Shown here piece after piece: positions 1 to 45,945 of a stretch of DNA of 45,945 nt. This DNA is from Candidatus Aquidulcis sp. Lineage in GTDB: Bacteria; Chloroflexota; Anaerolineae; UBA4142. The notes below the pieces were generated by a model that saw nothing but the letters and a program-made list of their open reading frames with translations, was not told the DNA's origin and made no database searches. The stretch spans positions 1 through 45,945 of the forward strand of contig DYJA01000052.1 in the NCBI GenBank assembly GCA_020723345.1, given 5' to 3'. Position 1 is the first letter of the stretch; every line of letters begins with the position of its first letter. Both the position numbers and the translations under genes were made by a program.

Positions 1-508
1 CGACGCGCTTGCCGCCAAGTTGCTCGACGATAAAGCGCGCGAGCGCGGGACCTTGCGCGGCGTCGGTCGCATTGACGCGGAAGAAATTGCGATAGCCCTG
101 CTTGGTGAGCGACACTTCGGACGCGGTGGGTGTGACGACGACGAGCGGCAGGTCTTTGTAGACTTGCATCGCCGCGAGCGTCTGCCCGCTGTTCAAGTGT
201 CCGATGACGCCGATCACTTTTTTGTTTTGCTTGATCGCGTCCGCGATTTCTTGCGCCTTTTCCGCCGCGACATCCGAGTCCGCCTGATCGTCGAGCGCGA
301 CGACCTTGACGGTGTAGCCGAGCAGTCCGCCCTGGCGATTGAGTTGATCCGCCATCGTGCGCGCGCCGCCGACGACGGTTTGCCCGCCATTTGCCTGCCA
401 GCCCGAGAGCGGCGCGACGACGTAGACGATCACTTCGCCGCGCGGGGCGGCGGCGCAGGCGGCGAGCGCGAGTGTGAGCGCGATTAGAATTACGAAAACT
501 TGCTTCAT
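1..508 (-). CDS. Branched-chain amino acid ABC transporter substrate-binding lipoprotein (C-terminus beyond window)
   Basis: Open reading frame with no stop before the window edge; about 169 N-terminal residues are visible. It begins with a lipoprotein signal (MKQVFVILIALTLALAAC, Cys at residue 18). It continues as a periplasmic-binding type 1 fold: YVVAPLSG, the GARTMADQLNRQGG stretch and VIGHLNSGQT are typical of the Leu/Ile/Val-binding (LivK-like) family. The start ATG at 508 is preceded by AGAGGAG at good spacing. Its expected role is to capture an extracytoplasmic ligand, probably an amino acid or similar small molecule, for an ABC importer. It is the last gene of a minus-strand run after the zinc-finger gene (13-nt gap). 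The permease and ATPase partners are not visible on this side. A second complete homologue lies at 21306-22559. Confidence 0.9.
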   Translation of the reverse strand, partial: MKQVFVILIALTLALAACAAAPRGEVIVYVVAPLSGWQANGGQTVVGGARTMADQLNRQGGLLGYTVKVVALDDQADSDVAAEKAQEIADAIKQNKKVIGVIGHLNSGQTLAAMQVYKDLPLVVVTPTASEVSLTKQGYRNFFRVNATDAAQGPALARFIVEQLGGKRV

Positions 509-521
509 CAGTTTGCTCCTC

Positions 522-749
522 TTATGCAAAAGCGGCGACAGCGACGGCGCGCGTGGACGCGAAACTTTTGCGATGCAGTCTGATCCGTTCGATCTCGTGC
601 AGGGTGTCGGCGGTGAGATAACTTTCTCCGCAATGCGGGCAACTGACGACGGGAACATTCTCAATCACCAACAGATTATTGCCTTTGCCGTAACTGCGCG
701 TGATGCGGCGGACGCGCGCGCCTTCTTTTCCGCAAATATCGCAGGTCAT
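522..749 (-). CDS. YgiT-type zinc-finger protein (MqsA N-terminal-like antitoxin)
   Basis: About 75 residues. Two CxxC pairs (CDIC near the N-terminus, CPHC about 30 residues later) and the pattern CDICGKEGARVRRITRSYG...VPVVSCPHCGE are those of the YgiT-type zinc-finger family, which is related to the zinc domain of the MqsA antitoxin. The ATG at 749 follows AAGGAG at good spacing; a longer in-frame start at 797 would add 16 residues without a better ribosome site. Such small proteins usually pair with a small toxin encoded just upstream. Here the upstream neighbour is an unrecognised 109-residue protein with a 22-nt gap. No C-terminal DNA-binding domain is present, so repressor activity is uncertain. 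Confidence 0.75.
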   Translation of the reverse strand: MTCDICGKEGARVRRITRSYGKGNNLLVIENVPVVSCPHCGESYLTADTLHEIERIRLHRKSFASTRAVAVAAFA

Positions 750-771
750 AGTTGCTCCTTTCTTTCCCTGT

Positions 772-1101
772 TCATTTTCTTCGTTTGGGTCGCTCATCCT
801 CGATTAGCTGAATATTGATTGCTACCAAGTCATCTGCGAACCAAGCTACAAGTCGCCCCACAAACTTCTCGACGAAGTAATACAAATCTTCGTCGCGTGG
901 GTATATCTGTGCGACCAGAACGCCATCTACATTTCCAATTTCGATGTACCCTTGTTTGATTCCTCTGGTTTTCTCTTTGCGTTGGAGGCGAGTGTATCGT
1001 CTGTTTGCCCATTCCCAAGTTTGTGCTTCATGCGTCACTTTGTCACGAAGCAGTTTGTACGCGTCCAGCCCAGCACGAGGAACAACTTGAATTGTCAGCA
1101 T
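772..1101 (-). CDS. Hypothetical 109-residue protein, possible partner of the YgiT zinc finger
   Basis: I do not recognise this protein. It is strongly charged in the middle (NRRYTRLQRKEKTRG), with alternating hydrophobic and polar segments after that (GYIEIGNVDGVLVAQIYPRDEDLYYF), then a C-terminal Lys/Arg tail. There is no signal peptide or membrane span. The ATG at 1101 has a strong CGGAGG site. Its position directly upstream of a YgiT-type zinc finger is the place where a DUF4258 or MqsR-like toxin usually sits, but the sequence lacks the HxxxRxxxRgI pattern of DUF4258. A toxin role is inferred from neighbourhood only. Confidence 0.6.
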   Translation of the reverse strand: MLTIQVVPRAGLDAYKLLRDKVTHEAQTWEWANRRYTRLQRKEKTRGIKQGYIEIGNVDGVLVAQIYPRDEDLYYFVEKFVGRLVAWFADDLVAINIQLIEDERPKRRK

Positions 1102-1151
1102 AGCGACCTCCGTAGTTCATTTTGAACGTGTATTCTTGTCGGACAGCGACA

Positions 1152-2789
1152 TTAATGCAAGTCATCCATTAGTGCCGAGGTCTGTTGCCATATCAATTTC
1201 AGGCGCGCGTCCAAGAATCTATCGAAGTTATCCACTTTCCACAGATTCTTGTTGGGTGAGATAAGGTGCTGTTGCAAAACGTCTTTGTCATATTGCAGAA
1301 AGTACTCTTGGGGTGATGTATCTCCGATCTCAGAATTGACTGAGGGGGCAATAAAGGTAAGGTTGCCGAGACAGTTTATCACATCATCTTTCTCTTCCCC
1401 GCTCTCCTTTAGGAATTCCCGTGGAAAAATATGGTGTATGGCAGCGGATTCACACTCAATCGTTTTTCCAGCCCAATCTGTTGCCCGATTTCGATGTAAA
1501 AGAATGCTGAGCAACATTAGGTATTCTTTACCTGTTCGCCCTCGCAAGACGTTGGTATAGGCTTCTACAATGTCCGATTTCGTAATGCTATCCACGCGCG
1601 GGGAGCGTCCTCGCATTGCAGATAACAGTTCGTTGATGGGGAACCGTCGTGGTTTCTTGCGTATGATATCCAAATCTTCCTCAATTTTGTGATTAGGCGA
1701 AGACGAGTAGATGCCATTGAACGACGCGACAAGAAACCATCTCAGTATCTTGTTCTTTTCCGATTGCGAGATTTCCTCTGTACTTCTGTAATCCCTCTGG
1801 TAGATTATATCAAAAATGGGCAACAGCACATTTTGTGAGGGGATGTACTGTGTTGTGGCGAGTCCCAATTCTCTCCTGAGCAGTTCTATGGTGATGTTGA
1901 TTGCCGTATATGACCGCTCCAGTACTTTGCTAATGCTCCTCCTGTCTCTTGCATAGCTGCTTTTCAAGTCCTGAATGGACTTTCTGAATGAGGCGACCTT
2001 TGTTATCTGGTTTTGAGACATACCCATCTTGGAAAAAACAAAGCGGACGAGCGGTTCCAAATCTAGCTCGAACTTCCTGCTAAACTCTTCGTGAATACCG
2101 ATGATCCTATCCTTTTCTTGTTTGGGAAATGCGGCAGCAAAGAAGGACAAGAACATTTCAAGGTTGCCAATCTTCACCCCCGCCGAATTCACCCGCGTGA
2201 AAATCTCAGCAATTTTTTCATACACTTCCCCACCAGCAGAGGTATCAGACTTCAAGACATAGAAAGGCAATCGGTAATTGACTATTTTCTCCCCCACTGC
2301 ATCCATAGCTTTCCTGTATGAGCGAGGATATTTGCCCTGCAATTCCAGGAGACGCTCTGGATCTCCAAGAGTGGCATTAACAATCAGAGAGATGTCTATG
2401 CCCTTGTGCGAGCTCAAGTATAACTTGCCATTTTCTGGAACGTATGAAATTGGAGTAACAGCAATTGTCTTTGAGCCGCGTTCTAGACTCCATCCATTCT
2501 TTATCAGCATAAGAGCCGTGAGTCTTTGTTGCCCATCAAGGACGTATCTGGCAACGCCATATCGTCCATCGGTTCCTACCAAAGGCGCGCTTGGGAATTT
2601 CGAAGTGGGTTCCCAGATGATAACCGCACCTATCGGGTAACCGTTGATGATTGAGTCAATCAACTCTTTGATGTCTTCTTCGTCCCAGACAAATTGCCTC
2701 TGTATTGATGGGACACGCAGATGCGGTGCTTCTTCCTTGAAAAACTCGCGGAGTGCGATGACTTCGGGTTTAATTGAACCGACTTTCAT
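1152..2789 (-). CDS. DUF262/DUF1524 protein, GmrSD-like (type IV restriction family)
   Basis: About 545 residues. The N-terminal DUF262 domain shows QRQFVW (30-35) and DGQQRLTAL (85-93), the ParB/Srx-like NTP-binding signature. The C-terminal DUF1524 domain has a His-Me-finger/HNH-type motif, IHHIFP (His 452-453), followed by NCLGNLTFI and a later Asn. This architecture matches single-chain GmrSD-type enzymes, which cleave modified (for example glucosylated hydroxymethylcytosine) phage DNA; many homologues are untested. The ATG at 2789 was chosen because it follows AAAGGGG and the conserved domain starts soon after. The gene is visibly more AT-rich than its neighbours, which suggests recent acquisition. 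It appears solitary. Confidence 0.8.
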   Translation of the reverse strand: MKVGSIKPEVIALREFFKEEAPHLRVPSIQRQFVWDEEDIKELIDSIINGYPIGAVIIWEPTSKFPSAPLVGTDGRYGVARYVLDGQQRLTALMLIKNGWSLERGSKTIAVTPISYVPENGKLYLSSHKGIDISLIVNATLGDPERLLELQGKYPRSYRKAMDAVGEKIVNYRLPFYVLKSDTSAGGEVYEKIAEIFTRVNSAGVKIGNLEMFLSFFAAAFPKQEKDRIIGIHEEFSRKFELDLEPLVRFVFSKMGMSQNQITKVASFRKSIQDLKSSYARDRRSISKVLERSYTAINITIELLRRELGLATTQYIPSQNVLLPIFDIIYQRDYRSTEEISQSEKNKILRWFLVASFNGIYSSSPNHKIEEDLDIIRKKPRRFPINELLSAMRGRSPRVDSITKSDIVEAYTNVLRGRTGKEYLMLLSILLHRNRATDWAGKTIECESAAIHHIFPREFLKESGEEKDDVINCLGNLTFIAPSVNSEIGDTSPQEYFLQYDKDVLQQHLISPNKNLWKVDNFDRFLDARLKLIWQQTSALMDDLH

Positions 2790-2938
2790 TCTAGGACCCC
2801 TTTCGTCAAAGATTTGATTTTGACACGACGGCAACTACGTGTCGAATGTGAAATGATTCTCTGCAACCCACCATCGGTTGAAACTGACGGCTACCGCGGC
2901 TGGAAACACGTTGAAACGTGTTCGCGCGCGCGTCGCAG

Positions 2939-2967
2939 TTGCATCTTTCCCCCGTTCGCATTATAAT
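2939..2967 (+). promoter_or_regulatory. Sigma-70-type promoter of the antitoxin/MazF-like pair
   Basis: TTGCAT (2939-2944), a 17-nt spacer, then a perfect TATAAT (2962-2967), 33 nt before the antitoxin ATG. A small hairpin (AACACGT/ACGTGTT, 2905-2922) lies just upstream. Its role is unknown. Confidence 0.65.
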
Positions 2968-2999
2968 TCTTGCCGCACAGAACGAGAGGAGTGAAAGTT

Positions 3000-3251
3000 A
3001 TGCTCAAGACTTTGGAAGGCACGTACCGCGGCGGCAAGATCGAGTTGCCTGAGACGCCACGCGATGTTCGCGAAGGCACACCTGTCATCGTCACATTCTT
3101 GACGCCCAGTCTGATTGACTTGCGCGCGCGCGGCATTGACGAAGCGCAAGCCGCCGATTTGTGCGCGCGCCTGGCAACCTTCGCCGAAGACTGGGACAGT
3201 CCCGAAATGAGCATCTATGACAACTACGACGCAGCCAAAGCCAATCTGTAA
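3000..3251 (+). CDS. Small antitoxin-like protein upstream of a MazF-like toxin remnant
   Basis: 83 residues starting MLKTLEGTYRGGKIEL. The pattern 'gtYrgGkIeLpe.p..v.eGtpV.VtFL' is that of short beta-strand DNA-binding antitoxin-like proteins (DUF104/AF2212 type and related AbrB-like antitoxins). The ATG at 3000 follows GAGAGGAGTGAAAGTT, and a clear promoter lies upstream. The C-terminus (LRARGIDEAQAADLCARLATFAEDWDSPEM) is acidic, as expected for the toxin-neutralising tail. It overlaps the toxin remnant by about 35 nt, consistent with translational coupling. With the toxin truncated, it is probably a relic or acts in trans. Confidence 0.65.
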   Translation: MLKTLEGTYRGGKIELPETPRDVREGTPVIVTFLTPSLIDLRARGIDEAQAADLCARLATFAEDWDSPEMSIYDNYDAAKANL

Positions 3252-3438
3252 ACGCGGCGACGTTATCCTCGTTCTCTTTCCCGATTCCAACTTGCGAACA
3301 GCCAAGGCGCGCCCCGCGCTGGTTGTCCAAGCCGATAATCTTCAAACGGGCTGCGGCACACACTCAATCTCTGATCTCCGATCTCCAGTTTCCTATCCGC
3401 TGGAACACCCTCTCACTGCCCGCGCAACACGCGCTTGA
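3217..3438 (+). pseudogene. Truncated PemK/MazF-family endoribonuclease toxin
   Basis: The first 40 or so residues are a clear MazF/PemK N-terminus (KRGDVILVLFPDSN, then KARPALVVQADNLQTG). Similarity stops abruptly and the frame runs through SISDLRSP to a stop at 3438, giving 73 residues instead of the usual 110 or so. The conserved middle and C-terminal strands and the catalytic Thr/Arg region are absent. The break coincides with three tandem 7-nt words (3367-3387). The 3' end also overlaps the convergent gene at 3413-3682. Compare the intact homologue at 43439-43783. A sequencing error is unlikely to explain this, because I see no continuation in another frame. Confidence 0.7.
3367..3387. 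repeat. Three tandem 7-nt words (ATCTCYR type) at the MazF breakpoint
   Basis: ATCTCTG, ATCTCCG and ATCTCCA follow each other without gaps. The same word class (complement of GGAGAT / AGAGATT) forms the repeat at 34940-35005. The MazF-like reading frame loses its family similarity exactly where this run begins. Confidence 0.65.
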
Positions 3439-3682
3439 CCTGCGCGCTCGTCGAATCTACCTCGACGATGAAATCGCCCCCGCGCCGACCGACGTAATCT
3501 TTCGGACCATAGTTGACGCGCCAAATCAAGCCGCTCTCAAGAATCTGCTGTGTGATGGTAATAAGACTCTGCCGCAAGTCAATGCCCGCTTCGCGCGCGC
3601 GTGCGTTTGCCGCCGCAACCACGCGGGCAAGCGATACCGCCAATTCATCTTGGAGCACATCTGCTGTCAATGCTACCGCCAT
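3413..3682 (-). CDS. Hypothetical 89-residue protein, third gene of the DUF433/JAB trio
   Basis: Unrecognised. The first half is alpha-helical in character (ADVLQDELAVSLARVVAAANARAREAG). The second half has WRVNYGPKDYVGRRGGDFIVEVDSTSAQVKRVLRG, which resembles the beta-hairpin style of PepSY-like or immunity-like small domains, but no confident assignment is possible. The ATG at 3682 follows GAAGGAG with normal spacing; an in-frame GTG at 3688 is too close to it. It starts 2 nt after the JAB gene stop, so the two are very likely co-translated. Confidence 0.6.
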   Translation of the reverse strand: MAVALTADVLQDELAVSLARVVAAANARAREAGIDLRQSLITITQQILESGLIWRVNYGPKDYVGRRGGDFIVEVDSTSAQVKRVLRGQ

Positions 3683-3684
3683 AG

Positions 3685-4113
3685 TCACACTCCTTCCTCA
3701 AGAATTTCTCGCGTATTTCCTTCCGCACTCACCTGTCCATTCGGCGCAATGCGATAGATGATCTCGTGCGAGACAACGAACTCGCCTTCGTAAAGTCTGC
3801 CCTTCAAGTCAGGATCATCCCGCACCGCGCGGCGATCTGTTTCGCCTGGCTCTTGAAGATAGTCGCCGCCAATGTTCGGGTGGGTGTGGAACGAGGCAAC
3901 GATGTCGAATCTTCCGATTTTGCATCCCGCGTGTGGTGGGAGCATGATTCCATCTTGTTCGCCCCGAGTCCAACGCACGACACTCATGTTGCCGACAGAA
4001 TCACGCAAGACAAAACCACCTTCTTCGTGTCCGCCAGCATCCCCTGGTTGCGAATCTTGCCACGCCTGTTTCAGCGCGGCGCGCACGATTGGACTATTCA
4101 AAAGCGTGGACAC
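3685..4113 (-). CDS. JAB/JAMM-like metallopeptidase domain protein (DUF4329-like)
   Basis: 142 residues. A JAMM-like zinc site is visible: Glu in HEEGGFVL (about 31), SFHTHPN (His 76 and 78) and PGETD (Asp 93). This gives E...HxHP...xxxxD with a wider gap than the classical JAMM x(7)SxxD. Family members are deubiquitinase-like or toxin-type peptidases found in accessory loci, and the substrate here is unknown. The gene overlaps the upstream DUF433 gene by 20 nt and is followed 2 nt later by a small unknown protein, so the three probably form one operon. No signal peptide, so cytoplasmic. Confidence 0.7.
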   Translation of the reverse strand: MSTLLNSPIVRAALKQAWQDSQPGDAGGHEEGGFVLRDSVGNMSVVRWTRGEQDGIMLPPHAGCKIGRFDIVASFHTHPNIGGDYLQEPGETDRRAVRDDPDLKGRLYEGEFVVSHEIIYRIAPNGQVSAEGNTREILEEGV

Positions 4114-4429
4114 GCTTGTCCTCCAAGACGGAACGCGGATGCTGTTTGCGAATTGCTTCTACGACTCGATCGCTAGCCCGAATGTCTGCGTTGATTTCGT
4201 CGAGGTGACTATAGTAGTACGACAGCGCGTCATGCACTTGCGGCAAGGTCAAGTGCGGGTGCGCTTGCACAATTTCATCGGGTGTCCAACCCATCCGCTC
4301 GTACTCGATTGCAATTTGCGCGACCTTGATGCGCGTTCCCTGAACAATCGGTTTGCCGCCACGCACGCCTTTCTTGCGCGTGACGTACGGATGTTTGATT
4401 TTGCGTTCCAACATTCGAGTCGTTACCAT
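4094..4429 (-). CDS. DUF433 family protein (VapB45-type antitoxin-like)
   Basis: 111 residues. The core GVRGGKPIVQGTRIKVAQIA...GWTPDEIVQAHPHLTLPQVHDALSYYYSH is the classic DUF433 winged-helix signature. DUF433 proteins often act as antitoxins next to a PIN-like DUF5615 (VapC45) toxin. Here no PIN gene follows; instead the gene overlaps a JAB-peptidase gene. The ATG at 4429 follows GGGGAGG; the longer frame to 4471 has no site. The C-terminal tail (ADIRASDRVVEAIRKQHPRSVLEDKRVHAFE) extends past the domain. Confidence 0.8.
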   Translation of the reverse strand: MVTTRMLERKIKHPYVTRKKGVRGGKPIVQGTRIKVAQIAIEYERMGWTPDEIVQAHPHLTLPQVHDALSYYYSHLDEINADIRASDRVVEAIRKQHPRSVLEDKRVHAFE

Positions 4430-4484
4430 ATTTTCGCCTCCCCGCAAACATTCACGGCATTTTCTCCTCACGCCTCACGTCCCC

Positions 4485-5150
4485 CTACTCAATCGTCTGC
4501 AAAAATTTGCGCGCGATGTCGCCCACGGGATCCGTCGTCAAGATGCCCTGCCATTGATCGCCTGGCTGCACGAGATTCGCGACGACGATGTTCGCGCCGT
4601 TGAAGATCGCGCTGCGCGCCTCTTTGAGATCAACGCCGCCTGCCGCCGAAATCGCGACGTCGTACTTGCTGCGAATGCGATTGACGTGCCGATATTCGAT
4701 GACCTTGCCGCGCGTGCTTTCTTCGTCGCGACCGCGATGCAGTACGACCACATCGGGCGGCTTTTTCAGCGGACGCATCACGGCGAGCGGATCATGTACG
4801 CCGATCATATCAATCATCGAAAGCATTTCCAGACGCGCGCAGCGTTCGATGAAGAGATTGAGCGACTCGGTGGGCGAACTGCCGAGAATCGTCAGCGCGT
4901 TTGCGCCCGCGTGTTTCGCAATGTCCACTTCGCCGAGCGCGCCGTCCACCGTTTTCATATCGGCGACGATGGTGCCGCGCCACAGTTTGCGGATCGCCTG
5001 GATGCCCTTCATTCCCTCGCGCTTGATAAACGGCGTCCCCGCTTCGATCAAGATGCGCTCGTTGAACGCGATCGTCGGCAAGACGCGCTGGACGAGCGCC
5101 AGATCGTAGTTGAACGCGATCTGCAAATAGCGAATCTTGTAGTCGAGCAT
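4485..5150 (-). CDS. HUMPS-family protein (orotidine-5'-phosphate decarboxylase / hexulose-6-phosphate synthase fold)
   Basis: 221 residues, a single TIM barrel. The metal and phosphate-handling motif VADMKTVD (Asp64, Lys66, Asp69) is the DxKxxD of the OMP decarboxylase suprafamily. It is followed by AGANALTILG, VVLHRGRDEE (His138) and SAAGGV (169-173), the phosphate-binding loop. IEAGTPFIKREG resembles 3-hexulose-6-phosphate synthase (IEvGTPlik.eG) more than PyrF. The product could therefore be Hps-like (ribulose 5-phosphate plus formaldehyde) or 3-keto-L-gulonate-6-phosphate decarboxylase-like; no phosphohexulose isomerase is nearby. The start lies 9 nt after the slipin stop with no strong ribosome site, suggesting translational coupling. 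Confidence 0.75.
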   Translation of the reverse strand: MLDYKIRYLQIAFNYDLALVQRVLPTIAFNERILIEAGTPFIKREGMKGIQAIRKLWRGTIVADMKTVDGALGEVDIAKHAGANALTILGSSPTESLNLFIERCARLEMLSMIDMIGVHDPLAVMRPLKKPPDVVVLHRGRDEESTRGKVIEYRHVNRIRSKYDVAISAAGGVDLKEARSAIFNGANIVVANLVQPGDQWQGILTTDPVGDIARKFLQTIE

Positions 5151-5159
5151 CGCGCCCGC

Positions 5160-5939
5160 CTATTCCTTTTTCGATTCGACAACCGAACCCAAGACCCGTC
5201 CCAGATCGGATGGCACAAAGAGCACGATTTTCTCCGACGGGTCCGCCGCGATGTCGCGAATCGTTTGGAGCGTTCGCAAGTGGAGCGCGCCGCTGCTCTT
5301 CGACAAAGTCTCCGCCGCTTGACGCAGATTCTCGGACGCGGTCAACTCGCCCTGCGACGCGATGATCATCGCGCGGCGCTCGCGTTCCGCTTCGGCTTGC
5401 TTCGCCATCGCGCGTTTCATCTCGGCGGGCAGTTCGATTTCCTGAATCTTGATCGACTCGACATCCACGCCCCAGTTGCTGGTCTCGGTGTCCACGATCT
5501 TTTTGATGCTGTCGGCGATTCGTTCGCGTTCGGTCAGCACGAAATCCATCTCATTGTTGCCGATGACGTCGCGCAGCGCGGCTTGCGTGAATTGTCGGAC
5601 GGCAAAGACGTGGTCTTCGATCTTGACGATGACCGTCTCAGGGCTGATGACTTTGAAGTACACGACGGCGTTCACCAGAATCGGAATGTTGTCCTTGGTC
5701 ATCACTTCTTGGCGCGGAATTTCCGCCGTCTGGATCCGCATGTTCACTTTCCGCATCGTTTGGATAAGCGGAATGATAAACGTGAGCCCAGGATCGCGCG
5801 TTCCTGCATACTTGCCCAGCGTAAAGACGACGCCGCGTTCGTACTGATAGAGTAACCGCACAGACATTGGCACGATGAAGAAAAGCAGTAGAACGATGAT
5901 CGAGATCAGACAACCCAAGATTGAAAAAAGCGCTTCCAT
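5160..5939 (-). CDS. Slipin / SPFH (band 7) membrane protein
   Basis: 259 residues. An N-terminal hydrophobic span (SILGCLISIIVLLLFFIVP) anchors the protein. It is followed by YQYERGVVFTLGKYAGTRDPGL and IIPLIQTMRKVNMRIQT, the stomatin/slipin version of the SPFH domain. A helical Glu/Ala-rich segment (AEMKRAMAKQAEAERERRAM) follows, with an oligomerisation tail. Slipins form rings in membrane microdomains and are often next to NfeD; no NfeD gene is present here. The ATG at 5939 follows CAGGAGG. It is the upstream partner of the HUMPS gene. Confidence 0.88.
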   Translation of the reverse strand: MEALFSILGCLISIIVLLLFFIVPMSVRLLYQYERGVVFTLGKYAGTRDPGLTFIIPLIQTMRKVNMRIQTAEIPRQEVMTKDNIPILVNAVVYFKVISPETVIVKIEDHVFAVRQFTQAALRDVIGNNEMDFVLTERERIADSIKKIVDTETSNWGVDVESIKIQEIELPAEMKRAMAKQAEAERERRAMIIASQGELTASENLRQAAETLSKSSGALHLRTLQTIRDIAADPSEKIVLFVPSDLGRVLGSVVESKKE

Positions 5940-5984
5940 GATTTTCCTCCTGATTGACTGTTCGGACTATCGAGAACGCGCCGA

Positions 5985-6512
5985 TCACAAAGCAGATTCA
6001 AGTTTCGCCGCCAAATCGTTCGCCCACGTGCGGATCGCCGTCCAGTCGCGCAGGTCGCTCGCGGGCGCATCGTGAAGCGGACTGGCGGGCAAACTCTTGA
6101 GCAAACTATCGGGAAAGCGCAACTTGGTTGGATCGTACTTGCCGCCAAATATTTCTAGCGCGATTGGCTTGAACCAGGACAGTTTCGCCAATTCTTGATC
6201 GAGTCCCGCGCGTACTTCTTCCCATTCTGTCTTGTCATCGCGCGTTGGACCGAGCGCGAAGATCGCCGTGGGTTGTTTCGACAGAGTTTCCTGATACCGC
6301 GCCAAAAACTGCTGCGCGTCTTTGTGCAGACTGCCAATGTAGATCGGCGCACCCAGAACGACTGCGCGATAATCCGCGAGCGCGCGCACTTTTCGCATCG
6401 GTTGAAGGTCTACCGCCAATCCACGTTCGCGCAAAACTCCTGCCACCGTCTCCGCTACTTCTTGTGTCGAGCCGTACTTTGTTGCAAAAGCCACTAAAAC
6501 TTGAGTCGTCAT
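5985..6512 (-). CDS. Flavodoxin-domain protein (HemG/IssA-like)
   Basis: About 175 residues. The FMN phosphate loop is ATKYGST (10-16), followed by VLGAPIYIGSLHKDAQQFL and FALGPTRDD, which match the flavodoxin-fold family that includes menaquinone-dependent protoporphyrinogen oxidase. The C-terminus (WTAIRTWANDLAAKL) is the usual last helix. The ATG at 6512 is preferred because AAAGGAG lies 6 nt upstream; the first ATG (6518) directly abuts that site. The substrate cannot be told from sequence, and no haem-biosynthesis genes flank it. Confidence 0.8.
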   Translation of the reverse strand: MTTQVLVAFATKYGSTQEVAETVAGVLRERGLAVDLQPMRKVRALADYRAVVLGAPIYIGSLHKDAQQFLARYQETLSKQPTAIFALGPTRDDKTEWEEVRAGLDQELAKLSWFKPIALEIFGGKYDPTKLRFPDSLLKSLPASPLHDAPASDLRDWTAIRTWANDLAAKLESAL

Positions 6513-6567
6513 CGTCATCTCCTTTTATCGCAACATCAACGCATCCTTCGACTGCGCTACGCTCCGC

Positions 6568-7383
6568 TCAGGACGCCTCACGCTTTCCGTACACCTCATC
6601 CATCGCGCCTTGCAACTCATTCAATTGCGCGATTTGTTCCGCAATGTCACCGCGCAAACGCTGCGAGCGGCTGTCTTCGATGTCGTCTTTCGAGCGGATC
6701 AGCATCAGTTGCGAATACACCGTGCCAAGCGCGGTCAGCGTCGCGTCGAGTTGCAGCTCCGCCTTCTCCATCGTGTTCGTCAGTTTGTCGAGATTCGCCG
6801 CTTGCGCCTTTTTCGATTCGAGCGCGTGCCGCGCTTGCTCGCGCACCGCGTCGTCGTCTTCGCGCTCGACGCGTTTCTCTAGTTCCCTCAGTTCCTTCGG
6901 CGCGCTCGACGCATCCTGCTTGATCATCTCATCGCGCTCGAACGCGTCGAGCCGTTGCGCGAGCCGAAAAATTTGCGCGATCCAATCGGCGATGCCAGCG
7001 GTCGAATCGTGCAAGTGCTCGCGCAGCACGCCGCGCTCGCTCGCGCGAATCGTCGCTTCGATCCGATGGCGATAATCGAGTGCGCGCTGCACGGCGGCGC
7101 GCAGTTTCGGCGTTTTGATCGTCGCGGGATTGAATTCTTCACGCAGCATTTCCGCGACGACTTGCGCGCCCGTGTTCGCGTCTTGCAAACTCGTGACGAT
7201 GATGAGCGTCTCGGCCATCGCGCCGATGACGAGCCAGTACCACCACTGCCACCACTCGAACGGGCGCGGCACAAAGTACGCGAGCAGAATCGTCAGCGCG
7301 ATTGTCGCCGCGCTCTCAAAGCGAAAGAACGCGTGCGTGAGAATCGCGGAGGTGGCGCGGGAGCGGAGGTTGGAGTTTGGCAT
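6568..7383 (-). CDS. Membrane-anchored coiled-coil protein, unknown function
   Basis: 271 residues. Two closely spaced hydrophobic segments near the N-terminus (AATIALTILLAYFV and WWQWWYWLVIGAMAETLIIV) are followed by about 200 residues rich in Glu, Arg and Ala with heptad character (RELEKRVEREDDDAVREQARHALESKKAQAANL is the core), predicting a cytoplasmic coiled coil. Not a recognised family. The ATG at 7383 follows GGGTGA; a TTG at 7395 is possible. The 3' end overlaps a CCTTCGACTGCGCTACGC..CTCAGGA-like repeat fragment. Confidence 0.65.
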   Translation of the reverse strand: MPNSNLRSRATSAILTHAFFRFESAATIALTILLAYFVPRPFEWWQWWYWLVIGAMAETLIIVTSLQDANTGAQVVAEMLREEFNPATIKTPKLRAAVQRALDYRHRIEATIRASERGVLREHLHDSTAGIADWIAQIFRLAQRLDAFERDEMIKQDASSAPKELRELEKRVEREDDDAVREQARHALESKKAQAANLDKLTNTMEKAELQLDATLTALGTVYSQLMLIRSKDDIEDSRSQRLRGDIAEQIAQLNELQGAMDEVYGKREAS

Positions 7384-7401
7384 ATGGTCACCCAATGTTA
7401 G

Positions 7402-8358
7402 TTATTGTCGCATCAAGCGCTCAGGTGAGACCAGAGCGAGCAAGTCATCAATCAATACCTGTTTTTTGATTTCGCGACTTGCAGGAGTTGATTTGAATTC
7501 CAGTCCGAATTCGCGACAAGATTCTTTGAACCTCGTCCAAGAAATCATCCTATAATCTTTCGGCAACTCGATGTAAAGATATGTTGCTACACCGCCCGCT
7601 TTTGTCTTGGTTTTCTTTTTGTGAAGTAATGTTCCGTGCGGACAAACTGAATATTTTTTATTTTTATTCCACACCTGGATAATAGAATCACCTCGCTTGG
7701 CCGCTTCTACAAAACCGCCAGTTCCTGTCCAACGGATTCTTTCTATGTTGTACATTCTGGGCTGGCGTAAACGTTTGCGGGCAATGGCATACCCTTGTTG
7801 TTCTGCCCGTTCCTCAAATGTAGGAAATTCTGTTGAATGAACTCCAACCATCCAAACGCGTGATGCAGGGTGACTCGGTTGTTTGCCCCTTACAATTTGG
7901 GGAGGTTTGTACAACTTCTGACAGTGTGCTAACCACTTTGGAGTAATTGGTTTATTCATCCGAAGATCAAACCATTTTCGGATGCTACATATAGTTTGAG
8001 GGTCGCTTGTGAGTATTCCTGCTTCATCAAGTTCCGATATTGAACTTTGGGACAAGTTGGCAGAGCCAACCACAGCGCCGCGACCAAACAAGTAAATCTT
8101 GGCGTGCAAGTTCTCTCTCACGTAGATTTTAATGCCGCGCTCTTGCAGTATCTTGATTTCAGACGGACACACGCTCCCATCTTTTGCGTTCGCTTCTGTC
8201 AACGCACAGATGAGAACATCACCTTTGCGGAGTGGCAAGAATTTTGCGCTACCTTTTCCAATGTACGGCGCGGCAATCATACGCCGAGTCTTTGTTTTCT
8301 TTGCCAGTTTTTTGATTGTGCCCCAGAGGGTACTGCGAGAAAGAAACTGCGTCTTCAT
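7402..8358 (-). CDS. Phospholipase D-like domain protein (possible nuclease)
   Basis: 318 residues. One HKD-type motif is visible: NLHAKIYLF (His85, Lys87) followed by VVGSANLSQSS (Asn101), the form seen in PLD-like nucleases that act as dimers. Before it, MIAAPYIGKGSAKFLPL and a parallel-sheet pattern match the PLD N-terminal half. The C-terminal 170 residues are basic and not recognised. The ATG at 8358 follows AAAGGAGAAGAA. The gene is AT-richer than its neighbours, suggesting transfer. A role in DNA repair or phage defence is possible, as for other stand-alone HKD proteins. Confidence 0.7.
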   Translation of the reverse strand: MKTQFLSRSTLWGTIKKLAKKTKTRRMIAAPYIGKGSAKFLPLRKGDVLICALTEANAKDGSVCPSEIKILQERGIKIYVRENLHAKIYLFGRGAVVGSANLSQSSISELDEAGILTSDPQTICSIRKWFDLRMNKPITPKWLAHCQKLYKPPQIVRGKQPSHPASRVWMVGVHSTEFPTFEERAEQQGYAIARKRLRQPRMYNIERIRWTGTGGFVEAAKRGDSIIQVWNKNKKYSVCPHGTLLHKKKTKTKAGGVATYLYIELPKDYRMISWTRFKESCREFGLEFKSTPASREIKKQVLIDDLLALVSPERLMRQ

Positions 8359-8439
8359 TTCTTCTCCTTTGATCATGCTGAACATATTTTGCCATCGCGC
8401 CAAGGAGACCCTTCGCTCCGCTCAAGGTGATAAGCCCCG

Positions 8440-8652
8440 TTATCCGCCAAGGTACTGTTCTATCCGCGCCGACCAATCCGAAGGTCCCGCGAGATTGAGC
8501 GAACGAGCCGTCCGTAGGAATGAGCGCGTTCTTTTCGCTTGTGGCACCTCCGCCTCAATCGTGATGCGCACGCGCGTATTCGGTTGCAACTTGAGCGGCT
8601 CGTCAAGACGCAATACTTGCCCATCAAAGGTTGCTTCGAGTGTTTGAGTCAT
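8440..8652 (-). CDS. Orphan DUF104-like antitoxin
   Basis: 70 residues: MTQTLEATFDGQVLRLDEPLKLQPNTRVRITIE fits the 'ATfDGqVL.LDepL.L..nT.V.vtIe' pattern of the AF2212/PG0164-like DUF104 family, usually antitoxin-like partners of PIN or MazF toxins. The remainder (SFLRTARSLNLAGPSDWSARIEQYL) is the typical Trp-containing C-terminal tail. The ATG at 8652 follows GCGGAGG. No toxin gene is adjacent: a 7-nt repeat run and the VWA operon lie upstream on this strand. Confidence 0.7.
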   Translation of the reverse strand: MTQTLEATFDGQVLRLDEPLKLQPNTRVRITIEAEVPQAKRTRSFLRTARSLNLAGPSDWSARIEQYLGG

Positions 8653-8670
8653 TCTTTGCCTCCGCGAAGC

Positions 8671-8714
8671 ATGAAGGAGAAATCCTTTCATCCTTCATCC
8701 TTCCGCCTTCATCC
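8671..8714. repeat. 7-nt word hairpin: TTCATCC x4 with partial opposite arm
   Basis: Units TTCATCC, TTCATCC, TTCCGCC, TTCATCC run without gaps from 8687 to 8714. A short complementary stretch (ATGAAGGA, 8671-8678) precedes them. It fills most of the gap between the VWA gene stop and the orphan antitoxin. Confidence 0.75.
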
Positions 8715-8718
8715 TTTG

Positions 8719-10395
8719 CTAAAAGTACGTCGAGAGAATCTTGTACAATTTGCTAATCGTGTCCGGGTCCGCGCGGCGCGCAAAGCCGCCCGTCGCGTCC
8801 GCGAGCGCGTTCAACACGTTCCAATCCGCGTCGCTGCCGTAGCCGATGCAGAAAATCACGACCGGCACGCCGCTCGCGTTGCCGCGCCGAACTTTGTCGG
8901 TGAGTTGGCTCAATTTGATCGACGACGAATTTTCGATGCCGTCGGTCATCACGACGATGGCGTTGATGCGGTCGCGGTCGCCGCGTTTCTGCAAATCGTC
9001 GTATGCGAACGACACCGCGTCGAGCAGCGCGGTCTGCCCACTTGCCCGCAGCGCTTTCACTTGCGATTTCAACATCGCGCGCTGCGCGCTAATGTCTTGC
9101 GGCGCGATTGTGCTGTACACGCGATTTGAAAACGGCACCAAGCCGACGCGGTCGCGGTCGCCTTGCACCTGATCGAGAAAAGTCGTGAGCGCGTCGATTG
9201 CCTGGTTCATTTTGTTCTGCTCGCCCATGCTGCCCGACGTATCCGCGACGAGATAAATATTCGCGGGACGTTTCGCCAGATACCACGACGCCTGGACTGT
9301 TTCGATGATCGCCGCGCTTGGCATTTGCAAAGTCGTCTGCGGTTGCGCGGGATCGACGCCGTTCGATTTCTTGATTGGCGACGCGGGATCGTCGAGCCGC
9401 AAATTTAGATCGACGGGACGATAGCCCGACTGCAAAATGAGTTTTTGAATTTCGGGCGACAAGACAAAATCGCGCAAACGCCGATAGGTCAAACGCTGAT
9501 CGTCGGTGAGACCGGGTTGTTCGAGCAGCGCGAGCGGATGGTCTTGCCAGAGCGTCCCCTCGGCGGGATAAATCGCGACGAGTTTTTGCGACGACTTGCC
9601 GTTAAAGTAAATCACCAATCGTTCAGAGACGACGAACGCGTCGAGGTAACTGCGTCCGCGCGCGAGCACTTGATCGATTGTCGCTTGCTCGCCTTCGCCG
9701 TAATAGCGTACCGTTTTTTCGAGCGCGGCGACGTAATCGAGCGTCGCGCGGTTTTTCACGTCGTCTTCAGTCAACGCGCGCGTCTTGTTCGCGCCCGCGT
9801 AAAATTCGGCGAGCGTCGCGAGCAAGCCGCTGGCGGAACTCGTCGAAGGATGGCTCCATTTGAAATTCGCGTCGCTCTTTGCTTTCGCGAGCAAATCTTG
9901 CCAGCCGATCTGTTTTTGCGGATAGCCCAGCGCTTGCGCCGCATCGCTCCACATCGCGATGACGATGGGCGTGACCGCAAAGCGCGTCGATTCGCCGACG
10001 AGTGGCGCATCGCGTCCCGCGTCCACCTGCGCGAGCCACAACGACGAGTCGGGGCTGATCGCGGTGAACTTGCCCGCGCGCGCCGCGTCGACAATGTCTG
10101 CCGCCTCCATTTTCGTCGCGTTGATCTTCATCGGCAAGCCCGACGGCGTTTTGTTGTTCGCCCTATTGAAACGCGCGACGATGTCTTGCATCAGCGCGTC
10201 TTTTTCGAGCGAGTACGCGAGATCAATCGTCGCGGTCGTTGGCGCGGATGTCGTTTCAGATGAACTGAGCACGGCGATCAGAAAGACGATGCCGCACAGC
10301 GCGGCGATCATGCTGCCCAAAACGCCAAAGACGACGAGCAGCGCGCAGCCGGTGGTTTTTTTGACTTCGGGATTGCGATTGCCCTTGCGCTTCAT
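8719..10395 (-). CDS. Solute-binding and von Willebrand factor A domain protein
   Basis: 558 residues. An N-terminal membrane anchor (TTGCALLVVFGVLGSMIAALCGIVF is the core, about residues 14-42) is followed by a type 2 solute-binding domain (about 55-345; IDLAYSLEKDALMQDIVARFN, then VTPIVIAMWSDAAQALGYP). The C-terminal VWA domain carries an intact MIDAS, DTSGS (Asp385, Ser387, Ser389), with GQTALLDA and VMTDGIEN completing the metal site. It overlaps the upstream solute-binding gene by ATGA and belongs to an operon with PspA. VWA domains bind protein partners through a divalent metal, so this may be a cell-surface sensing or scaffold protein rather than a transporter part, since no permease is present. 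Confidence 0.85.
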   Translation of the reverse strand: MKRKGNRNPEVKKTTGCALLVVFGVLGSMIAALCGIVFLIAVLSSSETTSAPTTATIDLAYSLEKDALMQDIVARFNRANNKTPSGLPMKINATKMEAADIVDAARAGKFTAISPDSSLWLAQVDAGRDAPLVGESTRFAVTPIVIAMWSDAAQALGYPQKQIGWQDLLAKAKSDANFKWSHPSTSSASGLLATLAEFYAGANKTRALTEDDVKNRATLDYVAALEKTVRYYGEGEQATIDQVLARGRSYLDAFVVSERLVIYFNGKSSQKLVAIYPAEGTLWQDHPLALLEQPGLTDDQRLTYRRLRDFVLSPEIQKLILQSGYRPVDLNLRLDDPASPIKKSNGVDPAQPQTTLQMPSAAIIETVQASWYLAKRPANIYLVADTSGSMGEQNKMNQAIDALTTFLDQVQGDRDRVGLVPFSNRVYSTIAPQDISAQRAMLKSQVKALRASGQTALLDAVSFAYDDLQKRGDRDRINAIVVMTDGIENSSSIKLSQLTDKVRRGNASGVPVVIFCIGYGSDADWNVLNALADATGGFARRADPDTISKLYKILSTYF

Positions 10396-11591
10396 TTCGC
10401 CCCCACGTTCAAGTCGAACCAGCGTAGGAGCGCCTGCAGCGTATCGCGATCAGGCGCGCGCATACGCGATGTGCTGGCGACTCGCGCGTTCGCGCCTTGC
10501 CCTTGCCACTTTACAAATAGACTGTCGTTGCCCGCAATCGACACTTCGGTGTTCGCGGGACGGAAACCGCGCGCCGCCGCTGCGGTTTGAATCGGCGTCG
10601 AGAGCAAATATTTTTCAAACTGTAACGCCGCGTTTTTCTCCGCCGCGCTCGTTTCGGTGCCCATCCAAATCGTGAACGGAAAATCGAACCAGGTCAAATA
10701 TTTTGGATACACGATTCGCAGCGGGTCCGACCAACGCGTTTGAATGCCCTGCATGTTGACGAGCAGATCGCTTTCGAGCAATTGTCCGCCGTCGCCGACC
10801 GAATAGCCAAAGAGTGCGAGGTCTTCGACCGAGTACGCCGAGAGCGACGAAAAGTCGGTGACCGAACCCATCAACTCCTTGAGCCATTTTTGGAATTGCG
10901 GATTCGTCACGTCTTCGGTCGAGATCGTCACCTTGTCGTAGTACTCGCCCGCCGCCGAAACCATCGCAAGCAAGCCCGCCGCGTTCTTGCGCGGATTCGG
11001 CACGATCAGTTTGAAATAACCCCACGACTTGTCGCCGCCGAGATCGGGCCAGCCGCCTTTGGCAATCGCCGCGTCGTGGATCGTTTTCCAGTCGACGGTT
11101 TGAAACTTCTTTGTGAGGACTTGATATCGGCTGTCGTAAATACCCCACGAGAAAAGCGAAGTCACGACGGGACGCGCGCGATACTCGCCGTCGGTGAGAA
11201 ACACATCGCGACCCAGTTTCGCGCTGTACGTCGCGTTGACGAGTTCGACGAGATAACGACTGTCGGGAATCCACGCGGTCGGCACGGCGCTTCGACTATC
11301 GCTCAGCGTGAACTCGCCGCGATCCCACTTGCCGAGCGCGACGACGCTGTCCATCGGCGTCACGGTGACGACAATCGTGCGTCCGTCTTGCGTGCGCTTT
11401 TCGGCGTTGAATTTCTGCGCGGCATCCTGCACCCAGGGTTCAATCGACAGTGCGGAAACGACGCGCACCTGAATCGGCTGCGCGGTCGGACTCGGAATGT
11501 TGCCGCTCAATTGCGATACCAAAAACGAAACGCCGACGATGATCAGCGCGAGCAGGATGACGGCGAAGAAGATGATTCGGGTTCGGTTCAT
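10392..11591 (-). CDS. Extracellular solute-binding protein (type 2), membrane-anchored
   Basis: 399 residues. The N-terminal signal-anchor (IIFFAVILLALIIVGVSFLV) is followed by VRVVSALSIEPWVQDAAQKFN, the start of a periplasmic-binding type 2 fold. Repeated family-like stretches (WGYFKLIVPNPRKNAAG, FDFPFTIWMG) mirror the binding domain of the next gene, suggesting duplication, but there is no VWA domain here. It ends with ATGA overlap into the VWA gene. The ATG at 11591 lacks a strong ribosome site. The upstream gap to pspA is filled by a 7-nt-word hairpin, which may set expression between the first and later genes. Confidence 0.8.
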   Translation of the reverse strand: MNRTRIIFFAVILLALIIVGVSFLVSQLSGNIPSPTAQPIQVRVVSALSIEPWVQDAAQKFNAEKRTQDGRTIVVTVTPMDSVVALGKWDRGEFTLSDSRSAVPTAWIPDSRYLVELVNATYSAKLGRDVFLTDGEYRARPVVTSLFSWGIYDSRYQVLTKKFQTVDWKTIHDAAIAKGGWPDLGGDKSWGYFKLIVPNPRKNAAGLLAMVSAAGEYYDKVTISTEDVTNPQFQKWLKELMGSVTDFSSLSAYSVEDLALFGYSVGDGGQLLESDLLVNMQGIQTRWSDPLRIVYPKYLTWFDFPFTIWMGTETSAAEKNAALQFEKYLLSTPIQTAAAARGFRPANTEVSIAGNDSLFVKWQGQGANARVASTSRMRAPDRDTLQALLRWFDLNVGAK

Positions 11592-11611
11592 ATTTCCAGT
11601 CCCAAAGTGTT

Positions 11612-11684
11612 CAGTTTTCAGTAATCAGTATTCAGTGCCCAGATCACAAACTGAACACTGAATACTGAAAACTGGATACTGAAC
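11612..11684. repeat. 7-nt word hairpin: CAGTNNN x5 / ACTGNNN x5
   Basis: Left arm CAGTTTT, CAGTAAT, CAGTATT, CAGTGCC, CAGATCA (11612-11646). Right arm ACTGAAC, ACTGAAT, ACTGAAA, ACTGGAT, ACTGAAC (11650-11684). Each is exactly 7 nt. The right arm ends at the base next to the pspA stop codon. Confidence 0.9.
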
Positions 11685-12362
11685 CTATGCCAAGCCAAGT
11701 TTCTTTTTCCGCTCCGCCAATTGCGTCTCCAGCGTGTTGCGTTCGAGCAGTTCGTCCATCTGCACGTCGAGACGCTGCGCTTGCATTTCGGAACGCGCTT
11801 GCGCTTTGTCGAGCCGCGCGCGAATGCTTTCCGCCATGCGCGCGACATCCTGATCGCCCGAGCCGAGCAGATTATCGAGCGATTGCATCGTCTTGGCGGT
11901 GAGTTCTTTCGATTTCGCCAGATCGAGCAGCGCCTGCATTTCTTCGCGCTCTTGCTTGACGGTCGTGAGTTTCGCTTCGAGTTTCAGTTTCGCTTCGAGT
12001 AGTTTCGAGTACTCGGATTGCTGACGCTCGAACTGCGCTTTGTACGTTTCCGCGAGGCGCGTCGTCGAGTTGAGTTTGGACTGCGCGGCGACCGCGAGTT
12101 CTTCCTTGCCCTCTTTGAGCATCAGGTCAATGTTGCGATCGAGCTCGGCGGCTTTCGCGGCAAACTCATCGTACTTGCGCTTGAGCGTTTTCACTTCGCC
12201 GCCGATGGTCGCCGCCGCGTCTTCGAGGTCTTCGAGATTATCCTCGACCTGGCGGATGTACTGATCGATCACCGCGAGCGAATTTTTCTTGAGCGCCTCG
12301 TCCACGAGCGCGTGCAGATTCGCGGCGATCAGCGTTTGAACTTTTTCGAGTAGACTAGCCAT
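11685..12362 (-). CDS. PspA/IM30 family protein
   Basis: 225 residues, almost entirely helical coiled coil: MASLLEKVQTLIAANLHALVDEA at the N-terminus (amphipathic helix), IDQYIRQVEDNLEDLEDAAATI, then long Glu/Lys/Ala-rich helices. This matches the PspA/Vipp1 family, which binds stressed membranes as rods or rings. The ATG at 12362 follows CCAGGAGG. It is the first gene of an operon with a solute-binding protein and a solute-binding/VWA protein. No PspF or PspC homologue is present. Confidence 0.88.
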   Translation of the reverse strand: MASLLEKVQTLIAANLHALVDEALKKNSLAVIDQYIRQVEDNLEDLEDAAATIGGEVKTLKRKYDEFAAKAAELDRNIDLMLKEGKEELAVAAQSKLNSTTRLAETYKAQFERQQSEYSKLLEAKLKLEAKLTTVKQEREEMQALLDLAKSKELTAKTMQSLDNLLGSGDQDVARMAESIRARLDKAQARSEMQAQRLDVQMDELLERNTLETQLAERKKKLGLA

Positions 12363-12384
12363 GGTGTTCCTCCTGGTGGTTTGC

Positions 12385-12406
12385 AGTGCGCGCTAAAGCG
12401 CGTACT
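12385..12406. repeat. Short hairpin in the pspA leader
   Basis: AGTGCGCGCT / AGCGCGTACT with a 2-nt spacer and one G-T pair, 23 nt before the pspA ATG, followed by ACTACGAGCG. A related ACTACGAG string occurs at 42371-42379, so this looks like a dispersed intergenic repeat. A regulatory role for pspA is possible but unproven. Confidence 0.5.
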
Positions 12407-12485
12407 ACGAGCGTTTATTCTGGCGAGATTCTAGCACAATCGAGCGGGAAAATCCTGACAGCGGACTGACAGATTCCAGCAATCG

Positions 12486-12731
12486 CTAATCGCCTGTCTC
12501 CTGTTCTCTGATTGCGATGACACTGACGCGTTGTATGGAATCATCGATTTGGTAGAGAACGCGATAGGACCCCATGCTGACGCGGCACGTCTCAGCATCC
12601 AAAATCATGCTGTCAGGTGGGCGTGGGTTTTGTTGCAGCGCGTACAAACGCAGGACGATTTGCTTGAACCGTTTTGGATGCAGATCGGCAAGTTGTAACT
12701 CAACAGCGCGATCGACTTGGATGCTGTACAT
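12486..12731 (-). CDS. RelE/ParE-family toxin
   Basis: 81 residues: YSIQVDRAVELQLADLHPKRFKQIVLRLYAL, then RVSMGSYRVLYQIDD and VSVIAIREQETGD. The 'GsYRVlYqIdd' strand and the final 'I.R.e.Y/D' region are typical of RelE-type ribosome-dependent or ParE-type toxins. Its gene begins 9 nt after the stop of a Phd/YefM antitoxin gene, the usual order. RelE catalytic Arg and Lys positions appear present. The ATG at 12731 has only a weak site, so coupling to the antitoxin is likely. Confidence 0.85.
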   Translation of the reverse strand: MYSIQVDRAVELQLADLHPKRFKQIVLRLYALQQNPRPPDSMILDAETCRVSMGSYRVLYQIDDSIQRVSVIAIREQETGD

Positions 12732-12740
12732 TGCCGTCTC

Positions 12741-13025
12741 TTATTCTTCGTCCAAGCCCAGATCGACGCCCCATTTCTTTTCGTAATTCTCGATCACGCG
12801 CGCTAACGGCACAAATTTCTTACGGGTCTTTTTCAATTGACGCACAAGCGCGAGATCGCGCGCGTTCTCAATTTCCTCCAAGCGTTTCAAATCCTGCGCG
12901 CTCACAATCGCGCCGACGGGTTTGCCGCGCTTGCTGACAATGACCCGCTCCTGCCGATAGATCACTCGGTTGAGCAGATCGGAGAATTGATTTTTTGCCT
13001 CGACAACACTAACTGTTCTGTTCAT
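12741..13025 (-). CDS. Phd/YefM-family antitoxin
   Basis: 94 residues. MNRTVSVVEAKNQFSDLLNRV...RVIVSKRGKPVGAIVSAQDLKRLEEI is the canonical Phd/YefM N-terminal DNA-binding domain. The Lys/Arg-rich then acidic tail (KKWGVDLGLDEE) would wrap the toxin. The ATG at 13025 follows GGGAGG, with a good promoter upstream (13073-13101). It forms a type II toxin-antitoxin operon with the RelE-like gene and is probably autoregulated. Confidence 0.9.
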   Translation of the reverse strand: MNRTVSVVEAKNQFSDLLNRVIYRQERVIVSKRGKPVGAIVSAQDLKRLEEIENARDLALVRQLKKTRKKFVPLARVIENYEKKWGVDLGLDEE

Positions 13026-13072
13026 CCAAACCTCCCGCTGGGCGGAAAAGCCATTCTGACTATTCTGGCTAT

Positions 13073-13101
13073 ATTATCCCCAAGACTCAGCAGTTTGTCA
13101 A
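13073..13101 (-). promoter_or_regulatory. Promoter of the Phd-RelE operon
   Basis: On the minus strand: TTGACA (13101-13096), 17-nt spacer, GATAAT (13078-13073), then about 47 nt to the antitoxin ATG. Confidence 0.7.
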
Positions 13102-13114
13102 TGTGGCATGTTGC

Positions 13115-14107
13115 TCACAACTCCACTTCCGTCCCCAGATTCTCGCGCACCGCCGCGTCGTAAATCGCGCGCGCGACCGACGCGTCCTGCGCCGCGTTGC
13201 CGACCGATTTGTAGTACGTGATCTCGTCGTCGCGTTCGCGTCCGCGCTTTTTGCCCGCCGCGATTTCGCCGATTTCCGCGTAAATGTCCGCTTCGGTGAT
13301 CGCGCCGTTCTTCAACGCGATGATCAGATCGCCCGCTTCGGCGAGCGCGGCGGCGCGCTGATCGACGACGATCTTGCTCGCGCGCTTGAGCGTCGTCTCA
13401 TCCACCTCTTGCATTTGCGGCGTGTACGCGCCAACCGCGTTGACGTGCGCGCCGGGCTTGAGATCGCCGCCGTCGAACACCGGCTTGGACGAAGTCGTCG
13501 CCGCGCAAATAATATCCGCGTCGCGCACCGCCTCCGCCGGAGACGATGCCGCGCGTATTTCCCCAGTTCCCTCAGTTCCCTTATTTCCTTGCATTTCCCT
13601 CGCGAACGCTTCCGCCTTTTCCCTCGCCACATCGTACACCCACACGCGTTCCAATTTTCGCACCGCCGCGACGGCGCGCAATTGCGTGCGCGCCTGCGTC
13701 CCCGCGCCAAAAATCGCGGCGACGCGCGCGTCGCGCCGCGCGAGTAAATCCGTGGCGACGCCGCTGCCCGCGCCGGTGCGGAGCGCGGTGAGATAGCCGC
13801 CCTCCATCGCCGCCAGCGGCTTGCCGGTCGCGGCGTCAACCACGACGACGAGCGCGTGAATCAGCGGCAGTCCTTTCGCAGGATTTCGATTGTGAACGGA
13901 AACGATCTTGACGGCGAGCGCGTCGGAGGCGTGCAGGTGCGCGGGCATGAACAACGTGACGGCGTCGTGCTGAGCAATCGGTACGGGGACGCGCAGAGGT
14001 ACAGTTGCTTGGTTCGTCGAGAGTTGGGCGAACGCGTCGCGCACAATCGCGATCGCGTCTGGCATCGTGAGCGCGCGTCGAACGTCGGCGCGGGCTAAGA
14101 TTCGCAT
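13115..14107 (-). CDS. Ornithine cyclodeaminase / mu-crystallin family protein
   Basis: 330 residues. Family landmarks: VPLRVPVP near the N-terminus, Lys67 in [34 protein letters not shown], the Rossmann loop [13 protein letters not shown] (about 132-143), [11 protein letters not shown], and [16 protein letters not shown]. The family includes NAD-dependent ornithine cyclodeaminase, alanine dehydrogenase and ketimine reductases, so the substrate cannot be fixed. An odd Gly/Thr/Glu-rich insert (GNKGTEGTG, about 174-182) sits between Rossmann strands and comes from a 9-nt repeat in the DNA. The ATG at 14107 follows ACGGAGG. It is divergent from the PhnDCE-type operon. Confidence 0.85.
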
Positions 14108-14128
14108 GAGCGACCTCCGTCGATAGAT

Positions 14129-14160
14129 TTGACAAATAACTAAAGTTAGTGTATACTAAC
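14129..14160 (+). promoter_or_regulatory. Consensus promoter with operator-like dyad for the PhnDCE-type operon
   Basis: TTGACA (14129-14134), 17-nt spacer, TATACT (14152-14157). The dyad GTTAGT-N4-ACTAAC (14145-14160) covers the -10 box, and ACTAAAGTTAGT is a second overlapping palindrome. This is a likely repressor site controlling the plus-strand operon and possibly the divergent cyclodeaminase gene. Confidence 0.7.
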
Positions 14161-14252
14161 GAATGAAGTTGGCGTCGCGATACGCCACCCGTACACGCAC
14201 GCGCATTATACCCCACCTGCGCGTGAAAAGAAAATCTTGCCAAGGAGGCAAT

Positions 14253-15194
14253 ATGCTGAAACGCTTGATGATCACGAGCGTACTTGTGGCGCTGTTTGCC
14301 ACGGGGTGCGCGTCGGCTGTGCCGACCGCGCGACCCAAAGACAAGTTAGTCCTCGCGATCCAACCGACCCTCGCCGCCACCGAGATGTTGGAGAAGGCGA
14401 AACCGCTCGAACAATTCCTCGAACAAAAACTCCCCGATGTGGACGTCGAAATCTACGTACCCCTCAGTCAAGCCGGAGTGATCGAATCCCTGCGCTTTGG
14501 TCACGCCCACATCGCATTTATGGGCGCGTGGCCCGCGCAACTCGCCGTCGATTTGGCGGGCGCCGATCTCGCGCTGGCTGAAGTCCGCCAAGTGATCGTC
14601 GACGACAAACCCGTTGAAGCGACGAGTTATTATTCGTACTGGGTTGTCTCGCCGACCAGTCCGCTCAAATCGCTTTCCGAACTGAAGGGCAAACGCGCGT
14701 GCTTCCCCAGCCCCATTTCCACATCCGGTTACGTCGCGCCGATGGGACGGCTGCTCGAACTTGGACTGCTTGCCAAACCGGAAAAGGGCGAAGCGGATCC
14801 CAAAACGTACTTTGCCGACGTTCGGTTTGGCGGCGGTTACAGTCAATGCTGGGAGGCGTTGAAAGCGAATCAGGTGGACGTTTCGGTCATTGCTGGCGAT
14901 GTGCCGGAGAAATTGTACAACGAAGTAATCGCGAATACCCGGACACTTGACAAACAGGGACCGATTCCATCACATGCGGTTCTGGTCAGCAAGGAACTGA
15001 AAGAGCCGCTCCGCGCGCGCGCGATCGACGCGCTGCTTGCGCTGAATGCTCCAGCCCAACGCGACTTGATGCGCGGATTTATCTCCAGCATCTTCGTTGG
15101 ATTCCAAAAGTCGAACGCCGAAATCCATCTCAGCAAACTCAAAACGTACTTGAGTCAATCGGGCTTGGCATTCAACGAGCGCGTAGGCAAGTAA
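14253..15194 (+). CDS. PhnD/PtxB-like phosphonate/phosphite ABC transporter substrate-binding lipoprotein
   Basis: 313 residues. Lipoprotein signal with Cys at residue 17 (LFATGC). The mature part has LVLAIQPTLAATEMLEKAKPLEQFLEQKL, IESLRFGHAHIAFMGAWPAQLA and SPLKSLSELKGKRACFPSPISTSGY, the PhnD-type 'D-x-AFlGp' and 'sGYl.P' landmarks. The ATG at 14253 follows CAAGGAGG. First gene of a three-gene transporter operon. Ligand specificity within the PhnD/SsuA/ThiY-like superfamily (phosphonate, phosphite or another oxyanion) is not certain, since no C-P lyase or phosphite dehydrogenase gene is adjacent. Confidence 0.85.
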   Translation: MLKRLMITSVLVALFATGCASAVPTARPKDKLVLAIQPTLAATEMLEKAKPLEQFLEQKLPDVDVEIYVPLSQAGVIESLRFGHAHIAFMGAWPAQLAVDLAGADLALAEVRQVIVDDKPVEATSYYSYWVVSPTSPLKSLSELKGKRACFPSPISTSGYVAPMGRLLELGLLAKPEKGEADPKTYFADVRFGGGYSQCWEALKANQVDVSVIAGDVPEKLYNEVIANTRTLDKQGPIPSHAVLVSKELKEPLRARAIDALLALNAPAQRDLMRGFISSIFVGFQKSNAEIHLSKLKTYLSQSGLAFNERVGK

Positions 15195-15210
15195 CGAAGG
15201 GGGAACCGCG

Positions 15211-15957
15211 ATGACGCGTCAGTTGGCGACCTGCCTAGCCGAGGGCATCTGGTTTGCTTATCAGCCAGGCCGATGGATTCTCAAGGATATTCACCTGCGC
15301 ATTCCGCCGGATGGATTCCTCACGATTCTTGGACCTTCCGGCTCAGGCAAGACGACGCTGGTAAAAATTCTCGCCGGTTTGCTCAAGCCCCAAAAGGGTA
15401 CGGTGGAACTCTTGGGGCGCTCAATGAGCAACGGGCAGAGCGCCGATCCGGAGTTTCGCCGTCAGGTGGGATATATTCCTCAGCAACTCGGACTCGTGCG
15501 CGGGATGTCGGTGCTTGAAAATGTGCTCATGGGCGCGCTCGGGCGCATCGCCGGTCCCCTTCCGCTCTGCGGATGGTTTCCCAAATCCGAAATTGCCCAG
15601 GCGCGCGAGTATCTCGCGTTTCTGGGAATCGAACACAAGGCGCGCGAACCGGTGTTTTGTCTCAGCGGCGGCGAACGCCAACGCGTGGCGATCGCGCGGA
15701 CGCTGCTGCAAAATCCCAAGATCGTCTTTGCCGACGAATTCGTCTCCGATCTCGATCTGCCGCGCGCGGCACAGGTACTGACCGCGATGTGCGAGTTGAG
15801 CAAGCGCGAGCGCATTCCATTCATCATCAATCTCCACGAGATTCCGCTCGTGCAAGAATTGAGCAGCGAGGTCATCGTGCTCAAGAACGGCAACATCGTG
15901 CATCACGGCGAGGCGCGCCAGATCACAAAGACGCTCGTTCAGCAGGTGCTGGCATGA
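15211..15957 (+). CDS. PhnC-like ABC transporter ATP-binding protein
   Basis: 248 residues. Walker A GPSGSGKT (41-48), Q-loop near GYIPQQLGLV, signature LSGGERQR (151-158), Walker B IVFADE (171-176) and the H-loop His in NLHEIPL. VRGMSVLENVLMGALGR is typical of the PhnC subfamily. The D-loop reads SDLD. It starts 16 nt after the binding-protein stop with GAAGGGGG upstream, and ends in a 4-nt ATGA overlap with the permease gene. Energises the importer. Confidence 0.9.
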   Translation: MTRQLATCLAEGIWFAYQPGRWILKDIHLRIPPDGFLTILGPSGSGKTTLVKILAGLLKPQKGTVELLGRSMSNGQSADPEFRRQVGYIPQQLGLVRGMSVLENVLMGALGRIAGPLPLCGWFPKSEIAQAREYLAFLGIEHKAREPVFCLSGGERQRVAIARTLLQNPKIVFADEFVSDLDLPRAAQVLTAMCELSKRERIPFIINLHEIPLVQELSSEVIVLKNGNIVHHGEARQITKTLVQQVLA

Positions 15958-16748
15958 AATCGAATCGTCTACCCGAATACGAATTGCTAAACCGCGACGT
16001 CTTTGTCGGCATCGGTTTGCTCGCGCTGGCGGTGCTCGCGCTGGCGCAACTCGGTCTCTTCGATCTGGAAAGATTGGTCCGCGGCGCGGGCAATCTCATC
16101 GTCTTTTTCCGGGAGACGCTTCCGCCCGATCAAGATGTTCTCCCGATCGCGCTGATCGCCCTCGCGGAAACCCTGGTGATGGCGTTTGCCGGGAGTCTGC
16201 TTGGTTTTTTCCTGGCTGTGCCGTTGGGCTTGCTGGGCGCGCGCACGCTTGCTCCCGCGCCGCTTGTCTACGTGGTGCGCTTGCTGCTCGGCGCGATTCG
16301 TACGGTGCCCTCGCTCTTGTGGGCGGTGATGTTTGTCGTCGTCGTGGGTCTGGGCGCGCTCGCCGGTACGCTCGCGCTCGCGGTGTACACGCTAGGTTAT
16401 CTCGCCAAACTGTACGCCGAATATTTCGAGGGAGTCGATCCCGAAGTGCTCGAAGCCGTGCGCGGGGTGGGGGCGCGACGGTGGCACATCGCGCGCTTTG
16501 TGGTGTGGCCCGAAACCGCGAATGCCGTGTTGAGCCAACTCTTGTTCGTGCTCGAGTACAGCATTCGCGCTTCGACGATCCTGGGATTCGTCGGCGCGGG
16601 CGGGATCGGCTTTTACTTGAATGTCTACGTCAATACGCTGGCGTATCCGCGCGTCGCGACGATCCTCTTGCTCATTCTCGGCTTGGTGCTCATCATGGAC
16701 GTGGTGAGCAGTCGCGTCCGCCAACGGTATTTGCTGACTGTTCCGTAG
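15954..16748 (+). CDS. PhnE-like ABC transporter permease
   Basis: 264 residues with about six membrane spans. The EAA coupling loop is EYFEGVDPEVLEAVRGVGARRWHIARFVVWPE. LLLGAIRTVPSLLWAVMFVVVVGLG and STILGFVGAGGIGFYLN are characteristic of PhnE-type permeases. The ATG overlaps the ATPase stop (ATGA). The cytoplasmic EAA loop should contact the PhnC-like ATPase. It ends the operon and converges on a lipoprotein gene 29 nt away. Confidence 0.9.
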   Translation: MKSNRLPEYELLNRDVFVGIGLLALAVLALAQLGLFDLERLVRGAGNLIVFFRETLPPDQDVLPIALIALAETLVMAFAGSLLGFFLAVPLGLLGARTLAPAPLVYVVRLLLGAIRTVPSLLWAVMFVVVVGLGALAGTLALAVYTLGYLAKLYAEYFEGVDPEVLEAVRGVGARRWHIARFVVWPETANAVLSQLLFVLEYSIRASTILGFVGAGGIGFYLNVYVNTLAYPRVATILLLILGLVLIMDVVSSRVRQRYLLTVP

Positions 16749-16777
16749 GCAGTTTGGCGCGCTTGGCAAATCGCGCA

Positions 16778-17416
16778 TCAGGGCGCGTAGCAGCCCGGCG
16801 GCTTGAGCCAGTGATCGGTAATGGCGGCTTCGCGATTCGGCGGTTGACAGGAGAGCCACGGACGCAGCGTAAAGTTTTTCGCGCGCAGCGCAATCGCGCA
16901 ATCGTCCGCGATCACTTTCAAGGTCAGTTTGCCCGCTTCCAATTTCCACGTGTACACGCCGACATCTTCGATGCAATTCGGATCGTTGAAGAACGTGATG
17001 CGATCATTCGACACGGTGTACGATCCGATGCTCGTCCAATTCCAGAATTGATAATAGACGCGATAGACACCTTTTTCCAGCCCGAGTCTCCAGATACCGC
17101 GTTCGGGCGCATAGTCCGGACAACGTTTACACGGGACGGGTGTTCCTTCGCGGTCTTCGAACTTGGCGTAGACGCCGTCGAGCGCGGATGCCGTTGGCGG
17201 CGGAAGCGGTGTGGTGTACGGAAAGGGCATTCTCAATTGCAACTCCATCCATCTTTCCGTTGGCGTCGGCGTGACCTGAGCGATTGGAGTGGGACGATTG
17301 GTCGGAGTCGGCAAACCGGGGCTAAACGTGGGAGAAGCGCACGCAACCGCGAGCAACGCGATACCGCAAGCCAATCCCAACCAGCCGACGAATTGCCAGG
17401 GGTTTGAGTTCTTCAT
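16778..17416 (-). CDS. Hypothetical lipoprotein
   Basis: 212 residues. Signal peptide WLGLACGIALLAVACAS with a lipobox Cys at about 26, then a Thr/Pro-rich linker (GLPTPTNRPTPIAQVTPTPT is representative). The globular part contains CKRC and later Cys residues, and the stretch VYRVYYQFWNWTSIGSYTVSNDRITFFNDPNC with VGVYTWKLEAGKLTLKVIADDC, a lipocalin- or calycin-like pattern seen in proteins annotated as bacterial lipid-binding hypotheticals. The ATG at 17416 follows GAAGGAG. Probably anchored at the outer face of the membrane; function unknown. Confidence 0.7.
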   Translation of the reverse strand: MKNSNPWQFVGWLGLACGIALLAVACASPTFSPGLPTPTNRPTPIAQVTPTPTERWMELQLRMPFPYTTPLPPPTASALDGVYAKFEDREGTPVPCKRCPDYAPERGIWRLGLEKGVYRVYYQFWNWTSIGSYTVSNDRITFFNDPNCIEDVGVYTWKLEAGKLTLKVIADDCAIALRAKNFTLRPWLSCQPPNREAAITDHWLKPPGCYAP

Positions 17417-17480
17417 TGTGCTTTTTCTCCTTCCGCCGATTCGATTGCGCCGAGTGCGTTTTGTGTGCTAACTGATTTTG

Positions 17481-18167
17481 TCAATGATACTGGTTAGCGG
17501 CGACGGCGCGCACGCGCGCCTGGCGGCGTTTCCGTTCGATGAAGCGGCGGACTTTGGCGCGATTGCCGCACTTGCTCATGGAGCACCAGCGGCGCAGGTG
17601 ATTGCGACTAGTATCCACAAAGAGCCAATCGCATGTGTCGCCGCCGCACTGGCGCACGGCGCGTACCTTTTCCGAGGTGAGCAATTCCGCAGCCGAGAGC
17701 GCGATGCCCCAAAGCACCCGTTCCAGCGCGGTCTTGTCGTTCCACTCGATCACAAAACGATCGTGCGCGCGTTCGATGTGTGAGTGCAGGTTCGCTTCCG
17801 ATCGCGCGGCATTGATCGTTTCGAGATCAGCGGGCTTTGGTGAATTGCCCTGGGCGATGGCTGAGAAGACGCGGAAGATGGTCTCGCGCAACGCGATGGC
17901 GCGGTGGAACATCGCCAGCGCCTCGTTGGGTTGGCGCGCGGCTTTACGCCGCAGAGATTCCGCGTCGCTGGCGGGCAAGATGCCGGCGTGGCGGCTCCAC
18001 AAGATGAGATCGCGATAGTCGAAGAGATACTCGTGGATCGGAGTTCTGCCATGACCGTACAGCGTATTCGCAAAATCCAAGCATACCGCGCCGCCGATCA
18101 GATGGTGAATCTCCGCGTCGCGCGGTGGCTCGACGGTTCTATCTTTTTGGATGTGCGCTATGTCCAT
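17481..18167 (-). CDS. CGNR zinc-finger protein with ABATE-type N-terminal domain (transcription regulator)
   Basis: 228 residues. The ABATE-like N-terminal domain shows CLDFANTLYGHG and the long helical region. The C-terminal CGNR finger has Cys174, Cys179, Cys195 and Cys200 and the name-giving CGNR at 200-203, followed by a basic stretch (KVRRFIERKRRQARVR). Such proteins are putative stress-responsive transcription factors. The ATG at 18167 follows AGAGGTTA. A consensus promoter with an 8-bp inverted repeat around the -10 box lies upstream, suggesting autoregulation. Confidence 0.88.
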   Translation of the reverse strand: MDIAHIQKDRTVEPPRDAEIHHLIGGAVCLDFANTLYGHGRTPIHEYLFDYRDLILWSRHAGILPASDAESLRRKAARQPNEALAMFHRAIALRETIFRVFSAIAQGNSPKPADLETINAARSEANLHSHIERAHDRFVIEWNDKTALERVLWGIALSAAELLTSEKVRAVRQCGGDTCDWLFVDTSRNHLRRWCSMSKCGNRAKVRRFIERKRRQARVRAVAANQYH

Positions 18168-18210
18168 TAACCTCTATCATTATTTTAACAGGTTAATCAC
18201 GAATTGTCAA
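18166..18210 (-). promoter_or_regulatory. Promoter and operator-like dyad of the CGNR gene
   Basis: On the minus strand: TTGACA (18210-18205), 17-nt spacer, TAAAAT (18187-18182). The inverted repeat ATTAACCT (18166-18173) / AGGTTAAT (18190-18197) flanks the -10 element, and the left arm overlaps the start codon and ribosome site, so a bound repressor could block both transcription and translation. Confidence 0.65.
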
Positions 18211-18265
18211 GCCGGGCGCGCCGAACGCCGAACGGGTGTGCGTCAAAGTGTTGGATGGTTTGGAG

Positions 18266-18303
18266 TTAGACCTGTCAGGTTTCCGAAAACCTGACAGGTC
18301 TAA
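18266..18303. repeat. Perfect 17-bp inverted repeat (AGACCTGTCAGGTTT type)
   Basis: TTAGACCTGTCAGGTTT (18266-18282) and its exact complement (18287-18303) around a CCGA loop. It resembles, with covarying arms, the inverted repeat at 26130-26170. It lies between the CGNR gene and the livM terminator. Confidence 0.85.
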
Positions 18304-18364
18304 CTGCCAGCGCGCGGTGAAGTCCAAAAACGTGACGCGCGCCCGCGCCGAACCGCAAAGAAAT

Positions 18365-18395
18365 GGGCGAAACACTCCACCGGAGTGTTTCGCCC
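18365..18395 (-). terminator. Strong hairpin terminator after livM
   Basis: Perfect 14-bp stem GGGCGAAACACTCC / GGAGTGTTTCGCCC with a 3-nt loop. Read on the minus strand it is followed by ATTTCTTTG, a weak T-rich tract. It lies about 20 nt past the livM stop. Confidence 0.7.
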
Positions 18396-18415
18396 AAGCG
18401 CTTGCAGATGCCGGA

Positions 18416-20137
18416 TCAGGGCTGTCCCGCCGGCTTGAGAACCGGCGCATCCGCGCCCGGCGGCGATTCGCCGCCTTCCTCTCGGAATTCCTCCAATTCG
18501 ATCCGGCGGCGCGCCTCGGGTACCAAACCTTCCGGACGCGTCAACATCATCACGACGAGCGCCGCGCCATAAAACAGGTAGCGAAATTCGGCGAACTCGC
18601 GCAGCAGTTCGGGCAAGCCGACGAGCGCGAGCGCGCCGACGATGACGCCGGGAATGCTGCCCATGCCGCCGATGATGATGAGCGACAGCACGTTGACCGA
18701 GACGAGGAAATTGAAACTGTGCGGATAGACCGAGCCGAGTTTGCTCGCAAAGATCGCGCCGCTCAACCCGCCGAACGATGCGCCCAGCCCGAACGCCATG
18801 AGTTTGGTCGCGACGAGTTCGATTCCCATTGCTTGCGCGACATCTTCATCTTCGCGCATCGCCATCCACGCGCGTCCCAGGCGCGAATTTTTCACGCGCA
18901 TGGAAATAAAAATGACCAGAAGACAGCCTCCGAGGAACAAATAATAGAACTCGGGTGGATTGATGATCTTGATCGGTCCGACTTCGGGTTTGGCGATCAG
19001 CAGGACGCCTTGCGAGCCGCCGAGCCAGTGCCGCAAAAAGTCTGACCCGACGAGAATGCGAATGATCTCGCCAAAACCCAGCGTCACAATCGCCAGATAG
19101 TCGCCGCGCATTCTAAGGACAGGGATGCCTAAGAGGACTCCGGCAAGCACGGCGACGATCACGGCGAAGGGGAGCGCGAGCCACCAACTGTCCGTGATGA
19201 TGGCGCGTCCCAATTCCGGCGAGGTGAGTACGCCGACGGTGTACGCCCCAATCGCAAAGAACGCCACGTAACCCAGATCGAGCAAGCCCGCGAACCCGAC
19301 GACGATATTCAATCCCAGCCCCATCAAAAGGTACAACCCGACGTTGTCGAGGACTTCGCTGAGGTACAAGCCCAGGATTTTCGGCAGCAACAACAAGATC
19401 GCGATGCTGATCAGAATGGAGGTCCAGCGCAGCGCGCGCTGACGCGTCGGCGGCAGTCGATCGATTCTGGCTTGAACCTGTGCGCTTTTTTGCGACCAGA
19501 GATAAGAAGCGACTCCAACCGCGATCAAGATCGTTAGGGCGCCTGCAATGGACAAACCGTTTTGAGCATAAAGAAACTTGGTGATCGGGGTGAACGCGTC
19601 AAAGTTCGATAGTGTCACGGTCACCAGGTCTTGCAACACGCCCATCAGCAAAACCGTCGTCAAGGCGATCAGGACCGCGCGGCGGACTTGCGGCGGCAAT
19701 AGGTAGATGAGCGCAGCAATCGCTCCCACCACGAGTCCGGCGATGAGAAGGAAAAGAGTACCAGTGAGCGGTCCCAGTCCGAGTGTCAGCAAGTCGTACA
19801 ATTGCGGCGTCGCGTTGAGGAACATCGCGCCCAGAGGGAGAAACGCGCCTAGCCAGATAAGGACAACCAGGAGACAATTGACAACCACTCCTGCTGCCGC
19901 GCCATTGACAAGTGCGCGCATGGGCTGATGCGATTCGCCTCGACTCACGGCGATGTACGCGGTAGCGAGCAAAGTAACCAACAACAGAGTTTGCCCCATC
20001 GTGATCACTCCGCCGACAATATCGCGCGGACTGAATGCTTGGATCATCCCTTCCAAGGCAATCGCAACGACGACGATTCCACCAATCAATCCGATTTTGA
20101 CGGCTAACCAAAGATCCGCGTTCGACGTGGCTTTCAT
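18416..20137 (-). CDS. livM: Branched-chain amino acid ABC transporter permease, LivM-like with N-terminal membrane extension
   Basis: 573 residues, against about 300-350 for a usual LivM. The last 330 residues are a standard LivM permease (GLNIVVGFAGLLDLGYVAFFAIGAY, VLRMRGDYLAIVTLGFGEIIR, and MAMREDEDVAQAMGIE as the EAA loop). The first 230 or so residues contain six or so additional hydrophobic segments (for example GLIGGIVVVAIALEGMIQAF) and a basic linker (QARIDRLPPTRQRALRW) before the permease domain. The ATG at 20137 follows TAAGGTAG. It lies 12 nt after livH. The charged Pro/Gly tail after residue 545 is cytoplasmic. Confidence 0.9.
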   Translation of the reverse strand: MKATSNADLWLAVKIGLIGGIVVVAIALEGMIQAFSPRDIVGGVITMGQTLLLVTLLATAYIAVSRGESHQPMRALVNGAAAGVVVNCLLVVLIWLGAFLPLGAMFLNATPQLYDLLTLGLGPLTGTLFLLIAGLVVGAIAALIYLLPPQVRRAVLIALTTVLLMGVLQDLVTVTLSNFDAFTPITKFLYAQNGLSIAGALTILIAVGVASYLWSQKSAQVQARIDRLPPTRQRALRWTSILISIAILLLLPKILGLYLSEVLDNVGLYLLMGLGLNIVVGFAGLLDLGYVAFFAIGAYTVGVLTSPELGRAIITDSWWLALPFAVIVAVLAGVLLGIPVLRMRGDYLAIVTLGFGEIIRILVGSDFLRHWLGGSQGVLLIAKPEVGPIKIINPPEFYYLFLGGCLLVIFISMRVKNSRLGRAWMAMREDEDVAQAMGIELVATKLMAFGLGASFGGLSGAIFASKLGSVYPHSFNFLVSVNVLSLIIIGGMGSIPGVIVGALALVGLPELLREFAEFRYLFYGAALVVMMLTRPEGLVPEARRRIELEEFREEGGESPPGADAPVLKPAGQP

Positions 20138-20149
20138 AGTTGTTCTACC

Positions 20150-21211
20150 TTATGCCTTCTTCTCGGCAAGTTTCTCGCCGAGGATGCCGGAGGGGCGGAA
20201 GATCAGCACGAGCACCAACAGCGTAAAAGCGATGGCATCTTTGAGTTGTTGTGGGGCGGGAATCCCTAATCCATCGAGAAACAAACTGGGACCAAGCGAT
20301 TCGATAACGCCTAAGAATAATCCACCTACCATCGCGCCGGGAATGTTCCCAATACCGCCCAGGACGGCTGCCGTGAATGCCTTGATGCCCGGAATAAAGC
20401 CCATAATGAAACTGACCTGCCGGAACATGAGCGCGTACAAAACTCCCGCCGCGCCCGCGAGCGCGCCGCCGATCACGAACGTAAGCACAATGATGCTGTC
20501 AACGTCGATGCCCATCAATGCAGCGGTCTGTTTATCTTCGGCGACCGCGCGCATCGCCTTGCCGACGCGCGTGCGCTGCACGATGAGTTGCAGTCCCGCC
20601 ATCATCAGCGCGGCCGCCACGATGACCAGAATCTGGACGTACTGAATCCGGAAATCGCCAAATCGCAGGTAGGGTTTGAGCGCAGCGATCTCAGGATAGG
20701 GCTTGATGTTGGGACCGTACAAACCACGGAAAAAATATTGCAGGAAGAACGACGCGCCGATGGCGGTGATCAATGGCACCAAGCGCGGCGCAAAACGCAG
20801 AGGGCGGTAGGCAATGCGCTCGAGCAAGACGGCGACGATGAGCGAAATTGCCATCGCGAGGACGAAGATCGCCAGCAGGCACACCACTGGATTCTCGTCG
20901 AGAAAACCCGATCTGCCCCAAGCGTCGGCGAGGAAATACGCGGTAAACGGACCGCTCATAAAAACTTCGCTGTGCGCAAAATTGATCATCCGAAGAATCC
21001 CGTAGACCATGGTGTAGCCGAGGGCAATCAGCGCATAGATGCCGCCCAACGCAACGCCGAAGACAATCAGGTCGAACCATTGCGCGGCGGAATATTTGCC
21101 GCTGGTGAGTGTGGCGACCGATCCTACGAGGACCAACGCGAGAATGGAGCCACCAATCAGGAACATGACGACATCGGTGGCGTTAATCCGTTCAGATAAA
21201 CGACGTAACAT
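20150..21211 (-). CDS. livH: Branched-chain amino acid ABC transporter permease LivH
   Basis: 353 residues, eight or so membrane spans. GVALGGIYALIALGYTMVYGILRMINFAHSEVFM is the LivH hallmark. MRAVAEDKQTAALMGIDVD is the EAA-like loop that contacts LivG/LivF, and AFTAAVLGGIGNIPGAMVGG follows. Pairs with LivM to form the channel. The gene sits downstream of livK with a GC-rich hairpin between them that may lower permease expression relative to the binding protein. Confidence 0.93.
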   Translation of the reverse strand: MLRRLSERINATDVVMFLIGGSILALVLVGSVATLTSGKYSAAQWFDLIVFGVALGGIYALIALGYTMVYGILRMINFAHSEVFMSGPFTAYFLADAWGRSGFLDENPVVCLLAIFVLAMAISLIVAVLLERIAYRPLRFAPRLVPLITAIGASFFLQYFFRGLYGPNIKPYPEIAALKPYLRFGDFRIQYVQILVIVAAALMMAGLQLIVQRTRVGKAMRAVAEDKQTAALMGIDVDSIIVLTFVIGGALAGAAGVLYALMFRQVSFIMGFIPGIKAFTAAVLGGIGNIPGAMVGGLFLGVIESLGPSLFLDGLGIPAPQQLKDAIAFTLLVLVLIFRPSGILGEKLAEKKA

Positions 21212-21240
21212 CTCTGATTCGCTCCACTTTCAAAGTAGAG

Positions 21241-21273
21241 ATGAGCCGGGCCGGTGGCGCCAGCCCGGCTCAT
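21241..21273 (-). terminator. GC-rich hairpin between livK and livH (partial terminator / mRNA stabiliser)
   Basis: 11-bp stem ATGAGCCGGGC / GCCCGGCTCAT with an 11-nt loop containing TGGCGCCA. No T-tract follows. Hairpins at this position often allow more binding protein than permease to be made from one operon. Confidence 0.55.
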
Positions 21274-21305
21274 CCTGCGCGAGTACGAACGTGATCGTCT
21301 AGCGG

Positions 21306-22559
21306 CTAGGGCTTGTAGTCCGGTCCGCCTTCGGACCAGATGGGCTTGGAGGGCATTTCGAGTTTGCTGAAGTTGTCTTGTGTGATCTGATAAATCGCGA
21401 TATGCGGATCGGCGCAGTCGCCGTTCGCATCGCAGGTCAGATTGCCGGTCAAACCCTTAAAGTCCTTGGTGGCTGCCACCGCGTCGCGCAATGCCTGGCG
21501 ACCGATGTGCAAGGTGCCATCGGGATCCTTGACCGCGACTTTTTCAATCGCCGCGATCACGATGTTCATTCCGTCATACGCGTGGGCATGGAACGGCGCG
21601 AGCACCTTGGTGTTGTATTTTTTCTCGTACTTGGCTTTGAAATCAGCATAGCCGCCCGTCATGACCGACAGATCGGGGCTGGAGTGGAACATGCTGATCG
21701 TGTTCTTCCCACCGGCTTTGAGAAAGTCGGGCGAGAAGATGCCATCCGCGCCCATCATCGGAACTTTTTCCATACCGGGCACGTCGCGGATTTGCGCGGC
21801 GATGGATGCGCCCGCGCCGATGAAGATCGGGTAGTAGAGGAATTCGGGCTTGGTCGCGGCGATGCGCGTCAACACCGGTTTCATGTCCTTGTCGTCCGGA
21901 CTGATCGCTTCGAACGCGGTCATCTTGCCGCCCAGTTTCTCATAGGTTTCCTTGAAGACTTGCGCCAAACCCTGAGCATAGGGACTGCCGTCGTGGATCG
22001 CGGCGGCATTCTTCAATTTCAACTGGGCGAAAACGAATTTCGCGGCAGTTGCGCCCTGGAACTTGTCGCTGTGGGCGGTGCGGAAGTAGAACGGCTGGCG
22101 CTTGGCGGGATCGGTGAGCACGACGGCGGTGTTGGAGGGCGAGATGATCACAATACCGGCGCTGGTGTAGATCGGCGCGGCGGGAACGGCGCCGCTGGAG
22201 CAGTTGGTGCCGATGACGGCGAGGACCGTCTTATCGGCGGCGATCTTCGTGGCAGCGGTTTGTCCACCTTCAGCGCTGCACAGATCATCCTGTCCGTCGA
22301 ACTTGACGGCGTGTCCGAGGACTTTGCCGCCCTTGTCGTCAATCGCGATTTCGGCGCCGTACTTGGTGTCCTGACCGAGTGTCGCGTCCGCGCCCGAAAG
22401 GACCATCGAGTACGCGACGTGGATGGGATCGTTCGGCGCGATATTCACGCAGCCGACCTTGTCGGTGCAGGTGAAGGCGGGCGCGGACGGCGCGCACGCG
22501 GTTGCCACAAACGCCATCGCAACGACGAACACAACAAAGAGCAACACTTTGGCTTTCAT
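21306..22559 (-). CDS. livK: Branched-chain amino acid ABC transporter substrate-binding lipoprotein LivK-like
   Basis: 417 residues. Lipoprotein signal with the Cys in FVATAC (about 22). Periplasmic-binding type 1 fold: DPIHVAYSMVLSGADATLGQDTKYGAEIAI, then VIGTNCSSGAVPAAPIY and IISPSNTA, with HDGSPYAQGLAQVFKETYEKLGG as the hinge region. The ATG at 22559 follows CAGGAGGAG; the frame extends to 22649 but that part lacks a site. Extra Cys pairs (CTDKVGC; CDANGDC) may form disulfides. First gene of livKHM on this strand, downstream of livGF. Confidence 0.9.
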   Translation of the reverse strand: MKAKVLLFVVFVVAMAFVATACAPSAPAFTCTDKVGCVNIAPNDPIHVAYSMVLSGADATLGQDTKYGAEIAIDDKGGKVLGHAVKFDGQDDLCSAEGGQTAATKIAADKTVLAVIGTNCSSGAVPAAPIYTSAGIVIISPSNTAVVLTDPAKRQPFYFRTAHSDKFQGATAAKFVFAQLKLKNAAAIHDGSPYAQGLAQVFKETYEKLGGKMTAFEAISPDDKDMKPVLTRIAATKPEFLYYPIFIGAGASIAAQIRDVPGMEKVPMMGADGIFSPDFLKAGGKNTISMFHSSPDLSVMTGGYADFKAKYEKKYNTKVLAPFHAHAYDGMNIVIAAIEKVAVKDPDGTLHIGRQALRDAVAATKDFKGLTGNLTCDANGDCADPHIAIYQITQDNFSKLEMPSKPIWSEGGPDYKP

Positions 22560-22858
22560 AGTACTTCTCCTCCTGAGAATGTGTGGGGATAGAATTGATC
22601 CGTCGCGCAGATTCGGAATCGGTTTTGCCCGGCGGATGGACCCGACCACGGCGTGCGTGATTCCGATAGGTTCGCCAGACCGTTGTCGCTTGGCGGATGA
22701 TCTATCATTGCGATATGTGTACTGCCTAACCCAGTGAAGCGATCCTCACCTCTTTTCAGTAGAGAATGGTCTCGGCGTCGAGACGATCCCGGATAGCCAT
22801 CAATCGCAAATCACATAGCGCGGGCGCCTTTGCCCACAAAAAAAGCAGCCGACTCTAT
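22560..22858. other. Intergenic region between livF and livK
   Basis: 299 nt without a convincing gene. On the minus strand, just after the livF stop, there is a TTTTTTT run at about 22839-22845 that could help termination, though I cannot build a strong hairpin in front of it. A small GGGC-AAAGGC-GCCC hairpin follows. No consensus promoter for livK is obvious, so livK may be read from livG or use a non-sigma-70 promoter. I see no riboswitch that I can name. Confidence 0.4.
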
Positions 22859-23572
22859 CTACATTTCACCCAGATACGCTTTGCGCACAAGTTCGCTCTT
22901 GCGTAAATTCTCCGCCGTATCCTGCAATACGATTTGCCCGGTCTCGATCACATAACCGCGCTTTGCCACCTGTAACGCTTTTGCCGCGTTCTGTTCGATC
23001 AGCAGAATCGTCGTTCCTTCCTGATTCAACTTTTGGATCGTCTCGAAAATCGCTTCGACGAGTACCGGCGCAAGCCCCATCGAAGGTTCATCGAGCATCA
23101 AGACGCGCGGGTGTGTCATCAACGCGCGTCCCATCGCGAGCATTTGCTGTTCGCCGCCGGAGAGCGTGCCGCCAAGTTGGAATTTGCGTTCCGCCAAACG
23201 CGGGAACAACGTGAACACAAAATCGAGATCGCGCGCGATGGCGGGTTTATCTGTCCGCGCGTACGCGCCCATTTCCAGATTTTCCTGCACGGTGAGCGCG
23301 CCAAAAATCTTGCGCCCTTCCGGCGATTGCCCGATGCCGCGCATCACGATCGCGTGCGGCGGCAATCCTTCGATGTGTTCGCCGTCGAGCGTGATCGCGC
23401 CGTGCCGGGGGTGCATCGTGCCGGAGATGGTTTTCAGCGTCGTCGTTTTGCCCGCGCCGTTTGCGCCAATCAACGTGACGATTTCGCCCTTGTCCACGGT
23501 CAGACTGATGCCCTTGAGCGCGTGGATGTGACCATAGTAACTGTGAATGTCGTTCACTTGGAGCATTGCCAT
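22859..23572 (-). CDS. livF: Branched-chain amino acid ABC transporter ATP-binding protein LivF
   Basis: 237 residues. Walker A GANGAGKTT, the LivF-type IGQSPEGRKIFGALTVQENLEMGAY, signature LSGGEQQMLAMGRALM, Walker B VLMLDEPSMGLAP and H-loop-equivalent LLIEQNAAKAL. It follows livG: an in-frame GTG at 23584 overlaps the livG stop, but the ATG at 23572 with TGAGG six nt upstream is the better start. Works with LivG, LivH and LivM. Confidence 0.93.
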   Translation of the reverse strand: MAMLQVNDIHSYYGHIHALKGISLTVDKGEIVTLIGANGAGKTTTLKTISGTMHPRHGAITLDGEHIEGLPPHAIVMRGIGQSPEGRKIFGALTVQENLEMGAYARTDKPAIARDLDFVFTLFPRLAERKFQLGGTLSGGEQQMLAMGRALMTHPRVLMLDEPSMGLAPVLVEAIFETIQKLNQEGTTILLIEQNAAKALQVAKRGYVIETGQIVLQDTAENLRKSELVRKAYLGEM

Positions 23573-23580
23573 ATTTTGCC

Positions 23581-24351
23581 TCACTGCCCGTACTCTTTGC
23601 CCAGGTACGCTTCACGCACGCGCGGGTCTTGTTGCACCGTGGCGGGACTGCCCTCCGCGATCTTGACGCCGAAATCCAGAACGCTGACGCGCTCGGAAAT
23701 TGTCATCACGACTTTCATCTGGTGCTCGATCAGGAGAATGGTCAACTTGAGTTCATCGCGCAGGCGGCGAATAAATCCAACCATCGCGCCGGTTTCTTGG
23801 GGATTCATGCCCGCGGTCGGTTCGTCGAGGAGCAGGAGTTTGGGATCGGTCGCGAGCGCGCGCGCGATTTCGAGCCGGCGTTGATCGCCGTAGGAGAGGT
23901 TCTTGGCAAGTTCGTCTTCGTGGTTGCGTAAGCCGACAAAGTCCAAGAGCTCGCGCGCGCGTTTCGCGACGCGTTTTTCTTCGTTCATCGTCGCGCGGTC
24001 GCGCATAATCGCGCCGATGAGATTCGCTTTCATGCGGGGATGTTCGCCGACCATCACGTTTTCCAACGCGGTCATATTCGCGAACAAGCGGATATTCTGG
24101 AACGTGCGCGCGATGCCGCGCGCCGTAATCATGTCCGGGCGCAAGCCGACGAGTTCGTGCCCGTCGAAAAGAATACTGCCTTCTTCCGGTCGATAAAAGC
24201 CGGTGATGCAGTTGAAAAACGTCGTCTTGCCCGCGCCATTGGGACCGATGAGACTGGCGATCATGCCCGGCTCGATCATCAAGTCGGTCTTGTCCACGGC
24301 GACCAAACCGCCAAAGCGTTTTGTTACCTGACGCGCGTCCAGTAGCGCCAT
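23581..24351 (-). CDS. livG: Branched-chain amino acid ABC transporter ATP-binding protein LivG
   Basis: 256 residues. Walker A GPNGAGKTT, FNCITGFYRPEEGSI, GIARTFQNIRLFANMTALENVMVG (LivG landmark), signature LSYGDQRRLEIARAL, Walker B LLLLDEPTAGMNPQET and LLIEHQMKVVM. The ATG at 24351 follows GGGGGGCAGT, a weak site. A possible promoter lies at 24409-24437. First gene of the liv cluster as read on the minus strand. Confidence 0.93.
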   Translation of the reverse strand: MALLDARQVTKRFGGLVAVDKTDLMIEPGMIASLIGPNGAGKTTFFNCITGFYRPEEGSILFDGHELVGLRPDMITARGIARTFQNIRLFANMTALENVMVGEHPRMKANLIGAIMRDRATMNEEKRVAKRARELLDFVGLRNHEDELAKNLSYGDQRRLEIARALATDPKLLLLDEPTAGMNPQETGAMVGFIRRLRDELKLTILLIEHQMKVVMTISERVSVLDFGVKIAEGSPATVQQDPRVREAYLGKEYGQ

Positions 24352-24408
24352 ACTGCCCCCCTGCAGTGGGATGTGTGTTGCCGATTGAGGATGTAATCTG
24401 TTACACGG

Positions 24409-24437
24409 ATTATAACAGAATTCTACGAATTTGAAAA
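24409..24437 (-). promoter_or_regulatory. Possible promoter of livG
   Basis: On the minus strand: TATAAT (24414-24409) with a weak TTTTCA (24437-24432) 17 nt upstream, about 58 nt before the livG ATG. Confidence 0.45.
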
Positions 24438-24454
24438 CTGGTACTGGGATGAGA

Positions 24455-24559
24455 GTAAGGGCGAGGCATTTGTTACGACATACTTTGTTGACACGTTCGG
24501 CGGCATTATGCCGGCATGTTTTTCCAACAGTTGGAACCTGACAAATGCCTCGCCCCTAC
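24455..24559. repeat. 105-bp element with 19-bp terminal inverted repeats (MITE-like)
   Basis: Left end GTAAGGGCGAGGCATTTGT (24455-24473) and right end ACAAATGCCTCGCCCCTAC (24541-24559) are complementary with one mismatch. The interior holds smaller palindromes (GCCGGCAT and CCAACAGTTGG regions). No ORF inside. It ends exactly at the stop codon of the downstream ATPase gene, so it may also serve as a terminator. Confidence 0.7.
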
Positions 24560-25302
24560 TAGTTCAAGATCTTGCTCAAAAACTGTTTGGTGCGTTCTTC
24601 GCGCGGATTGGTGAACAACTGCTCCGGCGAGGTGTCCTCGACGATCGCGCCGCCGTCCATAAAGACGATGCGGTTCGCCGCGGCGCGCGCAAAACCCATT
24701 TCGTGCGAGACGACGACCATTGTCATCCCTTCTTTAGCGAGGAGCATCATCGTCTCCAAAACTTCTTGGATCATCTCCGGATCGAGCGCGCTCGTCGGTT
24801 CGTCGAAGAGCATGATCTTGGGATTCATCGCGAGCGCGCGCGCGATGGCGACGCGCTGCTGCTGTCCGCCCGAAAGTTGCGCGGGGTACGCGTCCGCTTT
24901 TTCGGGAATGCCAACTTTGGCGAGCAGTTCGCGCGCGATTTTCTTGCTTTCGTCCGGCGTGCGCTGGCGGATGATCTGTTGCGCGAGCGTGATGTTTTGG
25001 AGCACGGTCAAATGCGGAAAGAGATTGAATTGCTGAAAAACGATTCCGACTTCCGCGCGCACCGCATTGATATGATCGGACGAATCGTCGAGCGGGATTC
25101 CGTCGACTACGACGCGCCCCGTGTCCGGGCGTTCCAAGCCGTTGATGCAGCGCAACAGCGTCGACTTGCCCGAACCGCTGGGCCCGATCAAGACGAGCAC
25201 TTGTCCGCGCTGCACCGTCGTGCTGATGCCGCGCAAAGCATGGACTTTGCCGAAGCGTTTATGAATGTTTTCGATTTGGATGATCGAATGCGCGTGGCTC
25301 AT
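24559..25302 (-). CDS. Polar amino acid ABC transporter ATP-binding protein (GlnQ-like)
   Basis: 247 residues. Walker [28 protein letters not shown] (Q-loop), signature [15 protein letters not shown], Walker [16 protein letters not shown] and H-loop [14 protein letters not shown], all in the form typical of the PAAT (His/Gln/Arg) family. The ATG at 25302 overlaps the permease stop (ATGA); the longer frame to 25437 is inside the permease gene and is rejected. Energises the importer with the two genes upstream. Confidence 0.92.
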
Positions 25303-26117
25303 TTGGGTATCGCAAATTTGCGTTCGATGTAACGGACGAAAAGCGAAAGACCAATCGTCATCGTCAAATACAAAAACGCGGCAATCGTCCAATGTTCGAG
25401 CGGACGAAACGTGTTCGCGCTGCGCTGCCGCGTCCACAACGTCAATTCTTTCACGCTGATCGCCGACAGGAGCGCGGAATCTTTCAGCATCGCGACGAAA
25501 TCGTTGCCGAGCGGCGGCAGGATGATGCGAATTGCTTGCGGCAGAATGACATAGCGCATCGCCTGGACGTAACTCATCCCCAGCGAGCGCGCGGCTTCCA
25601 TTTGTCCGCGCGGAATCGCTTCGATCCCGGCGCGGTACGTTTCGGCGAGATACGCGCCGTAGCCGATTGCCAGCGCGATGATGCCCATATTGACTTCGCT
25701 GCGGAACAGTTGATCAAATGGCTCCGGCGTGCGGTCGGCGAGCGCCGGCGCAATCACGTAGAAAAAGTACAGAATTTGAACGAGGAGCGGAATACCGCGA
25801 ATCACTTCGACGTACAACGTGCCGAGGGTGTTCAACACCGGATTACGCGAGACGCGCATCAGTCCGGCAAGCAATCCGACGACAAGCGCCAGCGCGTACG
25901 CGAAAAATGTGACGTACAGCGTGAGGTAAATGCCGCTGCTGAGCAGCGTAATAATGCTGGTGTAGTCGGCGCTGGTGAAAATGATCATCACCGCCCAAAT
26001 TCCGGCGAGGATGAGAATGATGATCCACCAGGGAACGCGCTCCCACTCCGGCATCGGCAAAGCGCGACCGGCGCGGTTTGTGGCTGGGGGTGGCTTGGCT
26101 GAGTCGGGGACCGACAT
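25299..26117 (-). CDS. Polar amino acid ABC transporter permease
   Basis: 272 residues, about five or six spans. The PAAT permease signature is [29 protein letters not shown], then [19 protein letters not shown], with the EAA loop [38 protein letters not shown]. The N-terminal 25 residues are a polar Pro-rich leader before the first span. Overlaps the ATPase gene by 4 nt. The start at 26117 has a weak GGGACCGAC site. Single permease gene, so a homodimer is likely. Confidence 0.92.
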
Positions 26118-26129
26118 GGGAAACTAGCA

Positions 26130-26170
26130 TTCCAGACTTCCGAGGTTTACAAAACCTCGGAAGTCTGGAA
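26130..26170. repeat. Perfect 19-bp inverted repeat (CCAGACTTCCGAGGTTT type)
   Basis: TTCCAGACTTCCGAGGTTT (26130-26148) with its exact complement (26152-26170) and a 3-nt ACA loop. Lies between the binding-protein and permease genes, where it may act as an mRNA processing or attenuation hairpin. Related to the repeat at 18266-18303. Confidence 0.85.
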
Positions 26171-26179
26171 GTGGCTATT

Positions 26180-27070
26180 CTATTTGAGCGGCAAACCCGC
26201 GCCGGTGCAATCCGGTTTGGGATCGATGCTCTTCCACCACTGGTTGCACAACTTGCTCCAAGTGCCGTCGGCGTACACGGCTTTCAAGCCGGCGTCGAAC
26301 GCGCCCTTGAGTTCGGCATCGCCTTTACGAAAGACCATGCCGAGGGTCTCATCGCCAAATTGATTGCCGGTGGTTTTGATCTTGCCCTTGTTTTGCTCTA
26401 GCAGATCAGACCCGGCAAAAGTGTCAATGACGACGGCATTTGCCTGCTTGTTCAGCAGCGCTTGAATGGCGGCAGGGAAATCTTGGAATTCCTTCACCTG
26501 TTTGTTGGGATCGGTGACGAGTTTCTTGGCGGTGATCGAGTTAGTGGTGCCGAGTTGCACCGCGACAATGACGTCGGGTTTTTTCAAGTCTGGCACATCC
26601 TTGACGACGGTTTCATCCGAGCGGACAATCAGAATCTGGGTGTTCTTCAGGTACGGCAAGCCAAAGTCGACGGTCTTGGCGCGCTCGTCGGTGATCGTCC
26701 AACCGGAGATCGAGAAATCGTAGGTCTTGTTGTTGACCGCGATCAGCAAGCCGTCGAAGTCGGCGGTGACGAAGGTGGCTTTGCAGTTGATCTTTTTGCA
26801 AATTTCGTTGACGAGATCAACGTCAAAGCCGATGATTTCTTTCTTGTCGTTGATCGATTCAAACGGCGGATACGTGGTATCGCTGCCGACCTTGAGCGCG
26901 CGTCCCTTGAGATCAGGCAAGGTTGCCGCGGGCGCGGTCGTGGGCTTGGGCGCATCAGTGGGTTTGGGCGCGGCAGTTGGTGGGACGGGCGTTGCGGTGG
27001 GCGCGGGCGCACATGCGCCGATAATCAGCGCGATCAAAACGAGCGCGCCGAGTAGAAATGTGCGTTTCAT
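26180..27070 (-). CDS. Polar amino acid ABC transporter substrate-binding lipoprotein
   Basis: 296 residues. Lipoprotein signal ending IIGACAP (Cys at about 20), a long Pro/Thr/Ala linker (to about residue 55), then a type 2 binding domain: LKVGSDTTYPPFESIN, IIGFDVDLVNEICKKI, DFDGLLIAVNNKTYDFSISGWTITDERAKTVDFGLPYL. The Asp/Arg ligand pocket of the GlnH/HisJ family appears present. Ligand probably a polar amino acid such as Gln or Glu. The ATG at 27070 follows TGGAGGAGAAG. A strong promoter and an early intrinsic terminator lie upstream. Confidence 0.92.
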   Translation of the reverse strand: MKRTFLLGALVLIALIIGACAPAPTATPVPPTAAPKPTDAPKPTTAPAATLPDLKGRALKVGSDTTYPPFESINDKKEIIGFDVDLVNEICKKINCKATFVTADFDGLLIAVNNKTYDFSISGWTITDERAKTVDFGLPYLKNTQILIVRSDETVVKDVPDLKKPDVIVAVQLGTTNSITAKKLVTDPNKQVKEFQDFPAAIQALLNKQANAVVIDTFAGSDLLEQNKGKIKTTGNQFGDETLGMVFRKGDAELKGAFDAGLKAVYADGTWSKLCNQWWKSIDPKPDCTGAGLPLK

Positions 27071-27157
27071 TTTTTCTTCTCCTCCAAAACTGAATTGGCG
27101 TCTGATTGGGATCAGATTTATTCGCGGACTCAGTTGATGTGATCGTTTACGTGGGAA

Positions 27158-27181
27158 ACAAAAAAGCAGCGTGGAACGCTG
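27158..27181 (-). terminator. Hairpin plus T-run in the leader of the amino acid binding-protein gene
   Basis: On the minus strand CAGCG-TTCCA-CGCTG (27181-27167) is followed by CTTTTTTGT. It lies between the promoter (27224-27252) and the start codon (27070), so transcription would have to pass it. The stem is only 5 bp, so it may be leaky or conditional. Confidence 0.5.
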
Positions 27182-27223
27182 TCAGGCGCGGTCACGTCAT
27201 CGTGCGTGCAATCATCGTGCGTG

Positions 27224-27252
27224 AGTATACCAGAGATAGCGCGCAGTGTCAA
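27224..27252 (-). promoter_or_regulatory. Consensus sigma-70-type promoter for the polar amino acid transporter operon
   Basis: On the minus strand TTGACA (27252-27247), exactly 17 nt, TATACT (27229-27224). The predicted leader of about 150 nt contains the hairpin/T-run at 27158-27181 and a possible 7-codon reading frame ending in TGA before that hairpin. Confidence 0.75.
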
Positions 27253-27268
27253 GGTTTTTTCGAAATAA

Positions 27269-27308
27269 AAATTCGTAGGGACGTTCAATTGAACGTCCCT
27301 ACGAATTT
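27269..27308 (-). terminator. Perfect 40-nt palindrome, terminator of the DUF5666 gene
   Basis: AAATTCGTAGGGACGTTCAA and its exact complement are joined without a loop (27269-27308), centred on CAATTG. Minus-strand continuation is TTTATTTCG, giving a hairpin with a T-rich tail 14 nt after the gene stop. The core GTAGGGACG..CGTCCCTAC looks like a dispersed repeat. Confidence 0.75.
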
Positions 27309-27321
27309 GCTGGATTGACGA

Positions 27322-27798
27322 TTATTGCCCTTGCGTCAGGATGATCCGCCGGATGGTGGTCGTGCCGGTCTGTTGCTCGGTTACCGAGATGCGCCAGCCG
27401 GGTTGAATGTCGGCGAGCGTACCGGTCGTCATTTTCTCGATGATCGTCTTGTCGTCCACGGTGATCGTCGCGGTCGAGCCATCGCGTTGCTGCGTCACCG
27501 TGACGGTATTTCCCTGCACGCTCTTGACGGTGCCGTTGGCGAGCGCGCGTCCCTGCACGCCGCGCGCGGTTTGCGCCGGATCACTGCCGGTGGAACCCGG
27601 CGCGCTCGCGGGGTTAAAGCCGCTGCCTGTGCCCGGCGCGCCGCTTGTGGTGCCGGCGCGCTGCTGGGAAAATTCAGTGCGGATATTGACTTGCTCGGTC
27701 AGCCCGGCGTTGCGCCCCGCCATAAATCCGCCCACGCCGACGAGGATCAACAACACGAGGACTCCGATGGCGAGTAAAACTTGGGTTCGCTTGAACAT
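27322..27798 (-). CDS. DUF5666-domain membrane-anchored protein
   Basis: 158 residues. A single N-terminal span (VLLAIGVLVLLILVGVGGFMAG) is followed by a low-complexity Gly/Ser/Ala/Thr linker. The C-terminal OB-like DUF5666 region reads GTVKSVQGNTVTVTQQRDGSTATITVDDKTIIEK...ADIQPGWRISV. The ATG at 27798 follows CAGGAG. A related protein is at 33883-34317. Probably exposed outside the membrane. Function unknown. Confidence 0.75.
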   Translation of the reverse strand: MFKRTQVLLAIGVLVLLILVGVGGFMAGRNAGLTEQVNIRTEFSQQRAGTTSGAPGTGSGFNPASAPGSTGSDPAQTARGVQGRALANGTVKSVQGNTVTVTQQRDGSTATITVDDKTIIEKMTTGTLADIQPGWRISVTEQQTGTTTIRRIILTQGQ

Positions 27799-27870
27799 TC
27801 GATTTTCTCCTGATGAAATAGAGTCGGGCAAATTTACAATGGATTCGCTTTGCTCACCACAAGATTTGCC

Positions 27871-28074
27871 CTACGGTTTATAGCGGTCGTAGAAAAATGT
27901 GTCGATCAACAATTTGCCAGCGTAGCATAGAAAAACGAAAATGACGACAGGAACCTGGACGTACGCGAACCATTTGGGCGCAGGAATAATGGGCAGCGAC
28001 GTCGTCGCGAAAACCCACGCGATCAACGTCGCTATTCCAAGGCGAACGATTGCGTTGACTAATCGCTCACGCAT
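27871..28074 (-). CDS. Small membrane protein, two predicted spans
   Basis: 67 residues: a first span around IVRLGIATLIAWVFATTSLP, a short Pro-rich turn, and a second around VQVPVVIFVFLCYAGKLLIDTFF, ending YDRYKP. Not a recognised family. The ATG at 28074 follows GGGAG. Sits between two envelope-protein genes on the same strand. Confidence 0.6.
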   Translation of the reverse strand: MRERLVNAIVRLGIATLIAWVFATTSLPIIPAPKWFAYVQVPVVIFVFLCYAGKLLIDTFFYDRYKP

Positions 28075-28085
28075 GCGCGCTCCCG

Positions 28086-28133
28086 GCGATGGGCGACCTG
28101 TGTCGTGTGATTCTGACTCTGGACGCCCATCGC
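28086..28133. repeat. 10-bp inverted repeat in the gap before the small membrane protein
   Basis: GCGATGGGCG (28086-28095) and CGCCCATCGC (28124-28133), 28-nt loop. No T-tract. Possible mRNA hairpin between two co-directional genes. Confidence 0.5.
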
Positions 28134-28149
28134 GTTTCGCAATTCTCGC

Positions 28150-28815
28150 TTAACGCCGGAATTGCGGCATGTTGAAATTCCCTTTGTCGAATTTACCGAA
28201 GCGATTTTGGAACGCGCCGTCAAAGCGATTGCCGAGGCGTCCCATAAACGATTGCCCGCCGAACGACCGGCGATTCAGATCGATGTTCTCCGGCTTGATG
28301 TTTGCCTTGAGTTTGTCCGCTTGCGCTTGCGTCAATTTGCTATCCTTGACGGCTTGATCGATAGCGGCTTTTTCCGCGTCCGCAATCGCGGTGCGGAGTT
28401 TGGCGACATCGACGTTCTTTTCGCGCGCGAGATCGAGGAGCGTTTTGCCGCCGCGCATCGCGGTCGTCAAATCGGTTGTGCTCATTCCTAATGCTTTGGC
28501 GGCGGCATCCAGCCACGCGCTCGCAAGCGTTCCGCGCGCCGTCGTACCCAGCATCCGGTCGGCTTGTTGCTGCGTCAGAATTCCTTGCTTGACTCCTTCC
28601 GTCGCGGCGTCTTTGCGCGCGTCGGACATTGCTTGCTGCAACTTTTCGACTGTCGTGCCAAGTTTCTGCGCGAGCGTCTGCCAGTACAAATCCATCCACG
28701 TCTTGGGCGGCGTGGGCGTGGGACCCTGCGCCAGCGTGACGCTTGCGGTGACGCCGGTCGCGAGTAATACGACGACGAGCACTCCTGCCACAATCCATTT
28801 GGTTTTACCGAACAT
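28150..28815 (-). CDS. Secreted helical protein, unknown function
   Basis: 221 residues. Signal peptide (WIVAGVLVVVLLATGVTASVTLAQG, cleavage probably after AQG). Two similar helical modules follow: YWQTLAQKLGTTVEKLQQAMSDARKDA and AWLDAAAKALGMSTTDLTTAMRGG...LAREKNVDVAKLRTAI, separated by GILTQQQADRML and TQAQADKL. These repeats of 'La..LG.s...L..Am' recur in exported Chloroflexi and Firmicutes hypotheticals. The C-terminus is Phe/Gly/Arg/Asn-rich. The ATG at 28815 follows GGGAGG. Confidence 0.7.
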   Translation of the reverse strand: MFGKTKWIVAGVLVVVLLATGVTASVTLAQGPTPTPPKTWMDLYWQTLAQKLGTTVEKLQQAMSDARKDAATEGVKQGILTQQQADRMLGTTARGTLASAWLDAAAKALGMSTTDLTTAMRGGKTLLDLAREKNVDVAKLRTAIADAEKAAIDQAVKDSKLTQAQADKLKANIKPENIDLNRRSFGGQSFMGRLGNRFDGAFQNRFGKFDKGNFNMPQFRR

Positions 28816-28887
28816 ACAAACTAACCTCCCGAAAGAATTTGCGGAGCGTTTCGTCTTCTATCACGGATGAGAGCGCGAAAAGTTTCG

Positions 28888-30303
28888 CTATTTCGTCCAA
28901 CTCGCCATGCGCTCGTTCGAGAAATTGTAGTAGAGTCCCGCGAGATCGGTGACGCCCTTGAGCACTTGGCGAAGATTCGAGCCATCTGGGTTGACGACGA
29001 AAAATTCCCATTTGCAATTGCGGTCGGACACGAACAAGATTTGCTTGCTGTCCGGCGACCAGATCGGCGCGACGTTGTTGGCGGGGCGGAACGATAACGG
29101 ATCGGGTTGCGTGACCGGTCTTGCATTCGTCGCGTCCGCGTTCATCACGTAAATTTCCCAGTGATCGTGTTGGTTGACCTGGAACGCGATTTGCGTGCCG
29201 TCGGGACTCCACGCCGCGGATTGCACTTTGGGATTTTGGTTGTACATGATCCAAAGCGTATTGCTCAACGTGTCAGTCCGCATGACGCCATACTGTCCAT
29301 CGGCGTACGCCAGATAACGCGAGTCGCTGCTCCAGCTCGGCGAGAAGCAGTGATTGGTGCAAGGCGGATCGTAGAAATCGTTATACAAATTGCCCTGGTC
29401 GTTGATCTTGAAAGTGACCATGCCCAATTTCCAGCGCGTATCGGGCGATTGTCCGAAACAGAAACTGCCAAAGCAGATACTCGAATCCTCCGTCGCGCCG
29501 CCGGTTTGGCGCACAAAGACAACACGCGATCCATCCGGGCTCCATTGCGGCGAGAGGGCTTGGTTCGCGCCGACGAGCGACGTTTCAAATGATCCATCCG
29601 CATTCGCGACGTAGACGCCGGGGCGTTTTTCCCAACGCGTGTACGTGATCTTGGTTCCGTCGGGCGACCACGCGGGATCGAGCGCGCCATCGGTGATGCG
29701 TTTCAAGTTCGTGCCGTCGCCGTTCACGGTGTAGATGTTTCCACCGCTGCTCGTTTGAAAGATCAACTTGCCGGTCAGTGTTCCCTGTGGAATCGGCGTC
29801 GCGGCTGGCAGCGCGATGCCGAGTGTCGGCGTCGGCGTGGGATACAGCGTGATCGTATCGCCGCGCGCGGTTAAGCGGAAGACCGACGGCGTCGGGCTAA
29901 AATTTGTAACGACGATAAAATAGCGTCCCGCCAAATTGAACGATCCGCTCCAGTACAGATCGTACCCCGCCGTCGCCGTCCCTTCGCTTGGTTTCGTCGC
30001 GACGCCGATGGGCGTGACGCCGGTATCGCGCATCCAGGTGTTTGCTTGCTCTTGTGTGTAAATCGCCAGTCGCAGATCCGAAACCTTGACCGAATTCAGT
30101 CCCACTTCGACTTTTGACCGGTCGCCCGGATAATCGAAATAAAACCACAAGACCGAATTGCCGCCGACCATCCGCTCGTCGCGGGTCACCGTCAAAGGAT
30201 CGAGCGGACCCGAGCCGGTCGGTCCTTGCGCGAAAACGACAGGCACGGCGAAAAGACAAGTCAAGGCGAACAGCACAACGAGCCAACGCGTCATTGATTT
30301 CAT
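28888..30303 (-). CDS. Exported TolB-like beta-propeller (PD40 repeat) protein with pre-peptidase-like domain
   Basis: 471 residues. Signal peptide LVVLFALTCLFAVPVVFAQG. The N-terminal region (GGNSVLWFYFDYPGDRSKVEVGL; SGSFNLAGRYFIVVTN) is like a bacterial pre-peptidase C-terminal fold. From about residue 190, multiple PD40 blades: GTLTGKLIFQTSSGGNIYTVNGDGTN, DPAWSPDGTKITY, SPQWSPDGSRVVFV, SAAWSPDGTQIAF, APIWSPDSKQILFVSDRN. It probably binds a ligand or partner at the cell surface. The ATG at 30303 was chosen; the longer frame enters the 7-nt-word repeat. Confidence 0.82.
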   Translation of the reverse strand: MKSMTRWLVVLFALTCLFAVPVVFAQGPTGSGPLDPLTVTRDERMVGGNSVLWFYFDYPGDRSKVEVGLNSVKVSDLRLAIYTQEQANTWMRDTGVTPIGVATKPSEGTATAGYDLYWSGSFNLAGRYFIVVTNFSPTPSVFRLTARGDTITLYPTPTPTLGIALPAATPIPQGTLTGKLIFQTSSGGNIYTVNGDGTNLKRITDGALDPAWSPDGTKITYTRWEKRPGVYVANADGSFETSLVGANQALSPQWSPDGSRVVFVRQTGGATEDSSICFGSFCFGQSPDTRWKLGMVTFKINDQGNLYNDFYDPPCTNHCFSPSWSSDSRYLAYADGQYGVMRTDTLSNTLWIMYNQNPKVQSAAWSPDGTQIAFQVNQHDHWEIYVMNADATNARPVTQPDPLSFRPANNVAPIWSPDSKQILFVSDRNCKWEFFVVNPDGSNLRQVLKGVTDLAGLYYNFSNERMASWTK

Positions 30304-30321
30304 GGTGTCCTCACAAGTAAA

Positions 30322-30378
30322 GGATGAAGGATGAAGGACGAAGGCAGAAAAGATTTTTTCATCCTTCATCCTTCTGAC
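30322..30378. repeat. 7-nt word hairpin: GGATGAA x4 / TTCATCC x3
   Basis: Left arm GGATGAA, GGATGAA, GGACGAA, GGCAGAA (30322-30349). Right arm TTCATCC, TTCATCC, TTCTGAC (30358-30378). It lies between the TolB-like gene and the MacB permease stop. Confidence 0.88.
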
Positions 30379-30379
30379 T

Positions 30380-31612
30380 TTATTCGTACCGCAGCGCGTC
30401 AATTGGGTGCAAGCCCGCCGCGCGGCTGGCAGGATAACTGCCGAAGAACAAACCGACCGCGAGCGAAAAAACGACGGCAAGCAAAATCGCGTCCAGGTCG
30501 ACCGCGGTTTGGAGCGTCGTCGTGCCCATGTTGATCCCGGAAATGATCCGCGCGATGATCGCGCCGAACAAAATGCCGATCACGCCTCCGGCAAGACTCA
30601 AGACCATCGCTTCCGTCAGAAACTGGATCATAATGTCGCGCTTGCGCGCGCCGACCGCTTTTCGTAAACCGATTTCGCGCGTGCGCTCGGTCACCGACAC
30701 GAGCATGATGTTCATAATCCCGATGCCGCCGACGACCAGCGAAATTCCCGCGATGCCGCCGAGAAAAATCGTAAACGCGGCGGTCACCTGGTTCAACGTG
30801 TTCAGAATATCTTGCTGACTTTGAATTGTAAAATCGTCCTGAAACTGAACGCGGTGCCGTTCGCGCAACACATCGCTAATGTCCTGCACGACCGCGTCCT
30901 GCACATTCGTATCAGTGATCTTGACATTGATCGAAGAAACGACGTTGCCGCCGCGAAAGCGATTGCCGCCGACCAAGCGGCTGCCTGCCGTCGTAATCGG
31001 CACGAAGATTTGGGTGTCCTGGTTCATAAACCCCGTGCCGCCCTTCGATTCCATCACGCCGATCACGCGAAAGTTTTGACCATTGATGCGGACGGTCATT
31101 CCCACCGGGTCTGCCGTATCGAACAACGTCGTCGCGATCTGTGAACCCAGCACGACGATGGCGGAGCGCGCGGTCACCTGTGACGCTGAGACAAACTCAC
31201 CGCTGGCAATATTCGCGTTCATCGTGTCCTGATATTCCGGCGTGACGCCGATGACACGTCCGACCGCGTTGTTGCCCAAATACGCAAGTTGCGCCATGCC
31301 ATCAATCATCGGCGCGACCCCGACGACATTGGGGAGACTCATCAACGCTTCCGCGTCGTCGAGCGTCAGCGTTGCCTGCGCTTCGTTCTGGCGGACGCCG
31401 CCTTGTTGCGTGTTGCCCGGGCGAATGAACAGCAAATTCGTGCCGATGCTGTTGATCTGCGAAGTCACCGTATTTTGCATCCCGCGCCCGATGGAGAGCA
31501 TCGTAATCACCGCCATCACGCCGATGATGATGCCGAGCATCGTCAAAGAAGAGCGCAGTTTATTCGCGCTGATACTACGTAACGCGATGCGGACGCTTTG
31601 CCAGATGTTCAT
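30380..31612 (-). CDS. MacB-type ABC transporter permease
   Basis: 410 residues with the MacB/FtsX architecture. One N-terminal span (LRSSLTMLGIIIGVMAVITMLSIG), a large extracytoplasmic domain (MacB_PCD; about 45-280), and three C-terminal spans (ISLVVGGIGIMNIMLVSVTERTREIGLRKAVGARKRDIMIQFLTEA is the FtsX coupling segment). An exporter of peptides or other compounds, working with the ATPase at 31750-32418 and the adaptor at 32456-33844. No outer-membrane TolC gene is seen, consistent with a monoderm-like envelope. Confidence 0.9.
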   Translation of the reverse strand: MNIWQSVRIALRSISANKLRSSLTMLGIIIGVMAVITMLSIGRGMQNTVTSQINSIGTNLLFIRPGNTQQGGVRQNEAQATLTLDDAEALMSLPNVVGVAPMIDGMAQLAYLGNNAVGRVIGVTPEYQDTMNANIASGEFVSASQVTARSAIVVLGSQIATTLFDTADPVGMTVRINGQNFRVIGVMESKGGTGFMNQDTQIFVPITTAGSRLVGGNRFRGGNVVSSINVKITDTNVQDAVVQDISDVLRERHRVQFQDDFTIQSQQDILNTLNQVTAAFTIFLGGIAGISLVVGGIGIMNIMLVSVTERTREIGLRKAVGARKRDIMIQFLTEAMVLSLAGGVIGILFGAIIARIISGINMGTTTLQTAVDLDAILLAVVFSLAVGLFFGSYPASRAAGLHPIDALRYE

Positions 31613-31627
31613 AGTATCTTCCTATCG

Positions 31628-31742
31628 TGTCATTGCGAGGAGCACCCTGAGCGGAGCAGCGTTTTCTGCTGCGGAGTCGAAGGGTTGCGACGAAGCAATC
31701 TCCGCGCCACTTGGGGATTGCTTCGCTCCGCTCGCAATGACA
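31628..31742. repeat. 115-bp repeat with TGTCATTGCGAG ends inside the MacB operon
   Basis: Ends TGTCATTGCGAG (31628-31639) / CTCGCAATGACA (31731-31742), inner arms CGAAGCAATC (31691-31700) / GATTGCTTCG (31716-31725), and a third GCAGC..GCTGC hairpin within. Only 15 nt remain to the permease start and 7 nt to the ATPase stop. A common class of non-coding dispersed repeat. Fragments of the CCTTCGCTCCGCTCA type also occur at 8408-8428. Confidence 0.7.
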
Positions 31743-31749
31743 ATGCGTT

Positions 31750-32418
31750 TCACTCATTCACCACTACGCCGTCGCGGATCCGAATGACGCGCTGCGCTTG
31801 CGCGGCGACGCCCGGATCGTGCGTGACGACGACGACGGTCAATGCATGCTCCCGATTGAGCCGCTTGAAAACGCCCATAATTTCCGCGCCCGATTTGCTG
31901 TCGAGGTTGCCGGTCGGTTCGTCGGCGAGAATGATGCTGGGATCGTTGACGAGCGCGCGCGCAATCGCGACGCGCTGCTGCTGTCCGCCGGACAATTCGT
32001 TCGGACGATGCTGCATCCGATCCGCCAAACCGACCGATTCAAGCGCGGCTTGCGCTTTGGCTTGGCGATTGGGATCGCCCGCATAGATCATTGGCAATTC
32101 GACATTGTCGAGCGCAGTCGTGCGCGGCAGCAGGTTGAACGTTTGAAATACAAAACCGATTTTCTTGTTGCGAATGATCGCCTGCTCGTCGTCGCTCAAC
32201 TTGGAAACGTCCACGCCGTCCAAAATGTACGTCCCGCTCGTCGGTGTGTCCAGACAACCGATGATGTTCATCAGCGTCGATTTGCCGGAGCCAGACGGTC
32301 CCGTAATCGCGACCATCTCGCCTTTTTCGACTTTAAGCGTGACGCCGTCCAGTGCGGGGACTTGCACTTCACCCATCTTGTAGATTTTTTTGACGTTCTC
32401 GATTTCGATTACTGCCAT
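31750..32418 (-). CDS. MacB-like ABC transporter ATP-binding protein
   Basis: 222 residues. Walker [31 protein letters not shown] (Q-loop; LolD/MacB class), signature [15 protein letters not shown], Walker [17 protein letters not shown] and [25 protein letters not shown] near the N-terminus is typical of the class. The ATG at 32418 sits after a weak AAGGAAGTCAAG site. Partner of the FtsX-type permease downstream. Confidence 0.92.
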
Positions 32419-32455
32419 CTTGACTTCCTTGTCAAGGCAGGTGGTGCTGACCGCC

Positions 32456-33844
32456 TTACTTTGTGACGAACACGGGACCGCTCCCCATGACGCCGCCGGT
32501 TTGGCGCGTCTGAGTTGTTTGGATGACGACTTGATCGCCTTCGAGCAAACCGCTGGTGATTTCGGCGGACTGCTCGTTGGTCAAGCCGATGGTCACCGGT
32601 ACGGCAATGCTCAATCCTTTGTACAGCACCGTCACCGTTCTTTGATTGCCCTGCGTGCGGATCGCGCGATTCGGTACGAGCAGCACGTTGTCGCGTTGTT
32701 CGACGGTGATCGCGAGATTCGCAGTCATGCCGGGTTTCACTTGTCCGTCGGTATTGTTGATCGCCGCCGTGACCGGATAATTGACTACGCCTTGCGTAAT
32801 CGTCGCGACGGGACCGATCGCGATGATCTTGGCGGTGTACGTTTTGCCGGGCAGCGCGTCCATGGTGATTTGCGCGGATTGTCCGATTTTGATTTTCGCG
32901 ATGTCCACTTCGGCGATGGTTACTTTGACCTGCAAGCTAGACAGATCGACGACGGTGACCGCCGTGCCCGTCCCCGCCGAATCGCCGACGCTAAAGTTGA
33001 CGACGGAAACGAATCCGTCGAACGGCGCAACGAGGCGCGCCTTGTCCAAATTTCGCTGCGCTTGATCGACCGTTACTTGATGGTTGTCGACGGTGGCTTG
33101 CGCGGTGCGGAGTTGCGTGTCCAGATTTTTCTGCGCTTGCTCCAACGCGACATTGGCTTTGTCGAAATCGGCTTGCGCGGATTTGAGCGCGCTGTCGTTG
33201 ATCGTCGCGAGCGTCATGTTGTAGTTCGCGAGCGCGGACTGATATTCAATCGTCGCGTTTTGCAAATCGACGGCTTGCTGGGTCAGTCCGACATCGCCGC
33301 GCCAGGCGATGCGATTGTACGCGCCCTGCGCGCTTTGCAGCGCGATCGTCGCTTTATCCAGTTGCGCTTTGGCGACGATGATCTGATTCGGGTTCTGGGT
33401 GTTTTTGTTGATCGCGGCTTGAAGCCCGGCTTTGGAACTTTCCAGCCCGGACTGCGCGTTCCGCAGCGCGAATTGCAAATTGGCTTTGGTCTGCTCCAGA
33501 TTCGCGGTCGAACTGGCGAGATTCGTCTTGGCGGTCTTGAGCGACAATTCCAGATCGGTCGTATCGAGTTCCATCAGGGTCTGCCCTTTTTTTACGGCAT
33601 CCCCGACCTGAATGTTCACTTTGGCGACGCGTCCCGAAGTCTGAAAGGCGAGCGTCGCCTCTTCCGGCGTGAGCACATTGCCCGCCGCGCTGACCGTCGC
33701 GACGAGATTGCCGCGTTGCGCGGTGGCGGTTTGCGCGCGCACCGCGCCGCTCGAACTCGCGGTCATTTGTTGATAGACAAAGTATCCCGCGATAACCAGA
33801 GCGATGATGAGAATCACGCCCAGAATGATTTGATTGCGTTTCAT
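32456..33844 (-). CDS. HlyD/MacA-family efflux adaptor (periplasmic-type membrane fusion protein)
   Basis: 462 residues. N-terminal span ([22 protein letters not shown]). A first half-lipoyl motif follows ([55 protein letters not shown]). A long coiled-coil hairpin comes next (about 115-280), then the second half-lipoyl ([23 protein letters not shown]) and beta-barrel domains ([24 protein letters not shown]). Links the MacB exporter to substrate or cell wall. Its promoter overlaps the end of the upstream DUF5666 gene. Confidence 0.9.
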
Positions 33845-33881
33845 TGATTTCTCCGCGCTGAGGCAGCATGTGGTCTGGTTT

Positions 33882-33909
33882 ATTATAAGCCGGTTGGCGT
33901 CGGCGTCAA
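33882..33909 (-). promoter_or_regulatory. Internal promoter for the adaptor/ABC exporter genes
   Basis: On the minus strand TTGACG (33909-33904), 16-nt spacer, TATAAT (33887-33882). The box straddles the 3' end of the DUF5666 gene and lies about 38 nt before the adaptor ATG. Confidence 0.6.
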
Positions 33910-34317
33910 AGCAGGCGTCGAGAGTACGCGGATCGATTTCGCCTTGATTTGTCCTTGCGCGTTTGGCGTGCCGGTGACGATGATTTGATCTCCCACTTTG
34001 AGATCGCGCAAACTCAATTTGGTGATTTGGGTTCCGCCGCGATCAAAACGCGTTTGATGATCGGTCAAGATGGTTTGCGTCGCACCGGTGCGCGTTTGGA
34101 TCGTGAGCGTCACGCCTTCGATTTGCGTAATTTTTCCAATCGCGCCGTGCCCGGTGGGGAGAATAAATCGCTGGGTCAATGGCGCGCTCTGAACGCGCAC
34201 GCTCCAGCGCCCCGCGAAAAATCCCGCGCCGAAGACGGTCCCCAGTGCCAGCACGCCCACGAACGCGAGAAACACGTACCGCCGCCATGGACTTGACTTC
34301 TTTTCTGATTCCAGCAT
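33883..34317 (-). CDS. DUF5666-domain membrane-anchored protein, second copy
   Basis: 144 residues. One N-terminal span (YVFLAFVGVLALGTVFGAGFFAG), then GAIGKITQIEGVTLTIQTRTGATQTILTDHQTRFDRGGTQ and LKVGDQIIVTGTPNAQGQIKAKSIRVL, the DUF5666 OB-like repeat. Short Thr/Pro tail. The ATG at 34317 is preferred over a GTG at 34332. Lies between the anti-sigma gene and the exporter genes, so it may be part of a surface-stress regulon. Confidence 0.72.
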   Translation of the reverse strand: MLESEKKSSPWRRYVFLAFVGVLALGTVFGAGFFAGRWSVRVQSAPLTQRFILPTGHGAIGKITQIEGVTLTIQTRTGATQTILTDHQTRFDRGGTQITKLSLRDLKVGDQIIVTGTPNAQGQIKAKSIRVLSTPALTPTPTGL

Positions 34318-34360
34318 CGGATTATCTCTCACTTGGATTAAAACTCGCTGAGAATTCCAT

Positions 34361-34390
34361 TAAAGGATGAATGTCATTCTTCATCCTTTA
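34361..34390. repeat. Short hairpin TAAAGGATGAA / TTCATCCTTTA
   Basis: Perfect 11-bp inverted repeat with an 8-nt loop. The word GGATGAA is the same as in the larger 7-nt-word hairpins at 30322 and 40221, present here as a single unit per arm. It overlaps the anti-sigma stop codon. Confidence 0.65.
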
Positions 34391-34921
34391 CTTGAATTGC
34401 CAGACGCGTGGGCGCAATGATTCGATCAATTGCTGCGCTAACACGCCGACGGTCATCAGCGCGCACAGAGTCAGAATGATCTCGGAGAGCGGCAGGGCTT
34501 CGAGCAACGCGAAGAGCGCGTCCAACGAGTCGGTCGAAAACCAATCCGAGTAGGAAGTAAAGAGCGCCCAAAAGTCGAAAACGCGGTTTTCTCGAAACGC
34601 GACGTCCAACTCCAGACAAAACCAAACGGCGAGCAAAGTGGCGAAGAAGGTGGCGGCGGCGATGAATGGCACGCGCGTCCGGCGCGCTTGTTCTTGCGCC
34701 ACGCGCGTTTCGACGACCGCGCCGATGCGCGCGGCAAGTTCGCGCGGCGGTTGCGCGCGCGGCCGCGCGCGCAATGTGGCGTTCATCCGATTGGCGCGTG
34801 CGACGCGCGCCCGACAAGTCGGACACGCCGCCAGATGCTGATCCAATTCGGCGCGGCGCGCGTCGCCCAATTCTTTTTCGCCGTACTGTTCGATTTCGGG
34901 AGTAGTCAAGTGCTCGTCCAC
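34388..34921 (-). CDS. Zinc-binding anti-sigma factor with transmembrane domain
   Basis: 177 residues from the GTG at 34921. The zinc anti-sigma motif HLAACPTC (His29, Cys33, Cys36) follows the DNA-binding-domain-like start LTTPEIEQYGEKELGDARRAELDQ. Two hydrophobic segments (VPFIAAATFFATLLAVWFCLEL and IILTLCALMTVGVLAQQLI) anchor it in the membrane. The GTG start has GGAG 9 nt upstream; an in-frame ATG at 34975 would add residues encoded by the repeat (ISNLQSL) and lies within the sigma gene. Holds the ECF sigma factor inactive until an envelope signal. Confidence 0.8.
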   Translation of the reverse strand: MDEHLTTPEIEQYGEKELGDARRAELDQHLAACPTCRARVARANRMNATLRARPRAQPPRELAARIGAVVETRVAQEQARRTRVPFIAAATFFATLLAVWFCLELDVAFRENRVFDFWALFTSYSDWFSTDSLDALFALLEALPLSEIILTLCALMTVGVLAQQLIESLRPRVWQFK

Positions 34922-34939
34922 TGCTTCTATCTCCGGAGG

Positions 34940-35005
34940 GATTAGAGATTGGAGATTAGAGATTCCACTTTCCATCTTCCAATCGCGAATCTCTAATTTC
35001 CAACT
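34940..35005. repeat. 7-nt word hairpin spanning the sigma/anti-sigma junction
   Basis: Left arm GATTAGA, GATTGGA, GATTAGA, GATTCCA (34940-34967). Right arm TCCAATC, GCGAATC, TCTAATT, TCCAACT (34978-35005). The repeat encodes the last residues of the sigma factor. Confidence 0.85.
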
Positions 35006-35543
35006 TGGCGCGCAGTTGTTGTTTGGCGCGGCGCAAATGCGTCCGCACAGTGTTCAACGGCAAGTTCAACGCCTGCGCGATTTCTTCGTACGAAAAATCT
35101 TCGACGTAGCGCAAAGTCAGCGCGGTTTGATACGGCGCGGGCAACTCGTCAATCGCCGCGTTCACGCGCGCCGCGAGTTCTTCGCTTTCCAGCCGCTCCC
35201 ACAACGCGGGCGCATCGTCCACGAGCGCTTCAATCGGATCGTCGTCGCGCGGAGCCAAATCGGTGAAGAGCGTCGGACGTTTCTTGCGCGCGAGATCGTG
35301 GCACAGGTTGACCGCGATGCGGAAAATGTACGGCTTGAATGGAACGTCTAGCCGGATCCGCTCCAGCGATGTGACCACGCGCAGAAAAGTTTCCTGCGTC
35401 ACGTTTTCGGCTTCCATGGGTTCGCGCAAGAACCGGTACGCCAAGTTGTAGATCGGCGCGGTGTAGCGCTCCACCAACTCGCGGAACGCGTGCGGATTCC
35501 CTTGCTTGTGTTGAGTGAGCAAGAATTCGTCGGAGGATGCCAT
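34956..35543 (-). CDS. ECF (RpoE-like) sigma factor
   Basis: 195 residues. Sigma2 region: FRELVERYTAPIYNLAYRFLREPMEAENVTQETFLRV, with DVPFKPYIFRIAVNLCHDLARKKR. Sigma4 region: LPAPYQTALTLRYVEDFSYEEIAQALNLPLNTVRTHLRRAKQQLR. The final EIRDSRLEDGKWNL is unlike the family and is encoded by the 7-nt repeat. A SigW-like promoter upstream suggests autoregulation. The anti-sigma gene follows 34 nt after its stop. The ATG at 35543 has no strong ribosome site. Confidence 0.92.
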   Translation of the reverse strand: MASSDEFLLTQHKQGNPHAFRELVERYTAPIYNLAYRFLREPMEAENVTQETFLRVVTSLERIRLDVPFKPYIFRIAVNLCHDLARKKRPTLFTDLAPRDDDPIEALVDDAPALWERLESEELAARVNAAIDELPAPYQTALTLRYVEDFSYEEIAQALNLPLNTVRTHLRRAKQQLRAKLEIRDSRLEDGKWNL

Positions 35544-35572
35544 GGCTGGTTACGCGGGCTTCATCTTATTGA

Positions 35573-35598
35573 CACGCCGGTCGAGTAGAAAAGTTTCA
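35573..35598 (-). promoter_or_regulatory. ECF-type promoter of the sigma/anti-sigma operon
   Basis: On the minus strand TGAAAC (35598-35593), exactly 16 nt, CGTG (35576-35573), 29 nt before the sigma start codon. This matches the SigW-type pattern TGAAAC-N16-CGT and fits positive autoregulation. Confidence 0.65.
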
Positions 35599-35606
35599 CG
35601 CGATTT

Positions 35607-35652
35607 GTAGAGACGATTCGTCGATGAAGACGCCCCGCCGGGACGTCTCTAC
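35607..35652. repeat. Inverted repeat GTAGAGACG / CGTCTCTAC
   Basis: 9-bp arms at 35607-35615 and 35644-35652 around a GC-rich loop. It overlaps the esterase stop codon and separates the esterase from the sigma operon, so it could terminate minus-strand transcription. No T-run follows. Confidence 0.55.
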
Positions 35653-36647
35653 CGTCGTAACACCTGATCGAAAAAGTCGGCGATCATTTTGGAAATCTCC
35701 TCGCGGCTGGGCGACATTTCAGGTTCGGGTGGCAGGCAGTGGGTCGCATTTTTGACAGTGATCAATTTGGCAGAGACGCCCGCGGCGGTCAATTTTGCGT
35801 ATAATTTTTCGCCGTGCTGCGGCGAGACGATGGTGTCTTGATCGCCCTGGAGAATCAAGAACGGCGGATCATCTTTCGATACAAACGTGACCGGGCTAGC
35901 GCGCAAGAGATTCGGATTGATGCCGGTGTTCGATCCAAAAACGCGTTTCAGCATTTCCGAACGCGCGATCCCGTCGTACAGCGAAATGTCGGCAGGCGCG
36001 CAGAGCGGCGCGGCGGCTTGGATGCGGCTCGATTGTTCTTTGTGTTCGCCGACGTTGTCCCAGCCCGCGTTCTGGTCGGTCACGCCGAGCAGCGAAACGA
36101 GATGCCCGCCCGCGCTGCACCCCCACGCGCCGATGCGATTCGGATCGAGATTGAAACGCGCGGCGTTCGCGCGTAAAAAGCGCACCGCGCATTTCACGTC
36201 TTGAATCTGCGCGGGGAATTTATGCGTCGGCGCGTGCCGATAGTTGACGCCGACGACGAGATAGCCGCGCGCGACTAGTGTTGGAATGTCGATCGCGCTG
36301 TCGCTGTTTACTTTGTCGCCCGCGCTCCACGAACCGCCGTGAATATTGATCGCGACCGGCAAGGGCTTGGCGTCGGTCGAGTCCGGAAAGTACAAATCCA
36401 ATTTCAGCGCGATGCCGTCGATCGTGCAGTACGTGACATCGCGTTCGACCTTGCCGATCGGATTGAAGGGAGTCGGCGTCGGTCGCGGCGTGCGTGTCGG
36501 TGTGGGTTCGGGTGTCGTCGCAATCGCGATGCGCGGAGTAGGTGGCAGAGTTGGCGCGGGCGCAAGGAGGAGCGGTGGAATATTGCAGCGCGTTGAAAAG
36601 AGCAACGCGTTGGCGAACAGGATCAGTGCGAGTGTTTTTGGGGACAT
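35649..36647 (-). CDS. Alpha/beta-hydrolase lipoprotein (acetyl-esterase/lipase, BD-FAE-like)
   Basis: 332 residues. Lipoprotein-type signal with Cys21 (LLFSTRC), a Thr/Pro-rich linker to about residue 62, then INIHGGSWSAGDK (oxyanion HGG 103-105), GAWGCSAGGHL (nucleophile Ser178), LILQGDQDTIV (Asp271) and NATHCLPPE (His303). This is a complete catalytic triad of the BD-FAE / hormone-sensitive-lipase-like group of carbohydrate or feruloyl esterases. Likely works outside the membrane on acylated polysaccharide or similar. The start has no clear ribosome site. Confidence 0.88.
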   Translation of the reverse strand: MSPKTLALILFANALLFSTRCNIPPLLLAPAPTLPPTPRIAIATTPEPTPTRTPRPTPTPFNPIGKVERDVTYCTIDGIALKLDLYFPDSTDAKPLPVAINIHGGSWSAGDKVNSDSAIDIPTLVARGYLVVGVNYRHAPTHKFPAQIQDVKCAVRFLRANAARFNLDPNRIGAWGCSAGGHLVSLLGVTDQNAGWDNVGEHKEQSSRIQAAAPLCAPADISLYDGIARSEMLKRVFGSNTGINPNLLRASPVTFVSKDDPPFLILQGDQDTIVSPQHGEKLYAKLTAAGVSAKLITVKNATHCLPPEPEMSPSREEISKMIADFFDQVLRR

Positions 36648-36712
36648 GTTTTTCTGTATTCGCGGATCGTCGTTTGGGATCGCCCGTCGTAAACGACAGG
36701 GTTGAGCGGTTC

Positions 36713-36762
36713 AAGGACGCTTAAGCGTCCTTCGGCTACTTTGTCCGAAGATTGATCTTCGG
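36713..36762. repeat. Double palindrome repeat in the esterase/ccmE intergenic region
   Basis: AAGGACGCTTAAGCGTCCTT (36713-36732) is a perfect 20-nt palindrome, followed by CCGAAGAT / ATCTTCGG (36745-36752 and 36755-36762). It looks like one dispersed compound repeat. The rest of the 36648-36933 gap holds a possible minus-strand promoter (TATAAT 36799-36794 with TCGTCA 36822-36817) for the esterase and a possible plus-strand one (GATAAT 36879-36884 with CTGACC 36855-36860) for ccmE. Confidence 0.55.
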
Positions 36763-36933
36763 GCGTGAATCAATTTGCCAAGAATCTGATTTCATTATAT
36801 CATACGTTCCGCCAGTTGACGAGAATACAATTACGACTGGGCTTGGACTGACCTCTGACCGTTTTTGGACTTGCTGGTGATAATCTGAACACGCTAACAC
36901 CAAACGATTTTTCTGATGAAGGAGAAAAATAGA

Positions 36934-37386
36934 ATGAGTAGCATCGCGGCACCTGCTGACCAGGGTGCAGCCGTCAAGATGGGCGGCAAGTGGAAGTTTT
37001 TTATTGGCGGGCTCCTGATCTTGGGCGCAATCGCGTACGTCACGGTTTCCTCTTTTCAGACGAACGCGATTTATTATTTAACGCTCAAGGAATTGAACGC
37101 GCAGCGCGGTTCGTTGATCAATCAACCGGTGCGCGTCAACGCGCCGCTCGACAAAGCGTCCATTCAGTTCGACGACAAGACGCTGATCTTGAAATTCAAT
37201 TTGAAAGAAGATAATCTCATCTTGCCCGTCGTCTACAAAGGCGTCAAGCCCGATACGTTCGAACAAGGCGAGAGCGTCGTCGCCGAAGGCAAACTGGGAC
37301 CCGACGGCACGTTTCAGGCGAGCACGATCCTCGTCAAGTGTCCGTCCAAGTACGAGTCCGAAGTGCCGGCATCGAAAACCAAGTAA
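36934..37386 (+). CDS. ccmE: Cytochrome c maturation protein CcmE, Cys-type (CxxxY)
   Basis: 150 residues. N-terminal span (WKFFIGGLLILGAIAYVTVSSF), then an OB-fold: YYLTLKELNAQRGSLINQPVRVNAPLDKASIQF, LPVVYKGVKPDTFEQGESVVAEGKLGPDGTFQASTILVKC. The usual haem-attaching His (in LAKHDE) is replaced: LVKCPSKY gives Cys136 and Tyr140, the CxxxY variant known from archaea and some bacteria. Delivers haem to the CcmF assembly site on the outer face. The ATG at 36934 follows GAAGGAG. First gene of the ccm operon. Confidence 0.9.
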   Translation: MSSIAAPADQGAAVKMGGKWKFFIGGLLILGAIAYVTVSSFQTNAIYYLTLKELNAQRGSLINQPVRVNAPLDKASIQFDDKTLILKFNLKEDNLILPVVYKGVKPDTFEQGESVVAEGKLGPDGTFQASTILVKCPSKYESEVPASKTK

Positions 37387-37395
37387 CGTAGTCCG

Positions 37396-37484
37396 CGAAT
37401 TTTAGGTTCTCGATTTTAGATTTTCGATTGAACCTCTTCCGAGAACGTCAAATCGAGAATCGGCAATCAAAAATCGAAAATCGC
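37396..37484. repeat. 7-nt word hairpin: TCGATTT-type x5 / AAATCGA-type x5
   Basis: Left arm CGAATTT, TAGGTTC, TCGATTT, TAGATTT, TCGATTG (37396-37430). Right arm AAATCGA, GAATCGG, CAATCAA, AAATCGA, AAATCGC (37450-37484). It fills the gap between ccmE and ccmF. Confidence 0.88.
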
Positions 37485-37512
37485 GAGACGGGCTGATGAA
37501 GGAGACGATACT

Positions 37513-39603
37513 ATGGCAGACTTGGCACTAGCCGACGTCGGCTACGCATCCCTGCTGTTGAGTTTTTTCCTCTCGATCTACGCGGCGGGCGCGGCATTTT
37601 TTGCCGCGCGCCGCAAAGACCCCGCACTTTTTGCCAGCGCGCGCAACGCGATGTTCGTCATCGCCGCGCTGACCACGCTAGCGGTCGGCATTCTCGAATG
37701 GGCGTTGATCACGCATCAATTTCGCTTTGAGTACGTCGCGCTCCAAACGAGTATCGCGCAGCCGCTGCTCTACAACGTTTCGGCGTTGTGGGGTGGACAG
37801 GAAGGATCGCTGCTGTTTTGGGCATGGCTGCTCGGCGTCTTTACGACGATTGTCTTGATTCAGAATCGCGACAAGAATCAAGAGTTGATGCCGTACGTCG
37901 TGATCGGACAAGCAGTGGCGCAAGGTTTCTTTCTCGCCTTGATGACGATTGTCACCGATCCGACCAAATCGGGATTCTTCCTCTTGACGCCGTTCACGCC
38001 CGACGCGACGAACGCGCTCGTCGGCAATCCGTTTCGCTTGCTCGATTTCACCCCGCGCGATGGCAACGGCTTGAATCCGCTACTACAAAACCCAGGAATG
38101 TTTATCCATCCCGTTACGCAATACCTGGGTTACGTCGCGTTCACGATTCCGTTCGCGTTCGCGATGGCGGCGCTCTTCACGCGGCGTTTGAGCGACGTGT
38201 GGATTCGCACGACGCGTCGCTGGACGCTCGTCGCGTGGTTGTTCCTTTCGCTCGGGCTGGTGTTCGGGATGCAGTGGGCGTACATGGAATTGGGCTGGGG
38301 CGGTTTCTGGGGCTGGGACGCGGTGGAAAACGCGTCGTTGATGCCGTGGCTGACCGCGACCGCGTACTTGCACAGCGTGATGATTCAAGAACGCCGCGGC
38401 ATGTTGAAAGTGTGGAACTTGGTGCTCGTGATGCTGACGTTCTGCCTTTCGATTCTCGGCACGTTCATCACGCGCAGCGGCATCATCCAATCCGTCCACG
38501 CGTTTGGCGTTTCCAGTTTGGGGCCCTGGTTCCTCGCGTTTCTCGGCGCGACGTTGCTCGCGTTCTTCTATCTGTTGTTCAATCGCATGAACGATTTGAA
38601 AGAGGAGAACGAACTCGATTCGCTCCTGTCGCGCGAGTCGTCGTTCTTGCTCAACAATTTGATTCTCGTCGGCGCGATGTTCGCGACGCTCTGGGGTACG
38701 ATTTTCCCGATGGTGAGCGAAGCGGTCACCGGCAAAAAAGTGACTGTCGGCGCGCCGTTCTTCAATCAGGTGAACGGTCCGATTTTCTTCGCGCTGATCG
38801 TGCTGATTGGCATTTGTCCGCTGATCGGTTGGCGGCGCGCGACGCCGGAGAATTTGCTGCGGAACTTTGTGCGCCCGCTTGTCGTTTCGATTGTCGCGGC
38901 AGTTGGGCTGTTCATCGTCGGCGTGCGCGATCTGTACGGCTTGGCTACTTTTACCGCGGTCGCGTTTGTGCTGGCGACGATCGCGTTGGAATATTATCGC
39001 GGCATCGTCGCGCGGATGCGGCAGTACGCGGAGAATCCGGTGACCGCGCTCATTCGGCTGGTCGCGAGCAATCGGCGGCGGTACGGCGGTTACATCGTAC
39101 ATGTCGGCGTGATTCTCGCGGTCGTCGGCATTGCAGGTTCGTCGTTCTATCAAGTCGAAACGCAGGCGAATCTGAAACCCGGCGAAACGATGCAACTCAA
39201 ACAGTACACATTGCAATATGACGGTTTGCAAATGTATCCGACCGAAAATCACGATGTGATCGCCGCGCGCATGACGATTTTGGACGCGGAGCGTGGCGTG
39301 CGAGTTGGGACGCTCGCGCCGGAAAAGAATTATTACGACAATCCGAATCCCGACGCGGTGCAATGGACGACCGAAGTCGCGGTGCGGACGACCGCGCGCG
39401 AAGATTTGTATTTGATTCTCGCGGGATTCGACGGGAAGGCGAACACGGCGACGATCAAGGCGATCATCAATCCGTTGATCGTCTGGTTGTGGATCGGTTT
39501 TGCGACGCTCGTCGTCGGAACGCTCATCGCCGCGCTGCCCGATCCGCGCGAGGCGCGCGTGACGGCGCGGTCGCGCGTGCGCGAGGCGTTGGCGCAAGCG
39601 TGA
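37513..39603 (+). CDS. ccmF: Haem lyase CcmF (cytochrome c assembly)
   Basis: 696 residues, about 14 or 15 spans. WWD-type haem-binding motif WGGFWGWDAVENASLMPWL. Conserved His residues in the neighbourhood of FIHPVTQYLGYVAFTIPFAFA and ATAYLHSVMIQERRG. TFITRSGIIQSVHAF is another CcmF landmark. The late soluble domain (YQVETQANLKPGETMQLKQYTLQYDG) is also normal. Attaches haem from CcmE to apocytochrome CxxCH sites. The ATG at 37513 follows GAAGGAG. Confidence 0.95.
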   Translation: MADLALADVGYASLLLSFFLSIYAAGAAFFAARRKDPALFASARNAMFVIAALTTLAVGILEWALITHQFRFEYVALQTSIAQPLLYNVSALWGGQEGSLLFWAWLLGVFTTIVLIQNRDKNQELMPYVVIGQAVAQGFFLALMTIVTDPTKSGFFLLTPFTPDATNALVGNPFRLLDFTPRDGNGLNPLLQNPGMFIHPVTQYLGYVAFTIPFAFAMAALFTRRLSDVWIRTTRRWTLVAWLFLSLGLVFGMQWAYMELGWGGFWGWDAVENASLMPWLTATAYLHSVMIQERRGMLKVWNLVLVMLTFCLSILGTFITRSGIIQSVHAFGVSSLGPWFLAFLGATLLAFFYLLFNRMNDLKEENELDSLLSRESSFLLNNLILVGAMFATLWGTIFPMVSEAVTGKKVTVGAPFFNQVNGPIFFALIVLIGICPLIGWRRATPENLLRNFVRPLVVSIVAAVGLFIVGVRDLYGLATFTAVAFVLATIALEYYRGIVARMRQYAENPVTALIRLVASNRRRYGGYIVHVGVILAVVGIAGSSFYQVETQANLKPGETMQLKQYTLQYDGLQMYPTENHDVIAARMTILDAERGVRVGTLAPEKNYYDNPNPDAVQWTTEVAVRTTAREDLYLILAGFDGKANTATIKAIINPLIVWLWIGFATLVVGTLIAALPDPREARVTARSRVREALAQA

Positions 39604-39604
39604 G

Positions 39605-39668
39605 ACGTATTGCGTGTTGCGTGATGCGTGATCAATCAACGGAACACGCAACACGCAACATGGAACAC
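39605..39668. repeat. 7-nt word hairpin: GCGTGTT-type x4 / GCAACAC-type x4
   Basis: Left arm ACGTATT, GCGTGTT, GCGTGAT, GCGTGAT (39605-39632). Right arm GGAACAC, GCAACAC, GCAACAT, GGAACAC (39641-39668). Starts 1 nt after the ccmF stop. Confidence 0.88.
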
Positions 39669-39691
39669 TGGTCATTCGTACGGGATTGATT

Positions 39692-40219
39692 ATGACAATA
39701 ATTCTTATTGCATTCATGATCGTCGGCGCGGTTGCGATTGTTGCATATCCGCTGTTCAAACAATCGAACGACTTGGATGCCGCGTTCGTCGGCGCGAACG
39801 ATCCGGTCTTGGAAGGGCTGGTGAGTCAGCGCGACGCGATGTACTCGGCGATCAAGGATTTGGAGAATGATCATGCGACCGGCAAATTGTCCGATGCGGA
39901 TTACCGGTCGCTGCGCGCCAAGTACGAAGCCAAAGCCGTCGCGATCTTGCAAGAGTTGGATCACGCGGTTGGTTCCAAACCAAGCGCAGGGCGCGCGGCG
40001 CGCGACGACGACGCCATCGAGCGCGAAATCGCGCGGCTGCGGCGCGGCGCGGCGACGAATGGCGCGTTGAAATGTCCCAAGTGCGGTACGCCTCACGTCG
40101 CGGAGGATGTCTTCTGCGCCAAGTGCGGCGCGTCGTTGCGCGGGGTGCGCTGTCCATCGTGCGGCAAACGCGCGGCGGTCGGCGACAAATTTTGCGGCAA
40201 GTGCGGAAAGACACTATAA
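39692..40219 (+). CDS. CcmI-like membrane protein with double zinc ribbon
   Basis: 175 residues. N-terminal span (TIILIAFMIVGAVAIVAYPLF), then LVSQRDAMYSAIKDLENDHATGKLSDADYRSLRAKYEAKA, which strongly resembles the start of CcmI/CycH ('r.a.yr..L.eLe.d...G.ls..dy...r..le'). Instead of the TPR domain that follows in CcmI, the C-terminus carries two zinc ribbons: CPKC...FCAKC and CPSC...FCGKC. In the ccm operon between ccmF and ccmC, so a role in apocytochrome handling is inferred. The ATG at 39692 follows a weak ACGGGA site. Confidence 0.7.
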   Translation: MTIILIAFMIVGAVAIVAYPLFKQSNDLDAAFVGANDPVLEGLVSQRDAMYSAIKDLENDHATGKLSDADYRSLRAKYEAKAVAILQELDHAVGSKPSAGRAARDDDAIEREIARLRRGAATNGALKCPKCGTPHVAEDVFCAKCGASLRGVRCPSCGKRAAVGDKFCGKCGKTL

Positions 40220-40220
40220 A

Positions 40221-40289
40221 GGATGAAGGCAGAAGGATGAAGGATGAATCTCAAAACTGATTTCATCCTTCATCCTTCATCCTTCTGCC
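40221..40289. repeat. 7-nt word hairpin: GGATGAA x4 / TTCATCC x4
   Basis: Left arm GGATGAA, GGCAGAA, GGATGAA, GGATGAA (40221-40248). Right arm TTCATCC x3, TTCTGCC (40262-40289). It uses the same word as loci at 8671 and 30322. Confidence 0.9.
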
Positions 40290-40302
40290 TTTGGGGGATA
40301 GG

Positions 40303-41013
40303 ATGTCATCGCCTGGATTGTATTGGAAATTTCTGGAGGACAAGCGCATCGCGCCGATTGCGCGCGTCATCGGCATTGTCGCGTTGCTGAATATCGCGAT
40401 CGGTTTGTACATGGCGTTGTTTTACGCGCCGATGGAACGGACGATGGGCGACGCGCAGCGCATTTTTTATTTTCACGTGCCGAGCGCGTGGATCGGTTTT
40501 CTCGCGTTCTTTGTCGTCTTTGTCGCGAGCGTCCTGTTCTTGTGGCAGCGCGAACGCAAATGGGACGCGCTCGCGCTCGCGGCGGCGGAGATCGGCGTGG
40601 TGTTCACAACGCTCGTGTTGTTGACGGGACCGCTCTGGGCGAAAAAAGCGTGGGGCGCGTTCTGGGTGTGGGACGCGCGTCTGACGACGACGCTGATTCT
40701 GTGGATGATCTACGTCGGCTATCTGATGCTGCGAAGCACCGCCGAAGGGGAACGCCGTGCGCGCTTTGCCGCCGTGCTGGGCATCGTCGGCGCGCTCGAC
40801 ATACCGATCATTTATTTTTCGGTGCAAATCTGGCGGACGCAGCATCCAGAGTTGCTGATCACTGAATCGGGTGGACTCGCGCCGCCGATGACGCAAACGC
40901 TGATGGTGTGTCTGTTGTCGTTCACGTTCCTGTTCGCGTACCTGCTGATTCAGCGCGTTCGGCTGGAGCAAGCGCGCGATCAGGTGAATGTGTTGCGCGA
41001 GGCGATGGGGTGA
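40303..41013 (+). CDS. ccmC: Haem exporter/handling protein CcmC (CcsA-like)
   Basis: 236 residues, six spans. IFYFHVPSAW gives the first conserved His, LLTGPLWAKKAWGAFWVWDARLTTTLILW the WWD motif, and FSVQIWRTQHPE the second His. Together these are the standard CcmC haem site used to load CcmE. The ATG at 40303 follows GGGGGATAGG. It follows the CcmI-like gene and precedes ccmD by 4 nt. Confidence 0.92.
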   Translation: MSSPGLYWKFLEDKRIAPIARVIGIVALLNIAIGLYMALFYAPMERTMGDAQRIFYFHVPSAWIGFLAFFVVFVASVLFLWQRERKWDALALAAAEIGVVFTTLVLLTGPLWAKKAWGAFWVWDARLTTTLILWMIYVGYLMLRSTAEGERRARFAAVLGIVGALDIPIIYFSVQIWRTQHPELLITESGGLAPPMTQTLMVCLLSFTFLFAYLLIQRVRLEQARDQVNVLREAMG

Positions 41014-41017
41014 TCGT

Positions 41018-41143
41018 ATGGAATATCTGGCAATTGCGTACGCGTTGATCGCGGTGGTGTTGATCGGCTACCTCGTCAACTTGCGCCAGCGCTGGCAGGC
41101 GGTCGAGCGCGAGCGCGCGATGATCGAATCGAAAAAGGATTGA
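41018..41143 (+). CDS. ccmD: CcmD-like small membrane protein
   Basis: 41 residues: one membrane span (YLAIAYALIAVVLIGYLVNL) and a positively charged helical tail (RQRWQAVERERAMIESKKD). Length, topology and position directly after ccmC (4-nt gap) match CcmD, which stabilises the CcmC-CcmE complex. Too short for most gene finders. Its reading frame ends at TGA 41141-41143, followed by a strong terminator. Confidence 0.8.
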   Translation: MEYLAIAYALIAVVLIGYLVNLRQRWQAVERERAMIESKKD

Positions 41144-41161
41144 GCGCGCGGAGGCGAACAA

Positions 41162-41199
41162 AAATACCCGACCGGTTTTTCGGAACCGGTCGGGTATTT
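41162..41199. terminator. Bidirectional terminator between ccmD and the convergent gene
   Basis: Perfect 16-bp stem AAATACCCGACCGGTT / AACCGGTCGGGTATTT with a 6-nt loop. T-rich on the plus strand (GTATTTGTATTTG) and A-rich before it, so it can serve both the ccm operon and the minus-strand gene ending at 41211. Confidence 0.85.
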
Positions 41200-41210
41200 G
41201 TATTTGATTC

Positions 41211-42272
41211 TCAAAGTGTATTATCGTTTGACTTTGGAAGATTCAGCGGCGTCGCATTCGCAGGCGCGGTAATCTTGATATTGCCGTTGATGTCGTAAAA
41301 GCGCATTTGCAGGCGCAAGGTTCCTTTTTGTTTCGGATCGTACTTGGAGTGGGTCGTTATGGATAGCAAGAATTGATGGACGTAGCCATCGCCGCAGACC
41401 CACACTTTGCTTTCGGCGGCGTCAAAGTCCGCGAAGGAATCTTCACCAGGCACATACGCCGGATTGCGGGATTGGTACAGGACGAGCGTGGCGGTTTTGT
41501 CGCCGCGATAAACGTCGCAGCGCTGACCGTCGAGCGTTTCCGGCGTCGATTTCTTGAGCCCGCTCCAGTTGGCATTGCCGTAGCCGTAGCCCATCCAATC
41601 CGTCGGACGCGCGACGGGACGCGACCGGTCGAGCGCGCTGACTTTTTCGACGTACCACTTGGCTTCCGGCGCGCCGAGCAGCGGCACCGGACCGCGCAAA
41701 TAGATTTGGTCGCCGAGGTTTATCATTTCGATTCCTTTGTCGCTGGGAATCAAATAATCGACGGCATATCCCTTCAGAACAAAGTGACTGTCGCGTCCCT
41801 GAAATTCGCCCTTGAAATTCATGAACGAGAATTCGATCTTGGAGCCGGTCGCGCCGGGCAGATTCCAAATATCGCCGGCGAGCGTCATGTTCATTTCGAA
41901 CCGTTGCGCGTGGGCGGTGGCTGTCTTGTCCCAGGCATCCTGAATCGGCCCCGGCACACGCGTGTTCGTCGGGCGCGGCGTCGCCGGACTGATCGTCGGG
42001 CGTCGAATGATCCAGGTTGGCGTTGGAAGCGTTTCCTGAACGACGCGCGTCGCAGTCACAAAAGGAGTTGGCGTGTAGGTGGGGGGCCACGTCGGTATCG
42101 GCGTGGCAGTGGCTTTGCCCGCTCCCGGCGCGTTGGGCGCGACGGCAATCGCGCCTTCGTTTTCTGCGACAGGTCTCTGGATCATATAAAATGCGAGTAC
42201 GGTCAGGATACAAAACACGGCTAGAACTGTTAGCGCAAGTCCGCCGATGATCGCCCACTGTGTCCGAGTCAT
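41211..42272 (-). CDS. Membrane-anchored hypothetical protein with LolA/LppX-like domain
   Basis: 353 residues. N-terminal span (WAIIGGLALTVLAVFCILTVLAFYM), then a Thr/Pro-rich linker (about 55-110). A mixed-sheet domain follows (AHAQRFEMNMTLAGDI...VLKGYAVDYLIPSDKGIEMINLGDQIYLRGP), typical of LolA/LppX-fold lipoproteins, where the concave sheet holds a hydrophobic ligand. The later YRGDKTATLVLYQSRN and RLQMRFYDINGNIKI fit the same fold. The ATG at 42272 follows TCTGGAGAA. The 130-nt gap above it (42273-42402) holds only the CTACGAGTACTACGAAG repeat fragment. Confidence 0.65.
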   Translation of the reverse strand: MTRTQWAIIGGLALTVLAVFCILTVLAFYMIQRPVAENEGAIAVAPNAPGAGKATATPIPTWPPTYTPTPFVTATRVVQETLPTPTWIIRRPTISPATPRPTNTRVPGPIQDAWDKTATAHAQRFEMNMTLAGDIWNLPGATGSKIEFSFMNFKGEFQGRDSHFVLKGYAVDYLIPSDKGIEMINLGDQIYLRGPVPLLGAPEAKWYVEKVSALDRSRPVARPTDWMGYGYGNANWSGLKKSTPETLDGQRCDVYRGDKTATLVLYQSRNPAYVPGEDSFADFDAAESKVWVCGDGYVHQFLLSITTHSKYDPKQKGTLRLQMRFYDINGNIKITAPANATPLNLPKSNDNTL

Positions 42273-42402
42273 GCGAATTCTCCAGATAAGATGATTTTTT
42301 AGTCGCGCCTCGAATCACGCTCTCACTCGCGCGTCACTCAACTGCTGTCACCCATTCTGCTGCGAGCGTACTACGAGTACTACGAAGTGAATTCACCACA
42401 CG

Positions 42403-43032
42403 CTATGGCAAAGGATTGGTAAATCCCATGATAATCACTCGATCACTGCCATGCCTTCGACATGCCGGCGGAATCGACGCTTGAAAGGATGTCGTTCCCG
42501 CCGGGTAGCGCAATGTCGTCGTTTGCGGTCCGACAATGAGATTGTCTCTGGGGTTCTCACAACAACCGGACGTATGGTTACAGTGACAATATTCTAGAGC
42601 GCGCGGTTCACACGCATCTATGGCGGCTAGATCAGCATTGCAGAATGTTACAGTTCTTTCCTGGAGGTTGAAGAAACCAAAACCGATTTGGACCGTACCT
42701 GGAATATATCCACAACGCGAAGGAAAATTGTTGCCTGGATTGGGCGGTGGGGGCGATGTCGGAACTTGGGTTGGAAGAATAGTTGCTGTGGCGATGGCGG
42801 TCGGAGTCAGTGTCGACGTTGGCTTGGGCGTCGAAGTGTGAGTAGGTGGAGGCAAGGTATCTGTTGCTGTCGCAATCCTGGCGACGGTGGGAACAGGCAA
42901 AGCGGGTTGAGTTGCCGCAACGGTCTGGGTTGCGATGAAAGGAGGCGCGACAACCGGAGTTGCGATGGGCAAAAATGCACAGCCGCTGTTCAGGAGCAAA
43001 AGAAAGAACGTACTGAGTATTGGTCGTCTCAT
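42403..43032 (-). CDS. Cys-rich lipoprotein, unknown function
   Basis: 209 residues from the ATG at 43032 (site AGGTAGAGAA). Lipobox LLNSGC, then a Thr/Pro-rich linker. The C-terminal part is Cys-rich (YIPGTVQIGFGFFNLQERTVTFCN, CEPRALEYCHC, TSGCCENPRDN) with an even set of Cys for disulfides. Visibly AT-richer than the ccm region. It starts 29 nt from the first attC-like site, so it could belong to an adjoining cassette in reverse orientation, though no site is seen at its other end. The longer frame to 43329 reads through that palindrome and is rejected. Confidence 0.65.
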   Translation of the reverse strand: MRRPILSTFFLLLLNSGCAFLPIATPVVAPPFIATQTVAATQPALPVPTVARIATATDTLPPPTHTSTPKPTSTLTPTAIATATILPTQVPTSPPPPNPGNNFPSRCGYIPGTVQIGFGFFNLQERTVTFCNADLAAIDACEPRALEYCHCNHTSGCCENPRDNLIVGPQTTTLRYPAGTTSFQASIPPACRRHGSDRVIIMGFTNPLP

Positions 43033-43056
43033 TTCTCTACCTGTGATGGAGGCGAC

Positions 43057-43180
43057 GCGGAACGCTGTAGCGCACCGACCACGCCCAAAGTGACCCACGA
43101 AATGAAACCAACCTCCAACCGCGCCAACCAAGTTCGCCAAAAGGCGCGTACCGTGCGTGGTCGGCGTGCGCGTGTTTGCT
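43057..43180. other. attC-like recombination site 1
   Basis: Left end GCGG-AAC (43061-43063) then GCTGTAGCGCACCGACCACGC. Right arm GCGTGGTCGGCGTGCGCGT then GTT (43174-43176). Stem blocks GCGCAC and CGACCACGC pair, with two unpaired bases (GC) on the right arm between them. Central part unique. Length about 124 nt. The outer seven bases do not pair with each other beyond AAC/GTT. Confidence 0.7.
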
Positions 43181-43203
43181 GCCGTTGGTCTTTGTGGTAT
43201 AAT
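43176..43203 (+). promoter_or_regulatory. Cassette-borne promoter for the antitoxin/MazF pair
   Basis: TTGCTG (43176-43181), 16-nt spacer, TATAAT (43198-43203), directly inside the recombination point. The antitoxin ATG follows at 43240. Confidence 0.6.
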
Positions 43204-43239
43204 TGCGGCAGGCAAAAGCCAGTACGTGGAGGGTGGAAA

Positions 43240-43446
43240 ATGACGACACAAACGGCTCTCAAGTATGATATTGAACTTAAAGCACCTGGACGGCTCGAAC
43301 TCGATGTTCCATTTCCTGCGGGCGCGCACGTCACCGTCTTTGTTATCGAATTAGGCGAAACTTTTGATGACTTGCTAGTCGTGTCCGAAAGTAGTTTGGA
43401 GTTCTGGAATAATCCTTTTGACGATGAGGATTGGAACCATGCCTGA
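43240..43446 (+). CDS. Small antitoxin of a MazF-type pair
   Basis: 68 residues: MTTQTALKYDIELKAPGRLELDVPFPAGAHVTVFVIEL, then an acidic tail with Phe/Trp (DDLLVVSESSLEFWNNPFDDEDW) expected to block the MazF active site. The N-terminal strands fit the same short antitoxin style as the protein at 3000-3251. The ATG follows GGAGGGTGGAAA. The last 8 nt overlap the toxin start. Whole pair lies inside one attC-bounded cassette. Confidence 0.75.
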   Translation: MTTQTALKYDIELKAPGRLELDVPFPAGAHVTVFVIELGETFDDLLVVSESSLEFWNNPFDDEDWNHA

Positions 43447-43783
43447 GCAGGGTGATATTCTTCTCATTCCGATTCCGTTTACTGACCTCTCATCGCAGAA
43501 GCGTCGTCCCGTCATCGTCATCTCCAACAATGTCTACAATCAGAAGACGGCAGATATTATCGTTGTCGCGATGACCTCGAACCCTGCACCAGTAGATTTC
43601 AGTTTTCCGATTACTTCCTCGGATTTGGACAAGGGAGCGTTGAATCGCCCAGGCAAAGTACGCGTTGACAAAATCTACACGCTCTCTCAATCCATCGTGG
43701 TCAAGGCATTCGGACACGTAAACGAATCCACTCTTGAGCGAATCCGTCAAATTCTACGCGACTTGACTACGAAGACCCAGTAG
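43439..43783 (+). CDS. PemK/MazF-family endoribonuclease toxin
   Basis: 114 residues, full length for the family. Conserved elements: QGDILLIPIPFTDLSSQKRRPVIVISNN (beta1-beta2 with the Arg of RRPVIV), DIIVVAMTSNP (the Thr/Ser of the active site), and GKVRVDKIYTLSQSIV. Expected to cut mRNA at short motifs. Starts inside the antitoxin gene (8-nt overlap). The next attC-like site begins 18 nt after its stop. Confidence 0.9.
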   Translation: MPEQGDILLIPIPFTDLSSQKRRPVIVISNNVYNQKTADIIVVAMTSNPAPVDFSFPITSSDLDKGALNRPGKVRVDKIYTLSQSIVVKAFGHVNESTLERIRQILRDLTTKTQ

Positions 43784-43801
43784 CAACTCGAAGGCAATGG
43801 C

Positions 43802-43896
43802 AGCAAACGGCGTAGCGCACCGACCACGGCGGACGAATTGAAAGTGATTGTCGTTTGGCAACCGATACCGCCGTTGTCGTGGTGCGTGTGTTTCGC
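43802..43896. other. attC-like recombination site 2
   Basis: Left AAC (43806-43808) preceded by GGCAGCA (43799-43805), exact complement of site 1's right end (GTTTGCTGCC, 43174-43183). Then GGCGTAGCGCACCGACCACGGCGG. Right arm CCGCCGTTGTCGTGGTGCGTGT then GTT (43890-43892). Paired blocks CGCACC, GAC and ACGGCGG, with two extra bases on the right arm at the same place as in site 1. Length about 95 nt. Confidence 0.72.
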
Positions 43897-43913
43897 GTTC
43901 GTGCGTTTTGGTG

Positions 43914-43919
43914 TATAAT
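43914..43919 (+). promoter_or_regulatory. TATAAT box of the second cassette (leaderless start likely)
   Basis: TATAAT at 43914-43919 with TTTTGGTG just before it, similar to TTTGTGG-TATAAT of the first cassette. The GTG start codon is 6 nt after the box, so transcription would begin at or next to the start codon. No -35 element is convincing. Confidence 0.55.
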
Positions 43920-43925
43920 CCAGGC

Positions 43926-44606
43926 GTGGACATTGACCGCGAATTGAAAGACGCGCTACAACAAATTTTAGAACTGTGCGACGAGTTTGATGTTCATCCG
44001 CGACTCATCGGCGGTTTAGCGGTGCGCGGTTTTGCGCGACGCAAACGATTCACGCACGACATTGACCTTGCTATCAGTCGCCAAGACAAACCCAACTTTA
44101 TCACGATTCTCAAGCGGTTGGGTTTTGAGTACCAAGACCTGACCAAGTTTGAAGGTGTCAAAGCGACCAAGCGCGTAGGCAACACGTCAGTTGAAATTCA
44201 CATCTCGGTCGAAAGACTGTGGGATATGACTTCCAATCAGACGTACACGCTTTCACCCGATTCGGCGCAAGTTGCGGTTGACGATGCGGGCAATTTGCTT
44301 GCGCCGACTGTTTCCGCCGAAGATTTGCTGATACTCAAACTGATGCCACTACGCGACCGCGACCTGGGCGATGTGATTGCCTTGTTGCTTGACCTGCCCG
44401 CGATTGACGCCAAGAAATTTTGGGCGAACTGCGAGCGCACGAACAACGCGCGCCACATCACCGCGCAACTTTTGAAACTTGAAAACGCGTTGCGGAGCGG
44501 CGATTTCCGCGAAGCGTGGTCAGAATATTACGACGAGCGGCTTTCCGCGCGCGATGTGCTTGTCGTGATTGACAAAGTGCGCACACTCCAAAAGGCGAAA
44601 TTATGA
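43926..44606 (+). CDS. Nucleotidyltransferase-fold protein (AbiEii/DUF6036-like)
   Basis: 226 residues from GTG 43926. The minimal NTase core is visible: LIGGLAVRGF (Gly29-Gly30), then HDIDLAIS (Asp45, Asp47), followed by a helical domain (SAEDLLILKLMPLRDRDLGDVIALLLDL), the form seen in AbiEii-type toxins and related DUFs. No upstream ribosome site; the TATAAT lies 6 nt before the start, suggesting a leaderless mRNA. Stop overlaps the next ATG (ATGA). May transfer a nucleotide to a tRNA or protein target as in known AbiEii members, but that is an extrapolation. Confidence 0.72.
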   Translation: MDIDRELKDALQQILELCDEFDVHPRLIGGLAVRGFARRKRFTHDIDLAISRQDKPNFITILKRLGFEYQDLTKFEGVKATKRVGNTSVEIHISVERLWDMTSNQTYTLSPDSAQVAVDDAGNLLAPTVSAEDLLILKLMPLRDRDLGDVIALLLDLPAIDAKKFWANCERTNNARHITAQLLKLENALRSGDFREAWSEYYDERLSARDVLVVIDKVRTLQKAKL

Positions 44607-44971
44607 ACGCGCAAATTGCTTGTCCGAATTGTCGTTCGACAAACACAATTTCATTCAACGGAAATATCTTGGATACTCCGCTGACCTGCCAGATTTGTGG
44701 ACGAACCTTCGCGCCGCATTTCTATTGCCCCGATGCGCGTTCGTCTGCGCGTCATATCTTCGCAGCATCGTCTTTGCGCGTTGATAATCTGGGCGCGGTC
44801 TACGCGTTTTGCCCCGAACATACTTTCACGACATACTCGCTCGCGGCAGACAGCAAGCCGCGCCCGAAACAAACTTCCCTGCGTTCCCTCGTGCGTTTCC
44901 TCGATTCGCTCGTTTATCGCCTCACGCTGAACATTGAAGCGTTGCGGTTGCAAGCGTTTTCGCGGCGATAG
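44603..44971 (+). CDS. Zinc-ribbon protein, partner of the nucleotidyltransferase
   Basis: 122 residues. An N-terminal treble/ribbon: ACPNC (Cys7, Cys10) and CQICG (Cys29, Cys32), followed by HFYCPDARSS and FCPEH, possibly a second metal site. The rest is helical and basic (KPRPKQTSLRSLVRFLDSLVYRLTL is the core). ATGA overlap with the nucleotidyltransferase gene implies a two-gene unit. Not a recognised family. Confidence 0.6.
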   Translation: MNAQIACPNCRSTNTISFNGNILDTPLTCQICGRTFAPHFYCPDARSSARHIFAASSLRVDNLGAVYAFCPEHTFTTYSLAADSKPRPKQTSLRSLVRFLDSLVYRLTLNIEALRLQAFSRR

Positions 44972-45002
44972 CGTTATGTGTTTATGCGTCGGTTCTTTCG
45001 TT

Positions 45003-45518
45003 CTACTCTCCGCGAAGTTCACCAATCCCCGTCAGAATAGTTCCAATTCCAGTGGTAGCCGATACGACCGCCCCTAAACTTGCGGTTTCTGGTGGAAATG
45101 GAACAGACCACAAACCTGCGGCAAGTGTAATATTGGTCATTGTCATCAGCGCGCCTTGAGCAATTGAACCGATGCCTTTAAATGTCGCGCGCTTTACTGC
45201 GGTTTTTTTGTTTGACTGATTCGGTTTGGGTGGTTCTTGGGAGAATGTGTTCTCGATTCTTTCAACACGTTGAGCAACTTCCCCAAGTGTTTGGCTAAAT
45301 CGAACTTGTCGGCTTTCCCGTATCAATTGCTCCTTGCGCGATTTGATGAGATATACCAACGCGATTATCTCGCGGCGGGAGTCAGAACTTCCCGCTTGTT
45401 CCAACACCTCAAAATCTTCTTTTGGAAAATGGTCAACACTCATTCCGTCCACAATTTCACCGAAGTAGTCTTGGATAACGTCGGCGATTCCTGTATCAAC
45501 CACAAGTTCGTTGTTCAT
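45003..45518 (-). CDS. Hypothetical protein with C-terminal hydrophobic region
   Basis: 171 residues. N-terminal half soluble and acidic (VVDTGIADVIQDYFGEIVDGMSV), then a coiled-coil-like stretch (LGEVAQRVERIENTFSQ). The C-terminal 50 residues are Gly/Ala/Thr-rich and hydrophobic (SIAQGALMTMTNITLAAGLWSVPFPPETASLGAVVS is representative) with GIGTILTGIGELRGE at the end, reminiscent of small holin-like or pore-like membrane proteins. No ribosome site. Co-directional with the gene 12 nt upstream. Inside the second cassette. Confidence 0.5.
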   Translation of the reverse strand: MNNELVVDTGIADVIQDYFGEIVDGMSVDHFPKEDFEVLEQAGSSDSRREIIALVYLIKSRKEQLIRESRQVRFSQTLGEVAQRVERIENTFSQEPPKPNQSNKKTAVKRATFKGIGSIAQGALMTMTNITLAAGLWSVPFPPETASLGAVVSATTGIGTILTGIGELRGE

Positions 45519-45530
45519 TTGTACGCCGTA

Positions 45531-45770
45531 TCATACAGACCGTATCGTTTCCTTGACCATCTCTAGCGTAAAACTGCGGCTGAAGTCTTCATCGTTCTCC
45601 GCGTAATCTTTGATGAACCGCAAAGCACGCGTTGCACTTGTGAGTCTCGACAAGCGATGCTCGAACTCATGCTCGAAATGCAAGTGCCATCTTTCTTGAA
45701 CATTGGCTAGATTTTTCTGGATGTGTTCATAGAAAATATACTTGATGAATTCTTCGTAGTCGTTGCTCAT
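45531..45770 (-). CDS. Hypothetical helical protein of the second cassette
   Basis: 79 residues: MSNDYEEFIKYIFYEHIQKNLANVQERWHLHFEHEFEHRLSRL..., rich in aromatic, Glu and His residues and probably all helical. Unrecognised. The ATG at 45770 follows AAGGGGTTCTACA. First of a two-gene minus-strand unit converging on the nucleotidyltransferase pair. The attC-like site begins 64 nt upstream. Confidence 0.5.
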   Translation of the reverse strand: MSNDYEEFIKYIFYEHIQKNLANVQERWHLHFEHEFEHRLSRLTSATRALRFIKDYAENDEDFSRSFTLEMVKETIRSV

Positions 45771-45833
45771 TGTAGAACCCCTTATTTATGGCTATGATGC
45801 CGCGTGCTCAACTTGGACTTGGAATGGCATGAC

Positions 45834-45945
45834 GCGAAACGCCGTAGCGCACCGACCGCGCCGCGCCGCGAGCGTGAAGCCGCGTTCTTTTTTTCGCCAA
45901 TCGCTTCGCGTGCCCCCACCCGCGCGGCGTGGTCGGGGGGCGTAT
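45834..45945. other. attC-like recombination site 3 (reaches the window end)
   Basis: Left AAC (45838-45840) preceded by ACGCGA; ACGCGAAAC (45832-45840) is the exact complement of site 2's right end (GTTTCGCGT, 43890-43898). Then GCCGTAGCGCACCGACCGCGCCGCG. Right arm CGCGCGGCGTGGTCGG then GGGGCGTAT, where the window stops just before the expected GTT. Blocks CGACC and CGCCGCG pair, again with two extra bases on the right arm. Length at least 112 nt. Confidence 0.68.

Follow-up and report, generated by a model that had tools for sequence, protein, structure and literature searches.

A gene-cassette array in an uncultured Chloroflexota genome, probably served by a tyrosine recombinase other than IntI

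The window, by which we mean the whole 45,945-nt stretch of DNA that was analysed, ends on its right side in what appears to be the distal stretch of a cassette array belonging to an integron-like system. Three hairpin sites (s1 to s3) delimit two cassettes there, and the features, from left to right, are as follows.

42403..43060, minus strand: distal neighbour of s1, with a GTT-CCGCGTC-GCC start followed by a lipoprotein-like ORF (MRRPILSTFF...)
43061..43176, minus strand: hairpin recombination site s1, attC-like, 116 nt, 138 bits with model R1 (by construction)
43177..43805, minus strand: cassette B, toxin-antitoxin, 629 bp, s1 to s2, complementary ends TGCTGCC / GGCAGCA
43240..43446, plus strand: 68-aa ORF overlapping the toxin gene, a putative antitoxin from its position only
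43439..43783, plus strand: MazF/PemK-type toxin gene (PF02452, 6.6e-20)
43806..43892, minus strand: hairpin recombination site s2, 87 nt, of a subtype of 85-87 nt that recurs in relatives
43893..45837, minus strand: cassette A, 1945 bp, s2 to s3, complementary ends TCGCGT / ACGCGA
43926..44606, plus strand: nucleotidyltransferase gene, AbiEii / DUF6036 type (PF08843, 4.6e-6; PF19502, 1.1e-5)
44603..44971, plus strand: 122-aa ORF, possible zinc ribbon (Pfam matches sub-threshold only)
45003..45518, minus strand: 171-aa ORF, no family found
45531..45770, minus strand: 79-aa ORF, no family assigned
45838..45945, minus strand: hairpin recombination site s3, 30 bits, 3' end cut off by the contig end

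The toxin gene of cassette B runs against the direction of the array, with a TATAAT-like box upstream of the toxin-antitoxin pair; the 68-aa ORF had no match in Pfam or NCBIfam. The nucleotidyltransferase of cassette A also matches AbiEii in PADLOC (6.4e-6). One part of this cassette, 43893-44972, recurs in genomes G004 (88%) and G013, and the remainder, 44973-45821, is extra in the window relative to those copies. On the minus-strand, canonical reading, s1 is the end of cassette B. A further cassette start, TTCCGCGTC-GCC, lies on its other side, towards 42403 and outside positions 43057-45945; a complementary cassette end for s1 was sought upstream and none was found, and 42403..43060 may be either flanking DNA or a last cassette whose trailing hairpin is not recognisable.

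The three sites have AAC-Gnn-GTAGCGCACCGACC in common, as the sequence-only reading had it; the right-arm GTT that it ascribed to all three falls short at s3, whose outer GTT is absent from the sequence because the contig end cuts the site. Exact GTAGCGCACCGACC occurs three times in the 6.34-Mb genome, always within the window. At up to three mismatches its six matches in the window are at chance level, and it is therefore the exact triple that carries the signal; mismatched copies of this 14-mer elsewhere in the genome were set aside as mostly noise, the control having exceeded the signal. The s1-type body recurs on contigs C124, C103, C99 and C14 of the same genome, and the left end of C124 carries an s3-like site cut at the same point, with the last ~16 bases identical. 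Two unpaired bases on one arm, claimed for every site, are present in s1, s2 and probably s3, but this is not a universal trait, as sites c1 and c2 of C124 pair without them. The departure from the classical RYYYAAC consensus was borne out: the sites start, for example, with TTTGCTGC, TTTCGCGT or TTCCACGC, only G5 and C7 being recurrent, and do not follow the R-box consensus RYYYAAC / GTTRRRY. GTTAGAC is present at one site of the window genome. An Rfam search of the window returned no match.

Neighbouring sites are complementary at their ends. The right end of s1, GTTTGCTGCC, and the left end of s2 are exact complements over 10 nt, and so are the right end of s2, GTTTCGCGT, and the left end of s3 over 9 nt, just as had first been noticed; numerous further sites of this kind occur in relatives. 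Over 29-34 adjacent site pairs, again mostly from relatives, the observed pairing was 3.68 of 8, with a mean of 2.50 and a maximum of 3.35 in 5,000 permutations. The outermost bases are, as described, unpaired within their own site (2.95 versus 2.89 at random). About 40% of adjacent pairs match poorly, possibly through missed sites, a misplaced AAC or decay. In an alignment of about 80-89 sites, many of them from relatives, 17 of 18 hairpin pairs are altered on both sides, with 221 double changes versus 61 after shuffling. The sites are imperfect palindromes with AAC/GTT ends and are conserved as structure, like attC, and, judged by these sequence features, s1, s2 and s3 are genuine hairpin recombination sites of a cassette array.

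Whole cassettes recur in other contexts. Cassette B matches contig C73 of G004, a genome of another genus, at 93% identity from end to end (1-629 of 629), but there its AAC end adjoins attI in place of s2. Loci L148 and L142 have another full-length cassette in common (1-853 of 853) with different neighbours, and at the fabD position G008 carries a different cassette after G|TT than does contig C114 of the window genome. These comparisons indicate that a cassette moves whole and is joined to attC or attI at G/TT.

The arrays are headed by attI-like docking sites of ~108 nt, aligned over 15 loci, which consist of two imperfect hairpins and end in TAAG|TT; in L146, L151, L152, L157, L159, L163 and L166 they lie 468-909 nt before the first hairpin. 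Complete units of docking site, cassette and hairpin occur in the window genome at C99 and behind fabD on C114. In 9-10 loci a tyrosine recombinase, TR-W, ends just before the docking site, its gene lying directly upstream with the orientation of the array, and a docking site follows in nearly every locus that extends past an intact TR-W 3' end. The TR-W loci of relatives display the hallmarks of attI, namely a position beside the recombinase gene, insertion at G/TT and cassettes stacked behind. The window genome has two TR-W genes, whose starts lie at the ends of C130 and C76, where both are cut, and the docking site behind TR-W is unassembled. Together with two array-end contigs, the window and C124, the two genes are consistent with two such arrays.

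The catalytic residues of TR-W (R, K, H-x-x-R, H and Y) are invariant, the Tyr being residue 370 of the G010 protein. Strictly defined, an integron has IntI, a tyrosine recombinase with an IntI-specific additional domain (PMC9668308, PMC9024848). TR-W lacks this domain: its alignment to IntI has a gap over the IntI-specific insert, before the H-x-x-R box, and it scores 198-210 bits against TIGR02249, for which the cut-off is 265. In the tree TR-W falls outside the IntI clade (support 100/100) and groups with companion recombinases of IS91 transposases at 98/90; since a single clade of TR-W and IntI was not rejected by the AU test (p 0.12), we claim that TR-W lies outside IntI and name no sister group. 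Structure prediction from 8 sequences was poor (pLDDT 54), and the 21-sequence model is good over its catalytic part (82.6). Among solved structures, Vibrio cholerae IntI (2a3v) and XerA (5hxy, 4a8e) come closest, and the model shares a predicted fold with them over residues 103-365. It superposes on 2a3v with a Z of 21.8 and an rmsd of 2.8 Å over 259 aligned residues at 36% identity, and on 5hxy with a Z of 24.5 and an rmsd of 14.8, the domains being placed differently. Relative to 2a3v, TR-W is without the insert before H-x-x-R and has an extra N-terminal domain of ~60 residues. HARP is at most a possible identity of this domain, suggested by the W-N-P-E-R-K-x-W pattern; the Pfam E-value is only 0.24.

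Sites of the window type were found in 21 of 119 genomes. TR-W is present in 11, all 11 of which have these sites (hypergeometric 3e-10, uncorrected for kinship). It was not found in site-bearing G004, G005, G011, G025, G030, G036, G077 and G104, nor in G014, G017 and G019, which have docking sites; G005 and G037 hold fragments only, and a match on contig C359 of G004 proved to be a generic recombinase. Contig breaks hide TR-W in G000 and may do so in others of these genomes.

The main alternative is an ordinary integron, in which IntI, from the same genome or from neighbouring ones, serves divergent attC sites in trans; the window would be a CALIN, and TR-W an unconnected neighbour or passenger. 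The sequence-only reading had proposed a search for an IntI-like recombinase, and the window genome does encode a full IntI, on C42 (TIGR02249, 449 bits). It adjoins a classical attC (GCCCAAC..GTTAGGC), however, and the repeated partner of the array sites is TR-W; as C42 bears a single classical attC but nothing of the array type, we discarded the idea that the array belongs to this IntI. IntI is also common in the class (23/60), and the hairpin plan and G/TT are those of attC. MAG assemblies break at attC repeats, and CALINs are frequent (PMC9024848, PMC9668308); as assembled, the window fits the definition of a CALIN (at least 2 attC within 4 kb, no adjoining IntI), but the contig breaks at s3. 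In G104, two window-type sites adjoin a classical attC and an IntI start, and because of this mixed array IntI may be able to use window-type sites. Yet 20 IntI loci of relatives have no adjoining window-type site, the only exceptions seen being G104 and a broken IntI on contig C49 of G016. Site presence is tracked by TR-W and not by IntI, which occurs in 9 of 18 site-bearing genomes (p 0.18); G003, G008, G009 and G010 yield no IntI at E<1e-60 despite their many sites; and it is TR-W that the docking site follows. We consider an ordinary integron unlikely, and the recombinase of the window array is probably not IntI, as judged from sequence.

Spread of the IS91/ISCR type, with TR-W as companion of an IS91-family transposase and the arrays as by-products of rolling-circle transposition, is very improbable. 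The nearest relatives of TR-W outside its family (35-48%) are companion recombinases that adjoin IS91-type transposases, and behind the docking site of L205 (in G001) and of L211, a distant relative, lies an IS91-type gene. Unlike TR-W, however, those recombinases have no N-terminal domain, and no array of hairpin sites was seen with them; most TR-W loci continue with an ordinary cassette and not with an HUH transposase, G|TT junctions occur at both cassette ends, and the hairpins covary. Dispersed palindromic repeats of the REP/MITE kind, flanking genes by chance, can be dismissed as the least credible reading: sites are indeed numerous and spread over many contigs, with some of the scattered single copies that had been named as a sign of such repeats, but their ends pair with the neighbour and not within the site, gene-bearing units match end to end in other genomes, and the fully read single copies, C99 and C114, hold docking site, genes and hairpin.

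We favour, with good confidence, an integron-like cassette array served by TR-W as the best explanation of what the sequences hold: covarying hairpins, G|TT junctions, cassettes that move whole and docking sites that carry differing cassettes. The earlier proposal, an integron-like array whose sites form a divergent family specific to the lineage, is supported by the additional sites, neighbour pairing, covariation, docking sites and mobile cassettes; the direction it assumed was the opposite one. The array reads on the minus strand because the docking site and recombinase are placed beyond the right end of the window, and, going by relatives, a recombinase other than IntI is expected to the right of the break in s3. 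Each cassette is laid out as G|TT-NNNNGNC-ATTCC ... NCNNNN-AAC, with a hairpin site (~85, 107 or 116 nt) next, which terminates in G|TT; the cassette's variable start bases pair with its end bases, so the full outer stem would form only in the excised circle. Cassettes would enter at the attI-like docking site and stack up behind it. TR-W, the likely enzyme, would serve several docking sites of a genome in trans and join attI to a hairpin folded from a single strand.

Integrons, including sedentary chromosomal ones and CALINs, likewise have AAC/GTT hairpin sites with an inner stem and variable tip, cassettes (toxin-antitoxin cassettes among them) stacked behind an attI-like site with a G/TT junction, sites that are alike within a lineage, and contigs that break at sites. 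Here, in contrast, the probable recombinase, TR-W, is without the IntI-specific insert and falls outside the IntI clade; the outer arm is NNNNGNC rather than GTTRRRY/RYYYAAC; the docking site lies at the recombinase 3' end, in the same direction; and a genome has several docking sites, some directly behind housekeeping genes (fabD). Vibrio SE elements, strand-biased integrative elements with tyrosine-recombinase systems that are discussed beside integrons, differ in being large and in having targets reported without attC/attI-like inverted repeats (PMC9345347). Integrons in Chloroflexota as such are already on record (PMC8618304), and in the open-access literature we found no IntI-independent or Chloroflexota-specific system.

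The IntI-specific domain is held to enable a tyrosine recombinase to use folded single-stranded sites, and surveys detect integrons by this domain. We lean, if only slightly, towards a second, IntI-independent kind of integron, with a non-IntI tyrosine recombinase, folded hairpins and several dispersed docking sites per genome, in one order of Anaerolineae-related Chloroflexota; single-strand cassette capture would then have arisen in a recombinase that lacks the IntI domain, or have spread to one. Bacteria may then possess a second form of one of their main gene-capture systems, here in an uncultured Chloroflexota group, and some 'integrase-less' attC clusters would be complete systems seen with the wrong probe. 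Known integrons have a single platform, whereas this layout would be genome-wide, one enzyme serving in trans the many docking sites of a chromosome, and TR-W would offer a second protein for studying hairpin-site recognition.

The three attC-like hairpin sites that a sequence-only reading had placed in the window, s1 (43061-43176), s2 (43806-43892) and s3 (45838-45945), were borne out, with s3 truncated by the contig end; the window is the entire contig C78 of the draft genome G000 (6.34 Mb, 95.5% complete). The G000 genome has exactly three copies of their common core, GTAGCGCACCGACC, all of them in the window, and the outer ends are complementary to those of the neighbouring site over 10 nt (s1/s2) and 9 nt (s2/s3). 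With a covariance model, R1, built on four sites, two from the window and two from contig C124, we found additional G000 copies on C103, C99 and C14. At E<=0.001, it placed sites in 21 of 119 genomes, G000 included; of the 14 genomes in the family of the window, 13 are among them. An alignment of 89 matches showed changes on both sides in 17 of 18 base pairs, with 221 double changes versus 61 after shuffling, and pairing cells reached 91.6% versus 21-59% when slid. Further sites with neighbour pairing, for which the reading had called, were found: at least 6 of 8 positions match in 55% of adjacent site pairs, compared with 3.6% for sites from different loci, and the observed mean was reached in none of 5,000 permutations. 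Pairing of the ends inside their own site, named by that reading as evidence against a cassette array, lies at the random level. Cassettes begin with GTT-NNNNGNC, the N positions agreeing within one cassette and varying from cassette to cassette. At about 9170-9190 of locus L080 (G000 contig C103), CCGCTAAC-GCGTG-TGTTAGCAGACGCGCG has a right end as in the intact site at 8524-8638, and the hairpin seems to have been deleted from its site.

Genome comparisons suggest that cassettes move as units. The 629-bp toxin-antitoxin cassette of the window has a counterpart in G004, a genome of another genus, with 93% identity over the full length; the cassette's AAC end adjoins hairpin s2 in the window and an attI-like docking site in G004 (GAGTTCGTGAAATATAAG/TT when read from the head, the slash marking the cassette junction). 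A second cassette is common to G013 and G008 over 853 of 853 bases, with different neighbours on both sides. Behind fabD, G000 (C114) and G008 both have a docking site, and the cassettes after G/TT differ; on C114, docking site, cassette and an 85-nt hairpin lie between fabD and a fabG-like gene (gene names by sequence reading). On C99 of G000, another complete unit has a single cassette and includes a VapC-type toxin gene. Relative to G013, cassette A (the s2-s3 interval) holds an extra 0.85 kb at 44973-45821, and G004 has another insert at the identical point; cassettes seem to gain DNA at one fixed position, directly ahead of the tail.

In several arrays, a recombinase gene lies 650-750 nt past the last site. 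Directly 3' of its stop codon is a conserved stretch ending in TAAG/TT or CTAG/TT, past which loci diverge into cassette starts obeying the GTT-NNNNGNC rule. The docking site also heads other arrays without a recombinase, 468-909 nt ahead of the first hairpin. The docking-site alignment (n=15) spans about 108 nt, and a model of the docking site has matches in 17 of 40 relatives, confined to one order and two families save one weak match. The positions of docking site and recombinase in relatives indicate that the window array reads on the minus strand, with its head past the window's right end; its toxin-antitoxin and nucleotidyltransferase genes thus oppose the array direction, with promoter-like boxes of their own. 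A second docking-site type, GATGCAAGCATCTAAATGTAGATGCTTGG..GTAAG/TT, stands at array heads in G009 and G012 (L145 2317, L149 10753).

This recombinase, called TR-W, is about 380-393 residues long, with copies 67-80% identical to the reference and R245, K270, H335-x-x-R338, H361 and Y370 invariant (G010 numbering; catalytic roles by family alignment). The search for an IntI-like integrase proposed earlier gave a divided answer: G000 has a true IntI, the classical integron integrase, and the array-linked recombinase is without the IntI additional domain, at whose position TR-W shows a gap. Against the integron-integrase model (cut-off 265), TR-W scores 198-210 bits and G000's true IntI 449. The latter lies on G000 contig C42 (locus L039):

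11211-13150, complete classical IntI with one classical attC (GCCCAAC..GTTAGGC)
13340-14209, nucleotidyltransferase-like ORF, after the IntI and attC

The tree separates 22 IntI rows from 8 TR-W rows as two fully supported clades, and TR-W groups with recombinases adjoining IS91-type transposases; an AU test did not reject TR-W and IntI as a single clade (p 0.12). The structures nearest to the TR-W prediction (pLDDT 82.6) are IntI 2a3v and XerA. An extra N-terminal domain of about 60 residues might, at a guess from its W-x-x-x-R-K-x-W pattern, be HARP. Upstream of TR-W (L202, L204-L209, L251, L252) are promoter-like boxes, a leader ORF and a terminator-like hairpin, CACCTGC..GCAGGTG-TTTTT, an arrangement that looks like transcription attenuation. 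Between the TR-W stop codon and the docking site, 10 of 10 loci (L147, L202-L209, L212) have a Shine-Dalgarno AGGAGG and a mini-ORF of 3-4 codons (MDTS, MNHP, MSGP, MKDT, MNAS, MPEP or MSP, then stop), recalling the short ORF of attI1, which aids translation of cassette genes.

The apparent absence of TR-W from G000 did not hold: contigs C130 and C76 both end within the first 42 codons of a TR-W gene. The two contigs are identical in their last 55 bases, and the assembly broke there at two near copies. G000 thus has two starts of TR-W and two contigs that end in an array (the window and C124), consistent with two arrays not assembled in the middle, in which the TR-W contigs would pair with the array-end contigs.

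TR-W-type genes, defined by 60% identity or more, or by the N-terminal domain, were found in 11 of 119 genomes, every one with sites (chance 3e-10, kinship ignored). Weighing this co-occurrence against a mixed array in G104 and the genomes without TR-W, we consider TR-W the probable cognate enzyme of a cassette system. Service of window-type sites by IntI in trans is unlikely: it would accommodate the G104 array (C107; L167 9292-11800), where a classical attC and two window-type sites precede an IntI start, and some genomes with sites or docking sites in which TR-W was not found, but, among 60 genomes, IntI accompanies the sites in 9 of the 18 that bear them (p 0.18), whereas all 11 TR-W genomes have sites, and G003, G008, G009 and G010, with many sites each, gave no IntI match at E<1e-60.

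Integrons in Chloroflexota, and CALINs, are already known (PMC8618304, PMC9668308, PMC9024848). Strictly defined, an integron requires the IntI-specific domain; TR-W, tested for it, lacks it, so the system is not classed as an integron in the strict sense. By every sequence test possible, it behaves like one, and among the open-access papers searched none reported an integron independent of IntI. The TR-W-bearing relatives with named records are uncultured Chloroflexota; groundwater and a deep lake cast are the source of most, and several have the label Anaerolineae. Locus L220 (G009, C51) has four different tyrosine recombinase genes consecutively at 2421-6474, two per direction. Lastly, GTT-GAACNGAAATGCTT occurs 3' of the docking site in L205 (121-287), L211 (10340-11900) and L154 (13241). 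In L205 and L211 an IS91-type transposase gene comes next, and the docking junction may be the exact insertion point of IS91-type elements.
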